Shown: positions 1-64,000 of the stretch, piece after piece | How positions within the stretch are numbered: the stretch's first letter is position 1 | Layout: each line of letters starts with the position of its first letter | Assembly: GCA_938010435.1 (NCBI GenBank) | Contig: CALLUS010000004.1 | Span: forward strand, 1-64,000 | Reading direction: 5' to 3' | DNA length: 64,000 bases | From: an uncultured Rhizobiaceae group bacterium | GTDB taxonomy: Bacteria; Pseudomonadota; Alphaproteobacteria; Rhizobiales; Rhizobiaceae | Made by a program: the position numbers and the translations under genes | Notes under the pieces: model-generated | Seen by the model: only the letters and a program-made list of their open reading frames with translations | Told to the model about the DNA's origin: nothing | Databases searched by the model: none

Positions 1-71
1 ACAGGAACACCACCCTCCGCCTGCTTCAAGATTTCCATGATCTTAGCTTCCGTAAATCGTGACTTCTTCAT
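1..71 (-). CDS. IS3-family transposase OrfA, N-terminal fragment
   Basis: The ATG at 71-69 opens a frame that stays open to the window edge and begins MKKSRFTEAKIMEILKQAEG. This is the characteristic start of IS3-family OrfA, the helix-turn-helix protein that binds the element ends. In intact elements OrfA is about 90-100 residues and is joined to OrfB by programmed -1 frameshifting. Only 23 codons are visible, so it cannot be said whether the copy is intact. Confidence 0.75.
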   Translation of the reverse strand, partial: MKKSRFTEAKIMEILKQAEGGVP

Positions 72-147
72 TCGAATTTCCTCTTCAATCATTGTGAGAA
101 AATTCTACTCAAAAACTCCGATAATTTCCGGGGGGATTACCAGAACA
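1..147 (-). mobile_element. End of an IS3-family insertion sequence, cut by the window edge
   Basis: The minus strand carries the start of an IS3-type OrfA, and the DNA upstream of it should hold the element terminus. Read inward on the minus strand, a candidate end begins at 147 with TGTTCTGGTAATCCCCC, which has the 5'-TG typical of IS3-family tips. The far end and the reverse transcriptase-like OrfB lie outside the window, so the matching inverted repeat and target duplication cannot be checked. The terminus position is inferred. The element sits just downstream of the three-gene operon at 238-3499 and does not interrupt it. Confidence 0.55.
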
Positions 148-237
148 GCTCTTACTATTGTAGTTTGAACCCTATCTCCAAATTCGTTCACAGTTTTGAA
201 ATGCGAGCCTATCTGAAGCCTATCCGTCCAACCGATG

Positions 238-1074
238 TCATGTTTTCTTTGTATCATCGATAATATTCATGGTCGCCACACCGCTGTTTCCCAGTTCGAC
301 TGAAGCGAACGGGCCGCCCTGGCACATATTACCGGGGTCCTGATGGTCGAGTGAGCCCGCTTCAGCAAACATTTGTTCTGCATGCTGCTCCGCATTATCT
401 TTGGGACGGTAACCGAGGAAAGATGCGTTTGAATTATCAACCGTTGCGCGATCATTGTTGGAAACACCGTAGACAACGGTAAAGCCCGTAACAGGTGTAT
501 CAATAGAACGCTGCACAAGCTGAATTAGATCGTCATAGGAAAGCCAAGTGCCCACAGCGCGCGGGTTGCTCACTTGTGCGCAGGAGAGAATGCGCATACA
601 GACGCTTTCAACCTGTCGCTTGTCCCAATACATGGAGGCCAAGTCTTCGGCAAAACACTTGGCCAAACCGTAAAACGTGTCCGGCCGGTGTGGCGCGTCA
701 GTTCCAATAAAGTCGGTTTTTTTATGCATCCCCACAGCATGAATAGAAGAGGCATAAACCACCCTGCGCACACCGTTGCGATAAGCCGCTTCCCAAATAT
801 TGTACGCGCCGATAAAATTTGGACCAAGCAATTGTTCAAACGGAGCTTCATCCCCATAAGCACCAAAATGAACAACCATATCAGCACCTTCTAAAACGCT
901 CACCATGGCATCGAGATCGGCTAGATCAGCTTTTACATAACTTTCCCCATCATAAAGCGTTCCTACGTCTTCGGCGAGGTCGGTGGAAACAAGTTCGTCA
1001 CACATTTTTGACAAAGGCTCGCGTAAATAGGAACCAAGCCGTCCAGCGGCACCGGTGAGAACAAGTTTTTTCAT
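238..1074 (-). CDS. NAD-dependent epimerase/dehydratase family protein, uronate dehydrogenase-like
   Basis: A 278-residue extended/atypical SDR. The N-terminal TGAAGRLG (residues 7-14) is the nucleotide-binding glycine motif and YGLAK near residue 135 is the catalytic Tyr-x-x-x-Lys. The C-terminal part, with NDRATVDNS, FLGYRPKDNAE and QGGPF, resembles Agrobacterium-type uronate dehydrogenase (Udh), which oxidises galacturonate or glucuronate to the aldarolactone. Identity is too partial to assign that substrate. It is the third gene of a coupled operon: its ATG overlaps the stop of the aminotransferase by 4 bp (ATGA). Oxidase, aminotransferase and dehydrogenase together suggest stepwise catabolism of an amino or sugar acid. 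The SDR family call is firm; the substrate is open. Confidence 0.8.
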   Translation of the reverse strand: MKKLVLTGAAGRLGSYLREPLSKMCDELVSTDLAEDVGTLYDGESYVKADLADLDAMVSVLEGADMVVHFGAYGDEAPFEQLLGPNFIGAYNIWEAAYRNGVRRVVYASSIHAVGMHKKTDFIGTDAPHRPDTFYGLAKCFAEDLASMYWDKRQVESVCMRILSCAQVSNPRAVGTWLSYDDLIQLVQRSIDTPVTGFTVVYGVSNNDRATVDNSNASFLGYRPKDNAEQHAEQMFAEAGSLDHQDPGNMCQGGPFASVELGNSGVATMNIIDDTKKT

Positions 1075-2291
1075 GTGAGAGGCTTTCTTGGTTTCAAGGT
1101 TACGACTGCTGCTGCGATGCGGTCCATAGCTGTCTTGAGCACGCCCTCTGATGCAGCCGTTGAGATTCTAAAAAAGGGAGACAGTTCATAGGCACTGCCG
1201 GGAACGGCCGCGATGCCGGCTTCTTTCAAAATAAAGGCCGTAAAATCAGCGTCGTCTTTGAGCGTCTCACCATCGGCAGTGACCGCCCCGATGAATGCTT
1301 CACAACCGATATAGGCGTAAAATGCGCCGCCGGGAGGAGCGAGGGTCAAACCATCTATTTGAGCAACTTGATCCACAACCAGATTGCGTCGTGATTCAAA
1401 AGCGAGCTTGAACCGAAGAACTTCGTCTTGAGGGCCGTTGAGCGCAGCAGTTGCTGCTGCTTGAGCGACTGAACACGCACCCGAACTAATCTGGCTTTGT
1501 ACTTTAGTCATTGCCGCGATCAATTCTTTTGGCCCCGCGCCATAACCGATACGCCACCCGGTCATGGCATAAGCTTTGGAAACGCCATTGACAGTCAAAA
1601 CCCTGTCTTTCAGTTTTGGACAAGCGACTGCAAACGAAAGAAACGCAGCGTCATCAAACAAAATATGCTCATAGATTTCGTCGGATAGAATCAACACGTC
1701 GGGGTGCTTTTCCAAAACTTTGCCGAGCGTGCGCAGGTCATTGTCATTGTAAACCGCACCCGTCGGATTGGAAGGCATGTTGAGAATCAACCAGCGCGTT
1801 TTAGGCGTGATAGCCGCGTCTAATGCCTCAGGCGTTAATCGAAAACCGTTCGATGCAGGGCAGCTAATCGTTACGGGTTTTCCACTCAGAATGAGAACGA
1901 TGTCTTTGTATTGGCCGAAATAGGGCGCGCACAACAAGACTTCATCATCCGGCTCCAACGTCGCCATTAACCCGTCGAACAGAACCTGTTTGGCACCGTT
2001 GGCCACAATGATTTCATCAGGGGAATAGGTGAGGTTATTTTCGCGAGCCAATTTATCGGAAACCGCTTTGCGCAAAGCGAGTGTGCCATTGGTTGGCGGG
2101 TAGCGCGTTTCACCGGCAAGTGCTGCTTGATGCGCGGCTTCGACAATGTGAGGTGGTGTATCGAAATCAGGTTCGCCCAAACCAAGATCGATAATGTCTT
2201 CACCTGCAGCTTTTGCAGTTTTTGCAGCTTGGCTGACCCAAGCCGATGCGGATGGTTTGACAGGTGCAAGACGTGATGACGCGAACTCCAT
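1071..2291 (-). CDS. Class I/II pyridoxal-phosphate aminotransferase (aspartate aminotransferase-like)
   Basis: A 406-residue fold-type I aminotransferase. Visible landmarks are the N-terminal LGLGEPDFDTP, NPTG at 175-178, the PLP-ring Asp204 and Tyr207 in SDEIYEH, the Schiff-base lysine Lys239 in GVSKAYAMTGWRIGY, and a C-terminal FFRIS arginine that would bind the substrate carboxylate. Family members transfer amino groups between an amino acid and a 2-oxo acid. This subgroup includes AatA-type aspartate, tyrosine and prephenate aminotransferases, so the substrate is not fixed. Its ATG overlaps the stop of the upstream oxidase gene (TAATG) and its own stop overlaps the next start (ATGA), so translation of all three is probably coupled. 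Confidence 0.88.
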   Translation of the reverse strand: MEFASSRLAPVKPSASAWVSQAAKTAKAAGEDIIDLGLGEPDFDTPPHIVEAAHQAALAGETRYPPTNGTLALRKAVSDKLARENNLTYSPDEIIVANGAKQVLFDGLMATLEPDDEVLLCAPYFGQYKDIVLILSGKPVTISCPASNGFRLTPEALDAAITPKTRWLILNMPSNPTGAVYNDNDLRTLGKVLEKHPDVLILSDEIYEHILFDDAAFLSFAVACPKLKDRVLTVNGVSKAYAMTGWRIGYGAGPKELIAAMTKVQSQISSGACSVAQAAATAALNGPQDEVLRFKLAFESRRNLVVDQVAQIDGLTLAPPGGAFYAYIGCEAFIGAVTADGETLKDDADFTAFILKEAGIAAVPGSAYELSPFFRISTAASEGVLKTAMDRIAAAVVTLKPRKPLT

Positions 2292-3499
2292 TAGATCACC
2301 GCCTTTTCGATAATTGGCGTATCGTTGACGATGCGGTCATAATGAAACAGCGACATGTCGAGACTGCTGTATGAACCATTGACCATTAATTCCGCAGTGC
2401 CGCGCCCCATCGCCGGGCTTTGTTGAAGGCCGTGTCCGGAAAAACCGTTCAGGAAGTAGAAGTTCTCAACTTCGGTATGCGGGCCCATAACTGCGTTGTG
2501 GTCAAACGTGTTATAAGCGTAGTGCCCCGCCCATTCACTTTGCACTTTGATCGCTTCAAATTGCGGGATGCGGGTCGCAAGAACCGGCCAAATATGATTT
2601 TGCCAGATATCATGATCCATCGCGAAATCATCATAATCGACACCAGGGTCGATATCTGAATGACCGCCGCATTGGTATGTGCCGCCACCATTCTCGCGGA
2701 CATGCACACCGGACGGGTCAATGGTGAGTGGGAGATCACGATCAAGGGGTTGTTCGGCAGAAAAAATCCATGAATAACGTTTGCGTGGTTCCACAGGAAT
2801 TTCGACACCAGCCATCTTGCTGGTACGCGCCGCACGGGGACCAGATGCGTTTAAGACTTTGCCACACGAAATAACCTCGCCAGATTTTAGCGTGATGCTT
2901 TCAACCTTTGTACCAGCAGCATTCTTTGTCATAGCAACAGCTTCGTTGGAAATAAATTCTATCCCTCGTTCACGCGCCGACCTGCGCCACCAATCAAATA
3001 CGGCTGTCGCATCCCACAATCCTTCGTCGATCAGATTGATAGACCCAAGCACAATGTCATCCACATTATAGAACGGGTAAGCGTGTTTGATTTCATCAGC
3101 TGTCATTAATTGGGTGGCAGCGCCTTCGGTGAGTTGAATCTTTTGGTTGTCACGCAACACATCTGCAAACTCTGCCGTATCCGCCAAATACATGTAACCA
3201 AAGCTGCGAATTGCGAGTTCCGGCACCCGTTCATCGTCGCCCATATATCGCGGTAGGTTTTTCACGAAGTCGGCGGCGAACTGTGATATCTTGACGTTCA
3301 ACGGGGTTGAGAATTGCTGCCGCATACAGGAATTGGTGTGCATGGTTGAGCAGTTTTCGTAGCTTGGATCTTTCTCCACCACCAGAACACGGCCATCAAA
3401 GCTAGCTTGTTCCGTGATAAACCACGCAGCAGAAGACCCCATAATTGCCCCGCCGATAATAATTATATCGTATGTGTCATGTTGTGGTGTCTCGTTCAT
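2291..3499 (-). CDS. FAD-dependent oxidoreductase of the D-amino-acid/sarcosine oxidase (DAO) family
   Basis: A 402-residue DAO-fold flavoenzyme. IIIIGGAIMGSSAAW (about residues 13-27) is the FAD-binding Rossmann motif, LVVEKDP follows at the end of the second strand, and the C-terminal NGFSGHGLQQSPAMGR matches the region over the flavin in sarcosine- and glycine-oxidase relatives. Such enzymes oxidise secondary or primary amines, amino acids or hydroxy acids to imines or oxo acids. No signal peptide is visible, so it should be cytoplasmic. It is the first gene of the operon, with a strong ribosome-binding site (GGGGAGGTTGT) before the ATG at 3499. The substrate is unknown, but coupling to an aminotransferase points to an amino compound. 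Confidence 0.85.
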   Translation of the reverse strand: MNETPQHDTYDIIIIGGAIMGSSAAWFITEQASFDGRVLVVEKDPSYENCSTMHTNSCMRQQFSTPLNVKISQFAADFVKNLPRYMGDDERVPELAIRSFGYMYLADTAEFADVLRDNQKIQLTEGAATQLMTADEIKHAYPFYNVDDIVLGSINLIDEGLWDATAVFDWWRRSARERGIEFISNEAVAMTKNAAGTKVESITLKSGEVISCGKVLNASGPRAARTSKMAGVEIPVEPRKRYSWIFSAEQPLDRDLPLTIDPSGVHVRENGGGTYQCGGHSDIDPGVDYDDFAMDHDIWQNHIWPVLATRIPQFEAIKVQSEWAGHYAYNTFDHNAVMGPHTEVENFYFLNGFSGHGLQQSPAMGRGTAELMVNGSYSSLDMSLFHYDRIVNDTPIIEKAVI

Positions 3500-3663
3500 G
3501 GGACAACCTCCCCTTTGTTCATTGCCGCTTCAACTTCAACGATATCTTTAGTGCTTAAACTGCTACAGAGCACCAAATCGCGTAACTGTGCTCACCGGTT
3601 GTTTCCCCGGCTCACCATATCCAGCACCGCCGGAAGATGTCATCAGAGATACGGTATCGAAAC

Positions 3664-4131
3664 TTACTGTGTTGGTTTATTTTTCTGAATGATGAAGTCT
3701 TTGATCTGGTTTAATTCTTCTATCAACTTTTCGGCCTTTTGATCACTTACACCGATCGCACAACCCAAAGCAGATGGGACCGCTAGCGCAGACTTGTATA
3801 GTTTTTTACCCTTTGCTGTGAGGAATACCTGCACCTTTCGTTCATCTTCAGCGTTGCGGTTGCGAGAGACAAGGCCCAATTTTTCGAGGCGTTGTACCAA
3901 TGGCGTGGCAGTCGCCTGATCAACCTGGAGTCCATTGGCTATATCTTGAATCAGAATTCCATCCTGCTTCCATAGAATCATCATTGCAAGATACTGGGTA
4001 TATGTAACACCCATGGATTTGAGCAGAGCGGCGTATTCTTTTGTAATAGCCCGCGATGTTGAATAGAGTGCAAAGCACAATTGGCCTTCTATGTTGAGGA
4101 GGTTTTCTTCATCGACGATGCTCGACTGCAT
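3664..4131 (-). CDS. MarR-family transcriptional regulator, OhrR-like
   Basis: A winged-helix MarR protein of 155 residues from the ATG at 4131, chosen because AGGA lies 12 nt upstream; a TTG at 4170 in frame has no such site. The N-terminus QLCFALYSTSRAITKEY matches the OhrR signature, including the cysteine that senses organic hydroperoxides in that family. The wing follows in VQRLEKLGLVSRNRNAEDERKVQVFLT. OhrR represses the thiol peroxidase gene ohr until its cysteine is oxidised. No ohr gene is adjacent here, so the target is unknown. An AT palindrome at 4264-4275 and a 19-bp tandem repeat lie in the upstream region. MarR family is certain; the peroxide-sensing role is inferred from the cysteine motif. 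Confidence 0.85.
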   Translation of the reverse strand: MQSSIVDEENLLNIEGQLCFALYSTSRAITKEYAALLKSMGVTYTQYLAMMILWKQDGILIQDIANGLQVDQATATPLVQRLEKLGLVSRNRNAEDERKVQVFLTAKGKKLYKSALAVPSALGCAIGVSDQKAEKLIEELNQIKDFIIQKNKPTQ

Positions 4132-4263
4132 GTTTGGCTTCCTAATTTGTAGGCGGTTAACTAATATCAATTTACCGTCTCTTTAAGGTCGGCCCCATTA
4201 AAATCGAGTTCTTTCACGTCTTCAACGTCCGCCGTTAAGTTGACTCAAAAATTTAATATAGCT

Positions 4264-4275
4264 AATTATATAATT
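4264..4275. promoter_or_regulatory. AT-rich perfect palindrome upstream of the MarR gene
   Basis: AATTATATAATT is a perfect 12-bp palindrome in the divergent region upstream of the OhrR-like gene. MarR dimers often bind AT-rich palindromes of this kind, so it may be an autoregulatory operator. In such AT-rich DNA it could also be chance. Confidence 0.3.
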
Positions 4276-4289
4276 GCAAATTATTTGAC

Positions 4290-4327
4290 CGCAAAAAATT
4301 GGTATTGACGCAAAAAATTAGTATCGA
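4290..4327. repeat. Two tandem 19-bp direct repeats
   Basis: Two adjacent 19-bp units, 4290-4308 and 4309-4327, share 17 of 19 bases. Each begins CGCAAAAAATT and ends GTAT(T/C)GA. They lie between the MarR gene and the small ORF at 4360. Head-to-tail repeats of about two helical turns look like paired protein-binding sites, but a simple duplication is equally possible. Confidence 0.5.
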
Positions 4328-4359
4328 AGCGTCCAAATAATAATTTAAGAAGATTCAAT

Positions 4360-4578
4360 ATGCAATTTTTAAAATCACTTGCACCGAATATCTCTATCGT
4401 TGGTTCCGTAATTATGACGGTAACGGAATCATTTGCAGCAGACCTTAAAGCTAAGTTTGCCGTGCAGATCAGTCGCTTGGAAAAACCGAAAAACAACTGG
4501 AAGAAACTGAACCTAAGCAATCAATTTTCAGTGGAACGGGTGACAAATGTATTTTACGTAATATATAGTTTACACTGA
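4360..4578 (+). CDS. Possible small exported protein (doubtful)
   Basis: A 72-codon ATG frame in the otherwise empty gap between the MarR gene and the winged-helix/TPR regulator. Residues 1-27 (MQFLKSLAPN...TESFAAD) look like a weak signal peptide with an SFA cleavage motif. The rest is short, lysine- and asparagine-rich, and matches nothing I recognise. The ribosome-binding site is poor (AAGAAG). It could equally be a chance frame in AT-rich DNA or the relic of a porin-type leader. Confidence 0.25.
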   Translation: MQFLKSLAPNISIVGSVIMTVTESFAADLKAKFAVQISRLEKPKNNWKKLNLSNQFSVERVTNVFYVIYSLH

Positions 4579-4650
4579 TAACCTGTAATATCTCAATTGA
4601 AAGTCTGGATTGAGAGTCCTGACTGCCTCTTAGAAGAACTTAATCTTAAC

Positions 4651-6873
4651 ATGAAATATGCATTCGAAAATTTTGTTTTTGATGTTGAGCGCAGCGAGCT
4701 TTTCATTGACGCCGAATTGGCGCATGTTGAACCACAAGTATGCCGACTTATTGAATTGCTCATCACAAACAGTGGGAATGTCGTAACCAGAGACGAAATT
4801 CAGCGTGAAATATGGGATGATAGAATCGTCATGCCCAGTGTCATTGACAATCGCATTCGGGCGGCCAGAAATATTCTCAATGATGATGGCAAATCCCAAA
4901 GGCTGATCAAGACCTTTCCAAATATTGGTTATAAATTTGTCGGCGAAGTTGTTGAGCATGCGCCTACTGAAGGTCCCGTAAGTGCGATTGAGGCCTCATC
5001 TGAAATTTCCAACCAGAACAACAGTGAGTCACTCAACACAGGATGGTCGCGGTTCCGACCGGTATTTTTTGCTGTTCCCATTTTAGCAGCTGCGAGTGCT
5101 GTTGGGGGCTATATGTTCCTTGATAAAGAAACTATTGAGCCGAAAAAGGTTGCCAAACCCGCACAGAAAAAATCAAACTATACAGTTGCCATATTACCAT
5201 TCACCACTGGTGTTAATCTTGATGAGAAGGTCGGAAATGCGATCTCTCACAAAGCTATTAGTGCACTTTCTCGCATTAAAACCTTAGGTGTTGTATCAGC
5301 CCAATCCTCCTTCCAGTTTGATAAAACAACACTCTCCACGCAGGGGTTAGCAACCGCTTTGGGGGCAGATTTTATTTTGGATGGTATTGTAACATCTGAT
5401 GCCGATTCGTTTAATGTAGAGGCACATCTTGTATCGTCACATGAAGACAAAGTTGTGTGGTCTGAGACCTTTCATCAAGGGGCGCCCGAAAAATCAAGGC
5501 TCATATTTGAATCAGAGACTGCAAAGAAAGTAACAATTGCCGTCGCAAATTTTCTGGGGAATTCGATTTCCAGTGAGGCAGAATTCCTGGTTAACAAAGA
5601 TGTATTTCAGAAATACCAGACCGGACTTGATTTACTGAATTCTGAAAAATCAGAAGATCTGAAAAATGCCGTGGCGCTGTTTGATGAAGTTATACAAAGA
5701 GAACCAAATTTTACACCTGCTTATATGTATTATTCGGAAGCGGTGGATCGGGCAATTAAAGTGTCAGGCTGGAACCGAACTGATGCTATTAGAGATGTTG
5801 GCAAATATGTGGAGAAAGTACTAACTCTTTCGCCAGACAGCCCTGAAGCGTATCTCACACAAGGCAATCTGGCAAAAATCCAGATTGATAGTGATAAAGC
5901 CGTTAAGTTTTACAATAAGGCACTCAAAAAAAATCCAAACTTTGCATTGGGTTATTTCAAAAAGGCACAAGTTCTCTTCACGACGTATGATTTGAATGAA
6001 GCTCTCTATTGTTTCAAAAAAGTGCTTTCGCTCAACCCTTTGTCCAGTGATATTGTTTTACACATAGCACAGGTTCAGTTTTCATTGGGCAATATCGAAG
6101 AAGCGCTTCGGCTAACCAAAAGAAACCTTCTTTGGAGTCCTGACAATTTTCGTGCTCTTACAAATGCAGCCAGATATGAGCTCAGCATCGGGCATTATGA
6201 TAAAGCGTTTCAATATATAAACAAAGCAAGGAAGTTGAATAAGGATGACTTTGATCTGCAGTTCAATACCTATCTATTATATAGCAATCTGGGTCTATTG
6301 GATGAAGTGCAGGGTCTAGTCGATAGCCCGGGCCTTAAAGCAACAGTTGCAGCTCTGAAAGGCGATTCAAAAACAGCGTATGAACTCATGAAAACAGATC
6401 GGCTTTCATGGATGTCACCTTATGTTCAATACCTTTTGAACGACAGTCGGCCCGCTTATGAAATGTTTGTCCGAATGGGTCTAAACAAAAGCATTTTAGC
6501 TTTGAAAAGACCCATACCGATTGACCAGACACTCGATGTTGTGTTGATGCTGGACCTCTTTTCATCGCAGAAGGAGGCTGCAACAGAGGCAATTATTGCC
6601 AGACTTGGTCAAGATTTTAACACCAAGCCGATTGCGGACATTAAGATACTGGAACAGTTCAGTGCTATTTCTGGTTATTATTCGATCATCGGCAACTATG
6701 ACAAAGCGTTTGAAGTTCTTGATGAAGCGAACAGGCAAAAAATGATTTTTCTGAGTAGATTGAAGTCATCACCAATATTCAAAAGTCTGCGACTGCATCC
6801 GGGTTTCGAGAGTAGGTTGAAAACGATGACGGAAAACCGTGATCAATTCTTATCCAGCTTCAGACAATTATAA
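4651..6873 (+). CDS. Membrane-anchored winged-helix regulator with TolB-like domain and TPR repeats (CadC-like architecture)
   Basis: A 740-residue protein from the ATG at 4651, chosen because the OmpR/PhoB-type DNA-binding domain starts right there; a TTG at 4597 would add 18 unrelated residues. Residues 1-100 form the winged helix (LFIDAELAHVEP, TRDEIQREIW, IKTFPNIGYKF). A transmembrane segment lies at about 136-157. After it comes a TolB/FlgO-like domain starting TVAILPF (about 178-300) and then several TPR units (for example AYLTQGNLAKIQID, ALGYFKKAQVLF, FNTYLLYSNLGLLD). The layout is that of CadC/ToxR-like one-component sensors that bind DNA from the inner membrane. Signal and target are unknown. 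The cyclase at 24228 has the same rear half. Confidence 0.85.
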   Translation: MKYAFENFVFDVERSELFIDAELAHVEPQVCRLIELLITNSGNVVTRDEIQREIWDDRIVMPSVIDNRIRAARNILNDDGKSQRLIKTFPNIGYKFVGEVVEHAPTEGPVSAIEASSEISNQNNSESLNTGWSRFRPVFFAVPILAAASAVGGYMFLDKETIEPKKVAKPAQKKSNYTVAILPFTTGVNLDEKVGNAISHKAISALSRIKTLGVVSAQSSFQFDKTTLSTQGLATALGADFILDGIVTSDADSFNVEAHLVSSHEDKVVWSETFHQGAPEKSRLIFESETAKKVTIAVANFLGNSISSEAEFLVNKDVFQKYQTGLDLLNSEKSEDLKNAVALFDEVIQREPNFTPAYMYYSEAVDRAIKVSGWNRTDAIRDVGKYVEKVLTLSPDSPEAYLTQGNLAKIQIDSDKAVKFYNKALKKNPNFALGYFKKAQVLFTTYDLNEALYCFKKVLSLNPLSSDIVLHIAQVQFSLGNIEEALRLTKRNLLWSPDNFRALTNAARYELSIGHYDKAFQYINKARKLNKDDFDLQFNTYLLYSNLGLLDEVQGLVDSPGLKATVAALKGDSKTAYELMKTDRLSWMSPYVQYLLNDSRPAYEMFVRMGLNKSILALKRPIPIDQTLDVVLMLDLFSSQKEAATEAIIARLGQDFNTKPIADIKILEQFSAISGYYSIIGNYDKAFEVLDEANRQKMIFLSRLKSSPIFKSLRLHPGFESRLKTMTENRDQFLSSFRQL

Positions 6874-6911
6874 GCTTATCAACCTGACCTTACTTATCAA
6901 ATCATGCAGGT

Positions 6912-8297
6912 TTAATTTTTGGAATAAGACTTCATTTTGAGATATAAACTCTGACGGCTTATGCCGAGAAGCTTCGCAGTTGACGCACGGTTATTCTCAG
7001 TCAGCTTAAGAGCACGGTCTATGCACAATTGTTCTATTGAATCCGTAGTTTGTCGCACAATTTCTTTTAGCGACATCGTGTTCACGAGAGATTCAACCCA
7101 CTGATCCGGCAAAGTTCTGTCTTGCCCCAGGGAGAACGAGGCATGGTCGTCGCCTACATTTTTACGAAAAGACAACCCAAGACAAACATCTTGATCGCTG
7201 ACGAATTTGTGACCTGAAATATCCACGGTAATCTTATCATTGTGCAAATTCTTCACAATGACTGCCTCTACTTTTGCCATTCCCTTATTATGCAGCTTTG
7301 AAAACAGAGCTTCCGCATGTACCCGCGGTTCATCCCAAAGTGTTTCAAAACTTAAAGACGTCAGGTCATAATCATCTTGAATAGCGAAAAGCCTGTAGAA
7401 TAACGAATTTGCAGCAACAACCTTTTGCATTTCATCCAGCACAACATAGGCATCAGGCATAACTTCGATAATATCTGAAATATTTCCAATTGCGTGTGGA
7501 AATTCTTGGGGTGAATGCACTTCACCCTCGCAGAGAATCTCTAAAAGTACATGATTTTTGCCATCCATATAGTGGGAGGATGCACTCAGTTGAGCAGTTG
7601 ACCCATCCTTCAAATTTATTTGCACGGGATCCAAAGAATTTTCCGCCGAAGATAGAAGTGCTTTGTGTAAAATCGAATTGTCATCAGCCGGAAAAAGATC
7701 AAAAATGAGAGGCCTTTTACTCTTCGCTTTTTCCGGTCCAATCGCCCTTTTAGCTTCAGCGTTTAAGTCTACTACCTGTAAAGTATCTACCTCTACGATA
7801 ACTTGGGGGATCTTGCTGCTTTTGAAAATATTTTTATAGATATCTTGCTTTCGCCGTAATTTGCTGATTTCACGATCAAGCGTAATTTGTGCTTCAAATA
7901 GCCGGTTTTGCATCGCAGTTAATTTGATCTCGCATTGGCCAAATAAGATCAAATCACCCCGTGCGTTGAGTTTTGTTGCTCGATAGCTGACTGGCGCATC
8001 AGTGTCTTCAGTTCCTGGATGGCTGATTTGCAAAGCACGGGTTGATTGGCTGTCGGAAGGTAGCTTTAGTAACGAATCAATCTTCTCTTTACATCCTATG
8101 GACACAAGATCGCGAATATTTTTGCCTTCCCATTCATCGCTATTAAATATTAAGTCGCTTTCCCCTTGACGCCTCGCCTCCTTTATCATCCCGTCTTTAC
8201 CTAATACTAGGATGATATCCGCAGCTGTGCCGAGTATATTATTCAACAAATCTATATCGGCACCTGGTAAAATGGTGTCAGTGCTTACAATTTCCAT
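6912..8297 (-). CDS. ppsR: PpsR/CrtJ-family PAS-Fis transcriptional repressor
   Basis: 461 residues from the ATG at 8297, preceded by TAGGA; an upstream ATG at 8348 has no good ribosome-binding site, and this length matches Rhodobacter PpsR (about 464). It has an N-terminal PAS domain (IDLLNNILGTAADIILVLG), a coiled Q-linker (LDREISKLRRKQDIY), two further PAS regions (IFKSSKIPQVIVEVDTLQ; PDAYVVLDEMQKVVAAN) and a C-terminal Fis-type helix-turn-helix ending in NRASTAKLLGISRQSLYLK. The cysteine in IEQLCIDRAL sits where the redox-active HTH cysteine of PpsR/CrtJ lies. PpsR represses photosystem genes aerobically and binds TGT-N12-ACA sites. No photosynthesis gene and no clear copy of that site was found nearby, so its targets here are unknown. 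The AerR-type partner is the next gene upstream. Confidence 0.85.
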   Translation of the reverse strand: MEIVSTDTILPGADIDLLNNILGTAADIILVLGKDGMIKEARRQGESDLIFNSDEWEGKNIRDLVSIGCKEKIDSLLKLPSDSQSTRALQISHPGTEDTDAPVSYRATKLNARGDLILFGQCEIKLTAMQNRLFEAQITLDREISKLRRKQDIYKNIFKSSKIPQVIVEVDTLQVVDLNAEAKRAIGPEKAKSKRPLIFDLFPADDNSILHKALLSSAENSLDPVQINLKDGSTAQLSASSHYMDGKNHVLLEILCEGEVHSPQEFPHAIGNISDIIEVMPDAYVVLDEMQKVVAANSLFYRLFAIQDDYDLTSLSFETLWDEPRVHAEALFSKLHNKGMAKVEAVIVKNLHNDKITVDISGHKFVSDQDVCLGLSFRKNVGDDHASFSLGQDRTLPDQWVESLVNTMSLKEIVRQTTDSIEQLCIDRALKLTENNRASTAKLLGISRQSLYLKMKSYSKN

Positions 8298-8346
8298 TTT
8301 TTGTCCTACCACTTCCCGCTTGCTTTTTAGCGAAGAGATGAAAACC

Positions 8347-8358
8347 ATCTCATGAGAT
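8347..8358. promoter_or_regulatory. Perfect 12-bp palindrome upstream of ppsR
   Basis: ATCTCATGAGAT is a perfect palindrome about 50 bp upstream of the preferred ppsR start and within the ppsR-aerR gap. It could be an operator. It does not match the known PpsR box TGT-N12-ACA. Confidence 0.25.
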
Positions 8359-8417
8359 CTCAGTATGTAGTCAATTCCGGTATGTTCAAATTTAAGGGAC
8401 CTGGAATCCCGTGTTCA

Positions 8418-9191
8418 TTAAGCAACTTTTCTTAAAAAGGATTCTGCAACATGTAGAGCTGCCGTTGCATCGTATGCAATCGCGTCGGCCCCGACTTGTT
8501 CACACAATTCATCATCAATAATGAATGGAAAGCCCCCAACTATTATTTTCGTATCTCTATTTTTTGAATGCTGACGGATCTTGGTGATCGCGTTTTTACA
8601 TAAATCAATATGCCGGGTTTGGTTTACGGAAATACCAACGATCGAAAAATCAGTATTCGTAATATCTTCAACAATGGAACTTGCGGATCGGTTATGTTCA
8701 ACACGAACATGCCAACCACTGTTCCTGAAGAAACTTTCAAGCACCGCAGCACCAAACAAATGCATATCCTGAGATAGTGTTATGAGCAATATTGATTGAT
8801 CAGGTTTGGCTCCACCTAATTCTTCGGCCAGACTTTCATCCAAGTCCCGCAGAACTTTATGAAGTGAAACCATGCCAATCGACACTTCAGTAATCGAGGA
8901 ATCATCTGAACACCATTTCTCTCCAAGTTCCCGTGCACATTCGCACAATAATTGCTCAACAATTTGGCAAGCAGAGTAACCTGTATCGATATAATCTCGA
9001 ACGATTTTGTCTATGTCTTCAGTTTGAGTGTCCATCACCAATTGTAAGAACGTTCTGACGTCGAGTTTTTTAATAGGTTTGAAATTTTTCTCTAGGGCAT
9101 CAGGTCGCTTATTGTTGAATGAGTCTTTTTGACTGTTCAACAAATCGGGAATGATACGATGATATAGATAATGATCAATTTTATCATTCAT
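8418..9191 (-). CDS. AerR/PpaA-like cobalamin-binding antirepressor
   Basis: 257 residues from the ATG at 9191, with AAGG upstream; a GTG one codon earlier is also possible. The first half is a four-helix B12-cap region (LLCECARELGEKW, VSIGMVSLHKVLRDL). The second half is a B12-binding Rossmann domain carrying the D-x-H-x-x-G motif (DMHLFG, with His144 as the likely cobalt ligand), then VGISVNQ and IIVGGFPF. In Rhodobacter, AerR/PpaA binds hydroxocobalamin and counteracts the repressor CrtJ/PpsR. The gene directly precedes ppsR on the same strand with a 120-bp gap, as expected for a repressor-antirepressor pair. CarH-type photoreceptors share the fold, but they carry a MerR domain that is absent here. 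Confidence 0.82.
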   Translation of the reverse strand: MNDKIDHYLYHRIIPDLLNSQKDSFNNKRPDALEKNFKPIKKLDVRTFLQLVMDTQTEDIDKIVRDYIDTGYSACQIVEQLLCECARELGEKWCSDDSSITEVSIGMVSLHKVLRDLDESLAEELGGAKPDQSILLITLSQDMHLFGAAVLESFFRNSGWHVRVEHNRSASSIVEDITNTDFSIVGISVNQTRHIDLCKNAITKIRQHSKNRDTKIIVGGFPFIIDDELCEQVGADAIAYDATAALHVAESFLRKVA

Positions 9192-9299
9192 CACAAAAGT
9201 AGACCTTGGTGATCAGGTATCTACATATTTTCGATTTCAATCCCTCAACATCCCATATTTATGTTAAGGTAGATTTCTAACCGATGCGCGACCTGATGT

Positions 9300-9941
9300 T
9301 TAATTGCTAAGCGGTTGCCATTCGGCACCTGGTTTTATTTTATATCTGAATGGTAAGTCCGCATTGACCCAACCATCTTTATCGCTTCGCTTGCCGTTTT
9401 CTAAATCCAAAGAACCTTCAAAGCCTTCTATCTGGTTCCAGACATTTTTATATCCGGCATTGTATAATAATTTTGCTGCTGCGGCGGCTCTTATGCCTTC
9501 GCGGCAAGCCACAATTATGGGATGGGACTTTGGTAAGTTAGAGCGTGTCATAAATTGGCCTACCTCAGCTACAAAGTTCTCATTGGGCGTCATGTTATAA
9601 AGCCCGTTCTTAGGGTTAAAACTCCTGGAAATTACCGCTGTAGGAATGTTTGTATCCATAGGTTCCGGATGTCCAACAAATGTTATTTCTGCAGGATCAC
9701 GAACGTCGATCAAGACAATTGACGGGTTTTTGATAATTGCCGTGTATGCTTCTCTAGCAGACAGGTATAAATCGTACGGCGTTTTGACAATTTCATTGAC
9801 ATCTGCACTGTCAATTTCCGTAACAATTTCAATTTTAGAAGCTTCGCTGACATTAATTTGAGTCAGCCCTACTGCCATACAGACGGCAAAAAATATCACA
9901 AATTGAGTTATGTATGATCTGTTATAATACATCATGTTCAT
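9300..9941 (-). CDS. Periplasmic rhodanese-domain protein
   Basis: 213 residues. An N-terminal hydrophobic stretch (QFVIFFAVCMAVGLTQI, about residues 13-29) is followed by VSEAS, consistent with a Sec signal peptide or anchor, so the protein is probably periplasmic. A single rhodanese domain follows, with IVLIDVRDPAEITFVG and an active-site loop CREGIRAAAAAKLL whose cysteine would carry the persulfide. Length and the ending IEGFEGSLDLENGKRSDKDGW resemble other alphaproteobacterial rhodaneses, including the cytoplasmic-type gene at 59601. It could handle sulfur or thiol redox in the periplasm. Its substrate and any link to the PpsR/AerR genes downstream are unproven. Confidence 0.85.
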   Translation of the reverse strand: MNMMYYNRSYITQFVIFFAVCMAVGLTQINVSEASKIEIVTEIDSADVNEIVKTPYDLYLSAREAYTAIIKNPSIVLIDVRDPAEITFVGHPEPMDTNIPTAVISRSFNPKNGLYNMTPNENFVAEVGQFMTRSNLPKSHPIIVACREGIRAAAAAKLLYNAGYKNVWNQIEGFEGSLDLENGKRSDKDGWVNADLPFRYKIKPGAEWQPLSN

Positions 9942-10444
9942 CTAACTACTTACAATCTTGGTTGTCGGTTGTCGCTTTTCCGCTTCAAAAAAATTGATCG
10001 AAATAAACGATCTCTACATTATGTCATATCTTACTCGACATTAGAATTTTTTATTATCAAGAAATAGCCATTTTCCAATCTAAAAAATTTTTGAAAAATA
10101 GAAATTATCAAGTGTTTAAGATAGCTTCCAAACAAAATGAATTCGCCATATTATCGCGCCCTATACGGTCGCGATTGAAACATTTTTCTCGGCTTTCCAA
10201 GAAGTACCAAAAATATTCCTACACCCCATTGCAGTTAAAAATCTGATATCTAAATCTAGATTTTGAGTTCGATATAAGTCAACCCATGCACTGCAAGTCT
10301 TTGTAATATAATACATATTACAGTTATCTCAAATGCAAATCAGTTCCCCGGTTTTATTATGTGACATAAAATCCATCAAAAGCCGCTCACGTTTACCTTC
10401 AAATTGCTAGAAGAAAATCCGGTTCAGAAATTTGAAACCAAACT
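9942..10444. other. AT-rich intergenic region, no gene seen
   Basis: About 500 bp between the rhodanese and AraC genes, both on the minus strand. No convincing coding frame, RNA gene or strong terminator is visible. It holds the 21-bp inverted repeat listed separately and presumably the rhodanese promoter. Confidence 0.6.
10302..10322. promoter_or_regulatory. Operator-like inverted repeat (8-bp perfect arms)
   Basis: Arms TGTAATAT and ATATTACA are perfect inverted complements separated by 5 bp (aatac). Symmetry and 21-bp length fit a dimeric regulator site. It lies about 360 bp upstream of the rhodanese start and just downstream of the AraC stop, so the regulated gene is unclear. The TGT...ACA ends recall PpsR or Fnr-like sites, but the spacing is 15 rather than 12. 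Confidence 0.45.
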
Positions 10445-11422
10445 CTAACCGAGAGCTAAAGCAAAATTATCCTTATCCAATGCAAGACTTGTTTCGCGGT
10501 AGCTCTTGGGAGTTTCGCCAATCAATGACCTGAATATCTGGGTCATATGCGATTGAGAAGAAAATCCGCAATCATAAGAAACAGCGGAAATTGGAGTATT
10601 AGACTTTCGCAACAACTCACATGCGCAATCAACGCGCTTTTTTATCACATATTGATGAGGTGTCATACCGCATGAGTTTTTAAACATCCTGCTGAAGTAA
10701 AAGGATGAGTAACCACATTCAGCAGCCAACTCCTCGTTACTCAACTTACGATGCATGTTCTCATACACATATTTTTCCAATTTTTTGAACTTCCATTTTG
10801 GTAATTCAGACTCACCAGATTTTTTAGAAGCATCGTTGTGACGTTGCGTTTCAACAACACCAATCATGGCCATAGAGAGGATCAAGTTGCGAGCTTCTCC
10901 GATCTCTTTTTGATCATACTCCCAAAGCGATTTGCACAGTTCGGCAAGACACCTGGAACTGAAAGAAATAAAATCAGTTCCCGCAGCACGCGGAGAATTA
11001 CAATTCTGCGAGGCTTTGATTGACGGTTGGAGGTTTTCACCAATTTCCAAAACTGAAAAGCTACCGGTAAATGAAATCTGATTCAGACTGCTATCGGAAT
11101 AAACAAAAATTACATCCCCGAATTTAAAGGCAGTATCCATTATGTTGGAGGTTACCCTGCCTGCGCACACAATCAGATAATTCTTCGCTTTCTCTAAGGT
11201 TAAGTTCAGTATGTCATTTTTATATCGGCTAAATAATATAACGTCTTCGTTTGTTTTTTTGACAAATGATTGAGCGTTATAATTTTTTGGGCCGACATCG
11301 CCACCTATGTGGAGTTCTTTTGAACCGTAAGGATAGGTTTCCGCCGAATCGTATGAGAGTAAGTCTGCTGGTATCGAAAACTTCTCTTGGTGCGGGATCG
11401 ATGGATTCAGTATCTCAGTCAT
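10445..11422 (-). CDS. AraC-family transcriptional regulator
   Basis: 325 residues with a strong ribosome-binding site (AAGGAG) before the ATG at 11422. The C-terminal AraC/XylS domain (about residues 218-315) holds both helix-turn-helix units: LSNEELAAECGYSSFYFSRM with FKNSCGMTPHQYV, then PISAVSYDCGFSSQSHMTQIF with the hallmark GETPKSYR. The N-terminal 200 residues are a poorly conserved sensing domain without a recognised ligand-binding motif. It lies upstream of the rhodanese gene and downstream of the flavin reductase/cytochrome genes, all on the same strand but with large gaps, so a separate transcript is likely. Inducer and target are unknown. Confidence 0.88.
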   Translation of the reverse strand: MTEILNPSIPHQEKFSIPADLLSYDSAETYPYGSKELHIGGDVGPKNYNAQSFVKKTNEDVILFSRYKNDILNLTLEKAKNYLIVCAGRVTSNIMDTAFKFGDVIFVYSDSSLNQISFTGSFSVLEIGENLQPSIKASQNCNSPRAAGTDFISFSSRCLAELCKSLWEYDQKEIGEARNLILSMAMIGVVETQRHNDASKKSGESELPKWKFKKLEKYVYENMHRKLSNEELAAECGYSSFYFSRMFKNSCGMTPHQYVIKKRVDCACELLRKSNTPISAVSYDCGFSSQSHMTQIFRSLIGETPKSYRETSLALDKDNFALALG

Positions 11423-12012
11423 AGGTTTCTCCTTTTGGAGCTCGTGGCGTTTTTTATATTCGTAGTCATCAACTGCTGGATAGGTTGAGGGGAAACACGC
11501 ATTTCAACAACTGAATAGAACGATATGTAGAACTATAGGTCCTTCTATAGGTCTCTATAGGTCTGTGCCTTCAGGAGGCCTCTCGCTTATCGATCTTTGA
11601 ACCGCCCCCTCTGAATCCTGAGTTAGGTGTATCGTTTTCGTGCTAATTATTCGCCACTGACGTCCAAATTGAACTTCAAAGAACATGTGTGGCTTGAGAC
11701 TGTTGGGTGTGTTCATTCAATTAAAAAGGCCAAATAATGCCCACCAACTAAGGCTTTTGAAATGATAGAGTGAGGTCGGAACACCGCCGGGAATTCCTCA
11801 CCGGGAAGCTTTATTTTCCAAAATTCAATAGCTTTAAGTATGCTGTGTGTTTTATGTCTTGCAGTTGGTTCCAACCACCCAAAAGCCACTTTTCAAACAA
11901 ATGTACGAGTCTATCCCTTCCACTTGTTCGAAAAGCGCAACGCATTTACGGATCGATTTTTAGATAGGTTAAGATCAGCTAATATATATGCAAAGTGAGG
12001 GTGTTTTGGGCT
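11423..12012. other. 590-bp intergenic region without a supported gene
   Basis: The region lies between the AraC gene start and the end of the flavin reductase gene. The longest plus-strand frame (65 codons near 11770) has no ribosome-binding site or recognisable domain and was not accepted. A triple CTATAGGTC repeat at 11533-11563 lies 110-140 bp upstream of the AraC start. Confidence 0.6.
11533..11563. repeat. Three direct copies of CTATAGGTC
   Basis: The 9-mer occurs at 11533-11541, 11545-11553 and 11555-11563, that is with 12- and 10-bp periods, close to one helical turn. It lies upstream of the AraC gene. AraC-type regulators often bind direct repeats, so autoregulation is possible but untested. 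Confidence 0.5.
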
Positions 12013-13086
12013 CTAATATGCCTGTTCTTGCTTGCGAAACATCAAGAGATTCGCAATTTTTTTTCCGGCACTTACCTTCTTTACGCTGCTGGGGTTTTGT
12101 TCAGTAAAGAATGAATCCGAATGAATTTGATTTTCTGAAACTCCTTTGGACACGCAAACTGTCTTGATCGCCTCAACCATTACAGGCGGGCCAGCAGCAT
12201 AAACTGAGGCATCAGCCATACATGTAAAATCAGATTCTATGGCGTGATGTACAAACCCTGTCCGCCTGCTTGTGGACTGCGAAGGTTGAGATAAAACAGT
12301 TTGAACGTTCAAATACTCATATTGATTTGCTAACCATGTGAGTTTGTTCCCCGCATATATATCTGCTTCATCTCTCGCACCGTGGTAAAGATGAACTTCT
12401 CGGCTAGGCTCTCGTTTCAACGCTTCTGTCACAATTGATATTATTGGAGCCAGACCCGTTCCACCTGCAGCAGCAATAATGGGGCCAAGTTCATCTGCTT
12501 GGAAATTGCAGAAACCAAATGGCCCTTCGATCGAAGCTGAATCGCCAAGACATAAATTATTCGCGACAAAATTACTCACTCGACCGTCTTTTAAGAGTGC
12601 AATGTGCAGTTCGATTGTCTTTGAACCCGGTACGTTAGCCATTGAATAGGATCGGGCGGGGAGATCCGCAATCTGCAAACGAAGATACTGCCCCGCAGCA
12701 AAATCCATTGCCTCACCTTCGCAGCGGATCAGCAGTCGAACCACCGATCTGGACACGCGATCAATAGAATGAACGGTTCCTTCAATTTCCCGCCGAGGGA
12801 AGATATTTGAAACACCGTTCGTTTGCCATGAAATTGAGATGTCTGATTTCGGTCTACAGCGGCAAGCCAAGATATAGTTATTTTCCCGATCATCACTCGA
12901 AAGTGCCTCAGTCATACAAGGATGTTGTTGTACCTCACCACTCAAGAGACGGGTTTTGCATTCCCCGCACTCACCCGAACGACATTGATGGGGGTAAGGC
13001 ACGCCGGCTTTAAGTGCTGCGTCAAGTATAGTGCCTCCGTTGGTCTGAAGTGCATCCGGCCATTGTTCTATGTAAATTTTTCTCAT
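12013..13086 (-). CDS. 2Fe-2S ferredoxin / flavin oxidoreductase electron-transfer protein
   Basis: 357 residues from the ATG at 13086, chosen for the AGGAG 8 nt upstream; a start at 13137 would run into the preceding gene. Residues 1-90 are a plant-type [2Fe-2S] ferredoxin domain with Cys35, Cys40, Cys43 and Cys75 (C-x4-C-x2-C...C). An FAD-binding barrel follows (PARSYSMAN), then an NAD(P)-binding domain (GGTGLAPIISI, AGPPVMVEAI). This is the domain order of phenol-hydroxylase- or toluene-monooxygenase-type reductases, which pass electrons from NAD(P)H through FAD and the cluster to a partner. The likely partner is the cytochrome b561/haem protein whose stop lies 37 bp upstream. No oxygenase component is nearby. 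Confidence 0.87.
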   Translation of the reverse strand: MRKIYIEQWPDALQTNGGTILDAALKAGVPYPHQCRSGECGECKTRLLSGEVQQHPCMTEALSSDDRENNYILACRCRPKSDISISWQTNGVSNIFPRREIEGTVHSIDRVSRSVVRLLIRCEGEAMDFAAGQYLRLQIADLPARSYSMANVPGSKTIELHIALLKDGRVSNFVANNLCLGDSASIEGPFGFCNFQADELGPIIAAAGGTGLAPIISIVTEALKREPSREVHLYHGARDEADIYAGNKLTWLANQYEYLNVQTVLSQPSQSTSRRTGFVHHAIESDFTCMADASVYAAGPPVMVEAIKTVCVSKGVSENQIHSDSFFTEQNPSSVKKVSAGKKIANLLMFRKQEQAY

Positions 13087-13123
13087 CGGCTGGCTCCTGA
13101 TTCCAATTTCACATGTAGCGCTG

Positions 13124-14761
13124 CTATTGCATGACAACCCGAACGGGGTGGAGATGTTGGCTGTGTCGAGTTTGTGTATGGTTGAACACAGCGACCCACA
13201 TGTAGAGGGGAGTATCTTTGTTTAGAGCGAGATCATATTTGGATTTTGTATCCAGCTTCCGTTGGACCTCCAGCGTCCAACGACCATTCTTCCATTCCGA
13301 TTTCGCCCATACCTGCCCCCGATCACCTTTGTGCGGACCTTTGATCAATACAGACGGCATTATTGTTCCTAAAGGATAAGTGTCATGTTTTTTGTCGTAG
13401 GGAATTGTGTCACTCATCTTCATCGAAAATTGAGCGTTGTCACTCTTGGTGGAATCGAGTGATGCGTTTTTCACACCATCGAGCATTGAGGGGTCTTTGG
13501 GCAGTCGTTTAGGAGTAATTATACCGGTGCTGAATTTCTCCCAGTTCATCTTGTAGCCACCACCGGTTTTAGGGTCTTGGGTGTAACCGCCCGTATAGCG
13601 TTTCTTTTTCGGGTTGGGTTCCATTGGAGGCCCGAAGTAATTGTCGTCGATTTGGTTCAACGCGCCGGTTCGCACTGACTTCCAATGCCAAACATCAACG
13701 ATTGAGCCATCTGTGGTGTAATGCAAACCACGGCCGCCGGATGGCGCGGGCTTATGAGCAATCGGTTTGGGACCAAGGTGGGCTGTCCCAGCCCCGGCAA
13801 GCTCGTGATGAGATGCAAACATGACGCCAAACTTGTCTTCATAAAATGTATCCTCGTCTTGAATGTCGAATTCATTTTGGATCACTTTCCAGCCTTCCTT
13901 TGTCTTCTGTAACGGAAGATGTTTGCGACTGCGGGTAGAATCCGGCCATTCAAACAAAGCATAAAGCTTATCTCCGTCATGGGTCATGCGTACTGTGACC
14001 ATTTCACCATCGGGGCTGTTCACTCCACGCCCGGTTGGTATGTCCACTGATTTAGCCATCGCCCATGCTTTGTCATCGGATTTTCCATCGACCTTTGGAG
14101 GCGTCGCGGTTTTGGCGACCGAAAGCTCTTCAATCATGTTTTGATCAACCAAATAAATTCCAGCCATTGCAGCACCTCCGATGGCAACTGTGCTGATCGC
14201 TGCGGTTCCATAGGCAACTGTCGGGTTTAAAATTTTGAGCAACTGAGAAATGCCACCAAGTGCAAGTTGGGCTACAACATGGAGTGCCACATAACCAACG
14301 ACCAACCACGCAAGAACGCGGTGAACATCGGTTGCCATCCAAAAGGGAAGCAACCCGGGGAAAAGGTATAGGATGAGCCCTGACACAACAGACGCTCCCA
14401 GCATTAAAAATGCGAGCCAATAGATCAGTATGTTGACAGCCTTCAGCCTCTCTTTTCGACCACCGGATTTCAGATTTTTTCGTTGAACCGCATCCAAGGC
14501 TACTCTTTTCCCAAGATGCGCCCGCATAAGAAATACAATATAGGCAACCATGATGAAGCCAAGCGCAATGGCTGCCCAACTGTGCCACTGAATGACATTT
14601 CCCTGTAACAAGATGACACTTAAAAATTTTGTCCAACCGGCATCAGGTGCATCAGCTGCGATGCGAAAGCCCGTTAACAAGCTGAATATCAGTGCGATGA
14701 AAAGCGACCAATGAAGGCCTACAGTGACGAAATCGGTCTTTTGAATCTTCTTTTTAAACAC
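13124..14761 (-). CDS. Cytochrome b561 domain fused to ethylbenzene-dehydrogenase-type haem-binding domain
   Basis: 545 residues from a GTG at 14761, which follows GAGAGGAAAAATTT; a GTG at 14857 lacks a ribosome-binding site. The N-terminal part has about four transmembrane helices with histidines placed as b-haem ligands (VGLHWSLF, IQWHSWAA, DVHRVLAW, YVALHVV). A fifth hydrophobic segment (ISTVAIGGAAMAGIYLV) leads into a large domain of roughly 340 residues that resembles the haem-b-binding gamma subunit of ethylbenzene dehydrogenase (PKVDGKSDDKAWAMA, VTVRMTHDGDKLYALFEW, GRWTLEVQRKL). The latter is probably periplasmic. The protein could move electrons across the membrane between quinone or the reductase downstream and a periplasmic acceptor. 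No molybdenum subunit is nearby. Confidence 0.82.
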   Translation of the reverse strand: MFKKKIQKTDFVTVGLHWSLFIALIFSLLTGFRIAADAPDAGWTKFLSVILLQGNVIQWHSWAAIALGFIMVAYIVFLMRAHLGKRVALDAVQRKNLKSGGRKERLKAVNILIYWLAFLMLGASVVSGLILYLFPGLLPFWMATDVHRVLAWLVVGYVALHVVAQLALGGISQLLKILNPTVAYGTAAISTVAIGGAAMAGIYLVDQNMIEELSVAKTATPPKVDGKSDDKAWAMAKSVDIPTGRGVNSPDGEMVTVRMTHDGDKLYALFEWPDSTRSRKHLPLQKTKEGWKVIQNEFDIQDEDTFYEDKFGVMFASHHELAGAGTAHLGPKPIAHKPAPSGGRGLHYTTDGSIVDVWHWKSVRTGALNQIDDNYFGPPMEPNPKKKRYTGGYTQDPKTGGGYKMNWEKFSTGIITPKRLPKDPSMLDGVKNASLDSTKSDNAQFSMKMSDTIPYDKKHDTYPLGTIMPSVLIKGPHKGDRGQVWAKSEWKNGRWTLEVQRKLDTKSKYDLALNKDTPLYMWVAVFNHTQTRHSQHLHPVRVVMQ

Positions 14762-15028
14762 AAATTTTTCCTCTCTCACCCAACCCGTGAGGAAACGCTG
14801 TGATTCAATCGTGACCAGATTTGGGTGATAATGTGGAGATCGTAGAGGAATGGTCACATTCAGTTTCAGTCGTTTTTATGTTTGACTAAGATGCCGTGAA
14901 ATATCACTTTTGGAATGAATCGTGATCGATTTTGGTACACAACTTGCTACGCGCGCGGGCGGTGTTCGTAATGTCTTTTTCAGACTTTCTTGTACTGACC
15001 AGCGTGAAGATTTTTATAATTGAGCTGC

Positions 15029-15262
15029 TTACTTAGTCCGAAACAGCAGCTTCACCAGAGCCATAACCCCGCCTAAAACAATCATCGCCAGTCCAACAGT
15101 CCAGATGATTTGAGAAATCGTTGAATGAAAGTTCCAAGAAGCTTGTTGCGTCGCTGTGGGGTCTTGGTATGGAATCCCGGCATAAAACAGGCCGTAAACT
15201 ATGCTGCCGACCAATAGGATGAAGCCGACCAAAATCATTTTTATTGCGGGGAAGGATTTCAT
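15029..15262 (-). CDS. Small two-helix membrane protein of unknown function
   Basis: 77 residues from the ATG at 15262, chosen because CAGGGTGAAAAA precedes it. Two hydrophobic segments are clear: MILVGFILLVGSIVYGLFYAG near the start and IIWTVGLAMIVLGGVMALV near the end, joined by a short polar loop (IPYQDPTATQQASWNFHS). I do not recognise the family. It lies upstream of the cytochrome b561 fusion gene on the same strand, about 270 bp away, so it may be a small partner of that electron-transfer module. That is inference from position only. Confidence 0.6.
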   Translation of the reverse strand: MKSFPAIKMILVGFILLVGSIVYGLFYAGIPYQDPTATQQASWNFHSTISQIIWTVGLAMIVLGGVMALVKLLFRTK

Positions 15263-15360
15263 TTTTTCACCCTGTGACAATCGCATTCTCTTATGTGGCA
15301 TTAGCATGTTAAAAAATAGGCATTCGGCCCACTAATTTATCAATTGGAATGAAACAGGAA

Positions 15361-16452
15361 TTAATCGCGCAACAGAGTTTTTCCCGCACTGTCGAACAAA
15401 TGCATTTTGGCAGGTGATGCCGACAACATGGCTTTTTCACCGCGTTTAAGATCAGTCGTTTCAGGAATTTTAGCGACTACCGGTTCTTCAGCGCCTTTGA
15501 TCTCGACATAGATATTGGTGACTTCCCCGAGTGATTCCACAAGGGAGATTTCGCCTTGAATTAGTTTCGATTTTGCTGTCGCAATTTCCATATCCTCCGG
15601 ACGAAAACCAACATGAACCGTCTGTCCTTTCATGTCTGTATCTGTATGAATTGGAACAATCGTTTTGCCCCCGCTGGCCAATTCTACCGTCGTTTGTTTT
15701 CCGGCTTTCAATACAGTGCCCGGCACAATGTTCATGGCCGGCGATCCGATAAACTGAGCAACAAACAGATTGGCAGGTCGTTTATATAATTCAATTGGTG
15801 CGCCAACCTGTTCGATATAACCGTTTGACAGTACAACAATCCGGTCAGCCAGCGTCATAGCCTCGACCTGGTCATGAGTGACATAAACCATTGTGGAACT
15901 TGGCAGGCTTTCTTTGAGCTTTGCGATCTCAATACGTGTGGCCACCCGCAACGCCGCATCCAAATTGGACAATGGTTCATCGAATAGAAAAACTTTGGGA
16001 TCGCGACAGATTGCACGACCAATGGCAACGCGTTGCCGTTGACCACCAGAAAGCGCTCTTGGCAAACGGTTGAGATAAGGTTCCAATTGCAAGATTGCAG
16101 CAGCGTCACGGACACGTCTGTCAACTTCCGCTTTTGATTTCTTGGCGATCTTCAAACCAAAAGCCATGTTGTTGTAAACGCTCATGTGTGGATAGAGCGC
16201 GTAGGATTGGAACACCATGGCGATGCCCCGTTTGGACGGTGGAACCTCGTTGACACGGACGCCATCGATTTCCATTTCTCCGCCAGTGATGGATTCCAAG
16301 CCTGCAATCATTCGTAACAGCGTGGATTTTCCACAGCCCGAAGGCCCGACAAAGACCACAAATTCACCTTCATCAATTTCCAAATCCACACCGTGCATGA
16401 CTTCAGTCGCACCGTAAGACTTTCGAATATTGGTTAGTTTGACGGCGGTCAT
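15361..16452 (-). CDS. aglK: Alpha-glucoside ABC transporter, ATP-binding protein AglK
   Basis: 363 residues of the MalK/UgpC type. Walker A GPSGCGKST (36-44), Q-loop FQSYALYP, signature [14 protein letters not shown], Walker B VFLFDEPLSNLDA and the switch histidine in YVTHDQVEAMT are all intact. The C-terminal 120 residues form the TOBE/regulatory domain typical of sugar importers. It is the last gene of aglEFGAK and its ATG overlaps the aglA stop by 4 bp. It would energise uptake of sucrose, maltose, trehalose or related alpha-glucosides, as described for the Sinorhizobium agl operon. Confidence 0.92.
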   Translation of the reverse strand: MTAVKLTNIRKSYGATEVMHGVDLEIDEGEFVVFVGPSGCGKSTLLRMIAGLESITGGEMEIDGVRVNEVPPSKRGIAMVFQSYALYPHMSVYNNMAFGLKIAKKSKAEVDRRVRDAAAILQLEPYLNRLPRALSGGQRQRVAIGRAICRDPKVFLFDEPLSNLDAALRVATRIEIAKLKESLPSSTMVYVTHDQVEAMTLADRIVVLSNGYIEQVGAPIELYKRPANLFVAQFIGSPAMNIVPGTVLKAGKQTTVELASGGKTIVPIHTDTDMKGQTVHVGFRPEDMEIATAKSKLIQGEISLVESLGEVTNIYVEIKGAEEPVVAKIPETTDLKRGEKAMLSASPAKMHLFDSAGKTLLRD

Positions 16453-18152
16453 ATCTTGTCCTCTTCAACTGTCTCTTTGCGTGCAAAATAACTTCCAAAG
16501 GACTGAAGGTTGATTTGGTCGTTTGTACGGGTTCCACCTGAGCCGGATGAATCAAGCTCAACAAACTCTCCGATCGGAGCAGGTAGGGTCACCGGATTTA
16601 CACTCATGTTGATAGCGACAAACATTGTGGCACCTGCATGGTGACGCTCAAACACCACGGCATCCTCATTTTCAGAAACAAACTTGAGCGTGCCCTTGGC
16701 GAATTCAGAATATTGCTGACGAAATTTCAGAGCGGCACGATAATGAGCCAGCAAAGAATCTCTTTCGCCTTCCTGATGGTTCACAGCGATACGCGCATGT
16801 TCATCGGGGATTGGAAGCCAAGGCTTCACATTTGAGAAGCCGCCATTTTGTTGATTGTGTTCCCAAACCATAGGGGTGCGACATCCATCGCGCCCTTTGA
16901 ACTTGGGCCAAAATTGAATGCCATAAGGGTCTTGAAGAGACTCGAAAGGAATATCCACTTCCGGCAACCCAAGCTCTTCACCTTGATAAAGACAGACCGA
17001 ACCACGCAAAGACAAAATCAGGGTCGTTGTCATTTTAAGGAAGGCATCGCGGTCTTCTATGTCTGCTGTCCATCGCGATGCGTGGCGCATAACATCATGG
17101 TTAGAAAATGCCCAACAAGACCACCCGTCAGGTGCTTGCGTTTCGAAATCCGTCATGGTTTTGCGGACTTTTTCAGCAGAGAGTTTTTCCGGTGACAAGA
17201 AATCGAACGAATAGCACATGTGTACCTTGTCGACACCTGAAGTGTATTCGGCAACGATGTCCAAACCACGTTCAGCATCGCCCACTTCGCCAACGGCCGC
17301 TGCTGCCGGATATTCATTCAAGAGTGCGCGAAAACGTTTCAGGAATGCAATGTTTTCCGGCTGGTTCTTGTCATATAAATGAGATTGAAAATTATAAGGG
17401 TTCACTTCCGGGGCGATCGATGAATTGCGTTGCTCGGTAGGCAAACCGGGATTGGATTCCAACCCAGCGCTGTGAACATAAAAATTAATAGTGTCGAGAC
17501 GAAAACCATCAACGCCCCTGTCCAGCCAAAAACGAACTGTATCTAAAAGCGCATCTTGAACGTCCATATTGTGGAAATTCAAATCCGGTTGGCTGGCTAA
17601 AAAATTGTGCAGATAATACTGACAGCGGGTCGTATCCCACTGCCATGCAGAGCCACCAAAAATTGACAGCCAGTTATTTGGCGGAGTGCCGTCTTGCTTT
17701 GCATCAGCCCAAACATACCAATCTGATTTTGGGTTATCTTTGCTGGAGCGGCTTTCAGAAAACCATTCGTGTTGATCAGATGAATGAGAGATTACTTGGT
17801 CGATCATGACTTTCAAACCAAGGGCGTGGGCCTTGGCAATCATCTCATCAAAATCATCCAAATTACCAAAAATCGGATCGACTGATTTGTAGTCAGACAC
17901 ATCATATCCAAAATCGAGCATAGGTGATTTGAAAAACGGAGAAATCCAGATCGCATCCACGCCAAGCGAAGCAATATAGTCCAAGCGTTGTGTGATGCCG
18001 CGCAGATCCCCAATCCCATCGCCATTGCTGTCTTGAAACGAGCGCGGGTAAATCTGATAAATCACAGCACCACGCCACCAATCCGTATCCATTTCACGAC
18101 TGGTAACAACCGGAGTTGCGTTGTCCTGTTTGATGTCTTGAATAATATTCAT
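16449..18152 (-). CDS. aglA: Alpha-glucosidase AglA (glycoside hydrolase family 13)
   Basis: 567 residues, the usual length for oligo-1,6-glucosidase/alpha-glucosidase enzymes of GH13. The conserved regions are visible: YQIYPRSFQDSNGDGIGDL near the N-terminus, VMIDQVISHSSDQHEWF, GFRLDTINFYVH with the nucleophile Asp, VGEVGDAERGLD with the acid/base Glu, and FSNHDVMRH with the third catalytic Asp. There is no signal peptide, so it splits imported alpha-glucosides in the cytoplasm. It lies between aglG (4-bp gap) and aglK (4-bp overlap). The exact substrate range is not readable from sequence. Confidence 0.93.
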   Translation of the reverse strand: MNIIQDIKQDNATPVVTSREMDTDWWRGAVIYQIYPRSFQDSNGDGIGDLRGITQRLDYIASLGVDAIWISPFFKSPMLDFGYDVSDYKSVDPIFGNLDDFDEMIAKAHALGLKVMIDQVISHSSDQHEWFSESRSSKDNPKSDWYVWADAKQDGTPPNNWLSIFGGSAWQWDTTRCQYYLHNFLASQPDLNFHNMDVQDALLDTVRFWLDRGVDGFRLDTINFYVHSAGLESNPGLPTEQRNSSIAPEVNPYNFQSHLYDKNQPENIAFLKRFRALLNEYPAAAAVGEVGDAERGLDIVAEYTSGVDKVHMCYSFDFLSPEKLSAEKVRKTMTDFETQAPDGWSCWAFSNHDVMRHASRWTADIEDRDAFLKMTTTLILSLRGSVCLYQGEELGLPEVDIPFESLQDPYGIQFWPKFKGRDGCRTPMVWEHNQQNGGFSNVKPWLPIPDEHARIAVNHQEGERDSLLAHYRAALKFRQQYSEFAKGTLKFVSENEDAVVFERHHAGATMFVAINMSVNPVTLPAPIGEFVELDSSGSGGTRTNDQINLQSFGSYFARKETVEEDKI

Positions 18153-18156
18153 GGGT

Positions 18157-19311
18157 TTACCCTCCTTTCACTGAACCAGCCAACAAACCGCGTACGAAAT
18201 AGCGCTGTAAGGAGAGGAAGACTGTCAGTGGAACAATAATTGTAATGAATGCAGAGGTGGCAAGGATTTCCCAATCACCGCCCCGTGTGCCAAGCAAATC
18301 TTTCAATGCGGATGTTAAAACCGTTTTAGTTTCGCCATCGCCCAAGAATACTTTTGCCACCAAAAGATCATTCCAAACCCAAAGGAATTGGAAGATCGCA
18401 AAGGAAGCCAATGCAGGTAGCGAAAGCGGCAGAACAATTTTGTAGAAAATCTGAAAATGGGTGGCACCATCTATCCGCGCCGATTCCATGATTTCACCTG
18501 GCAATCCGGCCATGTAGTTTCGCAATAAATAAATCGCCAAAGGCAAGCCAAACCCGGTATGGGCCATCCAAATGCCCCAATAGGATTTGGCGTCAATGCC
18601 GAATACATTGCCAATATCATTGTAAAGCGACAAAAGCGGGATGAGCGAAAGTTGAAGCGGAACAACCAGCAAGCCAACAATGGTTGCCGTGATCAAAGCG
18701 CGTCCCGGATATCGCATCCAGGCCAATGCATAAGCTGCAAATGCCGCAATCAATATAGGAATAAAAGTTGCAGGGATTGTTACCACTGCAGAGTTCAAAA
18801 ATGCCTGCCCAATACCATCGCGGGTGAACACGCGCTTGTAATTGTCGAGTGTGAAAATGGGTGGTTCGTTTGCCCGATACACAAAACGGGCATCGCGTGC
18901 GCGAGTGATTTCAGTTTCGCTTTCAAGTCGATATGTGCCATCAGATTGAACAATGACGCTGATGCCTTTGCGCAATTTGGCTGTTTCACCAGCTTCTGAT
19001 GTACCATCGCTTTCAAGTTTCTTTCCGGTGGATGCAAAACTTTCAACAACTGACTGTGAGCCTTCCAAGAAAATGCGACCCTCAGTGACCCACTTTCCAT
19101 CGACCAGTTTTTGTCCGGTGAGATTAGTAGGTACATGGCGTGCATTACGAGATGAACGGAACGGTGCTGTCCACCAGCCTGACGAAGAAATCTGAGCTTT
19201 GTCCCTGAAAGACGAAACTAGAATTCCAACGGTCGGCAGAGACCATATAATAACGAGCAAAAGAACAGTAAAGTGAACAGCAAGACGGCCGAATGTTGAG
19301 TTCCCCATCAT
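18157..19311 (-). CDS. aglG: Alpha-glucoside ABC transporter permease AglG
   Basis: 384 residues of the MalG type. A first transmembrane helix (FTVLLLVIIWSLPTVGILVSSF) is followed by an unusually long extracytoplasmic region of about 110 residues (SSGWWTAPFRSS to TLDNYKRVF), as seen in AglG proteins, and then five more helices. The EAA loop for contact with the ATPase is present (MESARIDGATHFQIFYKIVLPLSLPA, quoted in part). Its ATG overlaps the aglF stop by 4 bp, so the two permeases are translated together and form the membrane pore. Confidence 0.9.
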   Translation of the reverse strand: MMGNSTFGRLAVHFTVLLLVIIWSLPTVGILVSSFRDKAQISSSGWWTAPFRSSRNARHVPTNLTGQKLVDGKWVTEGRIFLEGSQSVVESFASTGKKLESDGTSEAGETAKLRKGISVIVQSDGTYRLESETEITRARDARFVYRANEPPIFTLDNYKRVFTRDGIGQAFLNSAVVTIPATFIPILIAAFAAYALAWMRYPGRALITATIVGLLVVPLQLSLIPLLSLYNDIGNVFGIDAKSYWGIWMAHTGFGLPLAIYLLRNYMAGLPGEIMESARIDGATHFQIFYKIVLPLSLPALASFAIFQFLWVWNDLLVAKVFLGDGETKTVLTSALKDLLGTRGGDWEILATSAFITIIVPLTVFLSLQRYFVRGLLAGSVKGG

Positions 19312-20342
19312 CCAGTCCCCTTATCTTGCGAAGCTTGCCGGATGTTCCAAATCATAATGGGAAGTACCGCGATCATGATGGTCAGTGCCACAACCGATGA
19401 ATACCCATCATGGTCTCCGCGCACTAACCAGAAGAACATATAATTGGCCAGCACCTGAGTGTCCCATTGGCCATCAGTCATCGTGAACACGATGTCGAAT
19501 ACTTTCAACACCAATATCGTAATAGTGGTCCAAACGACCATCACAGTTCCCATGATCTGGGGCACCATAATTTTCCAGAAGATTTGAAATCCATTGGCGC
19601 CGTCCAGAGTGGCAGCTTCAATGGTTTCTTCCGGGATGCCACGCAATGCGGCGGATAAAATAACCATTGCGAAACCGGTTTGAATCCAGATCAAAATAAT
19701 CATAAGGAAGAAATTGTTCCAAAACGGCATATCGATATAGGACGTTGGATCACCACCGAAAAATTGAACCACAGCGTTTAACAGGCCAATTTGTGTGTCG
19801 CCTGATTGAAACTCATAGATGAACTTCCAAATTACTGATGCGCCGACAAATGAAATTGCCATCGGAAGAAAAATAAGTGTCTTGGCAAATGTTCCCCACC
19901 AAATGCGGTCAGCCAGCACAGCGATGATCAAGCCAAGAAATGTGCAAGCCGCAGGAACAACAATAATCCACATCAAGTTGTTGCGAACAGCTTCCCAAAA
20001 GGCGGCTTGGGAAAACACAAATGCCCAATTGTTCAACCCGACAAAACTCTCCGAGTTCTTATCCAAGAACGAATTGAGAATGGTCATCACGAGTGGATAA
20101 AATAGAAACAGGCCAAGAAACAGCAGCGCTGGAAATAGAAACAACCAAGGGCGTATTGCGGAACGTCTGTTTTCGTTGTGAACGTTCAACTGATTGCCAG
20201 TGACATCACTGGGCAGGGCCTTATCAAGAATGACGTTCGCGCCCCAGAAATACCCGATGCAAACAACGATCCCCGCAACAATGGAAATAGAAGCAAAACC
20301 AATTTGCCCCCAAGCCGCTTGCGACAGACCAAACAGTTCCAT
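19308..20342 (-). CDS. aglF: Alpha-glucoside ABC transporter permease AglF
   Basis: 344 residues of the MalF/UgpA type with about seven to eight transmembrane helices; an extra N-terminal helix (FASISIVAGIVVCIGYFW) precedes the core, which starts at RPWLFLFPALLFLG. The EAA motif for ATPase contact is visible as EETIEAATLDGANGFQIF. It pairs with AglG. A gap of 135 bp separates it from aglE, which may allow the binding protein to be made in excess, as is common in such operons. Confidence 0.9.
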   Translation of the reverse strand: MELFGLSQAAWGQIGFASISIVAGIVVCIGYFWGANVILDKALPSDVTGNQLNVHNENRRSAIRPWLFLFPALLFLGLFLFYPLVMTILNSFLDKNSESFVGLNNWAFVFSQAAFWEAVRNNLMWIIVVPAACTFLGLIIAVLADRIWWGTFAKTLIFLPMAISFVGASVIWKFIYEFQSGDTQIGLLNAVVQFFGGDPTSYIDMPFWNNFFLMIILIWIQTGFAMVILSAALRGIPEETIEAATLDGANGFQIFWKIMVPQIMGTVMVVWTTITILVLKVFDIVFTMTDGQWDTQVLANYMFFWLVRGDHDGYSSVVALTIMIAVLPIMIWNIRQASQDKGTG

Positions 20343-20477
20343 GTGACGTCCCCGTTTTATAAATGCGTTACATCAATGCGTAATCTTCAAACCACCCGAG
20401 CGTGGTCAGAGCATCACGTATTTTCAGGAAAGAAAACGCAGCCGACCTGATTATGGCCAGCTACGTGAAATTTGGTT

Positions 20478-21833
20478 TTACTTGATGTCGTCCCAAGATT
20501 TCTGGATACCGTCAGCTATATCTTTTGCTGACTTGCCAGATACGAAATCCACCATTCCAGACCAGAACGTGCCGGCACCAATCGCACCGGGCATCAAATC
20601 AGAGCCGTCAAAGCGGAATGTTGTTGCGTTCAGTAAAATATCGCCCTGTGCCTTCATGGTCGCACTTGGATAAATGTCAGTGTTCACGCCTTTATGGGGT
20701 GTGAGGAAACCATTTTGCGCCATGTAGAGCTCATGGGAAAGAGGAGATTCCAAGAATTTGATAAACGCACGTGCACCTTTGGATTCTTTGGTCATTGCAA
20801 ACAATGTACCTGCACCCAAAACCGGATTTCCAAGTTCCTTCTTGGCCGCAAATGGCGGCATGTAGAAGAAATTCGCATCTTCACCCAATTTCGTACCCTC
20901 TGGGAAGAAAGCAGGAATGAACGATGCCTGTCGGTGCAGATAGCATTTTGGTGGTGTTGCAAACATACCTTTTGGGCTGTCGCGGAAATCAGTCGTACCA
21001 ACAGCGCTTGCACCACCATCAACATATTTGTCGTTCTTGGCAAAAGTGCCGAACGTTTCAATGGCAGCGACAACTTTGGGGTCATTGAACTTCAATTCAT
21101 TAGAAACCCATTTGTCGTAATCGGCTGGCGTTTGTGTGCGCAGCATAATGTCTTCCACCCAGTCCGTTGCTGGCCAGCCAGTTGCTGCACCCGAACCCAG
21201 ACCGATGCACCATGGTGTTCCACCATCAGCAACAATCTTGTCTGAAAGAGCGATCAACTCTTCCATGGTTTTTGGAATTTCATAATCCGCATCTTCAAAT
21301 GCATCCGGCACATACCAGACCAAAGACTTCACATTCACATTGTAAAACAAGCCGTAGAACTGATCAGCACCGCCTTTGTCCGCATAGGTTCCAAGGTCAA
21401 CCCAAGACTGCCCTGCCGCGTAATTGTCGAGAACAGATTTTTTGGCGTCTTCGCCCAGTGGAACCAACCCACCTTTGGCAGCCACGTTTGCAGCCAACCC
21501 GGGCTGCGGGAAAACCGCCAAATTTGGGGGTGAACCAGCTTCAACATCAATGTTGATCTGTTGTTCAAACGAATCTGACCCCGTGTATTCTACGTCAGCA
21601 CCCGTTAGTTCTTCAAAGATTTTGACGACACGTTCAAAATTGTCTTTTTCATTGCCCGTCCAGGGGCCGAACACGGTGATTTTTTCACCTTTGACATCCA
21701 TGGATTTAAATTGTTCAGCTTCAGCCCAATTGTAAGGGCCGGAACCGACAGTGATATTTGTATGACCATCTGCAAAAGCACTGCTGGTAGACAGCGCCAA
21801 AGCCACGATGCTGGTCGCGATTATATTCTTCAT
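20478..21833 (-). CDS. aglE: Alpha-glucoside ABC transporter substrate-binding protein AglE
   Basis: 451 residues from the ATG at 21833, which has GGAGGAAATA upstream; an in-frame start at 21878 would place 15 residues before the signal peptide. Residues 1-21 (MKNIIATSIVALALSTSSAFA) form a Sec signal peptide with cleavage at AFA|DG. The mature protein is a family 1 periplasmic solute-binding protein (KITVFGPWTG, VEYTGSDSFEQQI). It is the first gene of the operon and faces aglR across a 270-bp region holding two operator-like palindromes. Confidence 0.92.
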   Translation of the reverse strand: MKNIIATSIVALALSTSSAFADGHTNITVGSGPYNWAEAEQFKSMDVKGEKITVFGPWTGNEKDNFERVVKIFEELTGADVEYTGSDSFEQQINIDVEAGSPPNLAVFPQPGLAANVAAKGGLVPLGEDAKKSVLDNYAAGQSWVDLGTYADKGGADQFYGLFYNVNVKSLVWYVPDAFEDADYEIPKTMEELIALSDKIVADGGTPWCIGLGSGAATGWPATDWVEDIMLRTQTPADYDKWVSNELKFNDPKVVAAIETFGTFAKNDKYVDGGASAVGTTDFRDSPKGMFATPPKCYLHRQASFIPAFFPEGTKLGEDANFFYMPPFAAKKELGNPVLGAGTLFAMTKESKGARAFIKFLESPLSHELYMAQNGFLTPHKGVNTDIYPSATMKAQGDILLNATTFRFDGSDLMPGAIGAGTFWSGMVDFVSGKSAKDIADGIQKSWDDIK

Positions 21834-21925
21834 TATTTCCTCCACTAAAGCCCAATTTGGTTTTTGGGCAAAATTCATAAGTTGAGAGATGGTTGAAGCC
21901 AGAGCTCAAAATTCATACACTATTC

Positions 21926-21937
21926 CAAAGCGCTTTG
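21926..21937. promoter_or_regulatory. LacI-type operator upstream of aglE
   Basis: CAAAGCGCTTTG is a perfect 12-bp palindrome with the central CG step typical of LacI/GalR-family operators. It lies about 90 bp upstream of aglE in the aglE-aglR gap and has a close second copy at 22079-22090. AglR is the obvious ligand; binding is inferred. Confidence 0.65.
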
Positions 21938-22078
21938 AATTACTGTTAGGATGTCTTTGTGATCTGCATCTGTCAAGCACTGTATTAGCAAACTCATAAA
22001 TGCTGCGGTTTATTGATCGAAAATTTACCTGACGGAGTGAAAAGGTTGCATCTTATGGGGCGTTGTGTCGAAATGACT

Positions 22079-22090
22079 CAAATCGCTTTG
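22079..22090. promoter_or_regulatory. LacI-type operator upstream of aglR
   Basis: CAAATCGCTTTG differs from the perfect site at 21926-21937 by one base and ends 16 bp before the aglR ATG. Repression of aglR by its own product, with possible looping between the two sites 153 bp apart, is inferred. Confidence 0.6.
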
Positions 22091-22106
22091 AAATCCTTAT
22101 GATCGC

Positions 22107-23150
22107 ATGACTTCTGCCCCAATCAATCTCAAAAAACTGTCTGAAATGCTGGGTCTGTCACAAACAACCGTCAGCCGTGCGCTGAATGGTTTTCCTGAAG
22201 TGAGCGAAAAAACACGCGTGCGCGTGCGCGAAGCTGCTGAAGCATTGAACTATCGTCCAAGCCCAAGTGCAGCCAGTTTAGCTACAGGTAAAACACGGGC
22301 CATCGGTCATGTCATCCCCGTCTCCGAACACCGGATGATCAACCCGCACTTCTCGGATTTTCTGGCAGGTGCAAGCGAAGCCTATGCGGCCGCTGGATAT
22401 GACATGTTGTTGCGCATGGCAAATGCGGGAGAGGAAGAAGGTATCTATCGCGATTTTGCCAGCAGACGACGTGTGGATGGTGTTGTGGTCCATGGGCCAA
22501 AAACAATTGAGCCTCGCATTGATTTATTGAAGTCAATTGATCTGCCGTTTGTGGTTCACGGTCGATCCGGTTCTGACACAGACACCTATTCTTGGTTGGA
22601 CGTGAACAATCTCAATGCGTTTCAGCAAGGCACCCAATTATTGATTGATCAGGGACATTCTCAAATTGCACTCATAAATGGCCTGGAAAGCATGAACTTT
22701 GCATTGCGTCGCCGCGCAGGGTTTGAAGCTGCGCTTGAAGCAAATAATATTGCGTCTGATGCGCGCTATATTTGCAGCGCTGATATGACGGAGACTTATG
22801 GACATAATGCAACGCTTGCTCAGTTGAATCTTAACAATCCTCCCACAGCTTTGATGTTTGCATCAATTCTTCCTGCAATGGGCGGCGTTCGCGCATTGAA
22901 TGAACTTGGTTTGCGACCGGGGAAAGACGTTGCGGTCATCACCTATGATGATGAGTTGTCTTTTCTCCAATCACCAAACGGTAGGGATACACCTCCCTTT
23001 TTTACATCCATAAGTTCATCAATTCAGGCAGCCGGAAAACGTGTTGCTGAAATGCTCATCCAGCAAATTGACGATCCAAAACAAGATGCAATAAATGAGC
23101 TTTGGGAAGCGGATATTGTCCATGGAAAAACCACGCTCTCAACCAACTAG
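22107..23150 (+). CDS. aglR: LacI-family transcriptional regulator AglR
   Basis: 347 residues. The N-terminal LacI helix-turn-helix and hinge helix are clear (NLKKLSEMLGLSQTTVSRAL, then AAEALNYRPSPSAASLATGK). The rest is a periplasmic-binding-protein-like sugar-sensing core. It diverges from aglEFGAK, the arrangement found in Sinorhizobium, where AglR controls the alpha-glucoside genes. The two matching CAAA(G/T)CGCTTTG palindromes in the shared promoter region support autoregulation and control of aglE. The effector is probably an alpha-glucoside or a product of it. Confidence 0.9.
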   Translation: MTSAPINLKKLSEMLGLSQTTVSRALNGFPEVSEKTRVRVREAAEALNYRPSPSAASLATGKTRAIGHVIPVSEHRMINPHFSDFLAGASEAYAAAGYDMLLRMANAGEEEGIYRDFASRRRVDGVVVHGPKTIEPRIDLLKSIDLPFVVHGRSGSDTDTYSWLDVNNLNAFQQGTQLLIDQGHSQIALINGLESMNFALRRRAGFEAALEANNIASDARYICSADMTETYGHNATLAQLNLNNPPTALMFASILPAMGGVRALNELGLRPGKDVAVITYDDELSFLQSPNGRDTPPFFTSISSSIQAAGKRVAEMLIQQIDDPKQDAINELWEADIVHGKTTLSTN

Positions 23151-23230
23151 CCAAGGCATAAGACTCTTGTTTGCTATTTTCACTTGCTGATTGAACAAAG
23201 GGATTGAAATTAGAGTTCATTCCTGTTGAT

Positions 23231-23258
23231 TTAACGTTTGAATTTTAACGTTTGGATT
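23231..23258. repeat. Tandem 14-bp direct repeat upstream of the FAH-family gene
   Basis: TTAACGTTTGAATT (23231-23244) is followed at once by TTAACGTTTGGATT (23245-23258), 13 of 14 bases identical, ending 5 bp before the ATG at 23264. It spans the expected ribosome-binding site, and no classical Shine-Dalgarno is visible there. It may be an operator or a small duplication. Confidence 0.5.
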
Positions 23259-23263
23259 GAGAC

Positions 23264-24112
23264 ATGAAGCTTGTTCGTTATGGGAAAGTTGGAGAAGAAA
23301 AACCCGGCCTGATTGATGAAGATGGAGTGCTTCGGGATTTATCGCGCAAGGTGAAAGACATTTCGGGAGATTGTCTCAACGACAAAACTCTGAAAATGTT
23401 GCGTGGACTGGACGTTAAGCGCCTTAAGAAAATTGAAGGTCGCCAACGCCTCGGCCCATGTGTTGGGAATATCGGCAAGTTCTTGTGTATCGGTTTAAAC
23501 TATTCAGACCATGCAGCTGAAACTGGCGCTGAAATTCCCAAACACCCTATTTTGTTTTTCAAAGCGAACTCCGCAGTCATTGGCCCCAATGATGCCGTCT
23601 CTCTCCCTCGTCAAAGTAAGAAGTCTGATTGGGAAGTAGAACTTGGTGTCGTGATTGGCCGCAAAGCCAAATACGTTTCCCAAAAAGATGCTTTGAAACA
23701 TGTGGCCGGATATTGTGTGATCAACGATGTGTCTGAGCGTGAGTTTCAAACAGAACTCACCGGCCAATGGACCAAGGGGAAAAGCTGCGACACGTTTGGC
23801 CCAACAGGCCCATGGCTCGTGACACGTGACGAGGTGAAAGATCCGCAAAACCTAGATATGTGGTTGGACGTAAACGGCAAGCGTCGCCAAACCGGAAACA
23901 CGTCCACAATGATATTCAATGTGGCAGAAATTATCGAACATTTGTCATCACTCATGACCCTGCACCCTGGTGATGTCATTTCAACAGGCACACCTCCGGG
24001 TGTCGGCTTAGGTATGAAGCCCAAGCCGGTTTTCCTGAAAGAGGGCGATGTGATGGAACTGGGAATTGAAGGTCTTGGCCAACAAAAGCAAAAAGTGAAG
24101 CGCGACAAATAA
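23264..24112 (+). CDS. Fumarylacetoacetate hydrolase (FAH) family protein
   Basis: 282 residues. The FAH fold core starts near residue 71 (GKFLCIGLNYSDHAAE). Metal ligands fit Glu124 and Glu126 in SDWEVELGVVIG and Asp155 in CVINDVSEREFQ. KGKSCDTFGPTGPW and ISTGTPPGVGLGMKP are the other family landmarks. Members cleave or isomerise C-C bonds in 2-oxo acids (fumarylpyruvate, ureidoglycolate, acylpyruvates, 2-keto-3-deoxy sugar acids). It lies 113 bp downstream of aglR on the same strand, so a role in sugar-acid breakdown is possible. True fumarylacetoacetase is longer, so pairing with the distant hmgA is less likely. Confidence 0.85.
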   Translation: MKLVRYGKVGEEKPGLIDEDGVLRDLSRKVKDISGDCLNDKTLKMLRGLDVKRLKKIEGRQRLGPCVGNIGKFLCIGLNYSDHAAETGAEIPKHPILFFKANSAVIGPNDAVSLPRQSKKSDWEVELGVVIGRKAKYVSQKDALKHVAGYCVINDVSEREFQTELTGQWTKGKSCDTFGPTGPWLVTRDEVKDPQNLDMWLDVNGKRRQTGNTSTMIFNVAEIIEHLSSLMTLHPGDVISTGTPPGVGLGMKPKPVFLKEGDVMELGIEGLGQQKQKVKRDK

Positions 24113-24227
24113 AATGAGGTTGCAATCTGCTTTAACGCGACAATTGCTAAATCGTATAAAGCGACTAGAGTTTCAATTCGAAGGCCAAACTTTGTGGCTA
24201 CGAGGTTGAACAGGCAATGAGGCGCTA

Positions 24228-26024
24228 TTGATATCATCAGGTTCAGAGGCTGGTGAAGTTTCCACGGGCTGGGCAATACACCGGGCTGAGAAAGTGGTGT
24301 TGTTTGTCGATATCGTGGAATCTGTTCGTCTGATTGAGACTGACGAAGAAGGCACAATCAAACGATGGTTGGAACTGGTATCCCATATAAACTCTAAAAT
24401 TTTACCATCGGCTAACGGGCGGTCGGTGAAGAGTTCCGGTGACGGGATGCTGCTGGAATTCGATACGGTCAGAGAAGCGGTGCAAGCAGGGTTTGAAATC
24501 ATAAAAACCAATACCAGCATTAACGAACAGCAACACGGTGATAAAAGGATTCATCTTCGCATTGGTATTGATGCCGATGACGTCATCATCGAAAAGAACG
24601 ATCTCTATGGCCGTGGCGTTAATTTGGCCGCACGATTGATGGCGCTGGCGGGACACGATGAAATTGTCATTTCTGCGGGCGCGCGCGATCAACTGACCGC
24701 AGATTTGGATGCTGATATAGAGGATATGGGGGAATGTTATCTGCGCCATATCAGCGAATCTGTTCGTGCCTACCGCATTGGTCCCCCCGGTGTACGACAA
24801 GTTGTGCGCTCGGGCTTGTTGCGGGAAACGCTTGCCCCAACGATCGCTGTCATCCCCTTCAAAAGCCTTTTTGGCGACGTCGAACAGGATGTTTTGGGTG
24901 AAATATTGGCAGATGAATCGATTGCCGCTTTATCCCGTCATGCCGAGTTGAATGTGATTTCCAGATTGTCGACAACGACGTTTAGAAACAGAGAACTCAG
25001 CCAAGTTGAAGTATTCAGACATTTGAATGCGGACTATTCGGTTTCCGGTGTTTATCGATGTACCCACGGTGAAGTGTTGGTTGATATCGAACTGGCAAGC
25101 GCGCAAACCGGCAAGGTTATCTGGTCAGATCGTCTTAGAGAGCCCATCGAAGATGTTTTGAAGGGTGAGCAAAAGCTGGTCAATGAACTGGTGAAGAACA
25201 TTGGCCGCGCAATCATGTCACGCGAATTGCAATTGTCGCGATCTCAACCGCTTCCCACGCTTAAGGCATATACGTTGTTAATGGGTGCGATTGCTTTGAT
25301 GCATCGTCTGTCTCATTCTGATTTTGAGCGGGCACGGCAACTGCTTCACACGCTGCTGGAAAGAAATGGGAACGAACCTATTCCAAATGCATGGCTTGCA
25401 AATTGGCATGTGTTGCGGGTTCAACAAGGGTGGTCAATCGATCCCAAACAAGACGCTTATTTCGCACTAGAATGCACCAAACGGGCATTGGATGTGGACC
25501 CCGATTGTGACCTGGCGCTGGCGATTGACGGCTTTGTTCACACCAATCTACTAAAGCAATTTGATGTGGCCCAACGTAATTACGACATGGCGATAGATAT
25601 CAACCCAAATAGTGCTCTGGCTTGGCTTTTGCGCGGAACACTGCACGCCTTTAAAGGCGAGGGTTCAAGAGCGATTGAAGACACCCACAAGGCTCTGCAA
25701 TTATCCCCTTTAGATCCGCACAGTTATTTCTACGATGCGCTCGCCGCTTCCGCTTGCTTTGCTGGCGGTGAGTTTGAGCAGGCTGTGAGTTTAGCTCAAC
25801 GTTCTTTAAAGGCAAACCGAACCCATACTTCTACATTGCGCGTTCTTGGCGTTTCAAAATGGCAACTTGACCAACATGAAGAAGCCAAAGCGATCGGTTC
25901 AGAGCTGATGAAAATCGAACCCGGATTGACAGTTTCGGGTTGGCTGATGCGCGCACCTAGTGCAGACTTTAAAATTGGAACAGAGTTTGCTGATCTTCTT
26001 CGAAAGATTGGCGTACCAGAATAA
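24228..26024 (+). CDS. Class III adenylate/guanylate cyclase with TolB-like domain and TPR repeats
   Basis: 598 residues from a TTG at 24228 with GAGG upstream. Residues 20-185 are a class III cyclase catalytic domain. Both metal aspartates (Asp28 in LFVDIVES, Asp72 in KSSGDGMLLEF), Lys68 and Asp125 at the base-recognition positions, and Asn132 and Arg136 in GRGVNLAARL are present, so it should be active, most likely on ATP. Next comes a TolB/FlgO-like domain starting TIAVIPFKSL (about 203-330), then TPR units (ALAIDGFVHTNLLKQ, AWLLRGTLHAFKGEG). There is no obvious membrane helix. It precedes the GGF-repeat PAP2 gene by 41 bp and is probably cotranscribed with it. Confidence 0.85.
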   Translation: MISSGSEAGEVSTGWAIHRAEKVVLFVDIVESVRLIETDEEGTIKRWLELVSHINSKILPSANGRSVKSSGDGMLLEFDTVREAVQAGFEIIKTNTSINEQQHGDKRIHLRIGIDADDVIIEKNDLYGRGVNLAARLMALAGHDEIVISAGARDQLTADLDADIEDMGECYLRHISESVRAYRIGPPGVRQVVRSGLLRETLAPTIAVIPFKSLFGDVEQDVLGEILADESIAALSRHAELNVISRLSTTTFRNRELSQVEVFRHLNADYSVSGVYRCTHGEVLVDIELASAQTGKVIWSDRLREPIEDVLKGEQKLVNELVKNIGRAIMSRELQLSRSQPLPTLKAYTLLMGAIALMHRLSHSDFERARQLLHTLLERNGNEPIPNAWLANWHVLRVQQGWSIDPKQDAYFALECTKRALDVDPDCDLALAIDGFVHTNLLKQFDVAQRNYDMAIDINPNSALAWLLRGTLHAFKGEGSRAIEDTHKALQLSPLDPHSYFYDALAASACFAGGEFEQAVSLAQRSLKANRTHTSTLRVLGVSKWQLDQHEEAKAIGSELMKIEPGLTVSGWLMRAPSADFKIGTEFADLLRKIGVPE

Positions 26025-26065
26025 ATGGAGACAGGGGCATAATTTAAAACATAAAGGAAATTCCT

Positions 26066-27232
26066 ATGAGCAATTTAAAACCAGAATCAACTGCAGGTGG
26101 CTTCGGCGGCTTTGGTGGTTTCGGAGGCTTCGGTGGATTTGGAGGTTTCGGAGGGTTTGGGGGCTTTGGTGGATTTGGGGGCTTTGGTGGAGGACAATCA
26201 CCTGTTCTGGCTGAATCTCTCATAACCAATCACAATGGTATTGCTGGTTATTGGGAAGACATCACAGATGCTCCTGACCCACATTCGTTAAACGATCCAG
26301 ATAATTTGAAGCTTTGGTCTCCTTGGGTGCGGGCCAGCCTATATGATTTTGAAATATTCTCGAAAGTCGGGTTTTCCAGACCAACCAACGCAGCACGGAT
26401 GTCTGCCTGGCACCTTAATGTGTCCAACGCAGTCGGTAATGCGCCGCCGCCAACCCAATACTGTCCATTGATTTCGTTTGAACGTCCAAATGATGCTGTG
26501 TTTCTGGAGCAGCTACCGTTTATCAACCAATATGCAGCTTTGCGATCAGATCGGGGAGCAGAGATTTTGGCACAAATTGGTACACCAACCGATTTTCTAA
26601 GTACGATCGCTTTCATACACCCTGATCGTACGCCGTGGACTCTTGAATTGTTAAACGCGTCTTTGCGGTTAGCAAATTTTGTAGAAATGCGATTCAAACA
26701 TGCATTGGCGTGCAGAAGGCCTATTGAATTCTCATCTCAAATTCAGCCTATGATTTTAACGCCTGCGCACGGGACGTTGCCAAGCGGACATGCGACTGAA
26801 GCTTTCACGTCGGCCACAGTTCTTTGGCTATTGTTGCAAAACTCAAGTTCTTCTATCTATCAAAACAATATTGAATGGGGCACGCAGTTGATGCGACAAG
26901 CCTCGCGAATTGCAATCAATAGAACTGTTGCTGGTGTTCATTTCCCTGTCGATAGTGCAGCAGGTGCTGTGCTTGGTCTGACACTTGCACAATATCTCGT
27001 CAATCGATGTAAAGAAGCGAACGTCTACGAAGCATGGGATTTCAAAGGCAAGAAATTCTCAGGCGATTTTGATTGGCAGGCACTCTACGACATTCCAAAT
27101 CATAAACAGACGGACGGTAAAGCAGGGAACAAAACTTTTGCATCATCTGCGGGTGTGCACTCACTGACCCACTCGCCAACAAATTCCATACTGAACAAAC
27201 TTTGGGAAAATGCATTGTTGGAATGGAGTTAG
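26066..27232 (+). CDS. PAP2 / vanadium-haloperoxidase-like protein with N-terminal (GGF)10 repeat
   Basis: 388 residues with AAGGAA before the ATG. After a 10-residue leader (MSNLKPESTA) come ten perfect GGF tripeptides (residues 11-40), GGG, and then a helical domain with all three PAP2/vanadium-haloperoxidase motifs: Lys211-x6-Arg218-Pro219, PSGH with Ser240-Gly241-His242, and Arg286-x5-His292 with Asp296. These residues bind phosphate or vanadate. The surrounding sequence (WHLNVSNAVGNAPPPTQY, PSGHATEAF) looks more like soluble bacterial haloperoxidase relatives than membrane PAP2 enzymes, and no signal peptide or transmembrane helix is seen. Whether it is a phosphatase or a haloperoxidase cannot be told. 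Its stop lies 3 bp before the subtilase ATG, so the two are tightly linked. Confidence 0.8.
   Translation: MSNLKPESTAGGFGGFGGFGGFGGFGGFGGFGGFGGFGGFGGGQSPVLAESLITNHNGIAGYWEDITDAPDPHSLNDPDNLKLWSPWVRASLYDFEIFSKVGFSRPTNAARMSAWHLNVSNAVGNAPPPTQYCPLISFERPNDAVFLEQLPFINQYAALRSDRGAEILAQIGTPTDFLSTIAFIHPDRTPWTLELLNASLRLANFVEMRFKHALACRRPIEFSSQIQPMILTPAHGTLPSGHATEAFTSATVLWLLLQNSSSSIYQNNIEWGTQLMRQASRIAINRTVAGVHFPVDSAAGAVLGLTLAQYLVNRCKEANVYEAWDFKGKKFSGDFDWQALYDIPNHKQTDGKAGNKTFASSAGVHSLTHSPTNSILNKLWENALLEWS
26096..26185 (+). repeat. Ten 9-bp units encoding Gly-Gly-Phe
   Basis: Ten consecutive in-frame units each encode GGF. The codons vary freely: glycine by GGT, GGC, GGA and GGG, phenylalanine by TTC and TTT, so few units are identical at DNA level. 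The peptide is conserved while the DNA has drifted, which argues for selection on the protein and against a recent slippage expansion. Confidence 0.9.
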
Positions 27233-27235
27233 TCC

Positions 27236-29341
27236 ATGTCTATTAAATGGGAAAAAATATCGTATCCGGAAAAACGGGACATTGATCCGTACCTGATCTG
27301 GTCACTTGGGGCAGGTCGTGATTTCTTTTTGAGTGGAGATCAAAGAGACGGCGTAATTGCTGCGGTTCTAGAATTCAAAGATGGTGTAATGCCACGCGAA
27401 TTTTCTGAAGCCTATTACGCTTTAGAGAAGGGGCAGGAGCGGTTGCCACGGTTCCAGATCAGTCGAAAATACTCAGATGCCAGTCCGTTAAATGATGGCG
27501 TGACGGTCATTCCGATCATTGCTGATGTTGGATTTTTATCCTTGCTAGCCGATGATGAGCAGCTGAGTTCTCTAGCGCGGGCAACCGTGATTGGACCGCC
27601 ATTGCCAGAGGACGCAGTCAATTTTGCGTCGTCCGAACCTGAAACAATTGTTCCGCAAATTACCAATAAAAAGAAACCGCGCAAAGCTGTGGTTGGCATT
27701 ATCGACGATGGAATTGCCTTTGGGAACAAGCGTTTTCAATTGGCAAACAATACAACTCGTGTCGAATACGCATGGGTGCAGGATGGTGTGACGACTGGTG
27801 GGTCGTCGCCTGTGCAATATGGAAAAGAGTTTTCGAAAACAGGCGTTGGAGCAACAACAGGAATCGACCAATTGATTGCTGATTGCAGTACCAATGGTGG
27901 CTTTGATGAGGAGAAATTTTACCGATTGACTGGTCAATCCGATTTCTCTCGTGATGTTTTCAAAACAGTGGCTCTGCAGTCATCTCACGGAACCCACGTT
28001 ATGGATGTTGCTGCAGGCGAAAAGCCCGAAGACAATGTTACCGACAGGCCAATTGTGTGTGTCCAACTTCCAGCCACTGCTACAGCTGATACATCAGGTT
28101 CAAAATTCGACCCTTATGTTCTGGATGCAGTGCGCTATATCGTGGATCGAGCAGATCGTGTTGCAGCACGTGAGGGCAAAGGGCCTTTGCCCATTGTGAT
28201 CAATTTTAGCTACGGAATTGTAGCCGGACCTCATGATGGCACTTCATCATTGGAAATCGGGTTAGACCAGATCATAAACGCAAGGAGGGCATTTGCACCT
28301 GATGCTCCGCTGGAAATTGTTCTGCCTTCTGGCAATAGTCGTGAAAACCGAGTTCATGCATCCATAAATTTTGATCAAGCTGACAGTATTCAAAACCTCA
28401 ACTGGCGCGTGCCGCCAGATGATAGAACATCCAGCTTCACCGAGATTTGGCTGCCTTATCGTGATCCGGTCGCACCGCTTCCAAGCCGCATGGGGGCATC
28501 TTTGCAGTTCCCTGCCAATGGATCAGAAAGCCCGACTTTGCCCGAGGTGCACAACACGGGATACATCGGGTCTATAAACGGTGATCCAGTCTGTATGATT
28601 TTTTACCGCCGCGCCCCATTCCCGACGGATCGCGGGCAATATTTTATTGCACTTCTTCCAACAGCATTTCTCGACTCACCTTCCACTCTGGCACCATCAG
28701 GTGTCTGGAAAATAAAGCTCAAGAACACATCTTTGGACTGCAGTGAATTGGTTGAAACATGGATCCAACGCGACGACACGCCTTACGGATACCCCCAAAG
28801 GGGAAGACCATCTCATTTTGATCAACCCGATTATGAACGTTTCTCTGTCACTGGGCTTCCGATAACACATGACAATCCAGACTGCGTTGTGAAACGCGCT
28901 GGCACCATCAGTGCTTTAGCCACGGGTGAAGAAACAATCATTGTCAGTGGTGTCCAACGCCAAGATTTGAAAATGGCAAACTATTCCGCTGGCGGCCCCG
29001 TTTTGGCAAAACGTCAATTGCCTGTTGATCCGTTGCGACCTGATGTTGCTTCAATCAGTGATGATTCAAATGTGTTCCAAGGTGTTTTTGGATCGGGGAC
29101 ACGAAGTGGCTCAGTTGTTGTGTTGAACGGAACCAGTGTTGCAGCACCCGCCATTGCCAGATGGGTGGCCACAGAAATTGCCAACCACCGATCAGGTGAT
29201 CGAGAGGCCGTTCAAAAATTGGCAACGGATCAGGAAGCTGCACGTGCTCCACGTTTTGCACCTCAACCAATTTCGGAGCGGGCAGGCTGTGGTCGCGTTG
29301 AACTTCCCCCAATCTATCCGGTGGAACGATATGATGAATAA
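27236..29341 (+). CDS. Subtilisin-like serine protease (S8 family)
   Basis: 701 residues. The catalytic triad of subtilases is present: Asp157 in VVGIIDDGIAFG, His251 in SSHGTHVMDVAAGE, Ser634 in NGTSVAAPAIARW, and the oxyanion Asn367 in LPSGNSREN. About 150 residues precede the protease core and a large insertion (about 375-580) separates the oxyanion Asn from the Ser. No signal peptide or membrane segment is visible, so it looks cytoplasmic, which is unusual for this family. The gene starts 3 bp after the GGF-repeat PAP2-like gene, so they form a pair; the repeat tail or the enzyme is a possible substrate. The substrate is unknown. Confidence 0.87.
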   Translation: MSIKWEKISYPEKRDIDPYLIWSLGAGRDFFLSGDQRDGVIAAVLEFKDGVMPREFSEAYYALEKGQERLPRFQISRKYSDASPLNDGVTVIPIIADVGFLSLLADDEQLSSLARATVIGPPLPEDAVNFASSEPETIVPQITNKKKPRKAVVGIIDDGIAFGNKRFQLANNTTRVEYAWVQDGVTTGGSSPVQYGKEFSKTGVGATTGIDQLIADCSTNGGFDEEKFYRLTGQSDFSRDVFKTVALQSSHGTHVMDVAAGEKPEDNVTDRPIVCVQLPATATADTSGSKFDPYVLDAVRYIVDRADRVAAREGKGPLPIVINFSYGIVAGPHDGTSSLEIGLDQIINARRAFAPDAPLEIVLPSGNSRENRVHASINFDQADSIQNLNWRVPPDDRTSSFTEIWLPYRDPVAPLPSRMGASLQFPANGSESPTLPEVHNTGYIGSINGDPVCMIFYRRAPFPTDRGQYFIALLPTAFLDSPSTLAPSGVWKIKLKNTSLDCSELVETWIQRDDTPYGYPQRGRPSHFDQPDYERFSVTGLPITHDNPDCVVKRAGTISALATGEETIIVSGVQRQDLKMANYSAGGPVLAKRQLPVDPLRPDVASISDDSNVFQGVFGSGTRSGSVVVLNGTSVAAPAIARWVATEIANHRSGDREAVQKLATDQEAARAPRFAPQPISERAGCGRVELPPIYPVERYDE

Positions 29342-29352
29342 GCACTTTGGTG

Positions 29353-29844
29353 TCACTCGATAGAGGCACCCAGCACTGCCGTTTCTTTGACCGCTTCCAT
29401 TGAGACATAGGTGGACGTTTGTGCAACATGGGGCAAAGCTGAGAGCGTTTCTCCCAAAAGCTTTCGATAGCTCGGCATATCGGTTGTGCGGATTTTCAAA
29501 AGGTAATCAAAGCCGCCGGCAATCATGTGGCATTGTTCAACCTCGCCTTGTTTAGCGACAGCCTGATTGAACTCGGTGAGTGCGGATTGGCGCGTATCAG
29601 AGAGTTTAACTTCAACAAAGGCAATATGATTCAAGCCCATTTTCACCGGATCGATGAGCGCTCTGTATCCTAGAATATAACCTTCATTCTCAAGGCGCTT
29701 CACGCGGGCATGACAGGGTGTTTTGGACAGCCCTATGCGGTCTGAAAGATCGGTCATTGTCATGCGGGCGTCTGAACTCAGTGCTTGTAGTATTTTCAAA
29801 TCGAAACCGTCCAATTTAGATTTGAATGTCTGATTCATATTCAT
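29353..29844 (-). CDS. putR: Lrp/AsnC-family regulator of proline catabolism (PutR-like)
   Basis: 163 residues. The N-terminal helix-turn-helix (LDLKILQALSSDARMTMTDL region, SKTPCHARVKRLENEGYI) is followed by a RAM/AsnC effector domain (VEQCHMIAGGFDYLLKIRT). It diverges from putA across a 109-bp region with inverted TACGAAT-type half-sites. In Rhizobium and Agrobacterium an Lrp-like PutR activates putA in response to proline. PutA here lacks its own DNA-binding domain, which fits a separate regulator. Confidence 0.87.
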   Translation of the reverse strand: MNMNQTFKSKLDGFDLKILQALSSDARMTMTDLSDRIGLSKTPCHARVKRLENEGYILGYRALIDPVKMGLNHIAFVEVKLSDTRQSALTEFNQAVAKQGEVEQCHMIAGGFDYLLKIRTTDMPSYRKLLGETLSALPHVAQTSTYVSMEAVKETAVLGASIE

Positions 29845-29857
29845 ATTCTAAAAAACC

Positions 29858-29891
29858 ATTCGTATTTAGAGAAATTCACTTCATTACGAAT
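29858..29891. promoter_or_regulatory. Inverted half-sites in the putR-putA promoter region
   Basis: ATTCGTA at 29858-29864 and its exact inverse TACGAAT at 29885-29891 are centred 27 bp apart between the divergent genes. A looser copy, ATACGGAT, follows at about 29895. Lrp-family octamers bind several such phased half-sites, so this is a plausible PutR target. Confidence 0.5.
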
Positions 29892-29953
29892 ATCATACGG
29901 ATGAAATTGCTTGAAATAAATGCCAAAGTTTCCCGATATGGTAAGGAGCGCCA

Positions 29954-32900
29954 ATGATCTATTCTGCTATACTCAAGCCACTCTCGCCGGAAGATGAAGC
30001 TGTCGCTGCACTGTTGGCATCGTCTGCAATTGACGCAGACCTTCGAAACCGCGTTGGTGAACGCGCGGTAGAGTTAGTCGAGCGTATTCGCGAAGACAGT
30101 TCAGCCGGCATGATGGAACTCTTCTTGGGCGAATATGGATTATCCAGCGATGAAGGTGTCGCATTGATGTGTTTGGCAGAAGCGCTTTTGCGTGTTCCGG
30201 ACGGAGAAACAATAGACGCACTTATTGAAGATAAAATTGCACCCAGCGAATGGGGGCAACATCTAGGGAAGTCTCATTCTTCCTTAATCAATGCTTCAAC
30301 TTGGGCATTGTATCTGACAGGAAAGGTCCTGAAAGAGGATGATGTGAATCCTGTCAGTGGCGTTCTGCACGGCGCTATAAAGCGTTTGGGTGAACCTGTA
30401 ATCCGACAAGCCGTTACCCGTGCCATGAAAGAAATGGGTCGGCAATTTGTGTTGGGTGAGACCATTGAAAAAGCGATGGTACGCGCAAAAACCAAACAAG
30501 CGCAGGGCTTCACATATTCGTATGATATGTTGGGAGAAGCAGCGCGAACTGAAGCGGATGCAAGGCGCTACTTGCTGGCATATAGCGATGCGATTGGTGA
30601 ACTCGCACAACAAAGTACGTCGAAACATATTGCCGAAAATCCCGGTATTTCCATAAAGCTTTCAGCACTACATCCACGTTATGAGACACTCAAACGAGCG
30701 CGCGTTCTGGAAGAATTGGTTCCACGGGTTCAAACTCTCGCTGTGTTAGCAAAGACCGCTGGAATTGGTTTCAATATTGATGCCGAAGAGGCGGGTCGGT
30801 TGGAACTCTCGCTTGAGATTGTTGAAGCTGTTTTGCGCGATCCCGCTTTGAAAAATTGGGACGGTTTTGGAGTGGTGGTACAGGCCTATGGAAAGCGCGC
30901 ACCCGAAGTTATTGATTGGCTCTATGCATTGGCTGAAAGCTTGGATCGCAAGATCATGGTGCGTCTTGTGAAAGGGGCATATTGGGACACTGAAATAAAG
31001 TTGTCGCAAGTCGAAGCTCACGAGCACTTTCCGGTTTACACCCGAAAAGCTGCAACAGATGTGAGTTATATTTGCTGTGCTCAAAAACTTTTGGACATGA
31101 CAGATCGCATCTACCCGCAGTTTGCCACCCACAATGCGCACACTGTCGCTGCCGTATTGGAAATGGCTACTGATAAAACAGCCTTTGAGTTCCAACGGCT
31201 ACATGGCATGGGCGAAGCTCTCCATGAGACCGTACTGCGCCGTCAGGGAACGCGTTGCCGAATTTATGCACCTGTTGGTGCTCATAAAGACCTTCTGGCA
31301 TATTTAGTGCGCCGCCTGTTGGAAAATGGTGCCAATTCTTCGTTCGTGAACCAAATTGTCGATGAAGATGTGCCGCCTGCGCTTGTGACCGCCGACCCAT
31401 TTGAAATGTTTGTCGATGATGGCAGCCAAAAGCGCAAAACCAGCATTCGCCCACCCAGTGAGCTGTTTGCACCAGAACGTCGAAACTCAATGGGTTGGGA
31501 TATATCAGACCCAGCTACGTTGAATGATCTTGCTGATGCTGTTGCTCGAAATTCTGACCGTCAATGGAACATCGGTGTTGGTAGCGGCGATACAGTCAAT
31601 GTTTTGAACCCTGCATCAGGTGAAAAAATTGGGTCCGTTAAATATACGTCCGATAAAGACGCGGAGAAAGCATTTGACACAGCCCGACCATGGGCAGTTG
31701 CCGGCGACAAGCGTGCAGATATTCTACGAAAAGCGGCAGTCCTTTATGAAGACAATGCACACGAGATATTTTCATTGCTCATGCAAGAGGCCGGAAAAAC
31801 GCTGCTCGATTGTATAGGCGAGTTGCGCGAAGCTGTAGACTTCTTGCGTTACTACGCTGCGCAGGCTGAACAGATTACGGCACAATCAGCTGGTGTCTTT
31901 ACATGCATTGCGCCATGGAATTTTCCACTGGCAATTTTTACAGGGCAAATTGCTGCAGCACTCGCAGCGGGAAATGCCGTTCTTGCCAAACCTGCAGAAT
32001 CCACATGCTTGATTGGAAACCTGGCATCCCAACTTTTGTGGCAGGCTGGTGTACCCAAAAAAGTTCTCCACTATTTGCCGGGGACGGGATCAGAAATCGG
32101 TTCTCTGCTGACCCAAAACTCTAGTGTGAATGGCGTGTGCTTTACAGGGTCCACAACCACCGCAAAAATCATTGATCGCACTATGGCAAACCATTTGGCA
32201 CCGGACGCAGTGTTGATTGCGGAAACCGGAGGGCTGAACGCAATGATTGTCGACAGCACGGCTTTACCAGAACAAGCGGTTCGCGATGTTTTGGCTTCTG
32301 CATTCCAATCAGCGGGTCAACGATGCAGTGCTCTTCGTGTCCTCTATTTACAGCGCGATATTCAAGATCAATTTTTGGAAATGCTTTACGGAGCAATGGA
32401 TGAGTTGATGGTGGGCGACCCGCAAAATTTCAACACAGATATCGGCCCCATCATCAATGCAGAAGCCGCAGAAAAAATACGTGCTCACATTTCGCAAGCT
32501 GAAGAAAACGGGGGTTTACTGAAACAAAGTGCTGCACCATCCAATGGCAATTTCGTTGCTCCAACAGTTCTACGGATAAACGGAATTGAAGATCTGAATG
32601 AAGAAATTTTCGGTCCGGTACTTCATGTGGTGAGTTATGAAAGCAATGAACTTGACGCTGTGATAGCTGCAATTAACGCAACCGGATATGGACTAACATT
32701 TGGTCTTCACAGTCGAATTGATGACAAAGTTCAACACGTAACTGATAAAATCGAAGCCGGTAATATTTACATCAATCGCAATCAAATTGGTGCCGTTGTG
32801 GGATCGCAACCGTTTGGTGGAGAGGGATTAAGTGGAACCGGACCCAAAGCGGGTGGGCCGAGATATGTACCAAGATTCTTAGCAAGCAAAAAGAATTATG

Positions 32901-33388
32901 TGTCGGGTGAAGCCATTGGTGATCTGTCGATAGAGACGGTTGAGAAAATGTTTTCCGATCATCCCCCAAGACATGCTGATGCAAATGAACAGGCCAATTT
33001 ACCGGGTCCTACTGGAGAATCCAATCTTTACAGCATACAGCCACGCAAGAGGATTTTGTGTTTAGGGCCCACTTTAGCTTTGGCGCAAGAACAAGCAGAT
33101 CGAGCCCGCGCTGTCGGCTGTCACGCGATCGCACTGGGCGGTGAGATTAAAGCCAGTACGCATGACCTCCCATCCTTAAATTGTTTGGCAAATATTCCAA
33201 ATTTGGATGGTGTGGTCTGTTTTGCTGAAGACTTAAAACCGCTACGTATGGCTTTGGCAGAGCGAGAAGGTCCGATTGTTCCTCTTCTATGTGATTCAGA
33301 TTTCGAGTTTTGGTTGATGAAAGAACGGCATGTTTGTATTGATACAACCGCAGCGGGTGGCAATGCGTCTTTGCTTGCGGGTGAATAG
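29954..33388 (+). CDS. putA: Bifunctional proline dehydrogenase / L-glutamate gamma-semialdehyde dehydrogenase PutA
   Basis: 1144 residues with AAGGAG before the ATG. The first half is the FAD-dependent proline dehydrogenase barrel (ISIKLSALHPRYE, IGFNIDAEEAGRLELSLE, VRLVKGAYWDTEIK, FATHNAHTVAAV). The second half is an NAD-dependent aldehyde dehydrogenase (APWNFPLAIFTGQIAAALAA, CFTGSTTTAKII, catalytic Cys in SAGQRCSALRVLYL, IFGPVLHVV). It converts proline to glutamate with channelling of the intermediate. It lacks the N-terminal ribbon-helix-helix of E. coli PutA, so it is not a self-repressor. The short C-terminal part (about 970-1144) is the usual extra domain of trifunctional-length PutA, poorly conserved. 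Confidence 0.95.
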   Translation: MIYSAILKPLSPEDEAVAALLASSAIDADLRNRVGERAVELVERIREDSSAGMMELFLGEYGLSSDEGVALMCLAEALLRVPDGETIDALIEDKIAPSEWGQHLGKSHSSLINASTWALYLTGKVLKEDDVNPVSGVLHGAIKRLGEPVIRQAVTRAMKEMGRQFVLGETIEKAMVRAKTKQAQGFTYSYDMLGEAARTEADARRYLLAYSDAIGELAQQSTSKHIAENPGISIKLSALHPRYETLKRARVLEELVPRVQTLAVLAKTAGIGFNIDAEEAGRLELSLEIVEAVLRDPALKNWDGFGVVVQAYGKRAPEVIDWLYALAESLDRKIMVRLVKGAYWDTEIKLSQVEAHEHFPVYTRKAATDVSYICCAQKLLDMTDRIYPQFATHNAHTVAAVLEMATDKTAFEFQRLHGMGEALHETVLRRQGTRCRIYAPVGAHKDLLAYLVRRLLENGANSSFVNQIVDEDVPPALVTADPFEMFVDDGSQKRKTSIRPPSELFAPERRNSMGWDISDPATLNDLADAVARNSDRQWNIGVGSGDTVNVLNPASGEKIGSVKYTSDKDAEKAFDTARPWAVAGDKRADILRKAAVLYEDNAHEIFSLLMQEAGKTLLDCIGELREAVDFLRYYAAQAEQITAQSAGVFTCIAPWNFPLAIFTGQIAAALAAGNAVLAKPAESTCLIGNLASQLLWQAGVPKKVLHYLPGTGSEIGSLLTQNSSVNGVCFTGSTTTAKIIDRTMANHLAPDAVLIAETGGLNAMIVDSTALPEQAVRDVLASAFQSAGQRCSALRVLYLQRDIQDQFLEMLYGAMDELMVGDPQNFNTDIGPIINAEAAEKIRAHISQAEENGGLLKQSAAPSNGNFVAPTVLRINGIEDLNEEIFGPVLHVVSYESNELDAVIAAINATGYGLTFGLHSRIDDKVQHVTDKIEAGNIYINRNQIGAVVGSQPFGGEGLSGTGPKAGGPRYVPRFLASKKNYVSGEAIGDLSIETVEKMFSDHPPRHADANEQANLPGPTGESNLYSIQPRKRILCLGPTLALAQEQADRARAVGCHAIALGGEIKASTHDLPSLNCLANIPNLDGVVCFAEDLKPLRMALAEREGPIVPLLCDSDFEFWLMKERHVCIDTTAAGGNASLLAGE

Positions 33389-33414
33389 TATTGAGAAGCT
33401 AAACAGGCGTTAGA

Positions 33415-34206
33415 CTATTTTGGTTTCACACGCGCTGCTGTTTTATCTGCAAAAGCGGCCAGTCTTTCGTTAGATGCCGGTTGGGTGTTCACAACGCCAG
33501 CCACAAAAGCTTCCATATAAGAAGCATCAAGAGCAGACATATTCCGCGTGTGAGAAATCGCTGAACAGATTGCAAAATTGGAGAGCGGCGGCACCTCTGC
33601 GGTTGCTTTGGCAAGTTCCATTGCTTTGGTTTCACTGTCGTCCACCAAATATTGGCACAGGCCAACGGTAACCGCCTCTTCGTCTTTGTAAATGCGACCT
33701 GTCAGCATCATGTCTGTCATGCGTGCACGGCCAACCATTTCTGCTACACGGATGGTGGCGCCACCGCCGGTGAACAAGCCGCGTTGTCCCTCAGGCAAAG
33801 CAAAATAAGTTGTGTTGTCCGCAACTCGGATATGAGCTGACGAAGCAAGTTCCAGCCCACCGCCCACAACAGCACCCTTCAGAGCTGCAATAATCGGAAC
33901 GCCGCCATATTCCATTTTGTTGAACGCTTCATGCCAACGCAAACACACATGCATGAAGTCAGCAGCACTGCGTTCTTGTTTGTGATGTTCGACCAGATCC
34001 AGACCTGCAGAAAAGTGATCCCCTTCGGCGCGCAGCACAACAGCTCGTGCACCAGTCCGCGGCATGGCGGCGAACACATCTATGAGCTCTTCAATAGTTT
34101 CAGCGTTCAGTGCATTACGTTTAGCGGCGCGATTTAAGCTGACAATTGCAATCTCCCCATCCGTGTCCATCGTAAGGTTGTTTAACTTTAAGGATGGTAG
34201 TTCCAC
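33415..34206 (-). CDS. Crotonase / enoyl-CoA hydratase family protein
   Basis: 263 residues from a GTG at 34206 with AAGGAGACACAAC upstream. Crotonase landmarks are [10 protein letters not shown] (oxyanion hole), [22 protein letters not shown] with one catalytic Glu, and [17 protein letters not shown] with the second Glu position. Both catalytic glutamates are present, so hydratase activity is possible. It lies 43 bp downstream of the DmdA-like gene on the same strand. In DMSP demethylation the later enzyme DmdD is a crotonase acting on methylthioacryloyl-CoA, so that role is a candidate, but many other crotonases look alike at this resolution. Confidence 0.83.
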
Positions 34207-34249
34207 GTTGTGTCTCCTTGAAATGCAGTTCGCTGCACAGAAAATTAGT

Positions 34250-35353
34250 TTACAAAAATGGTAGCTCTACAAGTTTTGCAGCAACAGCCTTCCCAGATCG
34301 AACGACTTCTACACTGTCACCAGACTTGTAGGAAGTTGAAATCAGGGCATACCCGATATTGCATTTCATGCGAGGCGACCAAACGCAGTTTGTCATATTG
34401 CCAATTGAAGCCCCATTCTTTTCAATACGATCCCATGCAAACTCAAGAGGTGCGGGCGTTTCACCTTCCAAAACCAGTCCCAATTGATGACGCTGCGGCC
34501 CTTCTTTATTGATCTTCCGCAATGCTAGAATTCCAACCACATCATCCGCCACATCGAGATCGACATACTTTCCAAGCCTCACTTCGAAAGGGTTCGTTTT
34601 ATCGTCTGTATCGCCACCAACAGAAACCAAGCCACTTTCAGTGCGTTCTGCAGTGGTTGGCGCACCCGGGCCAATGCCCCAAGGTTGTCCTGCTTCTTTG
34701 AAGATATTCCACAATTGGACGCCTTTCGTCCCGTCACGCAGATAAATTTCATACCCGCCTTGTTTGGACCAACCAGAGCGCTGAACAGCCACTGGAATCC
34801 CTTCAATCTCAACTTCCTTGAACCAGAAATATTTAAGGTCACGTACCCAGTCGCCACACACATGGGCAACCACATCTTCTGCTTTGGGTCCTTGAATAGC
34901 CATGGGCGAGACATCGGGTTCGGTAATATCAACATCCAGTCCGCGTTCGGCCGCAATCGCCCTTGCCCAAAACCATATATCGCTATCAGCAATGGACATC
35001 CAATAGAGATCATCTGCCAATTTTAACAAGATCGGGTCATTGATAAGGGTGCCCTGATGGTCGCAAAGAGGCACATATTTCCCCTGCCCAATTTTGCATT
35101 TAGACAGGTCTCTTGGAGAGAGAATTTGCGCCAGCTTTCCGGCATCAGGGCCTTTTAATTGAACTTGACGCTCAACACCCACATCCCATTGGGAAACACC
35201 TTCAATAATGCGCCAATATTCCGCATCACGGTCACCATAACTCGACGGCATAATCATGCGATTGTAGATGGAGGCGCCTGTCATCCCATCGGCAACTGCG
35301 GCTGCATAAAATGGCGAAGGTCGCAAACGCGCGGTTGGGAAGACAGAAAACAT
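34250..35353 (-). CDS. GcvT-family aminomethyltransferase, DMSP demethylase (DmdA)-like
   Basis: 367 residues from the ATG at 35353; a TTG two codons earlier is less likely. The fold is that of glycine-cleavage T-protein, a tetrahydrofolate-dependent methyl or aminomethyl transferase. [72 protein letters not shown] and [14 protein letters not shown] match the DmdA-type branch better than housekeeping GcvT. DmdA moves a methyl group from dimethylsulfoniopropionate to THF. No gcvH or gcvP lies nearby, which speaks against glycine cleavage. A crotonase follows and a LysR regulator diverges upstream. Related GcvT-like demethylases of other substrates cannot be excluded. Confidence 0.65.
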
Positions 35354-35464
35354 GGTCAAAGTCTTTAGTGGTTGAGGCTTTGATCATTTCCAATTTTGCA
35401 ACGACAATTACAAATGACGAATTTTAACCCAATGCCTAAATTCTAGTTATGGCGAGTTTTTCAA

Positions 35465-36358
35465 ATGGCTCATAAATTTCCACCACTGGTTTGGTTGCGC
35501 TCGTTTGAAGCCAGTGCGCGCCATTTGAGTTTTACCCATGCGGCAAAAGAATTGAACCTGACACAAGCCGCGGTTTCAAAACAGGTGAAACAACTGGAGT
35601 TTCATCTGCGTCAAAAGCTGTTCATTCGCCATCCCCGCAGTTTGGAAATGACAAAAACGGCTGAATCCTATTTGCCAAAAGTACAAGATTCATTCGAACG
35701 GTTGGCTGCCGGCACACGAGAGGTGTTCGGCAGCCGGCGTTCGGAAATTCTAACCATTCGCGCTGCCGTTGGATTTTCAGTAAACTGGCTTGCACCGCGA
35801 TTGCCAGATTTTTACACAAAGCACCCTGATGTTCCGTTGCGCTTGGTTTCAAGTGTTTGGAACGAACAAGTTGGCAACCCGTCCTTTGATCTTGATGTTC
35901 GATACGGAAACGGTAAGTGGCCAGAGTTGAACGCAGATCGATTGACGTGGGAATCGATAACTCCACTATGTAGCCCTGTTCTCTTGGAGACAGGACAAAT
36001 TTCTACACCCGAAGATTTGATCAACAACACCCTGATTCATGTTCTTGGTTATCAGGAAGGCTGGTCCACATGGCTGCAAGTGGCTGGTGTTGAGGATATC
36101 AATGAAAGCGGAGGCCTACAGGTCGACACATCGTTGTTGGCATTTGAGCTTGCAACCTCAGGAGTGGGAGTGGCACTCGCCCGTTCATCAATGATGCAAC
36201 ACGAAGTTGAGAACGGTCGTTTAATTGCGCCATTTGATATCACTGTACCAATAGAAGAAGCGTTTTATCTCGTATCTGCTGTGGCCAGCGACATTCACCC
36301 GCATCTGGAAACGTTCCGCAGTTGGATATTGGCGCAAGCAGAAAGCAGCAAGGACTAA
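35465..36358 (+). CDS. LysR-family transcriptional regulator (GcvA-like)
   Basis: 297 residues. The N-terminal winged helix is typical (PLVWLRSFEASARHLSFTHA, AAKELNLTQAAVSKQVKQLE) and the remainder is a type 2 periplasmic-binding-protein effector domain (LTIRAAVGFSVNWLAPRLPDF, LDVRYGNGKWP). The opening and DVRYG region resemble the GcvA/AmpR subgroup. It diverges from the DmdA-like/crotonase pair with a 111-bp gap, the normal position for a LysR activator of the divergent genes. Its stop overlaps the stop of the convergent oppF-type gene by 4 bp. Confidence 0.88.
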   Translation: MAHKFPPLVWLRSFEASARHLSFTHAAKELNLTQAAVSKQVKQLEFHLRQKLFIRHPRSLEMTKTAESYLPKVQDSFERLAAGTREVFGSRRSEILTIRAAVGFSVNWLAPRLPDFYTKHPDVPLRLVSSVWNEQVGNPSFDLDVRYGNGKWPELNADRLTWESITPLCSPVLLETGQISTPEDLINNTLIHVLGYQEGWSTWLQVAGVEDINESGGLQVDTSLLAFELATSGVGVALARSSMMQHEVENGRLIAPFDITVPIEEAFYLVSAVASDIHPHLETFRSWILAQAESSKD

Positions 36359-37371
36359 GCCAGCGGGCTTTTTGCTCTTTCATCGACCAAGTGACATGCC
36401 ACTTTGTGATCAACCCCAACACTTTGCAAAGGGGGTTCTTTCTCATTGCAAATTTTTTGCGCTACCGGACAGCGGTTTGCAAAGCGACAACCTTTGGGCG
36501 GGTCAATCGGATCGGGTGGATCACCCGGAATCAAAATGCGTTTCGTGGCTTCCCGTCGCTTTTTGTCGACTGACGGTACAGCCGATAACAATGCCGATGT
36601 GTAAGGATGCAGTGGGTTGTTAAACAGGCTTTTGCGGTCTGCATGTTCAACGATTTTGCCCATATACATAACGGCGACGGAATCACACATGTGCTGCACA
36701 ACACCAAGGTCATGGGAAATGAACAAATATGTGAGATCCATTTCTTTTTGCAGCCGACGCAACAAGTTCAGTATCTGCGCCTGCACAGCAACATCCAGAG
36801 CTGACACAGGTTCGTCGCAAATTATCAATTCAGGTTGAGTGGACAATGCCCGCGCAATGCCAATTCTCTGCCGTTGACCGCCTGAAAATTGGTGTGGAAA
36901 CAAGCGTTGCTGTTCTGGCCTCAGACCAACAGACTTGAACAATTGATCAACTCTGCCTTGTCGACCAGACGGCAATCCAGCCTCAAGACTGTCCAACGGT
37001 TCACGAACGATCGCTTCGGCACGCAATCGGGGATTTAGACTCGCATAAGGATCTTGAAAGATGAACTGTACTTTTGCTCGGGCCTTGCGCAACTCTTCAT
37101 CTTGCAGATTCAGAAAATCAAACTCACCCAACTGAACTTTACCTTTGAAGGCTTTGACCAAGCGTGCAACGGCAAGTGCTGCAGTTGTCTTTCCGGAGCC
37201 GGATTCACCCACAATTGCCAGTGTTTCGCCGCGTTTGATGGAGAATGAAATATCATCCACGGCATAGAGGTATGATTTTCCACCAAACAATCCGCCACGT
37301 TTGACGGGAAATCGTACAGTGAGATTTTCAACGTTGAGCAGTTCGTCGTTATTTTCGATCTCACCAACCAT
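36355..37371 (-). CDS. Peptide-type ABC transporter ATP-binding protein (OppF/DppF-like)
   Basis: 338 residues from the ATG at 37371, which overlaps the upstream stop (TGATG). Walker A GESGSGKTT, LSGGQ variant FSGGQRQRIGIARAL, Walker B LIICDEPVSALD and the switch His in FISHDLGVVQHM are intact. The C-terminal oligopeptide-transporter extension carries four cysteines (GCRFANRCPVAQKICNE, VACHL), a pattern linked to an Fe-S cluster in related proteins. It is the last gene of a five-gene importer for peptides or a similar solute. Confidence 0.9.
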   Translation of the reverse strand: MVGEIENNDELLNVENLTVRFPVKRGGLFGGKSYLYAVDDISFSIKRGETLAIVGESGSGKTTAALAVARLVKAFKGKVQLGEFDFLNLQDEELRKARAKVQFIFQDPYASLNPRLRAEAIVREPLDSLEAGLPSGRQGRVDQLFKSVGLRPEQQRLFPHQFSGGQRQRIGIARALSTQPELIICDEPVSALDVAVQAQILNLLRRLQKEMDLTYLFISHDLGVVQHMCDSVAVMYMGKIVEHADRKSLFNNPLHPYTSALLSAVPSVDKKRREATKRILIPGDPPDPIDPPKGCRFANRCPVAQKICNEKEPPLQSVGVDHKVACHLVDERAKSPLA

Positions 37372-38357
37372 CACACGTCACCTGCGTGCCAACAGGCCGA
37401 ATTCTGATTGTTTGCAAAACCCATTTCGGGTGGACGTTGGCTTCGGCATTTATCATCTGCACGATCACAACGGGAAGCGAACAAGCATTCATCACGACCA
37501 AAGCTTTTCAAACTCGGGACAATTCCTGAAACTTCTACAAGTTCAGGTCGATCATCCGACAACGATGCCATCAAATGCGGAACACATGAAATCAAACCCT
37601 TGGTGTAAGGGTGTCTTGGATGATCAATAATTTGCTCCACAGGGCCGTCTTCAGCCTTACGTCCGGCATACATAACAATCATTCGTTCTGCCATTTCAGC
37701 AACTGCACCCATATCATGGGTGATGAGAATGGTCGCCGTTCCCGTTTGTTTTCCAAGGTCACGCAGCAGATCAAAAATCTGTGCTTGAACGGTCACATCC
37801 AATGCGGTGGTGGGTTCGTCCGCAATAAGAATTTTCGGTTCGCAAGCCAAAGCAATCGCAATCATAACACGCTGTCTTTGACCGCCAGACATTTGATGAG
37901 GATAATCGTTGACGCGCGCCTTTGGGTTAGGAATGCGAACAGCGTCCAGCAATTCTGTCGCTTTCGACCAAGCGGCGCGATTGGATAAATTCTGATGTCG
38001 TCGCAAGACCTCAGCAATTTGTTCACCAATTGTGAAAACGGGATTAAGCGAAGTCATTGGCTCTTGGAAAATCATCGAGATATCGTTGCCTCTAATTTCG
38101 CGCAAACGGGCATCACTTGCTTGCGCCAAATCTTCGCCATTGAACATGACAGTGCCTGAAGCAATGCGGCCAACTTTTTCCGGCAACAACCCCATAATTC
38201 CAAGCGCGGTCATGGATTTACCGCAGCCAGATTCTCCAACGAAACTCAACGTTTCGCCAGCGCCCAGTTCCAACGAAAGATCGTCAATCACCGGTGCAAT
38301 GCCATCGCGTGTTGTCAGTTCAATCCGCAAATTATCTATCTTCAAGAGTGGCATCAT
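37371..38357 (-). CDS. Peptide-type ABC transporter ATP-binding protein (OppD/DppD-like)
   Basis: 328 residues. Walker [10 protein letters not shown], signature [15 protein letters not shown], Walker [15 protein letters not shown] and the switch His in [12 protein letters not shown] are present. The C-terminal extension again has the cysteine pattern ([22 protein letters not shown]). It pairs with the OppF-like protein to drive the permeases. Its first codon overlaps the permease stop by one base. Confidence 0.9.
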
Positions 38358-39223
38358 TAGCGCTGTCTCAATTTCGGATTAAGAGCATCGTTCAGGCCAT
38401 CGCCCACCAATGATATTGCAAGGACAGTCAAAAAAATCGCAACGCCGGGAATTGTGACGGTATAACTGGCATCTAAAATATACGGTCTATTCGAACCGAT
38501 AATTTGCCCCCAACTGACAATATTGGGATCTGTCAATCCAAGAAAACTCAAGCCTGCTTCAAATAGAATTGCAGAGCCGACCATAAGGGCCGCTTGCACA
38601 ATGATAGGTGGCAAAGCATTGGGAAGGATTACCTTGAACATAAGTTTCCAGTTAGACACACCACAGGCTCGTGCCGCCGTGACGTATTCCAGTTCCCGGA
38701 TTCTTAAAAATTCTGATCGGGTAATACGTGCCACCGCCGGCCAAGAGACCAAACCAATAGCAAGAGTGATCATTGGCAAAGATGCACCAAATAATGCAAC
38801 GATCACCATGGAGAAAAGGAGCGTTGGCAAGACTTGAAAAAACTCGGTGATACGCATCAAAATTTCTTCAATCAGACCACCATAAAATCCTGCCAGAGCC
38901 CCGACCGTGATCCCTATGAAAACAGTGAGGAATGCTGCAGCAAGACCAATCGCGATAGATACTCTCGCACCATAGATCAGCATAGAAAGCAGATCGCGTC
39001 CCAGGTAATCCGTGCCGAGAAGATACCCTTCTTCCCCTGGTGGCGTGAAAGGCGCCCAAACCATTTCAAACGGGTCACCTGGGTAAATGCCTGGACCTAA
39101 CAGGCCACCCAAAACAATCAGAAAAAGTAAAACCAATCCGGCAACTGCCGCATGATTTTTACGAAACATTTCGAACGCTTCTGCAAATGGCGATCGTGCT
39201 GTCTCAATAGGCTCTATACTCAT
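38357..39223 (-). CDS. Peptide-type ABC transporter permease (DppC/OppC-like)
   Basis: 288 residues with six predicted membrane helices, beginning with [37 protein letters not shown] is the typical DppC motif after the first periplasmic loop, and [19 protein letters not shown] is the EAA loop that contacts the ATPases. It overlaps the upstream dppB-like gene by 4 bp and ends with TAA over the ATG of the OppD-like gene. Confidence 0.9.
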
Positions 39224-40200
39224 GCTTTACTCGCCACCCGCGGATCAATCATACGCAGCACGATGTCGGTCAACAAATTACCGACAATTACAACGAGCGC
39301 AGAGAAAAATAATATACCCAAAATGGTTGGGGTATCGCGCGCAATAATGGATTGCAGTGCAAGCGTTCCCAGTCCGGGCCAAGAATAAACGGTCTCGACC
39401 AAAACAGCGCCCGAGACGACCGCGGAAAACTGAAGGCCGGCTAACGTCACAACCGGTGACATGGAATTTTTCAAGGCATGTTTTAAGACAACTTCTCGTT
39501 CTGAAAGCCCCTTAGCTTTAGCGGTGCGCACATAATCCGACCCTAAAACTTCCATCATGCTAGCACGACAGAGGCGTGAATAGAGGGCAAGAAAAATGGA
39601 TGCGAGTGTGAGAACAGGTAAAATCAAATGCCTTCCCACATTTAACACTTGAACAAAAAATCCCCCCTCAACGGTGACATCATACATGCCAGCGACAGGA
39701 AAGAGCGGGATTTTCAACGAAAAGGCAATAAGCAAAAGTATGCCGGTCCAAAATACCGGCGCGGCATAACCAAAGAGCGCGATAAAAGTCACAAGATAAC
39801 TGACAATGCCCTTTGGATTCCTTGCGGAATATACACCCAAAAGAACGCCAACAACTAAGGCCAAAATCTGTGCTGTGAACACCAACAGAAGCGTTGCAGG
39901 CAATTTCTCGAAAATGAGAGTGGTGACCGGTTGGTTATAGAAAAACGAGTAACCGAGATCGAAGCTGAACAAGACACCGCCAATGTATTTTCCAAGCTGA
40001 ACAAGGAATGGTTGGTCCAACCCATAGTCTTTTCGGATCTGCTCCATAACATCGGCATCCGCACCGCCAGACGCCTGAGCGATTGTGTCCGCAATGTCAC
40101 CTGGGGCGAGATGCAACATTGAAAAATTTAGCACAAGCACCGCAACCAGCAGCACTCCAGCATAAAAAAACCGCTGCAAAATGGCTAAAAATATTGTCAT
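39220..40200 (-). CDS. Peptide-type ABC transporter permease (DppB/OppB-like)
   Basis: 326 residues from the ATG at 40200. Six membrane helices are visible, starting with FFYAGVLLVAVLVLNFSML. The early HLAPGD motif and DYGLDQPFLVQL are diagnostic of DppB, and DYVRTAKAKGLSEREVVLKH is the EAA loop. It forms the pore with the DppC-like protein. A strong hairpin separates it from the substrate-binding gene upstream. Confidence 0.9.
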   Translation of the reverse strand: MTIFLAILQRFFYAGVLLVAVLVLNFSMLHLAPGDIADTIAQASGGADADVMEQIRKDYGLDQPFLVQLGKYIGGVLFSFDLGYSFFYNQPVTTLIFEKLPATLLLVFTAQILALVVGVLLGVYSARNPKGIVSYLVTFIALFGYAAPVFWTGILLLIAFSLKIPLFPVAGMYDVTVEGGFFVQVLNVGRHLILPVLTLASIFLALYSRLCRASMMEVLGSDYVRTAKAKGLSEREVVLKHALKNSMSPVVTLAGLQFSAVVSGAVLVETVYSWPGLGTLALQSIIARDTPTILGILFFSALVVIVGNLLTDIVLRMIDPRVASKA

Positions 40201-40215
40201 CAAAACCCCAAGAAA

Positions 40216-40246
40216 GAAGCCGCAGAAATTAGTTTACTGCGGCTTC
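40216..40246 (-). terminator. Intra-operon hairpin between binding-protein and permease genes
   Basis: Perfect 10-bp arms GAAGCCGCAG and CTGCGGCTTC enclose 11 bp. On the minus strand the hairpin follows the binding-protein stop and is followed by TTTCTT. It could end part of the transcripts or protect the upstream mRNA, so that the binding protein is made in excess over the permeases. Confidence 0.7.
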
Positions 40247-40262
40247 GATTTTCATCTGTTGG

Positions 40263-41837
40263 CTATTTCAACCAAACATTATCCAGCGGGCTTGAAGTTC
40301 CCCAAATCGAATTTGGAGCGTTCATGACCTTCTTGTTGGAAACCGTGTGATACGGAGATGGGAACAATGGATAGAGAGGTAATTCTTCTGCAAGAATAAC
40401 CTGCATTTCCGCATAGTACTTTTTCCGTTCTTCAAGATCGTTTGTGGCACCAGCAAGATCCATCAACTCGTCAACACGCGCGTTAGAATATTGTTGAGTG
40501 TTGGACCAGATTACGCCTTTTTTGATGTTTTTTGAATTATATGTGCGGTGCACACCGATAACAGGATCACCCCAGTTAAAGACGTTGTCCATTGTCATTT
40601 CGAAATCATGTGTCGAAATTCGTTTCGCCCAAGTTGGAAAATCTGCTGATGAACGCACAGTCACATCGATACCGATTTTCTTCAAAGCTGGTTTCACATA
40701 TTCTGCAAACGGTTTCATTGCAGGCCAGCCGTAGTCGATGGATAGTTTAAAGCGCATGCCGTCGCCGCCCTTTTTATAACCTGCGTCGTCCAGCAACTTA
40801 TTGGCCTTTTCCAGATCAAGATCATAGGCCTCTACACCGTCATTGTAGAAGGGGCTCCCCGGGTGAATACCGGTTTTTGACGCACCAATTGTTCCGAGCA
40901 TCAATGCTTTCAAAATGAAGTTGCGGTCGATGGCATAAGCAATAGCTTGTCGCACTTTAACGTCTGATGTTTTACCATCTTTTGTGTTGAACGCGACCCA
41001 GTTAACAGGACCGATTGCGGCATAGCCTGAGTTATTTACATCAAGGTTAGCATTCTTTTTCATACGGTTCAGGTCACGCGGGTTTTGTTCAAAACCTGAA
41101 ACTAATAATTCACCACTCTCCAGAGCAATTGTACGCGCTGATTCATCTTTGATGATCCGCATGACAATTTTGTCGAGGTGCGGCCGGCCTTTCATGAAGA
41201 AACCGTCATATCTTTCCAGAATTACATGCTGGTCACGTTTAAATTCAACCAGTTTAAAAGGTCCTGAACCTACAACATTTTCAGAGTTCTGAGGATGTTT
41301 CTTCGGATCTTGTCCATCGCCGTAAACATGTTTTGGAATGATGGACAAAAGTTGCGATGACATCGCCAGCAGCAAAGCAGGATGCGGTTTCGACAATTTG
41401 ATAACTGCTGTGTTAGCATCCGGTGTTTCAACTGATTGCACAGGTGCAAACATAGATTTGAATGGGTGGTTCGCTTTCACAGTATCGATAGAAAAAGCAA
41501 CATCTTCGGACGTGATCGGCTTTCCATCATGGAATGTAGCGCCTTTGACGAGGTTCACAGTCACTGTCAATCCATCATCAGAAACGTTCCAAGATTCAGC
41601 CAAATAAGGTTGTGGTGTCCAACCATGGTCATAACGCAGGAGAGAAGCAAACAATTGCGTTCCGGGTTGACCAGTCGCAGTGCCGGACTGCACGGCCGGA
41701 TTCAAGTGGCGTGGTGTTTGCTGAAGCGCCATGGTTAGCGTTCCGCCTTTTTTAGGCTCATCTGCAGCAACTGATACAGATGCCACTGCCGACACGAGCG
41801 CAGTCGCAAGTGTTAGAGTTTTAAAGAAATGTCTCAC
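40263..41837 (-). CDS. Peptide-type ABC transporter substrate-binding protein (SBP family 5)
   Basis: 524 residues from a GTG at 41837 with GGGAGACG upstream. A signal peptide (FFKTLTLATALVSAVASVSVAA) precedes the mature family 5 binding protein (GGTLTMALQQTPRHLNPAVQ, LAESWNVSDDGLTVTVNLV, GATFHDGKPITSEDVAFS). Family members bind di- or oligopeptides, nickel, opines or glycosides; the ligand cannot be read here. It is the first gene of the transporter operon, upstream of dppBCDF-like genes. Confidence 0.9.
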   Translation of the reverse strand: MRHFFKTLTLATALVSAVASVSVAADEPKKGGTLTMALQQTPRHLNPAVQSGTATGQPGTQLFASLLRYDHGWTPQPYLAESWNVSDDGLTVTVNLVKGATFHDGKPITSEDVAFSIDTVKANHPFKSMFAPVQSVETPDANTAVIKLSKPHPALLLAMSSQLLSIIPKHVYGDGQDPKKHPQNSENVVGSGPFKLVEFKRDQHVILERYDGFFMKGRPHLDKIVMRIIKDESARTIALESGELLVSGFEQNPRDLNRMKKNANLDVNNSGYAAIGPVNWVAFNTKDGKTSDVKVRQAIAYAIDRNFILKALMLGTIGASKTGIHPGSPFYNDGVEAYDLDLEKANKLLDDAGYKKGGDGMRFKLSIDYGWPAMKPFAEYVKPALKKIGIDVTVRSSADFPTWAKRISTHDFEMTMDNVFNWGDPVIGVHRTYNSKNIKKGVIWSNTQQYSNARVDELMDLAGATNDLEERKKYYAEMQVILAEELPLYPLFPSPYHTVSNKKVMNAPNSIWGTSSPLDNVWLK

Positions 41838-41992
41838 AATTCGTCTCCCTATATGTTTTCCAATGGATCTGATCTTGTGCCAGCTATTCCACCAGACTGA
41901 AGCCTAGACCAACATTAGTTCACATGAAAAGGGAATTGTTGAACATTCTTAAGTGCCATTCCCCAACCCGCTTTAAACATCAAAGAAAGGAG

Positions 41993-42020
41993 TGCTCACT
42001 TATGTAATGAATGGTGAGCA
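41993..42020 (-). terminator. Hairpin just downstream of hmgA
   Basis: TGCTCAC (41993-41999) and GTGAGCA (42014-42020) are perfect 7-bp arms with a 14-bp loop, 7 bp past the hmgA stop. There is no T-run, so it is at best a weak or Rho-assisted terminator. Confidence 0.35.
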
Positions 42021-42026
42021 TCAGAC

Positions 42027-43385
42027 CTATGGTCTTACAAAGTTCCGTTTCAGATCGTTCCAATCATCGGGATAGTTGGCATCGATCATGTCGAGATTGG
42101 ATGCATAAGCTGTAGGGTTTTGAACATATCGGGTCTCAAACATAAACGCCATTGTGCCAGACAGTTTAACCGGCTCCAATTTTGTGTTTGTGCCCTTATC
42201 ATAGGCTTCTTCGTTTGGGCCATGCGCGACAAGTGAATTATGCAGGCTCATTCCACCTGGAACGAAACCGCCGGGTTTGGCATCATACTCACCATAGATC
42301 AGACCCATAAATTCACTCATCACATTTACATGATACCAAGGCGGGCGGAATGTATCTTCCATCACCAACCAACGATCCGGGAAAATAACGAAATCAATAT
42401 TCGCTGTGCCCGGTGTTTTAGAAGCGGATGTGAGAACTGTGAATATTGAAGGGTCCGGGTGATCAAACAGCATTGCGCCAACGGGCGCGAACCGCTGGAG
42501 GTCGTATTTATAGGGTACGTAATTCCCATGCCAAGCGACAACATCCAGTGGCGATTGCTGTAGTTTGGTTTTGTACAAACGTCCTTGGGTTTTGCAGAAC
42601 AATTCACATTCAGTCTGAATATCTTCATAGGCTGCAACAGGTGTTAAAAAATCCCGTTGATTTGCTAAACAATTTGCGCCTATCGGGCCGCGCTCTGGCA
42701 GAGTGAGTGCTTGCCCGTAGTTTTCGCAAATATAGCCACGTACAGGTCCATCAACCAGATCCACCCGAAATTTGCAGCCTTTTGGGACGACCGCAATTTC
42801 TTTCGGTTCAACAATCAAAATACCGAATTCTGTGCAGAGCTTTATACTGTTGTGTTGGGGTACAAACAACATTTCACCATCGGAGTTCTGAAAATATCGC
42901 GGCGTGTCCCGCTCTGACATAGAGGTGTTGGCGACAAAACTATGCGATGCCATTCCTGCTTGCATGCGCGCGTCACCACATGTGGTGATCGTTGCCAATC
43001 CGTCTAGAAAATCAACCTCTTTGTCATCTGGAATATCAACTGGTTGCCATCGTAATTGCATACTTGGAAGCGAACTTTCTACAGCCGGTGCTGTCCGCAA
43101 ATTACCCATTGCAACTTCTTCAAAACCGGTGCCATGCTTCACGGATGGAAGGATGCGGTAAAGCCAGGAGCGGGTATTGGTTTCGCGCGGTGCGGTAAAT
43201 GCGGTCCCCGACAACTGCTCTCCATAAAGACCCATTGGCGGCCTTTGTGGTGAATTCACCCCCATAGGCAACGCACCTTTTTCAGCTTCGGTCGAAAAAG
43301 TGTTCCCAAAGCCAGACATATATCCGTAGTGCGGTCTGGCCGCTTCCATGTGACCACCAAGCAAAATATGCTCTTCAAACTTCAT
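42027..43385 (-). CDS. hmgA: Homogentisate 1,2-dioxygenase
   Basis: 452 residues with TTGGAG before the ATG. It shows the hallmark sequence YMSGFGNTFSTEAEKGALP, the SPLDVVAWHGNYVPYKYDL segment, and the iron-binding region with PPWYHVNVMSEFMGLIYG and SLHNSLVAHGPNEEAYDK. It opens the ring of homogentisate, the central intermediate of tyrosine and phenylalanine breakdown, to maleylacetoacetate. The next two pathway genes (maleylacetoacetate isomerase, fumarylacetoacetase) are not adjacent. It appears to be a single-gene transcript. Confidence 0.95.
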   Translation of the reverse strand: MKFEEHILLGGHMEAARPHYGYMSGFGNTFSTEAEKGALPMGVNSPQRPPMGLYGEQLSGTAFTAPRETNTRSWLYRILPSVKHGTGFEEVAMGNLRTAPAVESSLPSMQLRWQPVDIPDDKEVDFLDGLATITTCGDARMQAGMASHSFVANTSMSERDTPRYFQNSDGEMLFVPQHNSIKLCTEFGILIVEPKEIAVVPKGCKFRVDLVDGPVRGYICENYGQALTLPERGPIGANCLANQRDFLTPVAAYEDIQTECELFCKTQGRLYKTKLQQSPLDVVAWHGNYVPYKYDLQRFAPVGAMLFDHPDPSIFTVLTSASKTPGTANIDFVIFPDRWLVMEDTFRPPWYHVNVMSEFMGLIYGEYDAKPGGFVPGGMSLHNSLVAHGPNEEAYDKGTNTKLEPVKLSGTMAFMFETRYVQNPTAYASNLDMIDANYPDDWNDLKRNFVRP

Positions 43386-43830
43386 CTTAATTGCTCCAAA
43401 ACAGACACCGCAATTCGTGTCACGTCCACACGCATTGTCAATTGCGATAAACCGTTTGTCCAGTTTGAGAGAGAGCCTTTGGTTTCCTTGGAAAATTAAT
43501 GAATTGGGATGAACGGTGGCAATTCATCCAATCACCTAGCTGAATAAATATGAGATGCGCGGCAATTTTGTAAGCGCACCTGTGCCGCAGTGGCGAACTG
43601 CGCAATTGTTAGCAATCAAAACACATCCAAGTAAAAATATTTGCAATCGCCTTAGTATTCTCTCAAGTCTTTGGAAAACATAGGAATTCGGCAATCGGCA
43701 TTTACGCAAAATGATGCTTGGATTAGCGTTATTGGAGCGAACTTTATACCGTAGAGAAAGAGGTTACTTGAACACCAAAAGAACGTTACTATTCAAGGAA
43801 TTATAAGTTCTTAATGCAACGAAAAAGATA
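43386..43830. other. Intergenic region upstream of hmgA, no gene seen
   Basis: 445 bp between hmgA and tRNA-Arg. It must hold the hmgA promoter and the tRNA 3' trailer. No coding frame with a ribosome-binding site, and no strong palindrome that I would call an operator, was found. Confidence 0.6.
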
Positions 43831-43907
43831 TGGTGCACCCGAGAGGATTCGAACCTCTGACCCCCTGATTCGTAGTCAGGTACTCTATCCAGCTGAGCTA
43901 CGGGTGC
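43831..43907 (-). tRNA. tRNA-Arg (anticodon ACG)
   Basis: 77 nt on the minus strand including an encoded CCA (TGG at 43831-43833). The acceptor arm is GCACCCG paired with CGGGTGC. The D-arm contains AGCTCAGCTGGATAGAGT. The anticodon arm CCTGA-CTACGAA-TCAGG gives ACG. The T-loop has GTTCGAATC. All arms pair, so it should be functional; ACG is normally edited to ICG and reads CGU, CGC and CGA. Confidence 0.96.
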
Positions 43908-44070
43908 ACGCGTTGTGTCGTTCGACATCAACTTGCGATTAGCTAAAGGTTCATTGCCATAAATGCAAGCGTAGAAACGCTGCAGAATCTAAAATAAATA
44001 CGACAGAGAACGCCAAAATCCAAACGTCCCATCAGTCCCCGGTCAATTTGCAATTTTGGACAGCAGATAT

Positions 44071-44098
44071 GAAAAACGCGGCCCAAAAGGCCGCGTTT
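44071..44098 (-). terminator. Rho-independent terminator of the L,D-transpeptidase gene
   Basis: AAACGCGGCC (44074-44083) and GGCCGCGTTT (44089-44098) are perfect 10-bp arms with a 5-nt loop. On the minus strand the hairpin lies 22 bp past the stop at 44121 and is followed by a short T-run (TTTTTC). Confidence 0.85.
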
Positions 44099-44120
44099 GA
44101 AAACTTAGTATTGGGTTTAA

Positions 44121-45236
44121 TTAAAGAACCACAACCGTTGAACCACTTGGGACACGGTTATAAAGATCAATCACATCCTGGTTCATCAAACGGATGCAAC
44201 CAGATGAAGCTGCTGTGCCGATAGATGCCCACTGAGGTGTTCCATGAAGACGGTACAGCGTGTCCTTACCATCTTGGAACAGATACAAAGCTCGTGCGCC
44301 CAAAGGATTGTCAATTCCACCCGGCATACCGCCGTTATCGACGCCCCATTTCGCAAGATCTGGACGACGCTCGATCATTTCAGCAGGTGGCGTCCATTTT
44401 GGCCATTTCTGCTTCCAACCAATTCTAGCCGTGCCCTGCCACTCAAACCCGGCTTTGCCGACACCAATACCATAACGCATCGCTTTGCCACCGCTCATCA
44501 CCAGATAGAGGAAACGTCCGCGTGGATCGACAATCAATGTTCCAGGCTTTTGCGACGTTCTGTATTTGACCTCTTGGCGGTAGTAACGCTTATTGACCTT
44601 TTGAACCGGGATAGCAGCAAGATTGAAACCACCATCGACCCGTGCCGCATAATCATTCACATTCTTAAGAGCCGGATCGCTAAGGTTGAACAAACTTCTA
44701 CGTTCTACTTCAGGCTCTTCGCGTTGAATTTCAGCGCGCGCCAGTTCCTGTTGTTTGCGTTTTTTGTCTTCAGCAATACGACGCGCCGCATCTTTTTGCC
44801 TTCTTTTCGCAGAAGACATGGACCGCTCTGCTCTACTTTGTGAACGTTCTGCACGGGACAGTTTGCGTTCTGCACGACGAACTGCACGTTTCGCTGAACG
44901 AAGCTTACGGGTGTCTTTTTTCAACGATGCTTCAAGTTTGTCGCGACGTAAAGATGACAGTCTCTTACGTTTCAAACGACGTTCTGCACGGGAAATATTG
45001 CGTTCGAGCGTTCTCAACTGACGCTTTGCTGCACGAACATCCAATTTTGCAGATTTAACCGACCTGCGTGATTTGGAAAGATTGACACTTGCTGAAGAAA
45101 CAGAAGGCCCCACATAGCTGGAAATCCCACCACCAGAAGACACACATCCTGAAATGGCCAATGTGGCTGTAAGAGCCACCAAAAGCGAGAAGCGGCGCAG
45201 TTTCGAAATTGTTGTAAATAATATTTCAAACGACAT
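44121..45236 (-). CDS. Lipoprotein L,D-transpeptidase (YkuD) with a long basic coiled-coil region
   Basis: 371 residues from the ATG at 45236, which has GGAA at the right distance; ATG at 45242 and GTG at 45257 are alternatives. A lipoprotein signal ends at Cys31 (LAISGC). Residues about 50-175 are a highly charged Arg/Lys/Ser/Ala coiled coil (AKRQLRTLERNISRAERRLK, RAVRRAERKLSRAERSQSRA). The C-terminal third is the YkuD domain with His331 and the catalytic Cys347 in SIGTAASSGCIRL. Such enzymes cross-link peptidoglycan 3-3 or attach lipoproteins to it. The positively charged stalk is unusual and could bind LPS, peptidoglycan teichoic-like anions or DNA; this is a guess. The terminator follows the gene. 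Confidence 0.87.
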   Translation of the reverse strand: MSFEILFTTISKLRRFSLLVALTATLAISGCVSSGGGISSYVGPSVSSASVNLSKSRRSVKSAKLDVRAAKRQLRTLERNISRAERRLKRKRLSSLRRDKLEASLKKDTRKLRSAKRAVRRAERKLSRAERSQSRAERSMSSAKRRQKDAARRIAEDKKRKQQELARAEIQREEPEVERRSLFNLSDPALKNVNDYAARVDGGFNLAAIPVQKVNKRYYRQEVKYRTSQKPGTLIVDPRGRFLYLVMSGGKAMRYGIGVGKAGFEWQGTARIGWKQKWPKWTPPAEMIERRPDLAKWGVDNGGMPGGIDNPLGARALYLFQDGKDTLYRLHGTPQWASIGTAASSGCIRLMNQDVIDLYNRVPSGSTVVVL

Positions 45237-45485
45237 GTTCATTCCGATCAGAATCACAAATTTCAGGCAAATTAATCACACTTATATATGACGAGATCAG
45301 ATGCCCGTTCTCAATTGCAGTGCCTGCCAAAGTCCAATAGCAATCTAAAGGACAAGCAACAACGCCAAAATTCGTAATTATCAAGCAAGCTATAAGTTTC
45401 GGATGATCTGCGATAAATTTGCATCATTAGAACCGATCAGTCTAAAAGATACAAACAAAACATGAACATTTAGGCGCGTTGTGAC

Positions 45486-45992
45486 ATGCCAATCGTTTCA
45501 CTGAAAAATAAGAGCCCTATAGAGGATGGTAGACAATCGTCCCGAGCTTTAAGTGTTCGACTGGGCGTGGAACGATATTTTGAAGATTTGTCTTGGGTCA
45601 CTCTGCCGGAGATGTCGCTGAAAAATAGACGCCGCGCGGATCTGGTGGCACTTTCTGCTTCAGGTCAAATCGGAATTGTCGAAATAAAGTCGTCAATCGC
45701 GGACTTTAAATCAGATCAAAAATGGCACGAGTATCGCGATTTTTGCGACTTTTTCTGGTTTGCCACTCTGCCAGATGTCCCATCAGACATTTTCCCTGAT
45801 ACTCAAGGGTTCATGGTCGCTGATCACTATGGTTGCGAAATTCAACGCGCAGCGCATGAACACAAAATGGCCGCAGCACCCCGAAAGTCGATGCATCTTC
45901 GTTTTGCCAGAGCGAGTGCGGCGAGATTAAACCGTTGCCGCGACCATTTTGGTTTGGAATATGATCAATTCGCAAACGGAGACGACGTTTAG
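45486..45992 (+). CDS. mmcB: MmcB-family DNA repair protein
   Basis: 168 residues. RRRADLVALSASGQIGIVEIKSS is the PD-(D/E)xK nuclease-like core (Asp, then E-x-K), followed by DFKSDQKWHEYRDFCDFFWFA, which is highly typical of the MmcB family. In Caulobacter mmcB is SOS-induced and contributes to mitomycin C resistance. No LexA box was identified in the 230-bp upstream region. Its stop overlaps the stop of the convergent actR gene by 4 bp. Confidence 0.85.
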   Translation: MPIVSLKNKSPIEDGRQSSRALSVRLGVERYFEDLSWVTLPEMSLKNRRRADLVALSASGQIGIVEIKSSIADFKSDQKWHEYRDFCDFFWFATLPDVPSDIFPDTQGFMVADHYGCEIQRAAHEHKMAAAPRKSMHLRFARASAARLNRCRDHFGLEYDQFANGDDV

Positions 45993-46564
45993 CGTGGTGC
46001 GCGTTTGGCCAAAATACGTTGCAATGTGCGACGATGCATATTAAGGCGCCGCGCCGTTTCCGAAACATTGCGGTCGCACAATTCATAAACCCGCTGAATA
46101 TGCTCCCATCGCACGCGATCAGCCGACATCGGATTTTCCGGTGGGGCAGCTTTGTCATTGGGGTCTTGCATCAATGCAGCATAAACATCATCAGCATCTG
46201 CTGGCTTGGCTAAATAATCGATAGCGCCCAATTTCACAGCGGTTACGGCTGTAGCAATATTGCCATAACCTGTCAGCACGATCACCCGTGTCTCGCTGCT
46301 TTGCTCTTGCAAGACACTCACGACATCAAGACCATTGCCGTCTTCCAGTCTCATATCAACTACAGCAAAATCAGGGTTTGTAGTCTTGGCAAACTGAGAT
46401 CCCTCACGAACGGTTTCTGCCATTGTGACAACAAAACCCCGTGTTTCCATTGCGCGGCTCAAGCGCTGCAAAAAAGGGCGATCATCATCCACCAACAAAA
46501 GGGTTGGACGCACATCTTCCATATCATCTTGGGCATTGTTTTCGGATGTTTTCAGTTCGGTCAC
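45989..46564 (-). CDS. actR: Response regulator ActR (RegA/PrrA family)
   Basis: 191 residues from a GTG at 46564 with GGAAG upstream. The receiver domain has the acidic pair in LLLVDDDRP and the phosphoacceptor Asp70 in FAVVDMRLEDG, with Lys in DYLAKPADADD. The C-terminal Fis-type helix-turn-helix (RVYELCDRNVSETARRLNMH then RRTLQRILAKRAPR) is almost invariant in this family. ActR/RegA globally controls redox-related genes (respiration, carbon and nitrogen fixation, photosynthesis where present). Its kinase ActS is the gene upstream on the same strand. Confidence 0.93.
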   Translation of the reverse strand: MTELKTSENNAQDDMEDVRPTLLLVDDDRPFLQRLSRAMETRGFVVTMAETVREGSQFAKTTNPDFAVVDMRLEDGNGLDVVSVLQEQSSETRVIVLTGYGNIATAVTAVKLGAIDYLAKPADADDVYAALMQDPNDKAAPPENPMSADRVRWEHIQRVYELCDRNVSETARRLNMHRRTLQRILAKRAPR

Positions 46565-46672
46565 GCGCGATCTTCCAGTCTACATTTGTATACAGTAACG
46601 ATGTAAGCACTCCGTCGGATTTTCCCAGCTTCAACTTTTAGGTGTGCAAATAAGTCGCAGTCTCTTTGATTA

Positions 46673-47968
46673 TCACGAGATTGTCTCCAATCGGATAGAG
46701 ATACAAGCACCTGTCTGGCCATTGTCATGCTTTGATAAATTTGAGAACGTTAGTTCTGCTCCATTTCGTTCAAGCAATGTTTTGGAAATGAAAAGGCCAA
46801 GGCCAAGGCCACGCGGCCGATTGCTGTCATTTTCCTTTCGTGATGTTAAAAAAGGTTCACCAATCTTGTCGCGTATTGAAACAGGGAAACCCGACCCGTC
46901 ATCATAAATCTTTAACTCAAGATTATCTTCTCTCCAGTCCACCTCCACATTTACTTTATTCTTGGCAAAGACAATCGCATTGTCGATCAAATTGGTCAGA
47001 CCGTAGTTCAAACCCGGGCTGCGCTTAATTTTGGGCTCGTCTGCCTTGGTTCCAAATTCATTGATTTCAATTGGCATGCCCAGTTCACGCAATGGGCTCA
47101 CCACATCTTCCACAAACGCCATAATAGGCTGTTGCTCAATAATGCTTTCTCCCTCACTGGAGAGGGATGTGAGCTTTTGCAAAATTTCGCGGCACCGCTC
47201 GGCTTGCGAGCGTAGCAAGGCGGCATCCTCGCGCATTTCGCTTTCATTAGGTAATGAGTTCAACATTTCTTTTGATACCAGAGCGATCGTTGCCAAAGGT
47301 GTTCCCAATTCGTGGGCAGCTGCGGCGGCTAATCCATCAATGTCTGTTAAGTGTTGTTCTCTTTGCAAAACAAGTTCTGTGGCTGCAAGTGCATCAGCTA
47401 ATTTACGCGCTTCCTCTGCCACGCGAAAAGCATAAATCGCTGTGAAACCAAGAGTGCAAATGATAGCCACCCAAACACCAACCAAAAACCGGCCGGGCAA
47501 CTGAAAATCAGATCCTTCAACCCAAGGCAAAGGCAGATGAAACACAGCAAGGAAAGTGATGATTGCGATCGCCAAACCACCAAGCATTAGAGTGTGGTTT
47601 TGTGTCAGTGATGTGGAGGAAACCACGACGGGCGCCATAAGAAGAATCGCAAACGGATTTTGCAAGCCACCGGTTAAAAACAACAGCACGCCAAGTTGCG
47701 CAATATCAAAAGCCAGTAGTCTGAATGTGCCATCGGCAGGTAGGCGATGAGTGGAGCGGTACCGCTGATTGAGGATCAAGTTCAATCCGGCGGACATGGC
47801 AATCAACACCAAACACACAGGCCAAGCCATTGGATATCCAAAGCCAAATGCAATTACCAATACGGCGCCTGCCTGCCCGATAATCGCATACCAACGCAGG
47901 CGTATCAGAGTATCAATTCGTACAAGAACGCGTTCTTGAGTGCCCTCAAAAAGATTGTGTTCGACCAT
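46673..47968 (-). CDS. actS: Redox sensor histidine kinase ActS (RegB/PrrB family)
   Basis: 431 residues from the ATG at 47968, chosen for GGAG upstream; an in-frame ATG at 48037 is less likely. Six transmembrane helices span about residues 25-180. The quinone-sensing motif GGLQNPF lies at 100-106, the H-box AAAAAHELGTPL with His219 follows, and the redox cysteine in AERCREIL is Cys259. The ATPase domain has N, G1 and G2 boxes (NLIDNAIVFA, IYDDGSGFP, GLGLGLFISKT). It senses quinone redox state and phosphorylates ActR, 108 bp downstream. Confidence 0.93.
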   Translation of the reverse strand: MVEHNLFEGTQERVLVRIDTLIRLRWYAIIGQAGAVLVIAFGFGYPMAWPVCLVLIAMSAGLNLILNQRYRSTHRLPADGTFRLLAFDIAQLGVLLFLTGGLQNPFAILLMAPVVVSSTSLTQNHTLMLGGLAIAIITFLAVFHLPLPWVEGSDFQLPGRFLVGVWVAIICTLGFTAIYAFRVAEEARKLADALAATELVLQREQHLTDIDGLAAAAAHELGTPLATIALVSKEMLNSLPNESEMREDAALLRSQAERCREILQKLTSLSSEGESIIEQQPIMAFVEDVVSPLRELGMPIEINEFGTKADEPKIKRSPGLNYGLTNLIDNAIVFAKNKVNVEVDWREDNLELKIYDDGSGFPVSIRDKIGEPFLTSRKENDSNRPRGLGLGLFISKTLLERNGAELTFSNLSKHDNGQTGACISIRLETIS

Positions 47969-48072
47969 TATGCTTTGCTCCAAATACCTATCCCAACTTT
48001 GCACAAATTGCTGACCTTTAAACCCAAAAATTTGCATGTCTTTACGGCCACTTTACCCAATCGCTTGATAAG

Positions 48073-50589
48073 TTATCTGCGCGGTTTTGTTCGATTTGTC
48101 GGTGGTTCGCAAAGAGGGTTTTCCGGCCAAGGATGTTTTGGATAGCGTCCACGAAGATCTGCACGGACGTCTTTCCAGGTTCCCCGCCAGAAACCCGGGA
48201 GGTCGTTGGTGATTTGAATTGGTCGACCTGCCGGAGACAGCAGTTCAATCGCCACTTTCATCTGCTTATTCAAAATGGTGGGGTGAAAATCAAGACCAAA
48301 CAACTCTTGCGGTCGGATGGAAAGCACAGCACTTGTTTCATCGTATCGAATAGGCACGCTCGACCCGCTTGGCGCTTTAAAATGTGTTGGCACAAGCTTG
48401 CCCAACGTTTCTCGCGACGGATGGTTTGCCAACATAAGAAGACCATCACTTAGTGCGCCTTTGCTTAATGAGTCAAAGTTACTACGCCCATCTAAAAACG
48501 GAACCAGCCATTGTTCCAAGTGTTCAATCAAGGATTTTTCTGAAACATCTGGCCATGCAATCGGGTCAGCCTGATTCAACAAATTCAAACGGTTTCGCAA
48601 ATCGATATCTTCAGCTCTCCATGGCAGAATCTCGGTACCGTGTTCTCGCACCGCATCCATCAATGCTTGCAGGACTGTTGCTTCATCCGGTTTCACGGTT
48701 CGGGGTTTCGACAAATGCAATTCACCAAATTTGGAAACTTTTTGAGCATTAAACTGTTTGCGAGAAATGTCGAAATGGGCATTCACTTCAATCAAAATTT
48801 CATTCTCAAAAATATCTTCAATCTCGATTTTGGAAATCGGGACTGCAGATACAATGCGCGCCTTGCCAGCACGGCCAACAGTATCCGCAACGACAAGGAA
48901 TGCCTCACCAGCCAGACTTGTATCCGTTTCTATTTCAGCACCCGTTCCATTCGCCAGTTTGTAACGGGTTAAACCATCGGGGGTGGCGGACATTTTCATA
49001 GCTACACGATCAGGATATGCCTGCGCCAACGACCCTCCTGCTGATAGCGAAGACGCATTCTCTTGCGGTTTCGATTTAGTAACTTCCCGTGCAATTCGCT
49101 TCGACAGTTTAATCAATTGCATCGCCCGTTGGTCGTTACTATTCAGGCAATTTTGCAATCTATCTTCTAAATTTACACTTTTTCCGCCAATGCCTCTTTC
49201 TTGCAAAAGAAGCGCCAACATAACCGCTTTTTGACATGCTGTTTCACCGCCTACTGCCGACGTAACGATCATGTGTGCCAAGCGAGGAGAGAAGGCCAAC
49301 GTATTCAACAAACGGCCATGACGCGTAATTTTTCCGCCTTCGCCCACAGCACCAAACCGCGTCAGTAGAAGCTTGGCTTCGTTCAGCAATGGTTCAGGCG
49401 GTTGGTCCATCCATTCTAATTGAGACACATTGTTCACCCCCCAGTCCAAAAGATTGAGCATGAATCCAGACAGATCAGTGTTCAAAATTTCTGGTGTCGA
49501 CTGTTTAGCAAGCGCTGCATTTTGCCCTTTGTTCCAGAGACGCAATGCCTTGCCAGGAGCGGTTCGGCCAGCGCGACCAGCACGTTGATCTGCAGATGCG
49601 AGTGAAATCCAGTTGGTCTCGAGACGTGTAAAGCCTGTTGCGGGTTCAAAGCGAGGCTGACGTGATAGGCCACAATCGATTACATAGTCGACACCATCAA
49701 TCGTCAAAGAGGTTTCGGCAATATCGGTGGCGAGAATGATACGGTGTTCGTTGGAACCAATGGGTTGAATGGCCAGTTGCTGATCTTTGTGCGGCAAACT
49801 TCCGTACAATAAATGCACTGAAGCGCCATTAAGATTGCGCTCATTTAACTTTCGGGCAACTCGATGTATTTCCGTCTGCCCCGGCAAAAAAACGAGAATA
49901 CCTCTCGCATGCTGCTCTTGCAAAACTTGTAGAACAGCTGACGTCACAAAAGACTCAAACCGTTCATCTGGTTTGCGCGGGACATAATCTATCTCAACAG
50001 GATGAGATCGACCCTTGCTTTCAATCATGTCTGCACCAAGCAAAGTGGTAACCTGTCCGCCATCAATTGTTGCAGACATTGGCACCAATCTTAAATCTTC
50101 ACGCAACCCGCTTTGAAGATCGAGGCAAAGTGCCAAAGCAACATCACCATCGAGACTGCGTTCATGAAATTCGTCGAACAGAACACATGCCACACCTTCC
50201 AAGGAAGGGTCCGAGGCCAACATGCGGGTGAAGACACCTTCTGTAACGACTTCCACAATGGTTTGATTGCTGACCTTGGTGTCAAATCGTACACGGTACC
50301 CGACACGATCCCCAATGGCTTCACCCAGCAGAGATGCCATACGATGGGCTGCTCCTCGTGCTGCCAATCTTCTTGGTTCCAACACCAAGATTTTACGACC
50401 AACACGCCAAGGAGCATCAATCAACGCCAGGGGAACAATTGTCGTCTTACCCGCGCCAGGTGGTGCAATAACGACGAGGTTCGAATTCTCGTTCAAGGCA
50501 TTTTGAATGTCTGATAGAACTTCAAATATTGGCAGCCGCTCTGCGCTCTTCTGCTGCATCATGCTTGCAAAATTTGTGCGACCGGACAT
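48073..50589 (-). CDS. hrpB: ATP-dependent RNA helicase HrpB
   Basis: 838 residues of the DEAH/RHA superfamily 2 helicase type. Motif I GAGKTT (about 45-50), Ia LEPRRLAARGAAHRMA, II DEFHERS, III SATID, V TDIAETSLTIDGVDYVID and VI ASADQRAGRAGRTAPG are all visible, and a long C-terminal HrpB-specific domain follows. Bacterial HrpB has no firmly known role. The gene lies 2 bp after the YnjD-like ATPase gene on the same strand, so it may be read from the transporter transcript. Confidence 0.93.
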   Translation of the reverse strand: MSGRTNFASMMQQKSAERLPIFEVLSDIQNALNENSNLVVIAPPGAGKTTIVPLALIDAPWRVGRKILVLEPRRLAARGAAHRMASLLGEAIGDRVGYRVRFDTKVSNQTIVEVVTEGVFTRMLASDPSLEGVACVLFDEFHERSLDGDVALALCLDLQSGLREDLRLVPMSATIDGGQVTTLLGADMIESKGRSHPVEIDYVPRKPDERFESFVTSAVLQVLQEQHARGILVFLPGQTEIHRVARKLNERNLNGASVHLLYGSLPHKDQQLAIQPIGSNEHRIILATDIAETSLTIDGVDYVIDCGLSRQPRFEPATGFTRLETNWISLASADQRAGRAGRTAPGKALRLWNKGQNAALAKQSTPEILNTDLSGFMLNLLDWGVNNVSQLEWMDQPPEPLLNEAKLLLTRFGAVGEGGKITRHGRLLNTLAFSPRLAHMIVTSAVGGETACQKAVMLALLLQERGIGGKSVNLEDRLQNCLNSNDQRAMQLIKLSKRIAREVTKSKPQENASSLSAGGSLAQAYPDRVAMKMSATPDGLTRYKLANGTGAEIETDTSLAGEAFLVVADTVGRAGKARIVSAVPISKIEIEDIFENEILIEVNAHFDISRKQFNAQKVSKFGELHLSKPRTVKPDEATVLQALMDAVREHGTEILPWRAEDIDLRNRLNLLNQADPIAWPDVSEKSLIEHLEQWLVPFLDGRSNFDSLSKGALSDGLLMLANHPSRETLGKLVPTHFKAPSGSSVPIRYDETSAVLSIRPQELFGLDFHPTILNKQMKVAIELLSPAGRPIQITNDLPGFWRGTWKDVRADLRGRYPKHPWPENPLCEPPTNRTKPRR

Positions 50590-50591
50590 AC

Positions 50592-51227
50592 TTATAACTG
50601 CGTTAGCTGGATAAGTTGATCGCCCGCAGCCATTGCGTCGTCTTCATCATGAGTGACGAGAATAGTCGGCAGGTTCTGTTGCTTTGCCTCAACAAACACA
50701 AGCTCTCGAATTTGACCTCTGCGATCAGCATCCAGTTTGGAAAACGGTTCGTCGAGCAACAACACAGAAGGTTGCGAAAGCAATACCCGCATCAGCGCGA
50801 CACGGGCTTTTTGCCCTCCCGATAACGTGGCAGGGTCACGGTTAGAATATCCTTCCAACCCAACCCGCGCGAGCGCTTCTTCAATATGATGGACACGCTC
50901 TTCACCCTTTATGTTTTGTGGCACTGCAAACAAAAGGTTTTCACCTACGGACATGTGGGGAAACAGGAGAGGATCTTGGAACAAAATTCCGGTGCCACGG
51001 GATTGGGGAGGTAAAGTGGTGATGTCTTTTCCATTCAACACAACTTTACCGCTGGCTGAAAATGCAGGATCAAGAAACCCGCCGATGTAAGCCAGAAGCG
51101 AAGATTTTCCGACACCGCTTGGGCCCATTACGGTCAATGTTCCACCTGGCTCGACAGTTGTAGTGATGTCTAAAAGCAATTTACTTTGAAGAGAAATTTG
51201 AACGTTTTGAAGTGCAAGGCCGGTCAT
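50592..51227 (-). CDS. ABC transporter ATP-binding protein (YnjD/ThiQ-like)
   Basis: 211 residues, a minimal ATPase without a regulatory domain. Walker A GPSGVGKSS, Q-loop LFQDPLLFPHMSV, signature LSGGQKARVALMR, Walker B VLLLDEPFSKLDA and the switch His in LVTHDEDDAMAA are intact. It overlaps the fused permease gene by 4 bp. With the permease and binding protein it forms a set resembling E. coli YnjBCD; ThiQ of thiamine uptake is the nearest characterised relative. Confidence 0.88.
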   Translation of the reverse strand: MTGLALQNVQISLQSKLLLDITTTVEPGGTLTVMGPSGVGKSSLLAYIGGFLDPAFSASGKVVLNGKDITTLPPQSRGTGILFQDPLLFPHMSVGENLLFAVPQNIKGEERVHHIEEALARVGLEGYSNRDPATLSGGQKARVALMRVLLSQPSVLLLDEPFSKLDADRRGQIRELVFVEAKQQNLPTILVTHDEDDAMAAGDQLIQLTQL

Positions 51228-52906
51228 GGTGTTGCCCTCATGCCCTTCCTGTTTTTAAACAGCAAGGCCGGAATCCCCGCCGCCAATGCAAAAGCGAGAA
51301 ACGGCAATACCATTTGCAGAAATGCGTAAACACCGACAATGCGCCGGTTGCCACCCGATGCCAACGCAACGGCTTCGGTTGTTATAGTTGGCAAACGGCC
51401 AGCACCAATCAAAACTGTCGGTAAATATTGCCCAATGGAAACAGCAAACCCCACTGCGGCTGCGACCAATACCGGCTTTAACAACATAGGAAGCCGCACT
51501 TTCCAAAACACTCGGTTGGGCGATGCACCAAGCCCGAATGCCATGAATTGATAACGTTTGTCCCAAGCGCGCCAAGGGTCCGACAGGGACAAGAAAACAT
51601 AGGGCAACACGAAGATAAGATGAACAAAAACAAGCGCCAACCATGTGGCATCAAGACCGAGCCATAGGAAAAAAACTTGCAGGCCAAATACAAAACTCAC
51701 TTGCGGCACAATGAGTGGCAGATAAATTAAAAACAATGCGTTTGAACCGCCCTTGTGGCCAGCTCTCGTCTCACGTTCCAAACAAGCCAACGATAACAAG
51801 ATCGCAATTGCCGTGGCAAAGAGACCTGTCATCAGCGTTGTCATCAATGGCGACACAATAGATGGATAGACCCGAGTCCAATTCATCAATGTAAGATTTT
51901 GTGGCAAAGCGTTTGGGAACGCCCAAAACCCCGCCAACGACCAAAGAGCCAGAACAAACAAACCTGCAAAAACCAAAACAACAAACAGTACCAACACACT
52001 CAAAGAAGCTTGCCTCAGCACACCATCGTTGGCAAAGCGCGTTCCTTTGGAGACAATCGTGTTCCGCAATTTGGCAAATATTTTCTCCAACACAATCCAA
52101 ATAGCAATCGTCGCAATTACTGTTGTCAATTGGAGCAACGCACCTGCCGATGCCATGAACCGCAGCGAAATATCCGGATCGGACATCCACTGGGTCAAAC
52201 GCACAGATAATGTGGACGGCGTGCTAGGTCCAAGAATGACCGCTACATCCACAACCGAAGCTGCATAAGCAATAACCGCAAAAACAGCCAACCGGATTTG
52301 TCGATAGACCAAAGGCCACGTCGTCAAAATGAACCCAGCCGTAGCACCATACCCCAAAGTTTGCGTAACATATCGAGATTGGTTCGCCTGAGTTTGCGGC
52401 AATGCCGCCAGTGTCACTAACAAGAGGAAGGGTATCTCTTTAGCGACCAGCCCTGCCATCATTGCCAAACCCATCGGATCTTGAAGGATTAACACATCTG
52501 GTGGACGTGTGACGCCCGTTGCCCACGGCGAAATCAACCGTATTAGAAAACCTGATGGGGCAATTAAGAATGCCAACCCAAATGCCGCTGCCGCATGTGG
52601 TACAGACAATAGAGGGGAAATAAGATGCTGAAGGCGCGCAAAAGAACGTGTCCCGTACCAGCCGCTGACAAACGCAATCACGACTGCCAGTGCAACAAAT
52701 GTCGTGCCTAAACCTGTCGTTAGACTGAGTATGATTGATGTGACAATTGCAGGTTGCTGAAAAAGCTTTTGGAAAGCTTCAAACGAGAAATCGTGTTGGC
52801 CAAGCACGGGCAAATAGCCAAATGCTGGTAAGACAGTAGCGATGATGCCACATAAAACCGGCCCCAAGAGTATTGCTATCGCAAGTATGGGGCCGGACTT
52901 AAGCAT
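51224..52906 (-). CDS. Fused ABC transporter permease (YnjC/ThiP-like)
   Basis: 560 residues with about twelve membrane helices made of two tandem permease domains in one chain, as in ThiP, FbpB and YnjC. EAA-like loops are seen in the first half (TLGYGATAGFILTTWPLV) and second half (AFGLGASPNRVFWKVRLPML). It forms the whole pore. It is downstream of the binding protein by 23 bp and overlaps the ATPase gene. Confidence 0.88.
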   Translation of the reverse strand: MLKSGPILAIAILLGPVLCGIIATVLPAFGYLPVLGQHDFSFEAFQKLFQQPAIVTSIILSLTTGLGTTFVALAVVIAFVSGWYGTRSFARLQHLISPLLSVPHAAAAFGLAFLIAPSGFLIRLISPWATGVTRPPDVLILQDPMGLAMMAGLVAKEIPFLLLVTLAALPQTQANQSRYVTQTLGYGATAGFILTTWPLVYRQIRLAVFAVIAYAASVVDVAVILGPSTPSTLSVRLTQWMSDPDISLRFMASAGALLQLTTVIATIAIWIVLEKIFAKLRNTIVSKGTRFANDGVLRQASLSVLVLFVVLVFAGLFVLALWSLAGFWAFPNALPQNLTLMNWTRVYPSIVSPLMTTLMTGLFATAIAILLSLACLERETRAGHKGGSNALFLIYLPLIVPQVSFVFGLQVFFLWLGLDATWLALVFVHLIFVLPYVFLSLSDPWRAWDKRYQFMAFGLGASPNRVFWKVRLPMLLKPVLVAAAVGFAVSIGQYLPTVLIGAGRLPTITTEAVALASGGNRRIVGVYAFLQMVLPFLAFALAAGIPALLFKNRKGMRATP

Positions 52907-52929
52907 ATAGGTTTATCTAAAAATCGAGA

Positions 52930-54162
52930 TCAATTGCCTGCAGCGTAGCGGCGGGTCCATTCTTTCTCAATCTCCACCATCCAGCTTGGGTGAGGCTCTG
53001 GCAACATCGGCCCAAGCTCTTCAGGCTTCAAAGTTGCTACACCAAGATCAAGAGCTGCAAATTTTGCTTTCTCATCTTCGCTTAGTTTGTTGATGTTTAG
53101 CACGGTTGGATCACCCCAAACATTTGGATCTTGTTTGCGTGCTTGCGCTTCTGGCGATATTAAAAAATTTGCCAAAACCAGCGCGCCTGCCTTCGATTTT
53201 GCATTGTAAGGTACGGCCACAAAATGTGTGTTTCCCAATGTGCCGCCAGTGAACGTGAACGAACGCACTGTGTTTGGTAGGCGGTTTTGCGCAATTGCAC
53301 TTGATGCTTCTGACGGGTTGAATGCAAAAATAATATCCAGCTCGCCATCAGCCAAAAGCTGGCTCATAGCAGGATAGTTCTTCGGATAAGCTCGGCCACT
53401 GCGCCACATATTCGGGTGCAATTTATCAAGCATTGCAAACAGCGGCGCCGTCACTGCAACAAATTCTTCCGTTTTAACCGGCTGCAAGAGTTTTGCTGGA
53501 TCTGTAGCCAGTTCTGTCAAAGCTTGTTTTAGAAACGATGAACCGATGAAATCCGGCGGTGCAGGGTAAGAGAAACGACCCTTATTGGCTGCTGTCCACT
53601 CAACCAAATCAGACGTTGAATCGGGTAGTTCGCCAATCTTCTTACGCGCGGTATCATGGAAGAAAACCATTTTAGCGCCACCCCAAGGTGACTCCAAACC
53701 ATCGGTAGGAATTGTGAAATCGACTGTGATCGTCGGCTTGTTCTCCACATCGACATATTGCCAATTGGGAAGTTGATTTGCCCAACTTGGCGAGAACAAC
53801 AGGTCTTGCTTTTTCATGGATGCAAAGTTTTCGCCATTGATCCAAATCAAATCAATACGGCCATCTTGGTTCTTACCAGCCGTTTTTTCAGCAACCACTG
53901 TAGACACAGCATTCGCGGTATCATCCAGTTTCACATGTTCAACAGTCACGCCGTAGCGCTCTTTTAAAACTGTTCCTGCCCAAGCGATGTAATCGTTGAT
54001 ATTAGGCGACCCACCCCATGCATTAAAAAAAACGGTCTGACCTTTGGCCGCCGCTTCTACAGAAGCCCAGTCTTTCGGATTTGGATCAGCCGCGCTTGCA
54101 TTGGATTGCAAACCGAATGCGAGAGCAGTTGTGAGAAGAAGAGTAGAGAAGCCCCGAGTCAT
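52930..54162 (-). CDS. ABC transporter substrate-binding protein (YnjB-like)
   Basis: 410 residues with AGGAGATATAT before the ATG. Residues 1-24 form a signal peptide (STLLLTTALAFGLQSNASAA, cut near ASA|AD). The mature protein is a type 2 periplasmic-binding protein with YnjB-like features (FFNAWGGSPNINDYIAWAG, DLIWINGENFASMKKQDLLF). The ligand of YnjB transporters is not established. It is the first gene of the ynjBCD-like group and lies 126 bp downstream of glpK on the same strand. Confidence 0.87.
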   Translation of the reverse strand: MTRGFSTLLLTTALAFGLQSNASAADPNPKDWASVEAAAKGQTVFFNAWGGSPNINDYIAWAGTVLKERYGVTVEHVKLDDTANAVSTVVAEKTAGKNQDGRIDLIWINGENFASMKKQDLLFSPSWANQLPNWQYVDVENKPTITVDFTIPTDGLESPWGGAKMVFFHDTARKKIGELPDSTSDLVEWTAANKGRFSYPAPPDFIGSSFLKQALTELATDPAKLLQPVKTEEFVAVTAPLFAMLDKLHPNMWRSGRAYPKNYPAMSQLLADGELDIIFAFNPSEASSAIAQNRLPNTVRSFTFTGGTLGNTHFVAVPYNAKSKAGALVLANFLISPEAQARKQDPNVWGDPTVLNINKLSEDEKAKFAALDLGVATLKPEELGPMLPEPHPSWMVEIEKEWTRRYAAGN

Positions 54163-54287
54163 ATATATCTCCTATTTATGGCGCAGCGCCACAAAGTGCT
54201 AAGTGTTGGTGAAGCCTTACGGCCAAAGCCACTGTAAAATCAAATTGCATCTAACAGGTGTTGTGCCAGATTTCGAACCGCGGGAGA

Positions 54288-55793
54288 TCAACTTTTTGTG
54301 CTGAGTGTTCTTTGAGCCGCGTCTTGCCAGCCTGCATAGAGAGTTTGACGCGTCTCTTCCGTCATAGACGGCTCAAAACGATGTTCGCGCGACCATGTTT
54401 TTGAAAATCCCTCCGCATCTGGCCAAACACCGGCACGAGACCCTGCCAACCATGCAACACCCAAAGCTGTTGTTTCCAAAATTTTAGGGCGGTCGACTGG
54501 TGCCGCCAACATATTCGCTAAGCACTGCATGGTCCAATCACTGGCCACCATTCCCCCATCCACACGCAAAGTAGTTTCCCCAGCATCCCCCCAATCAGAT
54601 TGCATCGCTTCCAATAAATCACGTGTTTGATAGCAAACAGCTTCCAAAGCTGCTTTTGCAATTTCATTGGGTCCTGTTGCGCGGGTCATGCCAAATAAAG
54701 CACCTCGTGATTCAGAATCCCAATAAGGTGCGCCCAAACCCACAAAGGCTGGAACCAGATAAACGTTTTGTTCCGGGTCGGCGGCATCTGCCATTGTAGA
54801 TGTTTGGGCCGCATCATCTATAATCTTTAAACCATCACGGAGCCACTGGACCGTAGCACCAGCCATAAATATTGAACCTTCCAATGCATAAGTGGTCTCG
54901 CCATCCAAACGATACGCAATTGTTGTCAGCATACGGTTTTTAGACATTACTCTATCTGAACCCGTGTTCAACAGTGCAAAACAGCCCGTGCCATAGGTGG
55001 ATTTGAACATTCCAGGTTCAAAACAGGCATTGCCGATGGTTGCAGCCTGTTGATCTCCGGCAACGCCGTAAATTGGAATTTCTGCACCAAGAATCTCTTC
55101 ATTTGTGACACCAAAATCTGCAGCACAATCGAGAACCTCTGGCAGCATGTTGGATGGAACATCCAATATTTCCAGCAACCGATCATCCCAAACGTTGTCA
55201 CCAATATTGTACATCAATGTACGAGCCGCATTTGTTGCGTCTGTCACATGGCGCTTTCCGCCTGTCAGCCGCCAAATCAAGAAAGTGTCTATCGTGCCGA
55301 ACACCAATTCGCCATTTTCAGCTTTCTGCCTGGCACCATCCACATTCTCTAACAGCCAGCGCAGTTTGGTGCCCGAAAAATAAGGATCGAGCAAAAGACC
55401 TGAACGTTCAGTGACTTCCGGTTCCAACCCTTGTTCTTTCAAATCCGAACAATATTGTGACGTTCTTCGGTCTTGCCAAACAATTGCATTATGAATTGTC
55501 TTTCCGGTTTTGCGATCCCAAACCAAGGTGGTTTCTCGTTGATTCGTAATTCCAATCGCTGCAATTTCCCCGGCATCAAGACCCGCATCAGCAATTGCTG
55601 CCTTACAAACGGCAACAACACTTTCCCAAATCTCTTCTGCATCATGTTCCACCCAACCAGATTTTGGAAAATGCTGAGCAAACTCTTGCTGTGCTGAACC
55701 GAGCACAGCCTGATCTTGCCCGAATACGATGGCACGGGATGATGTGGTGCCTTGGTCGATTGCCAGAATTGCCGTTTTTGCAGATGAAGACAT
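54288..55793 (-). CDS. glpK: Glycerol kinase
   Basis: 501 residues from the ATG at 55793, the normal GlpK length; an in-frame start at 55832 adds 13 unrelated residues. FGGY-kinase landmarks are [17 protein letters not shown] at the N-terminus, [49 protein letters not shown] and [15 protein letters not shown]. It phosphorylates glycerol to glycerol 3-phosphate. No glpF, glpD or glp regulator is adjacent. Confidence 0.95.
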
Positions 55794-55860
55794 TTTTTGT
55801 TCCCAATACGATTTATAGATCACCATAGGCAAGCCTCTTTCTTTCGCCTAGATAGGAAAT

Positions 55861-56631
55861 ATGGAAAATATTTCAAAATCCAATTCAGAATCAGAAAGCC
55901 GCAAAACCCTCGTTTTAACCGGCGCAAGCCGAGGAATTGGCCATGCTGCGGTCATGCGCTTTTCCAAAGCCGGGTGGCGCGTTCTCACATTGTCACGGCA
56001 ACCTTTTGATGATGCTTGTCCATGGCCGGAAGGCGCTGCAAATCATGTGCAAGTGGACTTGGCAGATGCTGACAGTCTTGAACTTGCCGTGAATGAAATT
56101 CGCAAAAAACTGGCGCAAGAAGGAGGGAAACTTCATGCCCTCGTCAACAATGCCGGTATCTCTCCAAAGCTGGATGGTGGCCGTCGCCCCAACACACTCG
56201 ACACCCCCATGCAGGTTTGGCAGCAAGTGTTTCAAGTGAATTTCTTTGCTCCAATGTTACTAGCGCGTGGATTGATCGATGAACTTGAATCTGCCAAAGG
56301 CGCTATTGTAAATGTCACATCAATTGCGGGAGGTCGGGTTCACCCGTTTGCCGGAAGTGCTTACGCCACTTCAAAAGCGGCCCTAGCCTCATTGACGCGA
56401 GAAATGGCAGCTGATTTCGGGGGCCACGGTATCCGTGTTAATGCTATTGCTCCAGGTGAAATTGACACATCTATATTGTCACCGGGAACAGATGGTTTGG
56501 TCAAAGACATTCCACTTGGTCGTCTTGGAGAAACCTGGGAAGTTGCTGAAACCATTTTCTACCTGTGCTCAGAAGCTGCAAGTTATGTCAGTGGCGCTGA
56601 AGTACATGTGAACGGTGGGCAACACGTCTGA
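55861..56631 (+). CDS. Short-chain dehydrogenase/reductase (SDR) family protein
   Basis: 256 residues of the classical SDR type: TGASRGIG cofactor motif near residue 21, NNAG, the catalytic serine in [14 protein letters not shown] active-site motif, and [11 protein letters not shown]. There are about 15 extra residues at the N-terminus. The substrate is unknown. Its stop overlaps the mutM start (TGATG), so the two are translated together, an arrangement with no clear functional reason. Confidence 0.9.
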
Positions 56632-57527
56632 TGCCTGAGTTACCTGAGGTAGAAACTGTTCGGCGGGGGCTAACACCTGTCATGGAAGGCGCTACAGTCC
56701 AACGTCTTGAATTGCGGCGCCCAGACTTGCGCTTCCCATTTCCTGATCAATTTGCAGAAATTGTAGAAGGGCAGAAAATTGTATCTGTAGGCCGCCGCGC
56801 CAAGTATTTGCTATTGGATTTAGCCAATGGTCAGGCGATCATCATGCATTTAGGCATGTCGGGTTCATACCGCATTGAAAAAGACGTGTTTGGAAGCACA
56901 ATTCCGGGCGTGTTTCATCATGAAAAACCCCGACTCGCAGCCCACGATCATGTGACGTTTCATCTGGTGCAAAAATCAGGTGAGACTGCGCGCGTGATCT
57001 ACAACGACCCACGCCGGTTTGGCTTTATGTTGATGCACCCCCGTGCTGAATTGGATGAACATCCAACATTTAAAAACATGGGGGCCGAACCTGTTGGAAA
57101 TGTCCTCAGCCCGGACGTACTGGCAAAAGCGATGGCCGGAAAAGGCACGCCGCTTAAATCTGCTCTTCTGGATCAACGTGTGATAGCTGGTCTTGGCAAT
57201 ATATATGTGTGCGAAGCATTGTGGAGAAGCCGCCTGTCTCCAAAACGCAAAGCCGGGTCCCTTGTAAAACAATCCGGTAAACCAACAGATCGATTAATGA
57301 CGTTGGAAAAACATATTCGCGAAGTCATCGCTGATGCAATCAGGGCGGGAGGCTCATCTTTGCGCGATCACACTCAAACAGATGGAAGCTTGGGATATTT
57401 TCAACATTCCTTTGCTGCTTATGACCGTGAAGGGGAACCTTGTCGTCATGAAGGATGCGGGAAACCCATCAAACGGATTGTTCAGTCCGGGCGCAGCACA
57501 TTTTATTGCGCGTCCTGCCAACGGTAA
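56631..57527 (+). CDS. mutM: Formamidopyrimidine-DNA glycosylase (Fpg/MutM)
   Basis: 298 residues. The N-terminal [13 protein letters not shown] supplies the catalytic Pro2 and Glu3. [10 protein letters not shown] holds the conserved lysine. [20 protein letters not shown] is the helix-two-turn-helix motif. The C-terminal zinc finger has the four cysteines ([12 protein letters not shown] and FYCASC). It removes oxidised purines such as 8-oxoguanine and nicks the abasic site. Position before echA, rpsT and dnaA is conserved in rhizobia. Confidence 0.96.
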
Positions 57528-57659
57528 TAAAAGGCAATTAATGCTGGTTTCCAACCAGTTCTTATTCAGTCACAGTGCTTTCAAATTTCGACCACCTATT
57601 TAAAGCGGCACGGCATACAGGGCTATGGCTCAACGACACGACTTTAAGGATCACACTTG

Positions 57660-58433
57660 ATGGCTTACGAAACCATAAAAATCGAAACCCGTGGAAGAGT
57701 GGGGATAATCACCCTCAATCGGCCAAAAGCTTTGAACGCTCTCAATACTCAACTTATGGAAGAAGTTGTCAAAGCTGCACAGTCTTATGACCGCGACGAG
57801 AAGATTGGCTGTTTAGTGATAACAGGCTCGGAAAAAGCTTTTGCTGCCGGGGCTGATATTAAAGAGATGCAACCACTCTCTTATATAGATGCTTATAAAC
57901 AAGACTTTTTCGCCGGGTGGGACCCGCTTTCTGCGATCAATAAACCCATCATTGCAGCTGTTGCAGGCTATGCATTGGGCGGTGGATGCGAACTGGCTAT
58001 GATTTGCGACTTTATTATCGCAGCCGACACAGCAAAATTCGGCCAACCGGAAATCACCCTTGGCGTTATGCCGGGAATGGGCGGATCGCAGCGCCTAACA
58101 CGATTTGTGGGTAAATCGAAATCAATGGACATGTGCCTCACCGGACGCATGATGGACGCTAAGGAAGCGGAGAGATGCGGCCTCGTATCCCGCGTTGTTC
58201 CTGCAAACGACCATTTGGACATCGTGATTGAAGCGGCGGGCAAGATTGCAGAATTCTCGCAACCTTCTGTTGCTATGACCAAAGAAAGCGTCAACAAAGC
58301 CTTTGAAACCACACTTGCTGAAGGTGTTTTGTTCGAGCGACGTTCGTTTCATTCCTTGTTTGCGACCCACGACCAGAAAGAAGGTATGGAAGCATTCATT
58401 GAGAAACGGAAACCGCAATTTGAAAACCGTTGA
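57660..58433 (+). CDS. Enoyl-CoA hydratase
   Basis: 257 residues from the ATG at 57660, with AAGGA upstream (a TTG lies one codon earlier). [34 protein letters not shown] with the first catalytic Glu, and [20 protein letters not shown] with the second Glu place it with true short-chain enoyl-CoA hydratases of fatty-acid beta-oxidation. The gene lies between mutM and rpsT as in many Rhizobiales. A strong terminator follows at 58516. Confidence 0.93.
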
Positions 58434-58515
58434 TACATTACCGATTGTTTGTCTCACTACAGGCAATAAAAGCCTATTGACAGAAAGCTGCCCTCACCTT
58501 AAATCACCGCTCATA

Positions 58516-58544
58516 GCGGCTTTCTAACGAAAGCCGCAGTTTTT
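58516..58544 (+). terminator. Rho-independent terminator after the enoyl-CoA hydratase gene
   Basis: Perfect 9-bp arms GCGGCTTTC (58516-58524) and GAAAGCCGC (58529-58537) enclose a TAAC loop and are followed by AGTTTTTG. It separates the mutM-echA transcript from rpsT. Confidence 0.88.
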
Positions 58545-58607
58545 GTTTGCGCTCAGATCATATCTTGAAGACGCAATAAACTTTGGAACAATTGGAAAGG
58601 GCTTTTG

Positions 58608-58874
58608 ATGGCCAATACAAGTTCGGCAAAAAAAGCCACACGCAAAATGGCTCGCAAAACTGCAGTCAATAAATCACGTCGTACAAACATGCGCTCTAAC
58701 TTGCGCACTTTAGAAGAAGCTATTGAAGCTGGCGACAAGACTGCAGCTGAAGCAGTTTTTAAAGCAGTTCAACCCGTTGTTATGAAGTCTGCCAGCAAAG
58801 GCATTATTCATAAGAACACTGCTTCCAGAAAAATTTCCCGTCTTTCTGCTCGCGTGAAAGCACTCAGCGCTTAA
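58608..58874 (+). CDS. rpsT: 30S ribosomal protein S20
   Basis: 88 residues from the ATG at 58608 (AAAGG upstream; a TTG precedes it). The sequence [39 protein letters not shown] and [20 protein letters not shown] is typical of bS20. It binds 16S rRNA in the small subunit. It is flanked by its own terminators, so it has its own promoter in the 60-bp gap upstream. Confidence 0.97.
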
Positions 58875-58932
58875 TCCAGCTGCAGTTTTCTTACATTGAA
58901 CGCTCTCAAAAGCGCTCACACATCAAGTTTTG

Positions 58933-58961
58933 AAACCCGTCTTACTTGAGGCGGGTTTTTC
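58933..58961 (+). terminator. Rho-independent terminator after rpsT
   Basis: AAACCCG (58933-58939) and CGGGTTT (58952-58958) form a stem with a 12-nt loop followed by TTTTTC. It lies about 60 bp after the rpsT stop. Confidence 0.75.
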
Positions 58962-59169
58962 GTTGTCACAATTAAAGTGTGCACATCTCACTTGGCGCAG
59001 GTCGAAGTGAAAAACCAGGCTAAAATTGTATTTTTGACCTATTTTTAGCGCAAAAAACCTGAAAACCGACTGCAATTTTGTGACAGAGAAAACTTAATAA
59101 ATACAACATCTTAATCTAAGGTATGGGACAACCTTCCACAAAACACCCGGACAATATCGCTGAAATCAC

Positions 59170-59344
59170 GAGTCAAGTAGTGTCGGCCCGATAATATTTA
59201 TTCAAGCCGGAAACCAGAGCTTTTTCAGGGCAAAAAAACTGTGATTCGTATTGATTCGTAAGCATTTTTTTTCGGAAATTTTTTTTCCAATTTTCGATCA
59301 TTTTTCACTGAATCCGAACGATCGACGAGATTCATTGTCGAGTC
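59170..59344. promoter_or_regulatory. Cluster of GANTC (CcrM methylation-type) sites with AT-rich tracts upstream of dnaA locus
   Basis: GANTC occurs at 59170, 59243, 59253, 59310, 59329 and 59340, six times in 175 bp and five times in 102 bp, where about 0.4 would be expected by chance in 102 bp. The segment also holds a tandem TGATTCGTA repeat (59242-59250, 59252-59260) and long T-runs (59264-59308). GANTC is the target of CcrM in Alphaproteobacteria, where such clusters mark origins and cell-cycle promoters. No consensus DnaA box was seen. The 59000-59600 stretch otherwise contains no supported gene. Confidence 0.5.
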
Positions 59345-59600
59345 GTCTTGTCGCTCTCAAACCCCATGTGTATGTTGCTTTCAGAGCCGGTAAGACGGTA
59401 TCTAAATGTGCTCAAACAGATGGTTTGAGGTGTTCATAAAGAACTCGGGTTTTGAGGTTCAGGACACTGCCAATTGCACATTTTCAGTCTTATCACAGGT
59501 TCTGCTGGGTGTTTGCTATTTGGCAATGCTTAGGGGGATTACGGAATATTTGTTGTTTGATCTGCGCAATACTCTTGCGTGGAAACGCTGGAGGCATGCT

Positions 59601-60029
59601 TTGAATTACGGTGGCGAAATATCAGTTTCGGAATGCTGGGAAACTCTTTCGAATTCATCAAAGGCAGTTCTGATTGATGTACGCACTAATGCAGAATGGG
59701 CTTATGTGGGTATGCCGGAATTGACCGCGACTATGACACCGTTAGTTGGTCAACAATGGCAATTGTTTCCCACCATGGAAGCTGACCCTGATTTCACCGG
59801 CAAGCTGATAACGACACTGAAACAGATGCAACTGGGCGATGACACTAAACTTTTCTTCCTGTGTCGCTCCGGCGTTCGCAGTTTGGCTGCTGCACGAGCA
59901 ATGTGGGGTCTTGGCTATAAAGAAAGTTTCAACATAACAGGCGGCTTTGAAGGCGACCCGGACGACAACGGCCATCGTGGTCAAAAAAATGGCTGGAAAG
60001 CTGATGGGCTGCCTTGGCGGCAGAATTAA
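59601..60029 (+). CDS. Rhodanese-domain protein
   Basis: 143 residues from a TTG at 59601, chosen because GGAGG lies 6 nt upstream and the length matches the family; an ATG at 59526 and earlier starts would add a poorly conserved N-terminus. The domain shows AVLIDVRTNAEWAYVG, the active-site loop CRSGVRSLAAARAM with the persulfide cysteine, and FNITGGFEGDPDDNGHRG. The ending NGWKADGLPW is typical of a small cytoplasmic rhodanese family in Alphaproteobacteria. It lies between rpsT and dnaA on the same strand; a cellular role is not known. Confidence 0.83.
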   Translation: MNYGGEISVSECWETLSNSSKAVLIDVRTNAEWAYVGMPELTATMTPLVGQQWQLFPTMEADPDFTGKLITTLKQMQLGDDTKLFFLCRSGVRSLAAARAMWGLGYKESFNITGGFEGDPDDNGHRGQKNGWKADGLPWRQN

Positions 60030-60326
60030 GAATTCGAATCCTTAGAGGTTCATATAAATTGTGGCTCATTGAGCGACTAAAGAGAAAATAAGGCTTCAAA
60101 GAAAGCCGACAACAGGAGTGTAAATCGTGATTAAAGGCGACATCATTGCCCAAGCAACCAATAAATGTCTTCGGACACTCTTGACCTGTTCAACAGTGGA
60201 TTTGCACGAATAACAACACCGCCAAGACACTGCGGCATGTGACCTGCTTTTCGTAGGATTGTCGCGCTCACCTGAATAGCAGCTCAATGGAGCTTGCTGA
60301 ACTCACGAAAACGACGGCGGATAATT

Positions 60327-62030
60327 ATGAACACCAGTGGTGCAAACACTCAACGAGCGACGACCCAAGCAAGGAAAGATAGTGACGCAAAACCACAATC
60401 TTCCAACAGTAAAACCTCTACTCAATTAAAAACACCGGTCAAAAATGCAACCAGCAGTCGTGCAACAGGGTTGATCAATAAAAATCGGCAAGTTGGCCCA
60501 ACTGTCTCAGCAAAAGATGCTCAGAAATGGGATCGCGTTCAAGCACAATTAAAAGCACGATTGGGCAACGAAGCTTTTGCCAGTTGGTTTGGCAGATGCC
60601 GTTTGGAAATGGTTTCAAAGAGCCAGCTTACCCTTTCAGTTCCCACCACATTTTTGAAAAGCTGGATTCGCACCCATTATAAAGCTGTATTGCTTGAGCT
60701 CTGGCAGGATCAAATTGAAGATTTGCTGCGAATTGATGTGGTCATCAGAAGTGCTGTTCGCTCGGCCAATGCTGAAAATGGCGAAGCGCAACCCGCCCGC
60801 ACTACCGGACAAGTTGACACCAACACGGCATCACCAGTTGGACGCCTCACATCCGTCGGCAACAGTTTCGATAATGCACTTGTTTCACCCATCGGTAAGA
60901 TGGGAACCAGCAATCGTTTTGCAGCAAATTCTTCATCAAACACTATGCGCAATAAATCTGACATTCCTGTCGGCTTTACCGGCTCGCCACTGGACCCATC
61001 CTTCACATTCTCGACATTTGTAGAAGGCAAATCGAACCGCATGGCGTGTGCTGCTGCACGGTCTGTCGCAGAAGCGGATGGGGCAGCAGCACGCTTCAAC
61101 CCACTATTCATTCATGCCAATGTGGGGCTTGGCAAAACACACTTGTTGCAAGCCATCGCTTGGGCAGCCAACGCACGCAACAGCGGTATGAAAATCCTAT
61201 ACCTCACGGCGGAGTATTTCATGTGGCGGTTCGCGTCCGCTATTCGCGATCAATCAGCACTTTCGTTTAAAGAATCCCTGCGCGATATTGATCTTCTACT
61301 GATCGATGACATGCAGTTTTTGCAGGGCAAATCTATTCAGCAAGAGTTCTGTCATCTGTTGAACGCCTTAATCGATAGCGCGAAACAAGTTGTGGTTGCA
61401 GCTGACCGTCCACCTTCCGAATTGGAATCTTTGGATGACCGCGTGCGCTCACGTCTCAAAGGCGGCGTTGCTTTAGAAGTCAAAGCTCCTGATCTGGAAA
61501 TGAGACACACGATGCTAGACCTTCGCTATCGCGATGCGCAAAAAGATGATCCAAATCTCGATATTTCCACTGATATTCTTGAGTTCGTGGCTGGAAAGGT
61601 TGCATCGTCAGGACGTGATTTGGAAGGTGCCTTCAACCAACTTCTTATCCAACACCGGTTCTCTGAAGGTCCCGTCGAGATTGAAGCCATTGATCGTATG
61701 CTTGGCCACTTGGTTCAGTCTGGCGAGCAACGCCGCGTCCGCATTGAAGACATTCAAAAAGTGGTTGCACGACACTACAATGTTTCCCGCAATGATCTGC
61801 TGTCGAACCGACGCACGCGCGTAATCGTGCGCCCTCGCCAGATCGCCATGTATCTCTCAAAAATCTTGACACCACGATCCTTACCGGAAATTGGCAGACG
61901 ATTTGGCGGACGCGATCATACCACTGTATTGCATGCAGTTCGTAAAATTGAGTCCATGTTGAGCGAGGATGAAAAACTCGCTCAGGAATTGGAACTGTTG
62001 AAGCGTTTGATCCACGAAATGGGCCAATAA
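60327..62030 (+). CDS. dnaA: Chromosomal replication initiator DnaA
   Basis: 567 residues from the ATG at 60327 with GGCGGA upstream; an in-frame TTG at 60294 is not supported by a ribosome-binding site. Domain I is near 70-150 ([20 protein letters not shown]), preceded by an extra polar N-terminal tail of about 70 residues. A long linker follows. The AAA+ domain has Walker [13 protein letters not shown] and Walker [12 protein letters not shown], and domain IV has the DNA-binding signature [16 protein letters not shown]. The rpsT-dnaA-dnaN-recF order fits the rhizobial arrangement. Confidence 0.96.
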
Positions 62031-62206
62031 ACTAAGACATTAATAACTTTGGATCACCCGACTCCTGCACTTGAAAGCCGCGGCGGGTTGTTCCATTTTA
62101 ACTGTCAATCATTTGTCTTTCTGCGATTCCTTATGAAAGACGATATCACCAATATCACCACCTCTCTTTTTCCTACGGTGGGCTTGCCAAGTCGGATTGC
62201 ACAACT

Positions 62207-63322
62207 ATGCGGGTTACTCTTGAGCGTTCAAACCTTTTGAAATCACTCAACCACGTTCAGCGTGTTGTTGAGCGTCGTAACACTATTCCAATCTTGTCCA
62301 ATGTTTTGATCAAAGCTGACAATGGAACTTTGACGTTGAAGGCGACCGACCTTGATCTTGAAGTGACGGAAACCACTCCGGCAGCCGTTGAACAATCTGG
62401 TGCCACCACCGTTCCGGCTCACATGCTGTACGATATCGTTCGTAAACTGCCAGACGGTTCTGAAGTGATGCTGAGCATATCTGAAGACAATGGCTTAAGC
62501 CTCATGGCAGGTCGTTCGCAGTTCCGATTGCAAATGTTGCCAGAGTCTGATTTTCCGGATCTTACAGCTGCTGAATTCAGTCATACATTTCGCATGGGAT
62601 GTTCAGATTTTAAAACTCTGATTGATCGCACACAATTTGCGATCTCCACAGAAGAAACGCGTTACTACCTCAACGGTATTTATTTCCACTGTGTGGAAGA
62701 TGAAGGAACGATGATGTTGCGTGCCGTCGCAACGGATGGACACCGATTAGCGCAAGCACAAACAGCATCTCCAGATGGTTGCGAAGGTATGCCTGGTATT
62801 ATTGTGCCACGCAAAGCCGTTGGCGAAGTGCAAAAACTGCTCGATGATCCGGATGCGTCTGTCACAGTTGAGCTTTCAGACACCAAAATACGTTTCACGG
62901 TGGGCAACGTCATTTTGACATCTAAACTGATTGACGGAACGTTTCCTGATTACAATCGCGTTATTCCAGCCGGCAACGACAAAGAGCTTGTTCTTGATCG
63001 TGCCACGTTTGCCTCCGCAGTTGATCGCGTTTCAACCATCGCTTCAGACCGTGGTCGCGCGGTGAAACTATCTCTGTCAGATGGTCAATTGGTGCTCAGC
63101 GTCAACAACCCTGATTCTGGTTCTGCTGAAGAAGAGATTGCCGTGGGCTATACCGCCGAACCTCTCGATATCGGGTTTAACTCCAAATACCTGCTCGACA
63201 TTACAAACCAACTGACGGCTGATGAAGCCACTTTCATGCTGGCTGACCCTGGCGCACCAACGCTTATTCGTGAAAAATCGCAGGCTGGCGCTTTGTATGT
63301 TCTCATGCCAATGCGCGTGTAA
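62207..63322 (+). CDS. dnaN: DNA polymerase III beta subunit (sliding clamp)
   Basis: 371 residues, close to the standard length. The start MRVTLERSNLLKSLNHVQRV, VVERRNTIPILSN, the middle FAISTEETRYYLNGIYFH and ATDGHRLAQAQ, and the end ALYVLMPMRV are all canonical. The ring-shaped clamp tethers the replicase to DNA. A 176-bp gap separates it from dnaA and may hold a promoter; recF follows after 15 bp. Confidence 0.97.
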   Translation: MRVTLERSNLLKSLNHVQRVVERRNTIPILSNVLIKADNGTLTLKATDLDLEVTETTPAAVEQSGATTVPAHMLYDIVRKLPDGSEVMLSISEDNGLSLMAGRSQFRLQMLPESDFPDLTAAEFSHTFRMGCSDFKTLIDRTQFAISTEETRYYLNGIYFHCVEDEGTMMLRAVATDGHRLAQAQTASPDGCEGMPGIIVPRKAVGEVQKLLDDPDASVTVELSDTKIRFTVGNVILTSKLIDGTFPDYNRVIPAGNDKELVLDRATFASAVDRVSTIASDRGRAVKLSLSDGQLVLSVNNPDSGSAEEEIAVGYTAEPLDIGFNSKYLLDITNQLTADEATFMLADPGAPTLIREKSQAGALYVLMPMRV

Positions 63323-63337
63323 CGCTGCTCTTGCAAC

Positions 63338-64000
63338 GTGATAGACACCCGATCGGCAACCCGTATCTGGCTTGAACAACTCAAGCTGACACATTTTCGA
63401 AACTACAGCAGTTTAAGTCTAGATCTCGACCAGCGGCACGTAGTGCTGACTGGTGAGAATGGTGCTGGAAAAACCAACCTACTCGAAGCCGTTTCATTTT
63501 TATCTCCCGGTCGGGGTTTGCGGCGAACATCTTATGACCGTGTAGCACAAGCGCTCAGTGCAGATGACCCTCAAACTGGTACTTGGACCGTTTTTGCTTC
63601 ACTGCATGGTGCTGAGGGACCAGTGAATATCGGCACAGGCATTGCAGCCAACGCAACCGGCGTGGATACTCAACGGAAAGTTCACATAAATGGTGCTGCA
63701 GCCAAATCCGCTGAAAGCCTTCTAGAACATTCACGCATCATTTGGCTCACGCCAAGTATGGATGGTCTGTTCACGGGGCCAGCCTCAGACCGACGTCGTT
63801 TTCTGGACCGTATGGTCTTGGCGATAGACCCGACCCATGGACGACGCGTTTCCAACTTTGAACGCGCTATGCGCAGCCGCAACAAGCTCTTGGAAACTGA
63901 TGGTCCAAACAACAGCTGGATGGACGGAATTGAAGCGCAACTCGCTGAAACGGGTGTTGCTATCGCTTTTGCCCGACGCGAATTGGTTGCATTTCTTCAA
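63338..64000 (+). CDS. recF: DNA replication/repair protein RecF, N-terminal part (cut by window end)
   Basis: A GTG at 63338 opens a frame that continues to the window edge (221 codons). The Walker A motif LTGENGAGKTNLLEAVSFLS, IWLTPSMDGLFTGP and SDRRRFLDRMVLAID are diagnostic of RecF, an SMC-like ATPase that loads RecA at gaps with RecO and RecR. No strong ribosome-binding site precedes the GTG, so translation may be coupled to dnaN, whose stop is 15 bp upstream. Confidence 0.92.
   Translation, partial: MIDTRSATRIWLEQLKLTHFRNYSSLSLDLDQRHVVLTGENGAGKTNLLEAVSFLSPGRGLRRTSYDRVAQALSADDPQTGTWTVFASLHGAEGPVNIGTGIAANATGVDTQRKVHINGAAAKSAESLLEHSRIIWLTPSMDGLFTGPASDRRRFLDRMVLAIDPTHGRRVSNFERAMRSRNKLLETDGPNNSWMDGIEAQLAETGVAIAFARRELVAFLQ

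Follow-up and report, generated by a model that had tools for sequence, protein, structure and literature searches.

Vanadium haloperoxidases are characterised by the motif K-x6-RP, PSGH, R-x5-H-x3-D, and in bromoperoxidases a second histidine lies seven residues before the PSGH histidine. A class III cyclase is known from the Pycsar protein PycC, and subtilases are known from spore germination (the Csp proteases). In RRNPP(A) systems, including those with tandem pheromones (PMC11343458), a TPR-type receptor adjoins a gene with several copies of a short peptide, and the known systems involve proteolytic processing. In 2023, protein designers described repeat proteins that read a tandem tripeptide unit by unit through superhelical matching (PMC10115654).

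The window, that is, the whole stretch of 64,000 nucleotides analysed here, contains three genes (Table 1): a regulator with a TPR rear, a PAP2/haloperoxidase-like enzyme with an N-terminal tandem repeat (the tag) and an S8 subtilase. To our knowledge, no described family has a tandem tag that sits on an enzyme and is specific to its locus; the component folds themselves are known. No description of the module was found in a full-text literature search, whose coverage took in few subscription papers, nor in the PAP2 and TPR passages of PMC12419801.

Gene layout and distribution

The three open reading frames all lie on the plus strand, with gaps of 41 bp (genes 1 and 2) and 3 bp (genes 2 and 3), and their coordinates bear out the close packing described in an earlier note on this DNA. 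Pfam matches were Guanylate_cyc and TPR for the first gene, PAP2 for the second and Peptidase_S8 for the third.

Table 1. Features of the three-gene locus (positions in the window; residues numbered per protein).
Feature	Position	Strand	Remarks
Gene 1, regulator: class III cyclase, TolB-like (label without family-match confirmation), TPR	24228..26024	+	598 aa, TTG start
Class III adenylate/guanylate cyclase domain, residues 24-173	24297..24746	+	Pfam PF00211, E=3.5e-8
TPR half, residues 340-598, co-varying with tag	25245..26021	+	Pfam and co-variation
Stretch with best tag-tracking columns F436, A474, F475, A504, L505, S535	25533..25832	+	column tests
Gene 2, soluble PAP2/haloperoxidase-like enzyme with N-terminal tandem tag	26066..27232	+	388 aa
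Tandem tag (GGF)10GG, residues 11-42	26096..26191	+	codon-diversified
PAP2 catalytic domain, residues 196-312: K211, R218-P219, H235, PSGH239-242, R286, H292, D296	26651..27001	+	
Gene 3, S8 subtilase, cytoplasmic-looking	27236..29341	+	701 aa
S8 catalytic Asp157	27704..27706	+	invariant 20/20
S8 catalytic His251	27986..27988	+	invariant 20/20
S8 catalytic Ser634	29135..29137	+	invariant 20/20

The earlier note had proposed that the three genes form a module, an idea that would fail if the PAP2-like and S8 genes were rarely adjacent in related genomes or if the GGF tract were confined to this strain; neither proved to be the case. Comparison of 149 canonical loci, made up of set A (49) and set B (100), which do not overlap although some set-B loci are closely related to set-A loci, strongly supports a conserved module of regulator, tagged enzyme and S8 protease in Alpha- and Betaproteobacteria. 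The S8 gene neighbours the enzyme gene at 147 of these loci and the regulator is present at 148, all the misses (two and one, respectively) falling at contig ends. The cyclase, which the note had wondered about as part of the conserved neighbourhood, is a different matter: the regulator gene is conserved, but in many relatives its cyclase front is replaced by a winged helix. Relatives of the PAP2 and S8 genes were found in 91 of 394 sampled genomes of the Rhodobacteraceae-type family and in 42 of 299 of the Burkholderiaceae-type family. The distribution is patchy, and plasmid copies exist.

The encoded proteins

Across relatives the regulator retains its TPR rear, while at the front a class III cyclase alternates with a winged helix. 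The cyclase match in the window (33.7 bits against a cut-off of 21.9) marks the catalytic domain of a predicted cyclase; PF00211 was matched by 19 of 53 module regulators. Of the cyclase-TolB-TPR architecture suggested earlier, the two ends are backed by Pfam, but the middle region gave no TolB match in Pfam scans; the same region matched FlgO in 10 and LpoB in two of the 53 regulators.

The vanadate/phosphate-binding motifs of the enzyme are complete, as had been claimed, and fit the vanadium haloperoxidase pattern. Eight residues (K211, R218, P219, P239, H242, R286, H292 and D296) show no variation among the 21 relatives aligned, S240 is kept in at least 90%, and G241 is substituted in some. 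H235, likewise invariant in all 21, fits the position of the second bromoperoxidase histidine, within a PxHxxxPSGHAT loop that aligns with bromoperoxidase 1qi9; the best match among solved sequences was the acid phosphatase 7f17 (E=2e-17), ahead of 1qi9 (2.4e-9). The enzyme shares the complete PAP2 motif with vanadium bromoperoxidases and class A acid phosphatases and may have the activity of either; it differs from both in having the tag and a conserved LW...E C-terminus.

The catalytic triad of the subtilase is intact (Table 1), in agreement with the earlier reading, and N367 is also invariant in the 20 aligned relatives. The closest solved relatives by profile are the Csp germination subtilases (9sj6, E=2e-26; 4i0w, 1e-16), in contrast to which the module protease occurs without spore context and has an N-terminal region of its own. 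No tagged gene was found near seven distant S8 relatives recovered in the order search (E 8e-24 to 6e-44). Among the enzymes and S8 proteins of the 49 canonical set-A loci no 19-residue segment had a mean hydropathy above 2 (highest 1.99), which fits a cytoplasmic location for both proteins. AlphaFold2 runs on the enzyme and protease of the window, with one relative each, gave pLDDT values of 29 and 32.

The tandem tag

The ten GGF units noted earlier in the enzyme were confirmed, followed by a final GG. GGF is only one version of a variable tag and is not unique to this strain: GNY, NAE, AGR, DAR, NK, GGH, TAM, NSQ, GGI and others occur elsewhere, with units of two to seven residues, mostly three, in many copies. 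Units are exact within a locus and differ between loci; a short unit recurs perfectly four or more times at 137 of the 149 canonical loci, and 89 distinct units were counted among 145 tagged loci. A further match, in genome G204, proved to be an unrelated protein with a GGY tract and was rejected.

The tag goes with the regulator. In set A, 59 of 70 PAP2 relatives are accompanied by the regulator. Of those 59, 56 count as tagged by the strict test, the other three being L044 (a short C-terminal repeat), L094 (three copies of a 5-mer) and L105 (a broken gene); none of the 11 relatives without regulator is tagged. Regulator relatives were matched in 13 of 20 further genomes, and at the 30 loci inspected among the places found (1.5-kb flanks) the only tagged gene was at L136, a locus identical with the L094 module. 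At L250, regulator and protease are present and the tag is absent.

At the DNA level the GGF tract is an imperfect repeat with eight different 9-mers among its ten units, and no perfect repeat occurs among 89 set-B tracts. Adjacent units share fewer identical codons than shuffled ones (z -4.6 in set A, -8.9 in set B). In those close relatives that were compared, the tags show synonymous changes only, as in two Rhizobium tags that differ at 10 of 19 codons and at no amino acid. Copy number varies among Phaeobacter species (5, 6 and 7), and in set A whole identical neighbouring DNA units slightly exceed expectation (21 observed, 15.4 expected). The tag is conserved as a repeat and not as a sequence, and is under selection.

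Co-variation of tag and regulator

The identity of the tag and the sequence of the regulator's TPR half vary together, over and above what the enzyme core and the protease account for, and do so in both sets. With core and S8 controlled, the correlation was 0.25 in set A (42 loci, p 0.006), 0.21 in set B (83 of 100 loci, 0 of 2000 permutations) and 0.59 in the Burkholderiaceae part of set B, in matrix tests that remove shared ancestry only partly. In the winged-helix class of set A the TPR effect was not significant (p 0.28) and S8 given the core reached p 0.014.

Single alignment columns also track the tag. In a comparison of 34 nearest unlike pairs, F436 belonged to the GGx member in 24 cases and to the other member in none (p 1.2e-7, the best of 9316 column-residue tests), the best S8 column reaching p 5e-4; GGx is also set apart by W87 in the enzyme (p 3.8e-6), and S8 columns 158, 682 and 512 score almost as high as TPR columns. 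The combination F436/F475/L505 is found in the regulators of 31 of 34 GGx loci and 7 of 91 others. Five of the six best TPR columns fall on repeat positions 13, 12, 6, 5 and 2, which are among the ligand contacts named in PMC1261162; the strongest, 436, takes position 8 in the register adopted and is not a canonical contact. The contact-position test gave p 0.022 in set A, 0.18 in set B, <0.0001 in Burkholderiaceae, 0.35 in Rhodobacteraceae and 0.07 for all loci.

Proposed function and alternatives

Our main reading, to which we give a probability of about one half, is an intracellular control module of three parts in which the tag would be bound by the regulator's TPR groove and the pair reset by the protease. 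The enzyme, with its PAP2 fold and bromoperoxidase-like active-site loop, would bear its locus-specific oligopeptide as an address tag, and this tag would sit in the concave groove of the neighbouring TPR solenoid, repeat peptide against repeat protein. The output of the regulator, cyclic-nucleotide synthesis here and DNA binding in the many relatives with a winged helix, would thereby be tied to whether, or in what state, its own enzyme is present, and the dedicated cytoplasmic protease would act on the tagged enzyme or the tag to switch or reset the pair. Physical binding, the direction of control, cleavage, enzyme chemistry and substrate are all inferred from sequence. Stress sensing by the cyclase, also suggested in the earlier note, is hypothetical; the cyclase can be exchanged for a winged-helix front.

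That the protease processes the tag-bearing tail, as the earlier note suggested, is possible, and in one alternative this would be the whole story: the tag would serve as a recognition or cleavage cassette through which the protease shortens or degrades the enzyme, and the TPR regulator would do no more than control expression. A protease adjoins nearly every locus and the slot is variously filled, by the main S8 family, by other S8 proteins at L043 and L047, and by A4/G1-like proteases at L046 (Peptidase_A4) and L091 (its relative). The S8 protein also tracks the tag when the core alone is controlled (r 0.17 in set A, p 0.02; 0.17 in set B, 0 of 2000 permutations) and, in Rhodobacteraceae, beyond both core and TPR (r 0.21, 0 of 2000). 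With core and TPR controlled, however, the correlation falls to 0.01 in set A, 0.06 in set B and -0.02 in Burkholderiaceae, and L092 and L044 have tag and regulator with no adjoining protease seen on inspection by eye. We consider this the best of the alternatives, though unlikely.

Less probable still is that unit-length peptides, cut from the tag by the protease, are themselves the ligand of the TPR regulator, in the manner of a Gram-negative RRNPP-like system. A TPR protein, a multicopy peptide and a subtilase are indeed located together, and RRNPPA systems are known whose propeptide contains tandem pheromones (PMC11343458). Units that are exact within a locus and differ between loci would also be expected if every copy had to work as a signal. 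The regulator has TPRs, in the half that co-varies with the tag, and peptide binding by them is putative. The known systems, however, use a separate small secreted propeptide, whereas the repeat is here the N-terminus of a whole 388-aa enzyme without a hydrophobic segment, in Proteobacteria, apparently intracellular, with units mostly of only three residues and a cyclase or winged-helix output. If the tag did prove to be a processed signal, the module would be a distant variant of the peptide-TPR theme.

A role in anti-phage or other conflict, with the PAP2 enzyme as a tag-gated effector, would suit the patchy distribution, the plasmid copies and the variable element, and PADLOC gave weak matches to PycC (1.3e-6) and IetS (0.0027). 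The scan of the three module proteins gave no Pycsar effector, and the regulator departs from PycC in its TPR rear, its winged-helix-replaceable cyclase and its partners, a PAP2 enzyme and a protease. A search of 50,697 phage records at E 1e-5 brought up no match for the enzyme, and the genes around the module, both in the window and on the Phaeobacter plasmids, are for the most part metabolic or hypothetical, which makes this role improbable. In viral contigs the enzyme profile gave weak, partial matches at 13 loci (26-37% identity), and the one S8 match is distant (23%), with no tagged gene beside it.

The suggestion that the Gly/Phe-rich tract drives self-association of the enzyme into condensates or fibres suits GGF, which is low-complexity and aromatic, but it is disfavoured, and very improbable, because the chemistry of the tag is not conserved, other tags being acidic, basic, polar or aliphatic (NAE, AGR, DAR, NK, GGI, NSQ). 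Replication slippage in a neutral tract is scarcely credible, the variable copy number and the slight excess of identical neighbouring units notwithstanding, as it is largely contradicted by the codon tests.

The control module may, more tentatively and at rather less than even odds, amount to a natural address code, in which each module has a private tandem oligopeptide that is read by a matching TPR solenoid and insulated from paralogous modules in the same cell, the protease resetting the docked pair or making intracellular peptide signals. The proposed principle is that of the de novo repeat-peptide binders (PMC10115654), which were designed; the module would be a natural counterpart, diversified over the 89 distinct units in the loci seen. 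Such a code would imply diversified peptide-TPR recognition in Proteobacteria that is already partly readable (F436/F475/L505 with GGx), could be a source of orthogonal tags and of a recognition code for TPR grooves, and would supply a function for genes whose only annotations are 'phosphatase PAP2 family' and 'S8 family serine peptidase'.

The source genome itself carries paralogous modules with GGF and GNY tags. More than one module (two or three) occurs in 14 genomes, and within each of these the strict tags all differ from one another, an observation that is not counted as evidence because chance pairs rarely share a unit.

Gene content and identity

The module comprises a regulator, a PAP2/haloperoxidase-like enzyme bearing a tandem peptide (the tag) and an S8 protease. 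The open reading frames, the gaps of 41 bp (genes 1 and 2) and 3 bp (genes 2 and 3) and the Pfam matches bear out an earlier note, which described three close-packed plus-strand genes for a cyclase-TPR protein, a GGF-repeat PAP2 enzyme and a cytoplasmic-looking subtilase. Judged from sequence, the protease and likewise the enzyme look cytoplasmic. The middle part of the regulator is called TolB-like here, after the label in that note; Pfam matched FlgO in 10 and LpoB in two of 53 module regulators. The enzyme profile matched solved structures of an acid phosphatase (7f17, 2e-17), LpxE (6ebu, 2e-10) and a bromoperoxidase (1qi9, 2e-9), with which the enzyme shares a PxHxSYPSGHAT-type loop; H235 occupies the site where bromoperoxidases carry a second histidine. 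The closest solved relatives of the S8 protein in a profile search were Csp germination subtilases.

Coordinates of the module genes and of neighbouring or related features
Feature	Location	Strand	Observations
Gene 1, regulator	24228-26024	+	Pfam class III cyclase domain and TPRs
Gene 2, enzyme	26066-27232	+	Ten GGF units and PAP2 domain
Gene 3, subtilase	27236-29341	+	Pfam Peptidase_S8
Low-GC stretch, possible island	4000-12000		GC 0.39-0.41; mostly 0.45-0.49 elsewhere
758-aa ORF in low-GC stretch	4597-6870		Start resembles winged-helix regulator by eye
Transport and sugar genes	16449-23150		ABC-transporter-like genes (by eye), glycosidase (NCBIfam BglA), LacI regulator
Lrp/AsnC regulator and bifunctional PutA	29353-33388		The two genes are divergent
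DMSP-demethylase-like gene beside crotonase-family gene	33418-35359	-	NCBIfam 375.6 bits, below cut-off of 410; possible DMSP demethylation genes
Second module of same genome (L023)	contig C26, 6211-11387		Tag GNY x8; divergent winged-helix regulator

Occurrence and gene linkage

Among 297 genomes of the order, 32 contained an enzyme match at E<=1e-5, with 20 places reaching 2e-30. The S8 family occurred at 21 places in the same sample (E<=1e-100), 19 of them adjoining the enzyme; the exceptions are a fragment lying on a different contig (G199) and a truncated copy where a contig ends, adjoined by an ORF that looks transposase-like by eye (G122). At E<=1e-50 the enzyme was found in 91 of 394 genomes from a family of Alphaproteobacteria and in 42 of 299 from a second family of the phylum, taken here to be Rhodobacteraceae and Burkholderiaceae from the hosts given in plasmid records. 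Matches were present in 35 plasmid records, 21 from Phaeobacter and others from Rhizobium, Paracoccus, Roseibium, Caballeronia, Paraburkholderia, Microvirga and Terrarubrum. On a Paracoccus zhejiangensis plasmid (L112) the module lies near the type VI secretion ATPase gene tssH. Existing annotation, where any, gives the regulators as winged-helix, cyclase or hypothetical proteins, the enzymes as 'phosphatase PAP2 family protein' and the proteases either as hypothetical proteins or under the name 'S8 family serine peptidase'.

Two non-overlapping collections of loci were compared. Set A holds 70 loci, 49 of them canonical (enzyme profile score >200 bits), including six Phaeobacter-type loci with enzyme cores at least 95% identical, one of which is broken (L101), and the broken L105. 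Regulator and S8 are in pieces in L101, on a Phaeobacter plasmid, and enzyme and S8 in L105, on a Parasedimentitalea plasmid. Set B holds 100 new loci taken best first, namely the best 60 of 110 Rhodobacteraceae-type places (7 of the 110 known earlier) and the best 40 of 43 Burkholderiaceae-type places (2 known earlier). All 149 are called canonical, L265 of set B scoring just 190. The co-occurrence of PAP2 and S8 genes raised in the note holds, S8 being detected at 147 of the 149; at L038 its start is visible and then runs off the contig, and L254, with no S8 detected, lies at a contig edge. A script detected the regulator at 146 loci (partial at some contig ends); at L191 and L193 it lies by eye on the far side of S8, outside script range, and L226 lies at a contig end.

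The regulator adjoins the enzyme relative at 59 of the 70 set A loci, and 56 of these 59 enzymes carry a tag under the strict rule (a 2-6 residue unit in four or more perfect copies), the others being L044, L094 (GGNWF x3) and broken L105. The tag was absent from all 11 set A relatives with no regulator next door. Of the 59 regulator fronts, 24 resembled the window cyclase, 26 resembled the winged helix of L030 and nine matched neither at E<=1e-3; Pfam assigned Guanylate_cyc to 19, Trans_reg_C to five and BTAD to two of the 53 regulators. The L078 and L105 regulators have an OmpR-type winged-helix front by eye, yet both still match the cyclase part weakly, with E values of 2e-8 and 2e-4, and are possibly intermediates between the two types. 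The protease slot is occupied by members of the main S8 family, by S8 proteins outside it (L043, L047) or by Peptidase_A4 (L046, Pfam), with BLAST relatives in L093 and L091; by eye, no protease was seen next door at L092 and L044, and L096 gave an ambiguous picture. The loci where a Peptidase_A4-like protein replaces S8, L046 and by BLAST to it L091, have AGN/TGN tags.

Sequence and codon usage of the tag

The GGF tract is not peculiar to one strain, a possibility the note had raised: strict tandem tags, of varying sequence, occur at 137 of the 149 canonical loci. Longer or imperfect repeats were seen by eye among the 12 misses, in L260 (GGIGRN), L261 (GIGRTA), L263 (GGVGPY), L264 (GGHSAGI), L169 (GGQGAY), L176 (AAF) and L253; the remainder include contig-edge L226 and L246 and broken L105, and no repeat is present in L250. 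The computed repeat of L247 was discarded as a probable artefact, and this locus is counted among the 12. Across 145 strictly tagged loci (non-canonical loci and near-duplicates counted) there are 89 distinct units; the period is three in 114 loci, four in 23, two in six, five in one and six in one, and the median is eight copies. Units contain Gly in 113 of the 145, residue chemistry being otherwise not conserved. In 119 of 137 the tag begins no more than 30 residues into the ORF; for the remaining 18 the start of the longest ORF probably lies too far upstream. In a minor branch it is internal (NK; L047, L093) or C-terminal (SL; L044).

The unit is identical in pairs with enzyme-core identity of at least 76% and different in several pairs at 62-68%. 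Phaeobacter species carry 5, 6 or 7 copies of a constant unit, and 10 of 19 codons differ between a pair of Rhizobium tags with unchanged amino acids. Identical codons are shared by neighbouring units less often than in shuffles preserving the codons of each slot, both in set A (201 vs 245, z -4.6, 25 tracts) and in set B (723 vs 892, z -8.9, 89 tracts), and none of the 89 set B tracts is a perfect DNA repeat. Whole identical neighbouring DNA units are slightly commoner than expected in set A (21 vs 15.4), which counts against codon diversification. Sharing exceeds shuffles at lag two (z +4.5 in A, +2.2 in B); at lag three there is no excess in A and z is +2.5 in B. This pattern is read as an exact peptide maintained while a slippage-prone repeat is avoided, or as growth by two-unit steps.

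Co-variation of the tag with its partners

The favoured mechanism is that the tag would dock in the TPR groove of the regulator and that the protease would act on the docked or tagged enzyme. Recognition of repeat peptides by repeat proteins has been proven for designed proteins (PMC10115654). A variant with a processed signal would operate like the RRNPPA systems with tandem pheromones (PMC11343458); membership of the RRNPP group fails, however, since those systems have a separate secreted propeptide and the module has none.

One test used the 42 set A loci that carry the three genes and a strict tag, after removal of five near-duplicates. With enzyme-core identity regressed out, tag similarity tracked the TPR half (regulator residues 340-598) at r 0.29 (p 0.002) and the TolB-like part at r 0.25 (p 0.008), but no S8 part among the four compared (p >=0.18). 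In a joint alignment with core and S8 controlled, the TPR-tag correlation was 0.25 in set A (p 0.006), 0.21 in set B (0/2000 permutations), 0.12 in the Rhodobacteraceae part of B (p 0.004) and 0.59 in the Burkholderiaceae part (0/2000), in permutation tests that model shared ancestry incompletely. Set B entered with 83 of its 100 loci, which include some close relatives of set A loci; the other 17 were left out for lack of a strict tag, for an absent or short partner, as an artefact or on score. The S8-tag correlation, 0.17 in both sets with core alone controlled (p 0.02 in A, 0/2000 in B), became 0.01 in A, 0.06 in B (p 0.05), -0.02 in Burkholderiaceae and 0.21 in Rhodobacteraceae (0/2000) with core and TPR controlled. 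Within set A, TPR-tag r was 0.58 for cyclase regulators (n=17, p 0.005) and 0.04 for winged-helix regulators (n=25, p 0.28), S8 given core reaching 0.20 in the latter (p 0.014). The TPR half is thus the more consistent partner of the tag, though not the sole one. Nearest-neighbour prediction of the tag at core identity <0.6 gave a modest gain for TPR (0.56 vs 0.49 for core and 0.49 for S8).

With all three similarities controlled, the top TPR columns (window-protein numbering) were 436, 475, 505, 474, 535 and 504 (r 0.31-0.18), corresponding to TPR positions 8, 13, 6, 12, 2 and 5 in a register set by hand. High values also came from the S8 protein (columns 158, 682 and 512, r 0.27-0.23) and from the enzyme (column 236, r 0.19), so column values by themselves are not decisive. 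Magliery and Regan (PMC1261162) give positions 2, 5, 9, 12, 13, 33 and 34 as the most variable in TPRs and 2, 5, 6, 9, 12 and 13 as HOP contacts. The contact-position test gave p 0.022 (A), 0.18 (B), <0.0001 (Burkholderiaceae), 0.35 (Rhodobacteraceae) and 0.07 (all), and in a post hoc count the HOP contact set accounted for eight of the top 20 columns (p 0.015). Among 34 nearest unlike pairs (core identity 0.35-0.65), F436 went with the member whose units start Gly-Gly 24 times and the reverse never occurred; the best p per part was 1.2e-7 in TPR, 3.8e-6 in PAP (W87), 5e-4 in the TolB-like part, 5e-4 in the S8 catalytic part and 0.03 in the S8 N-terminal part.
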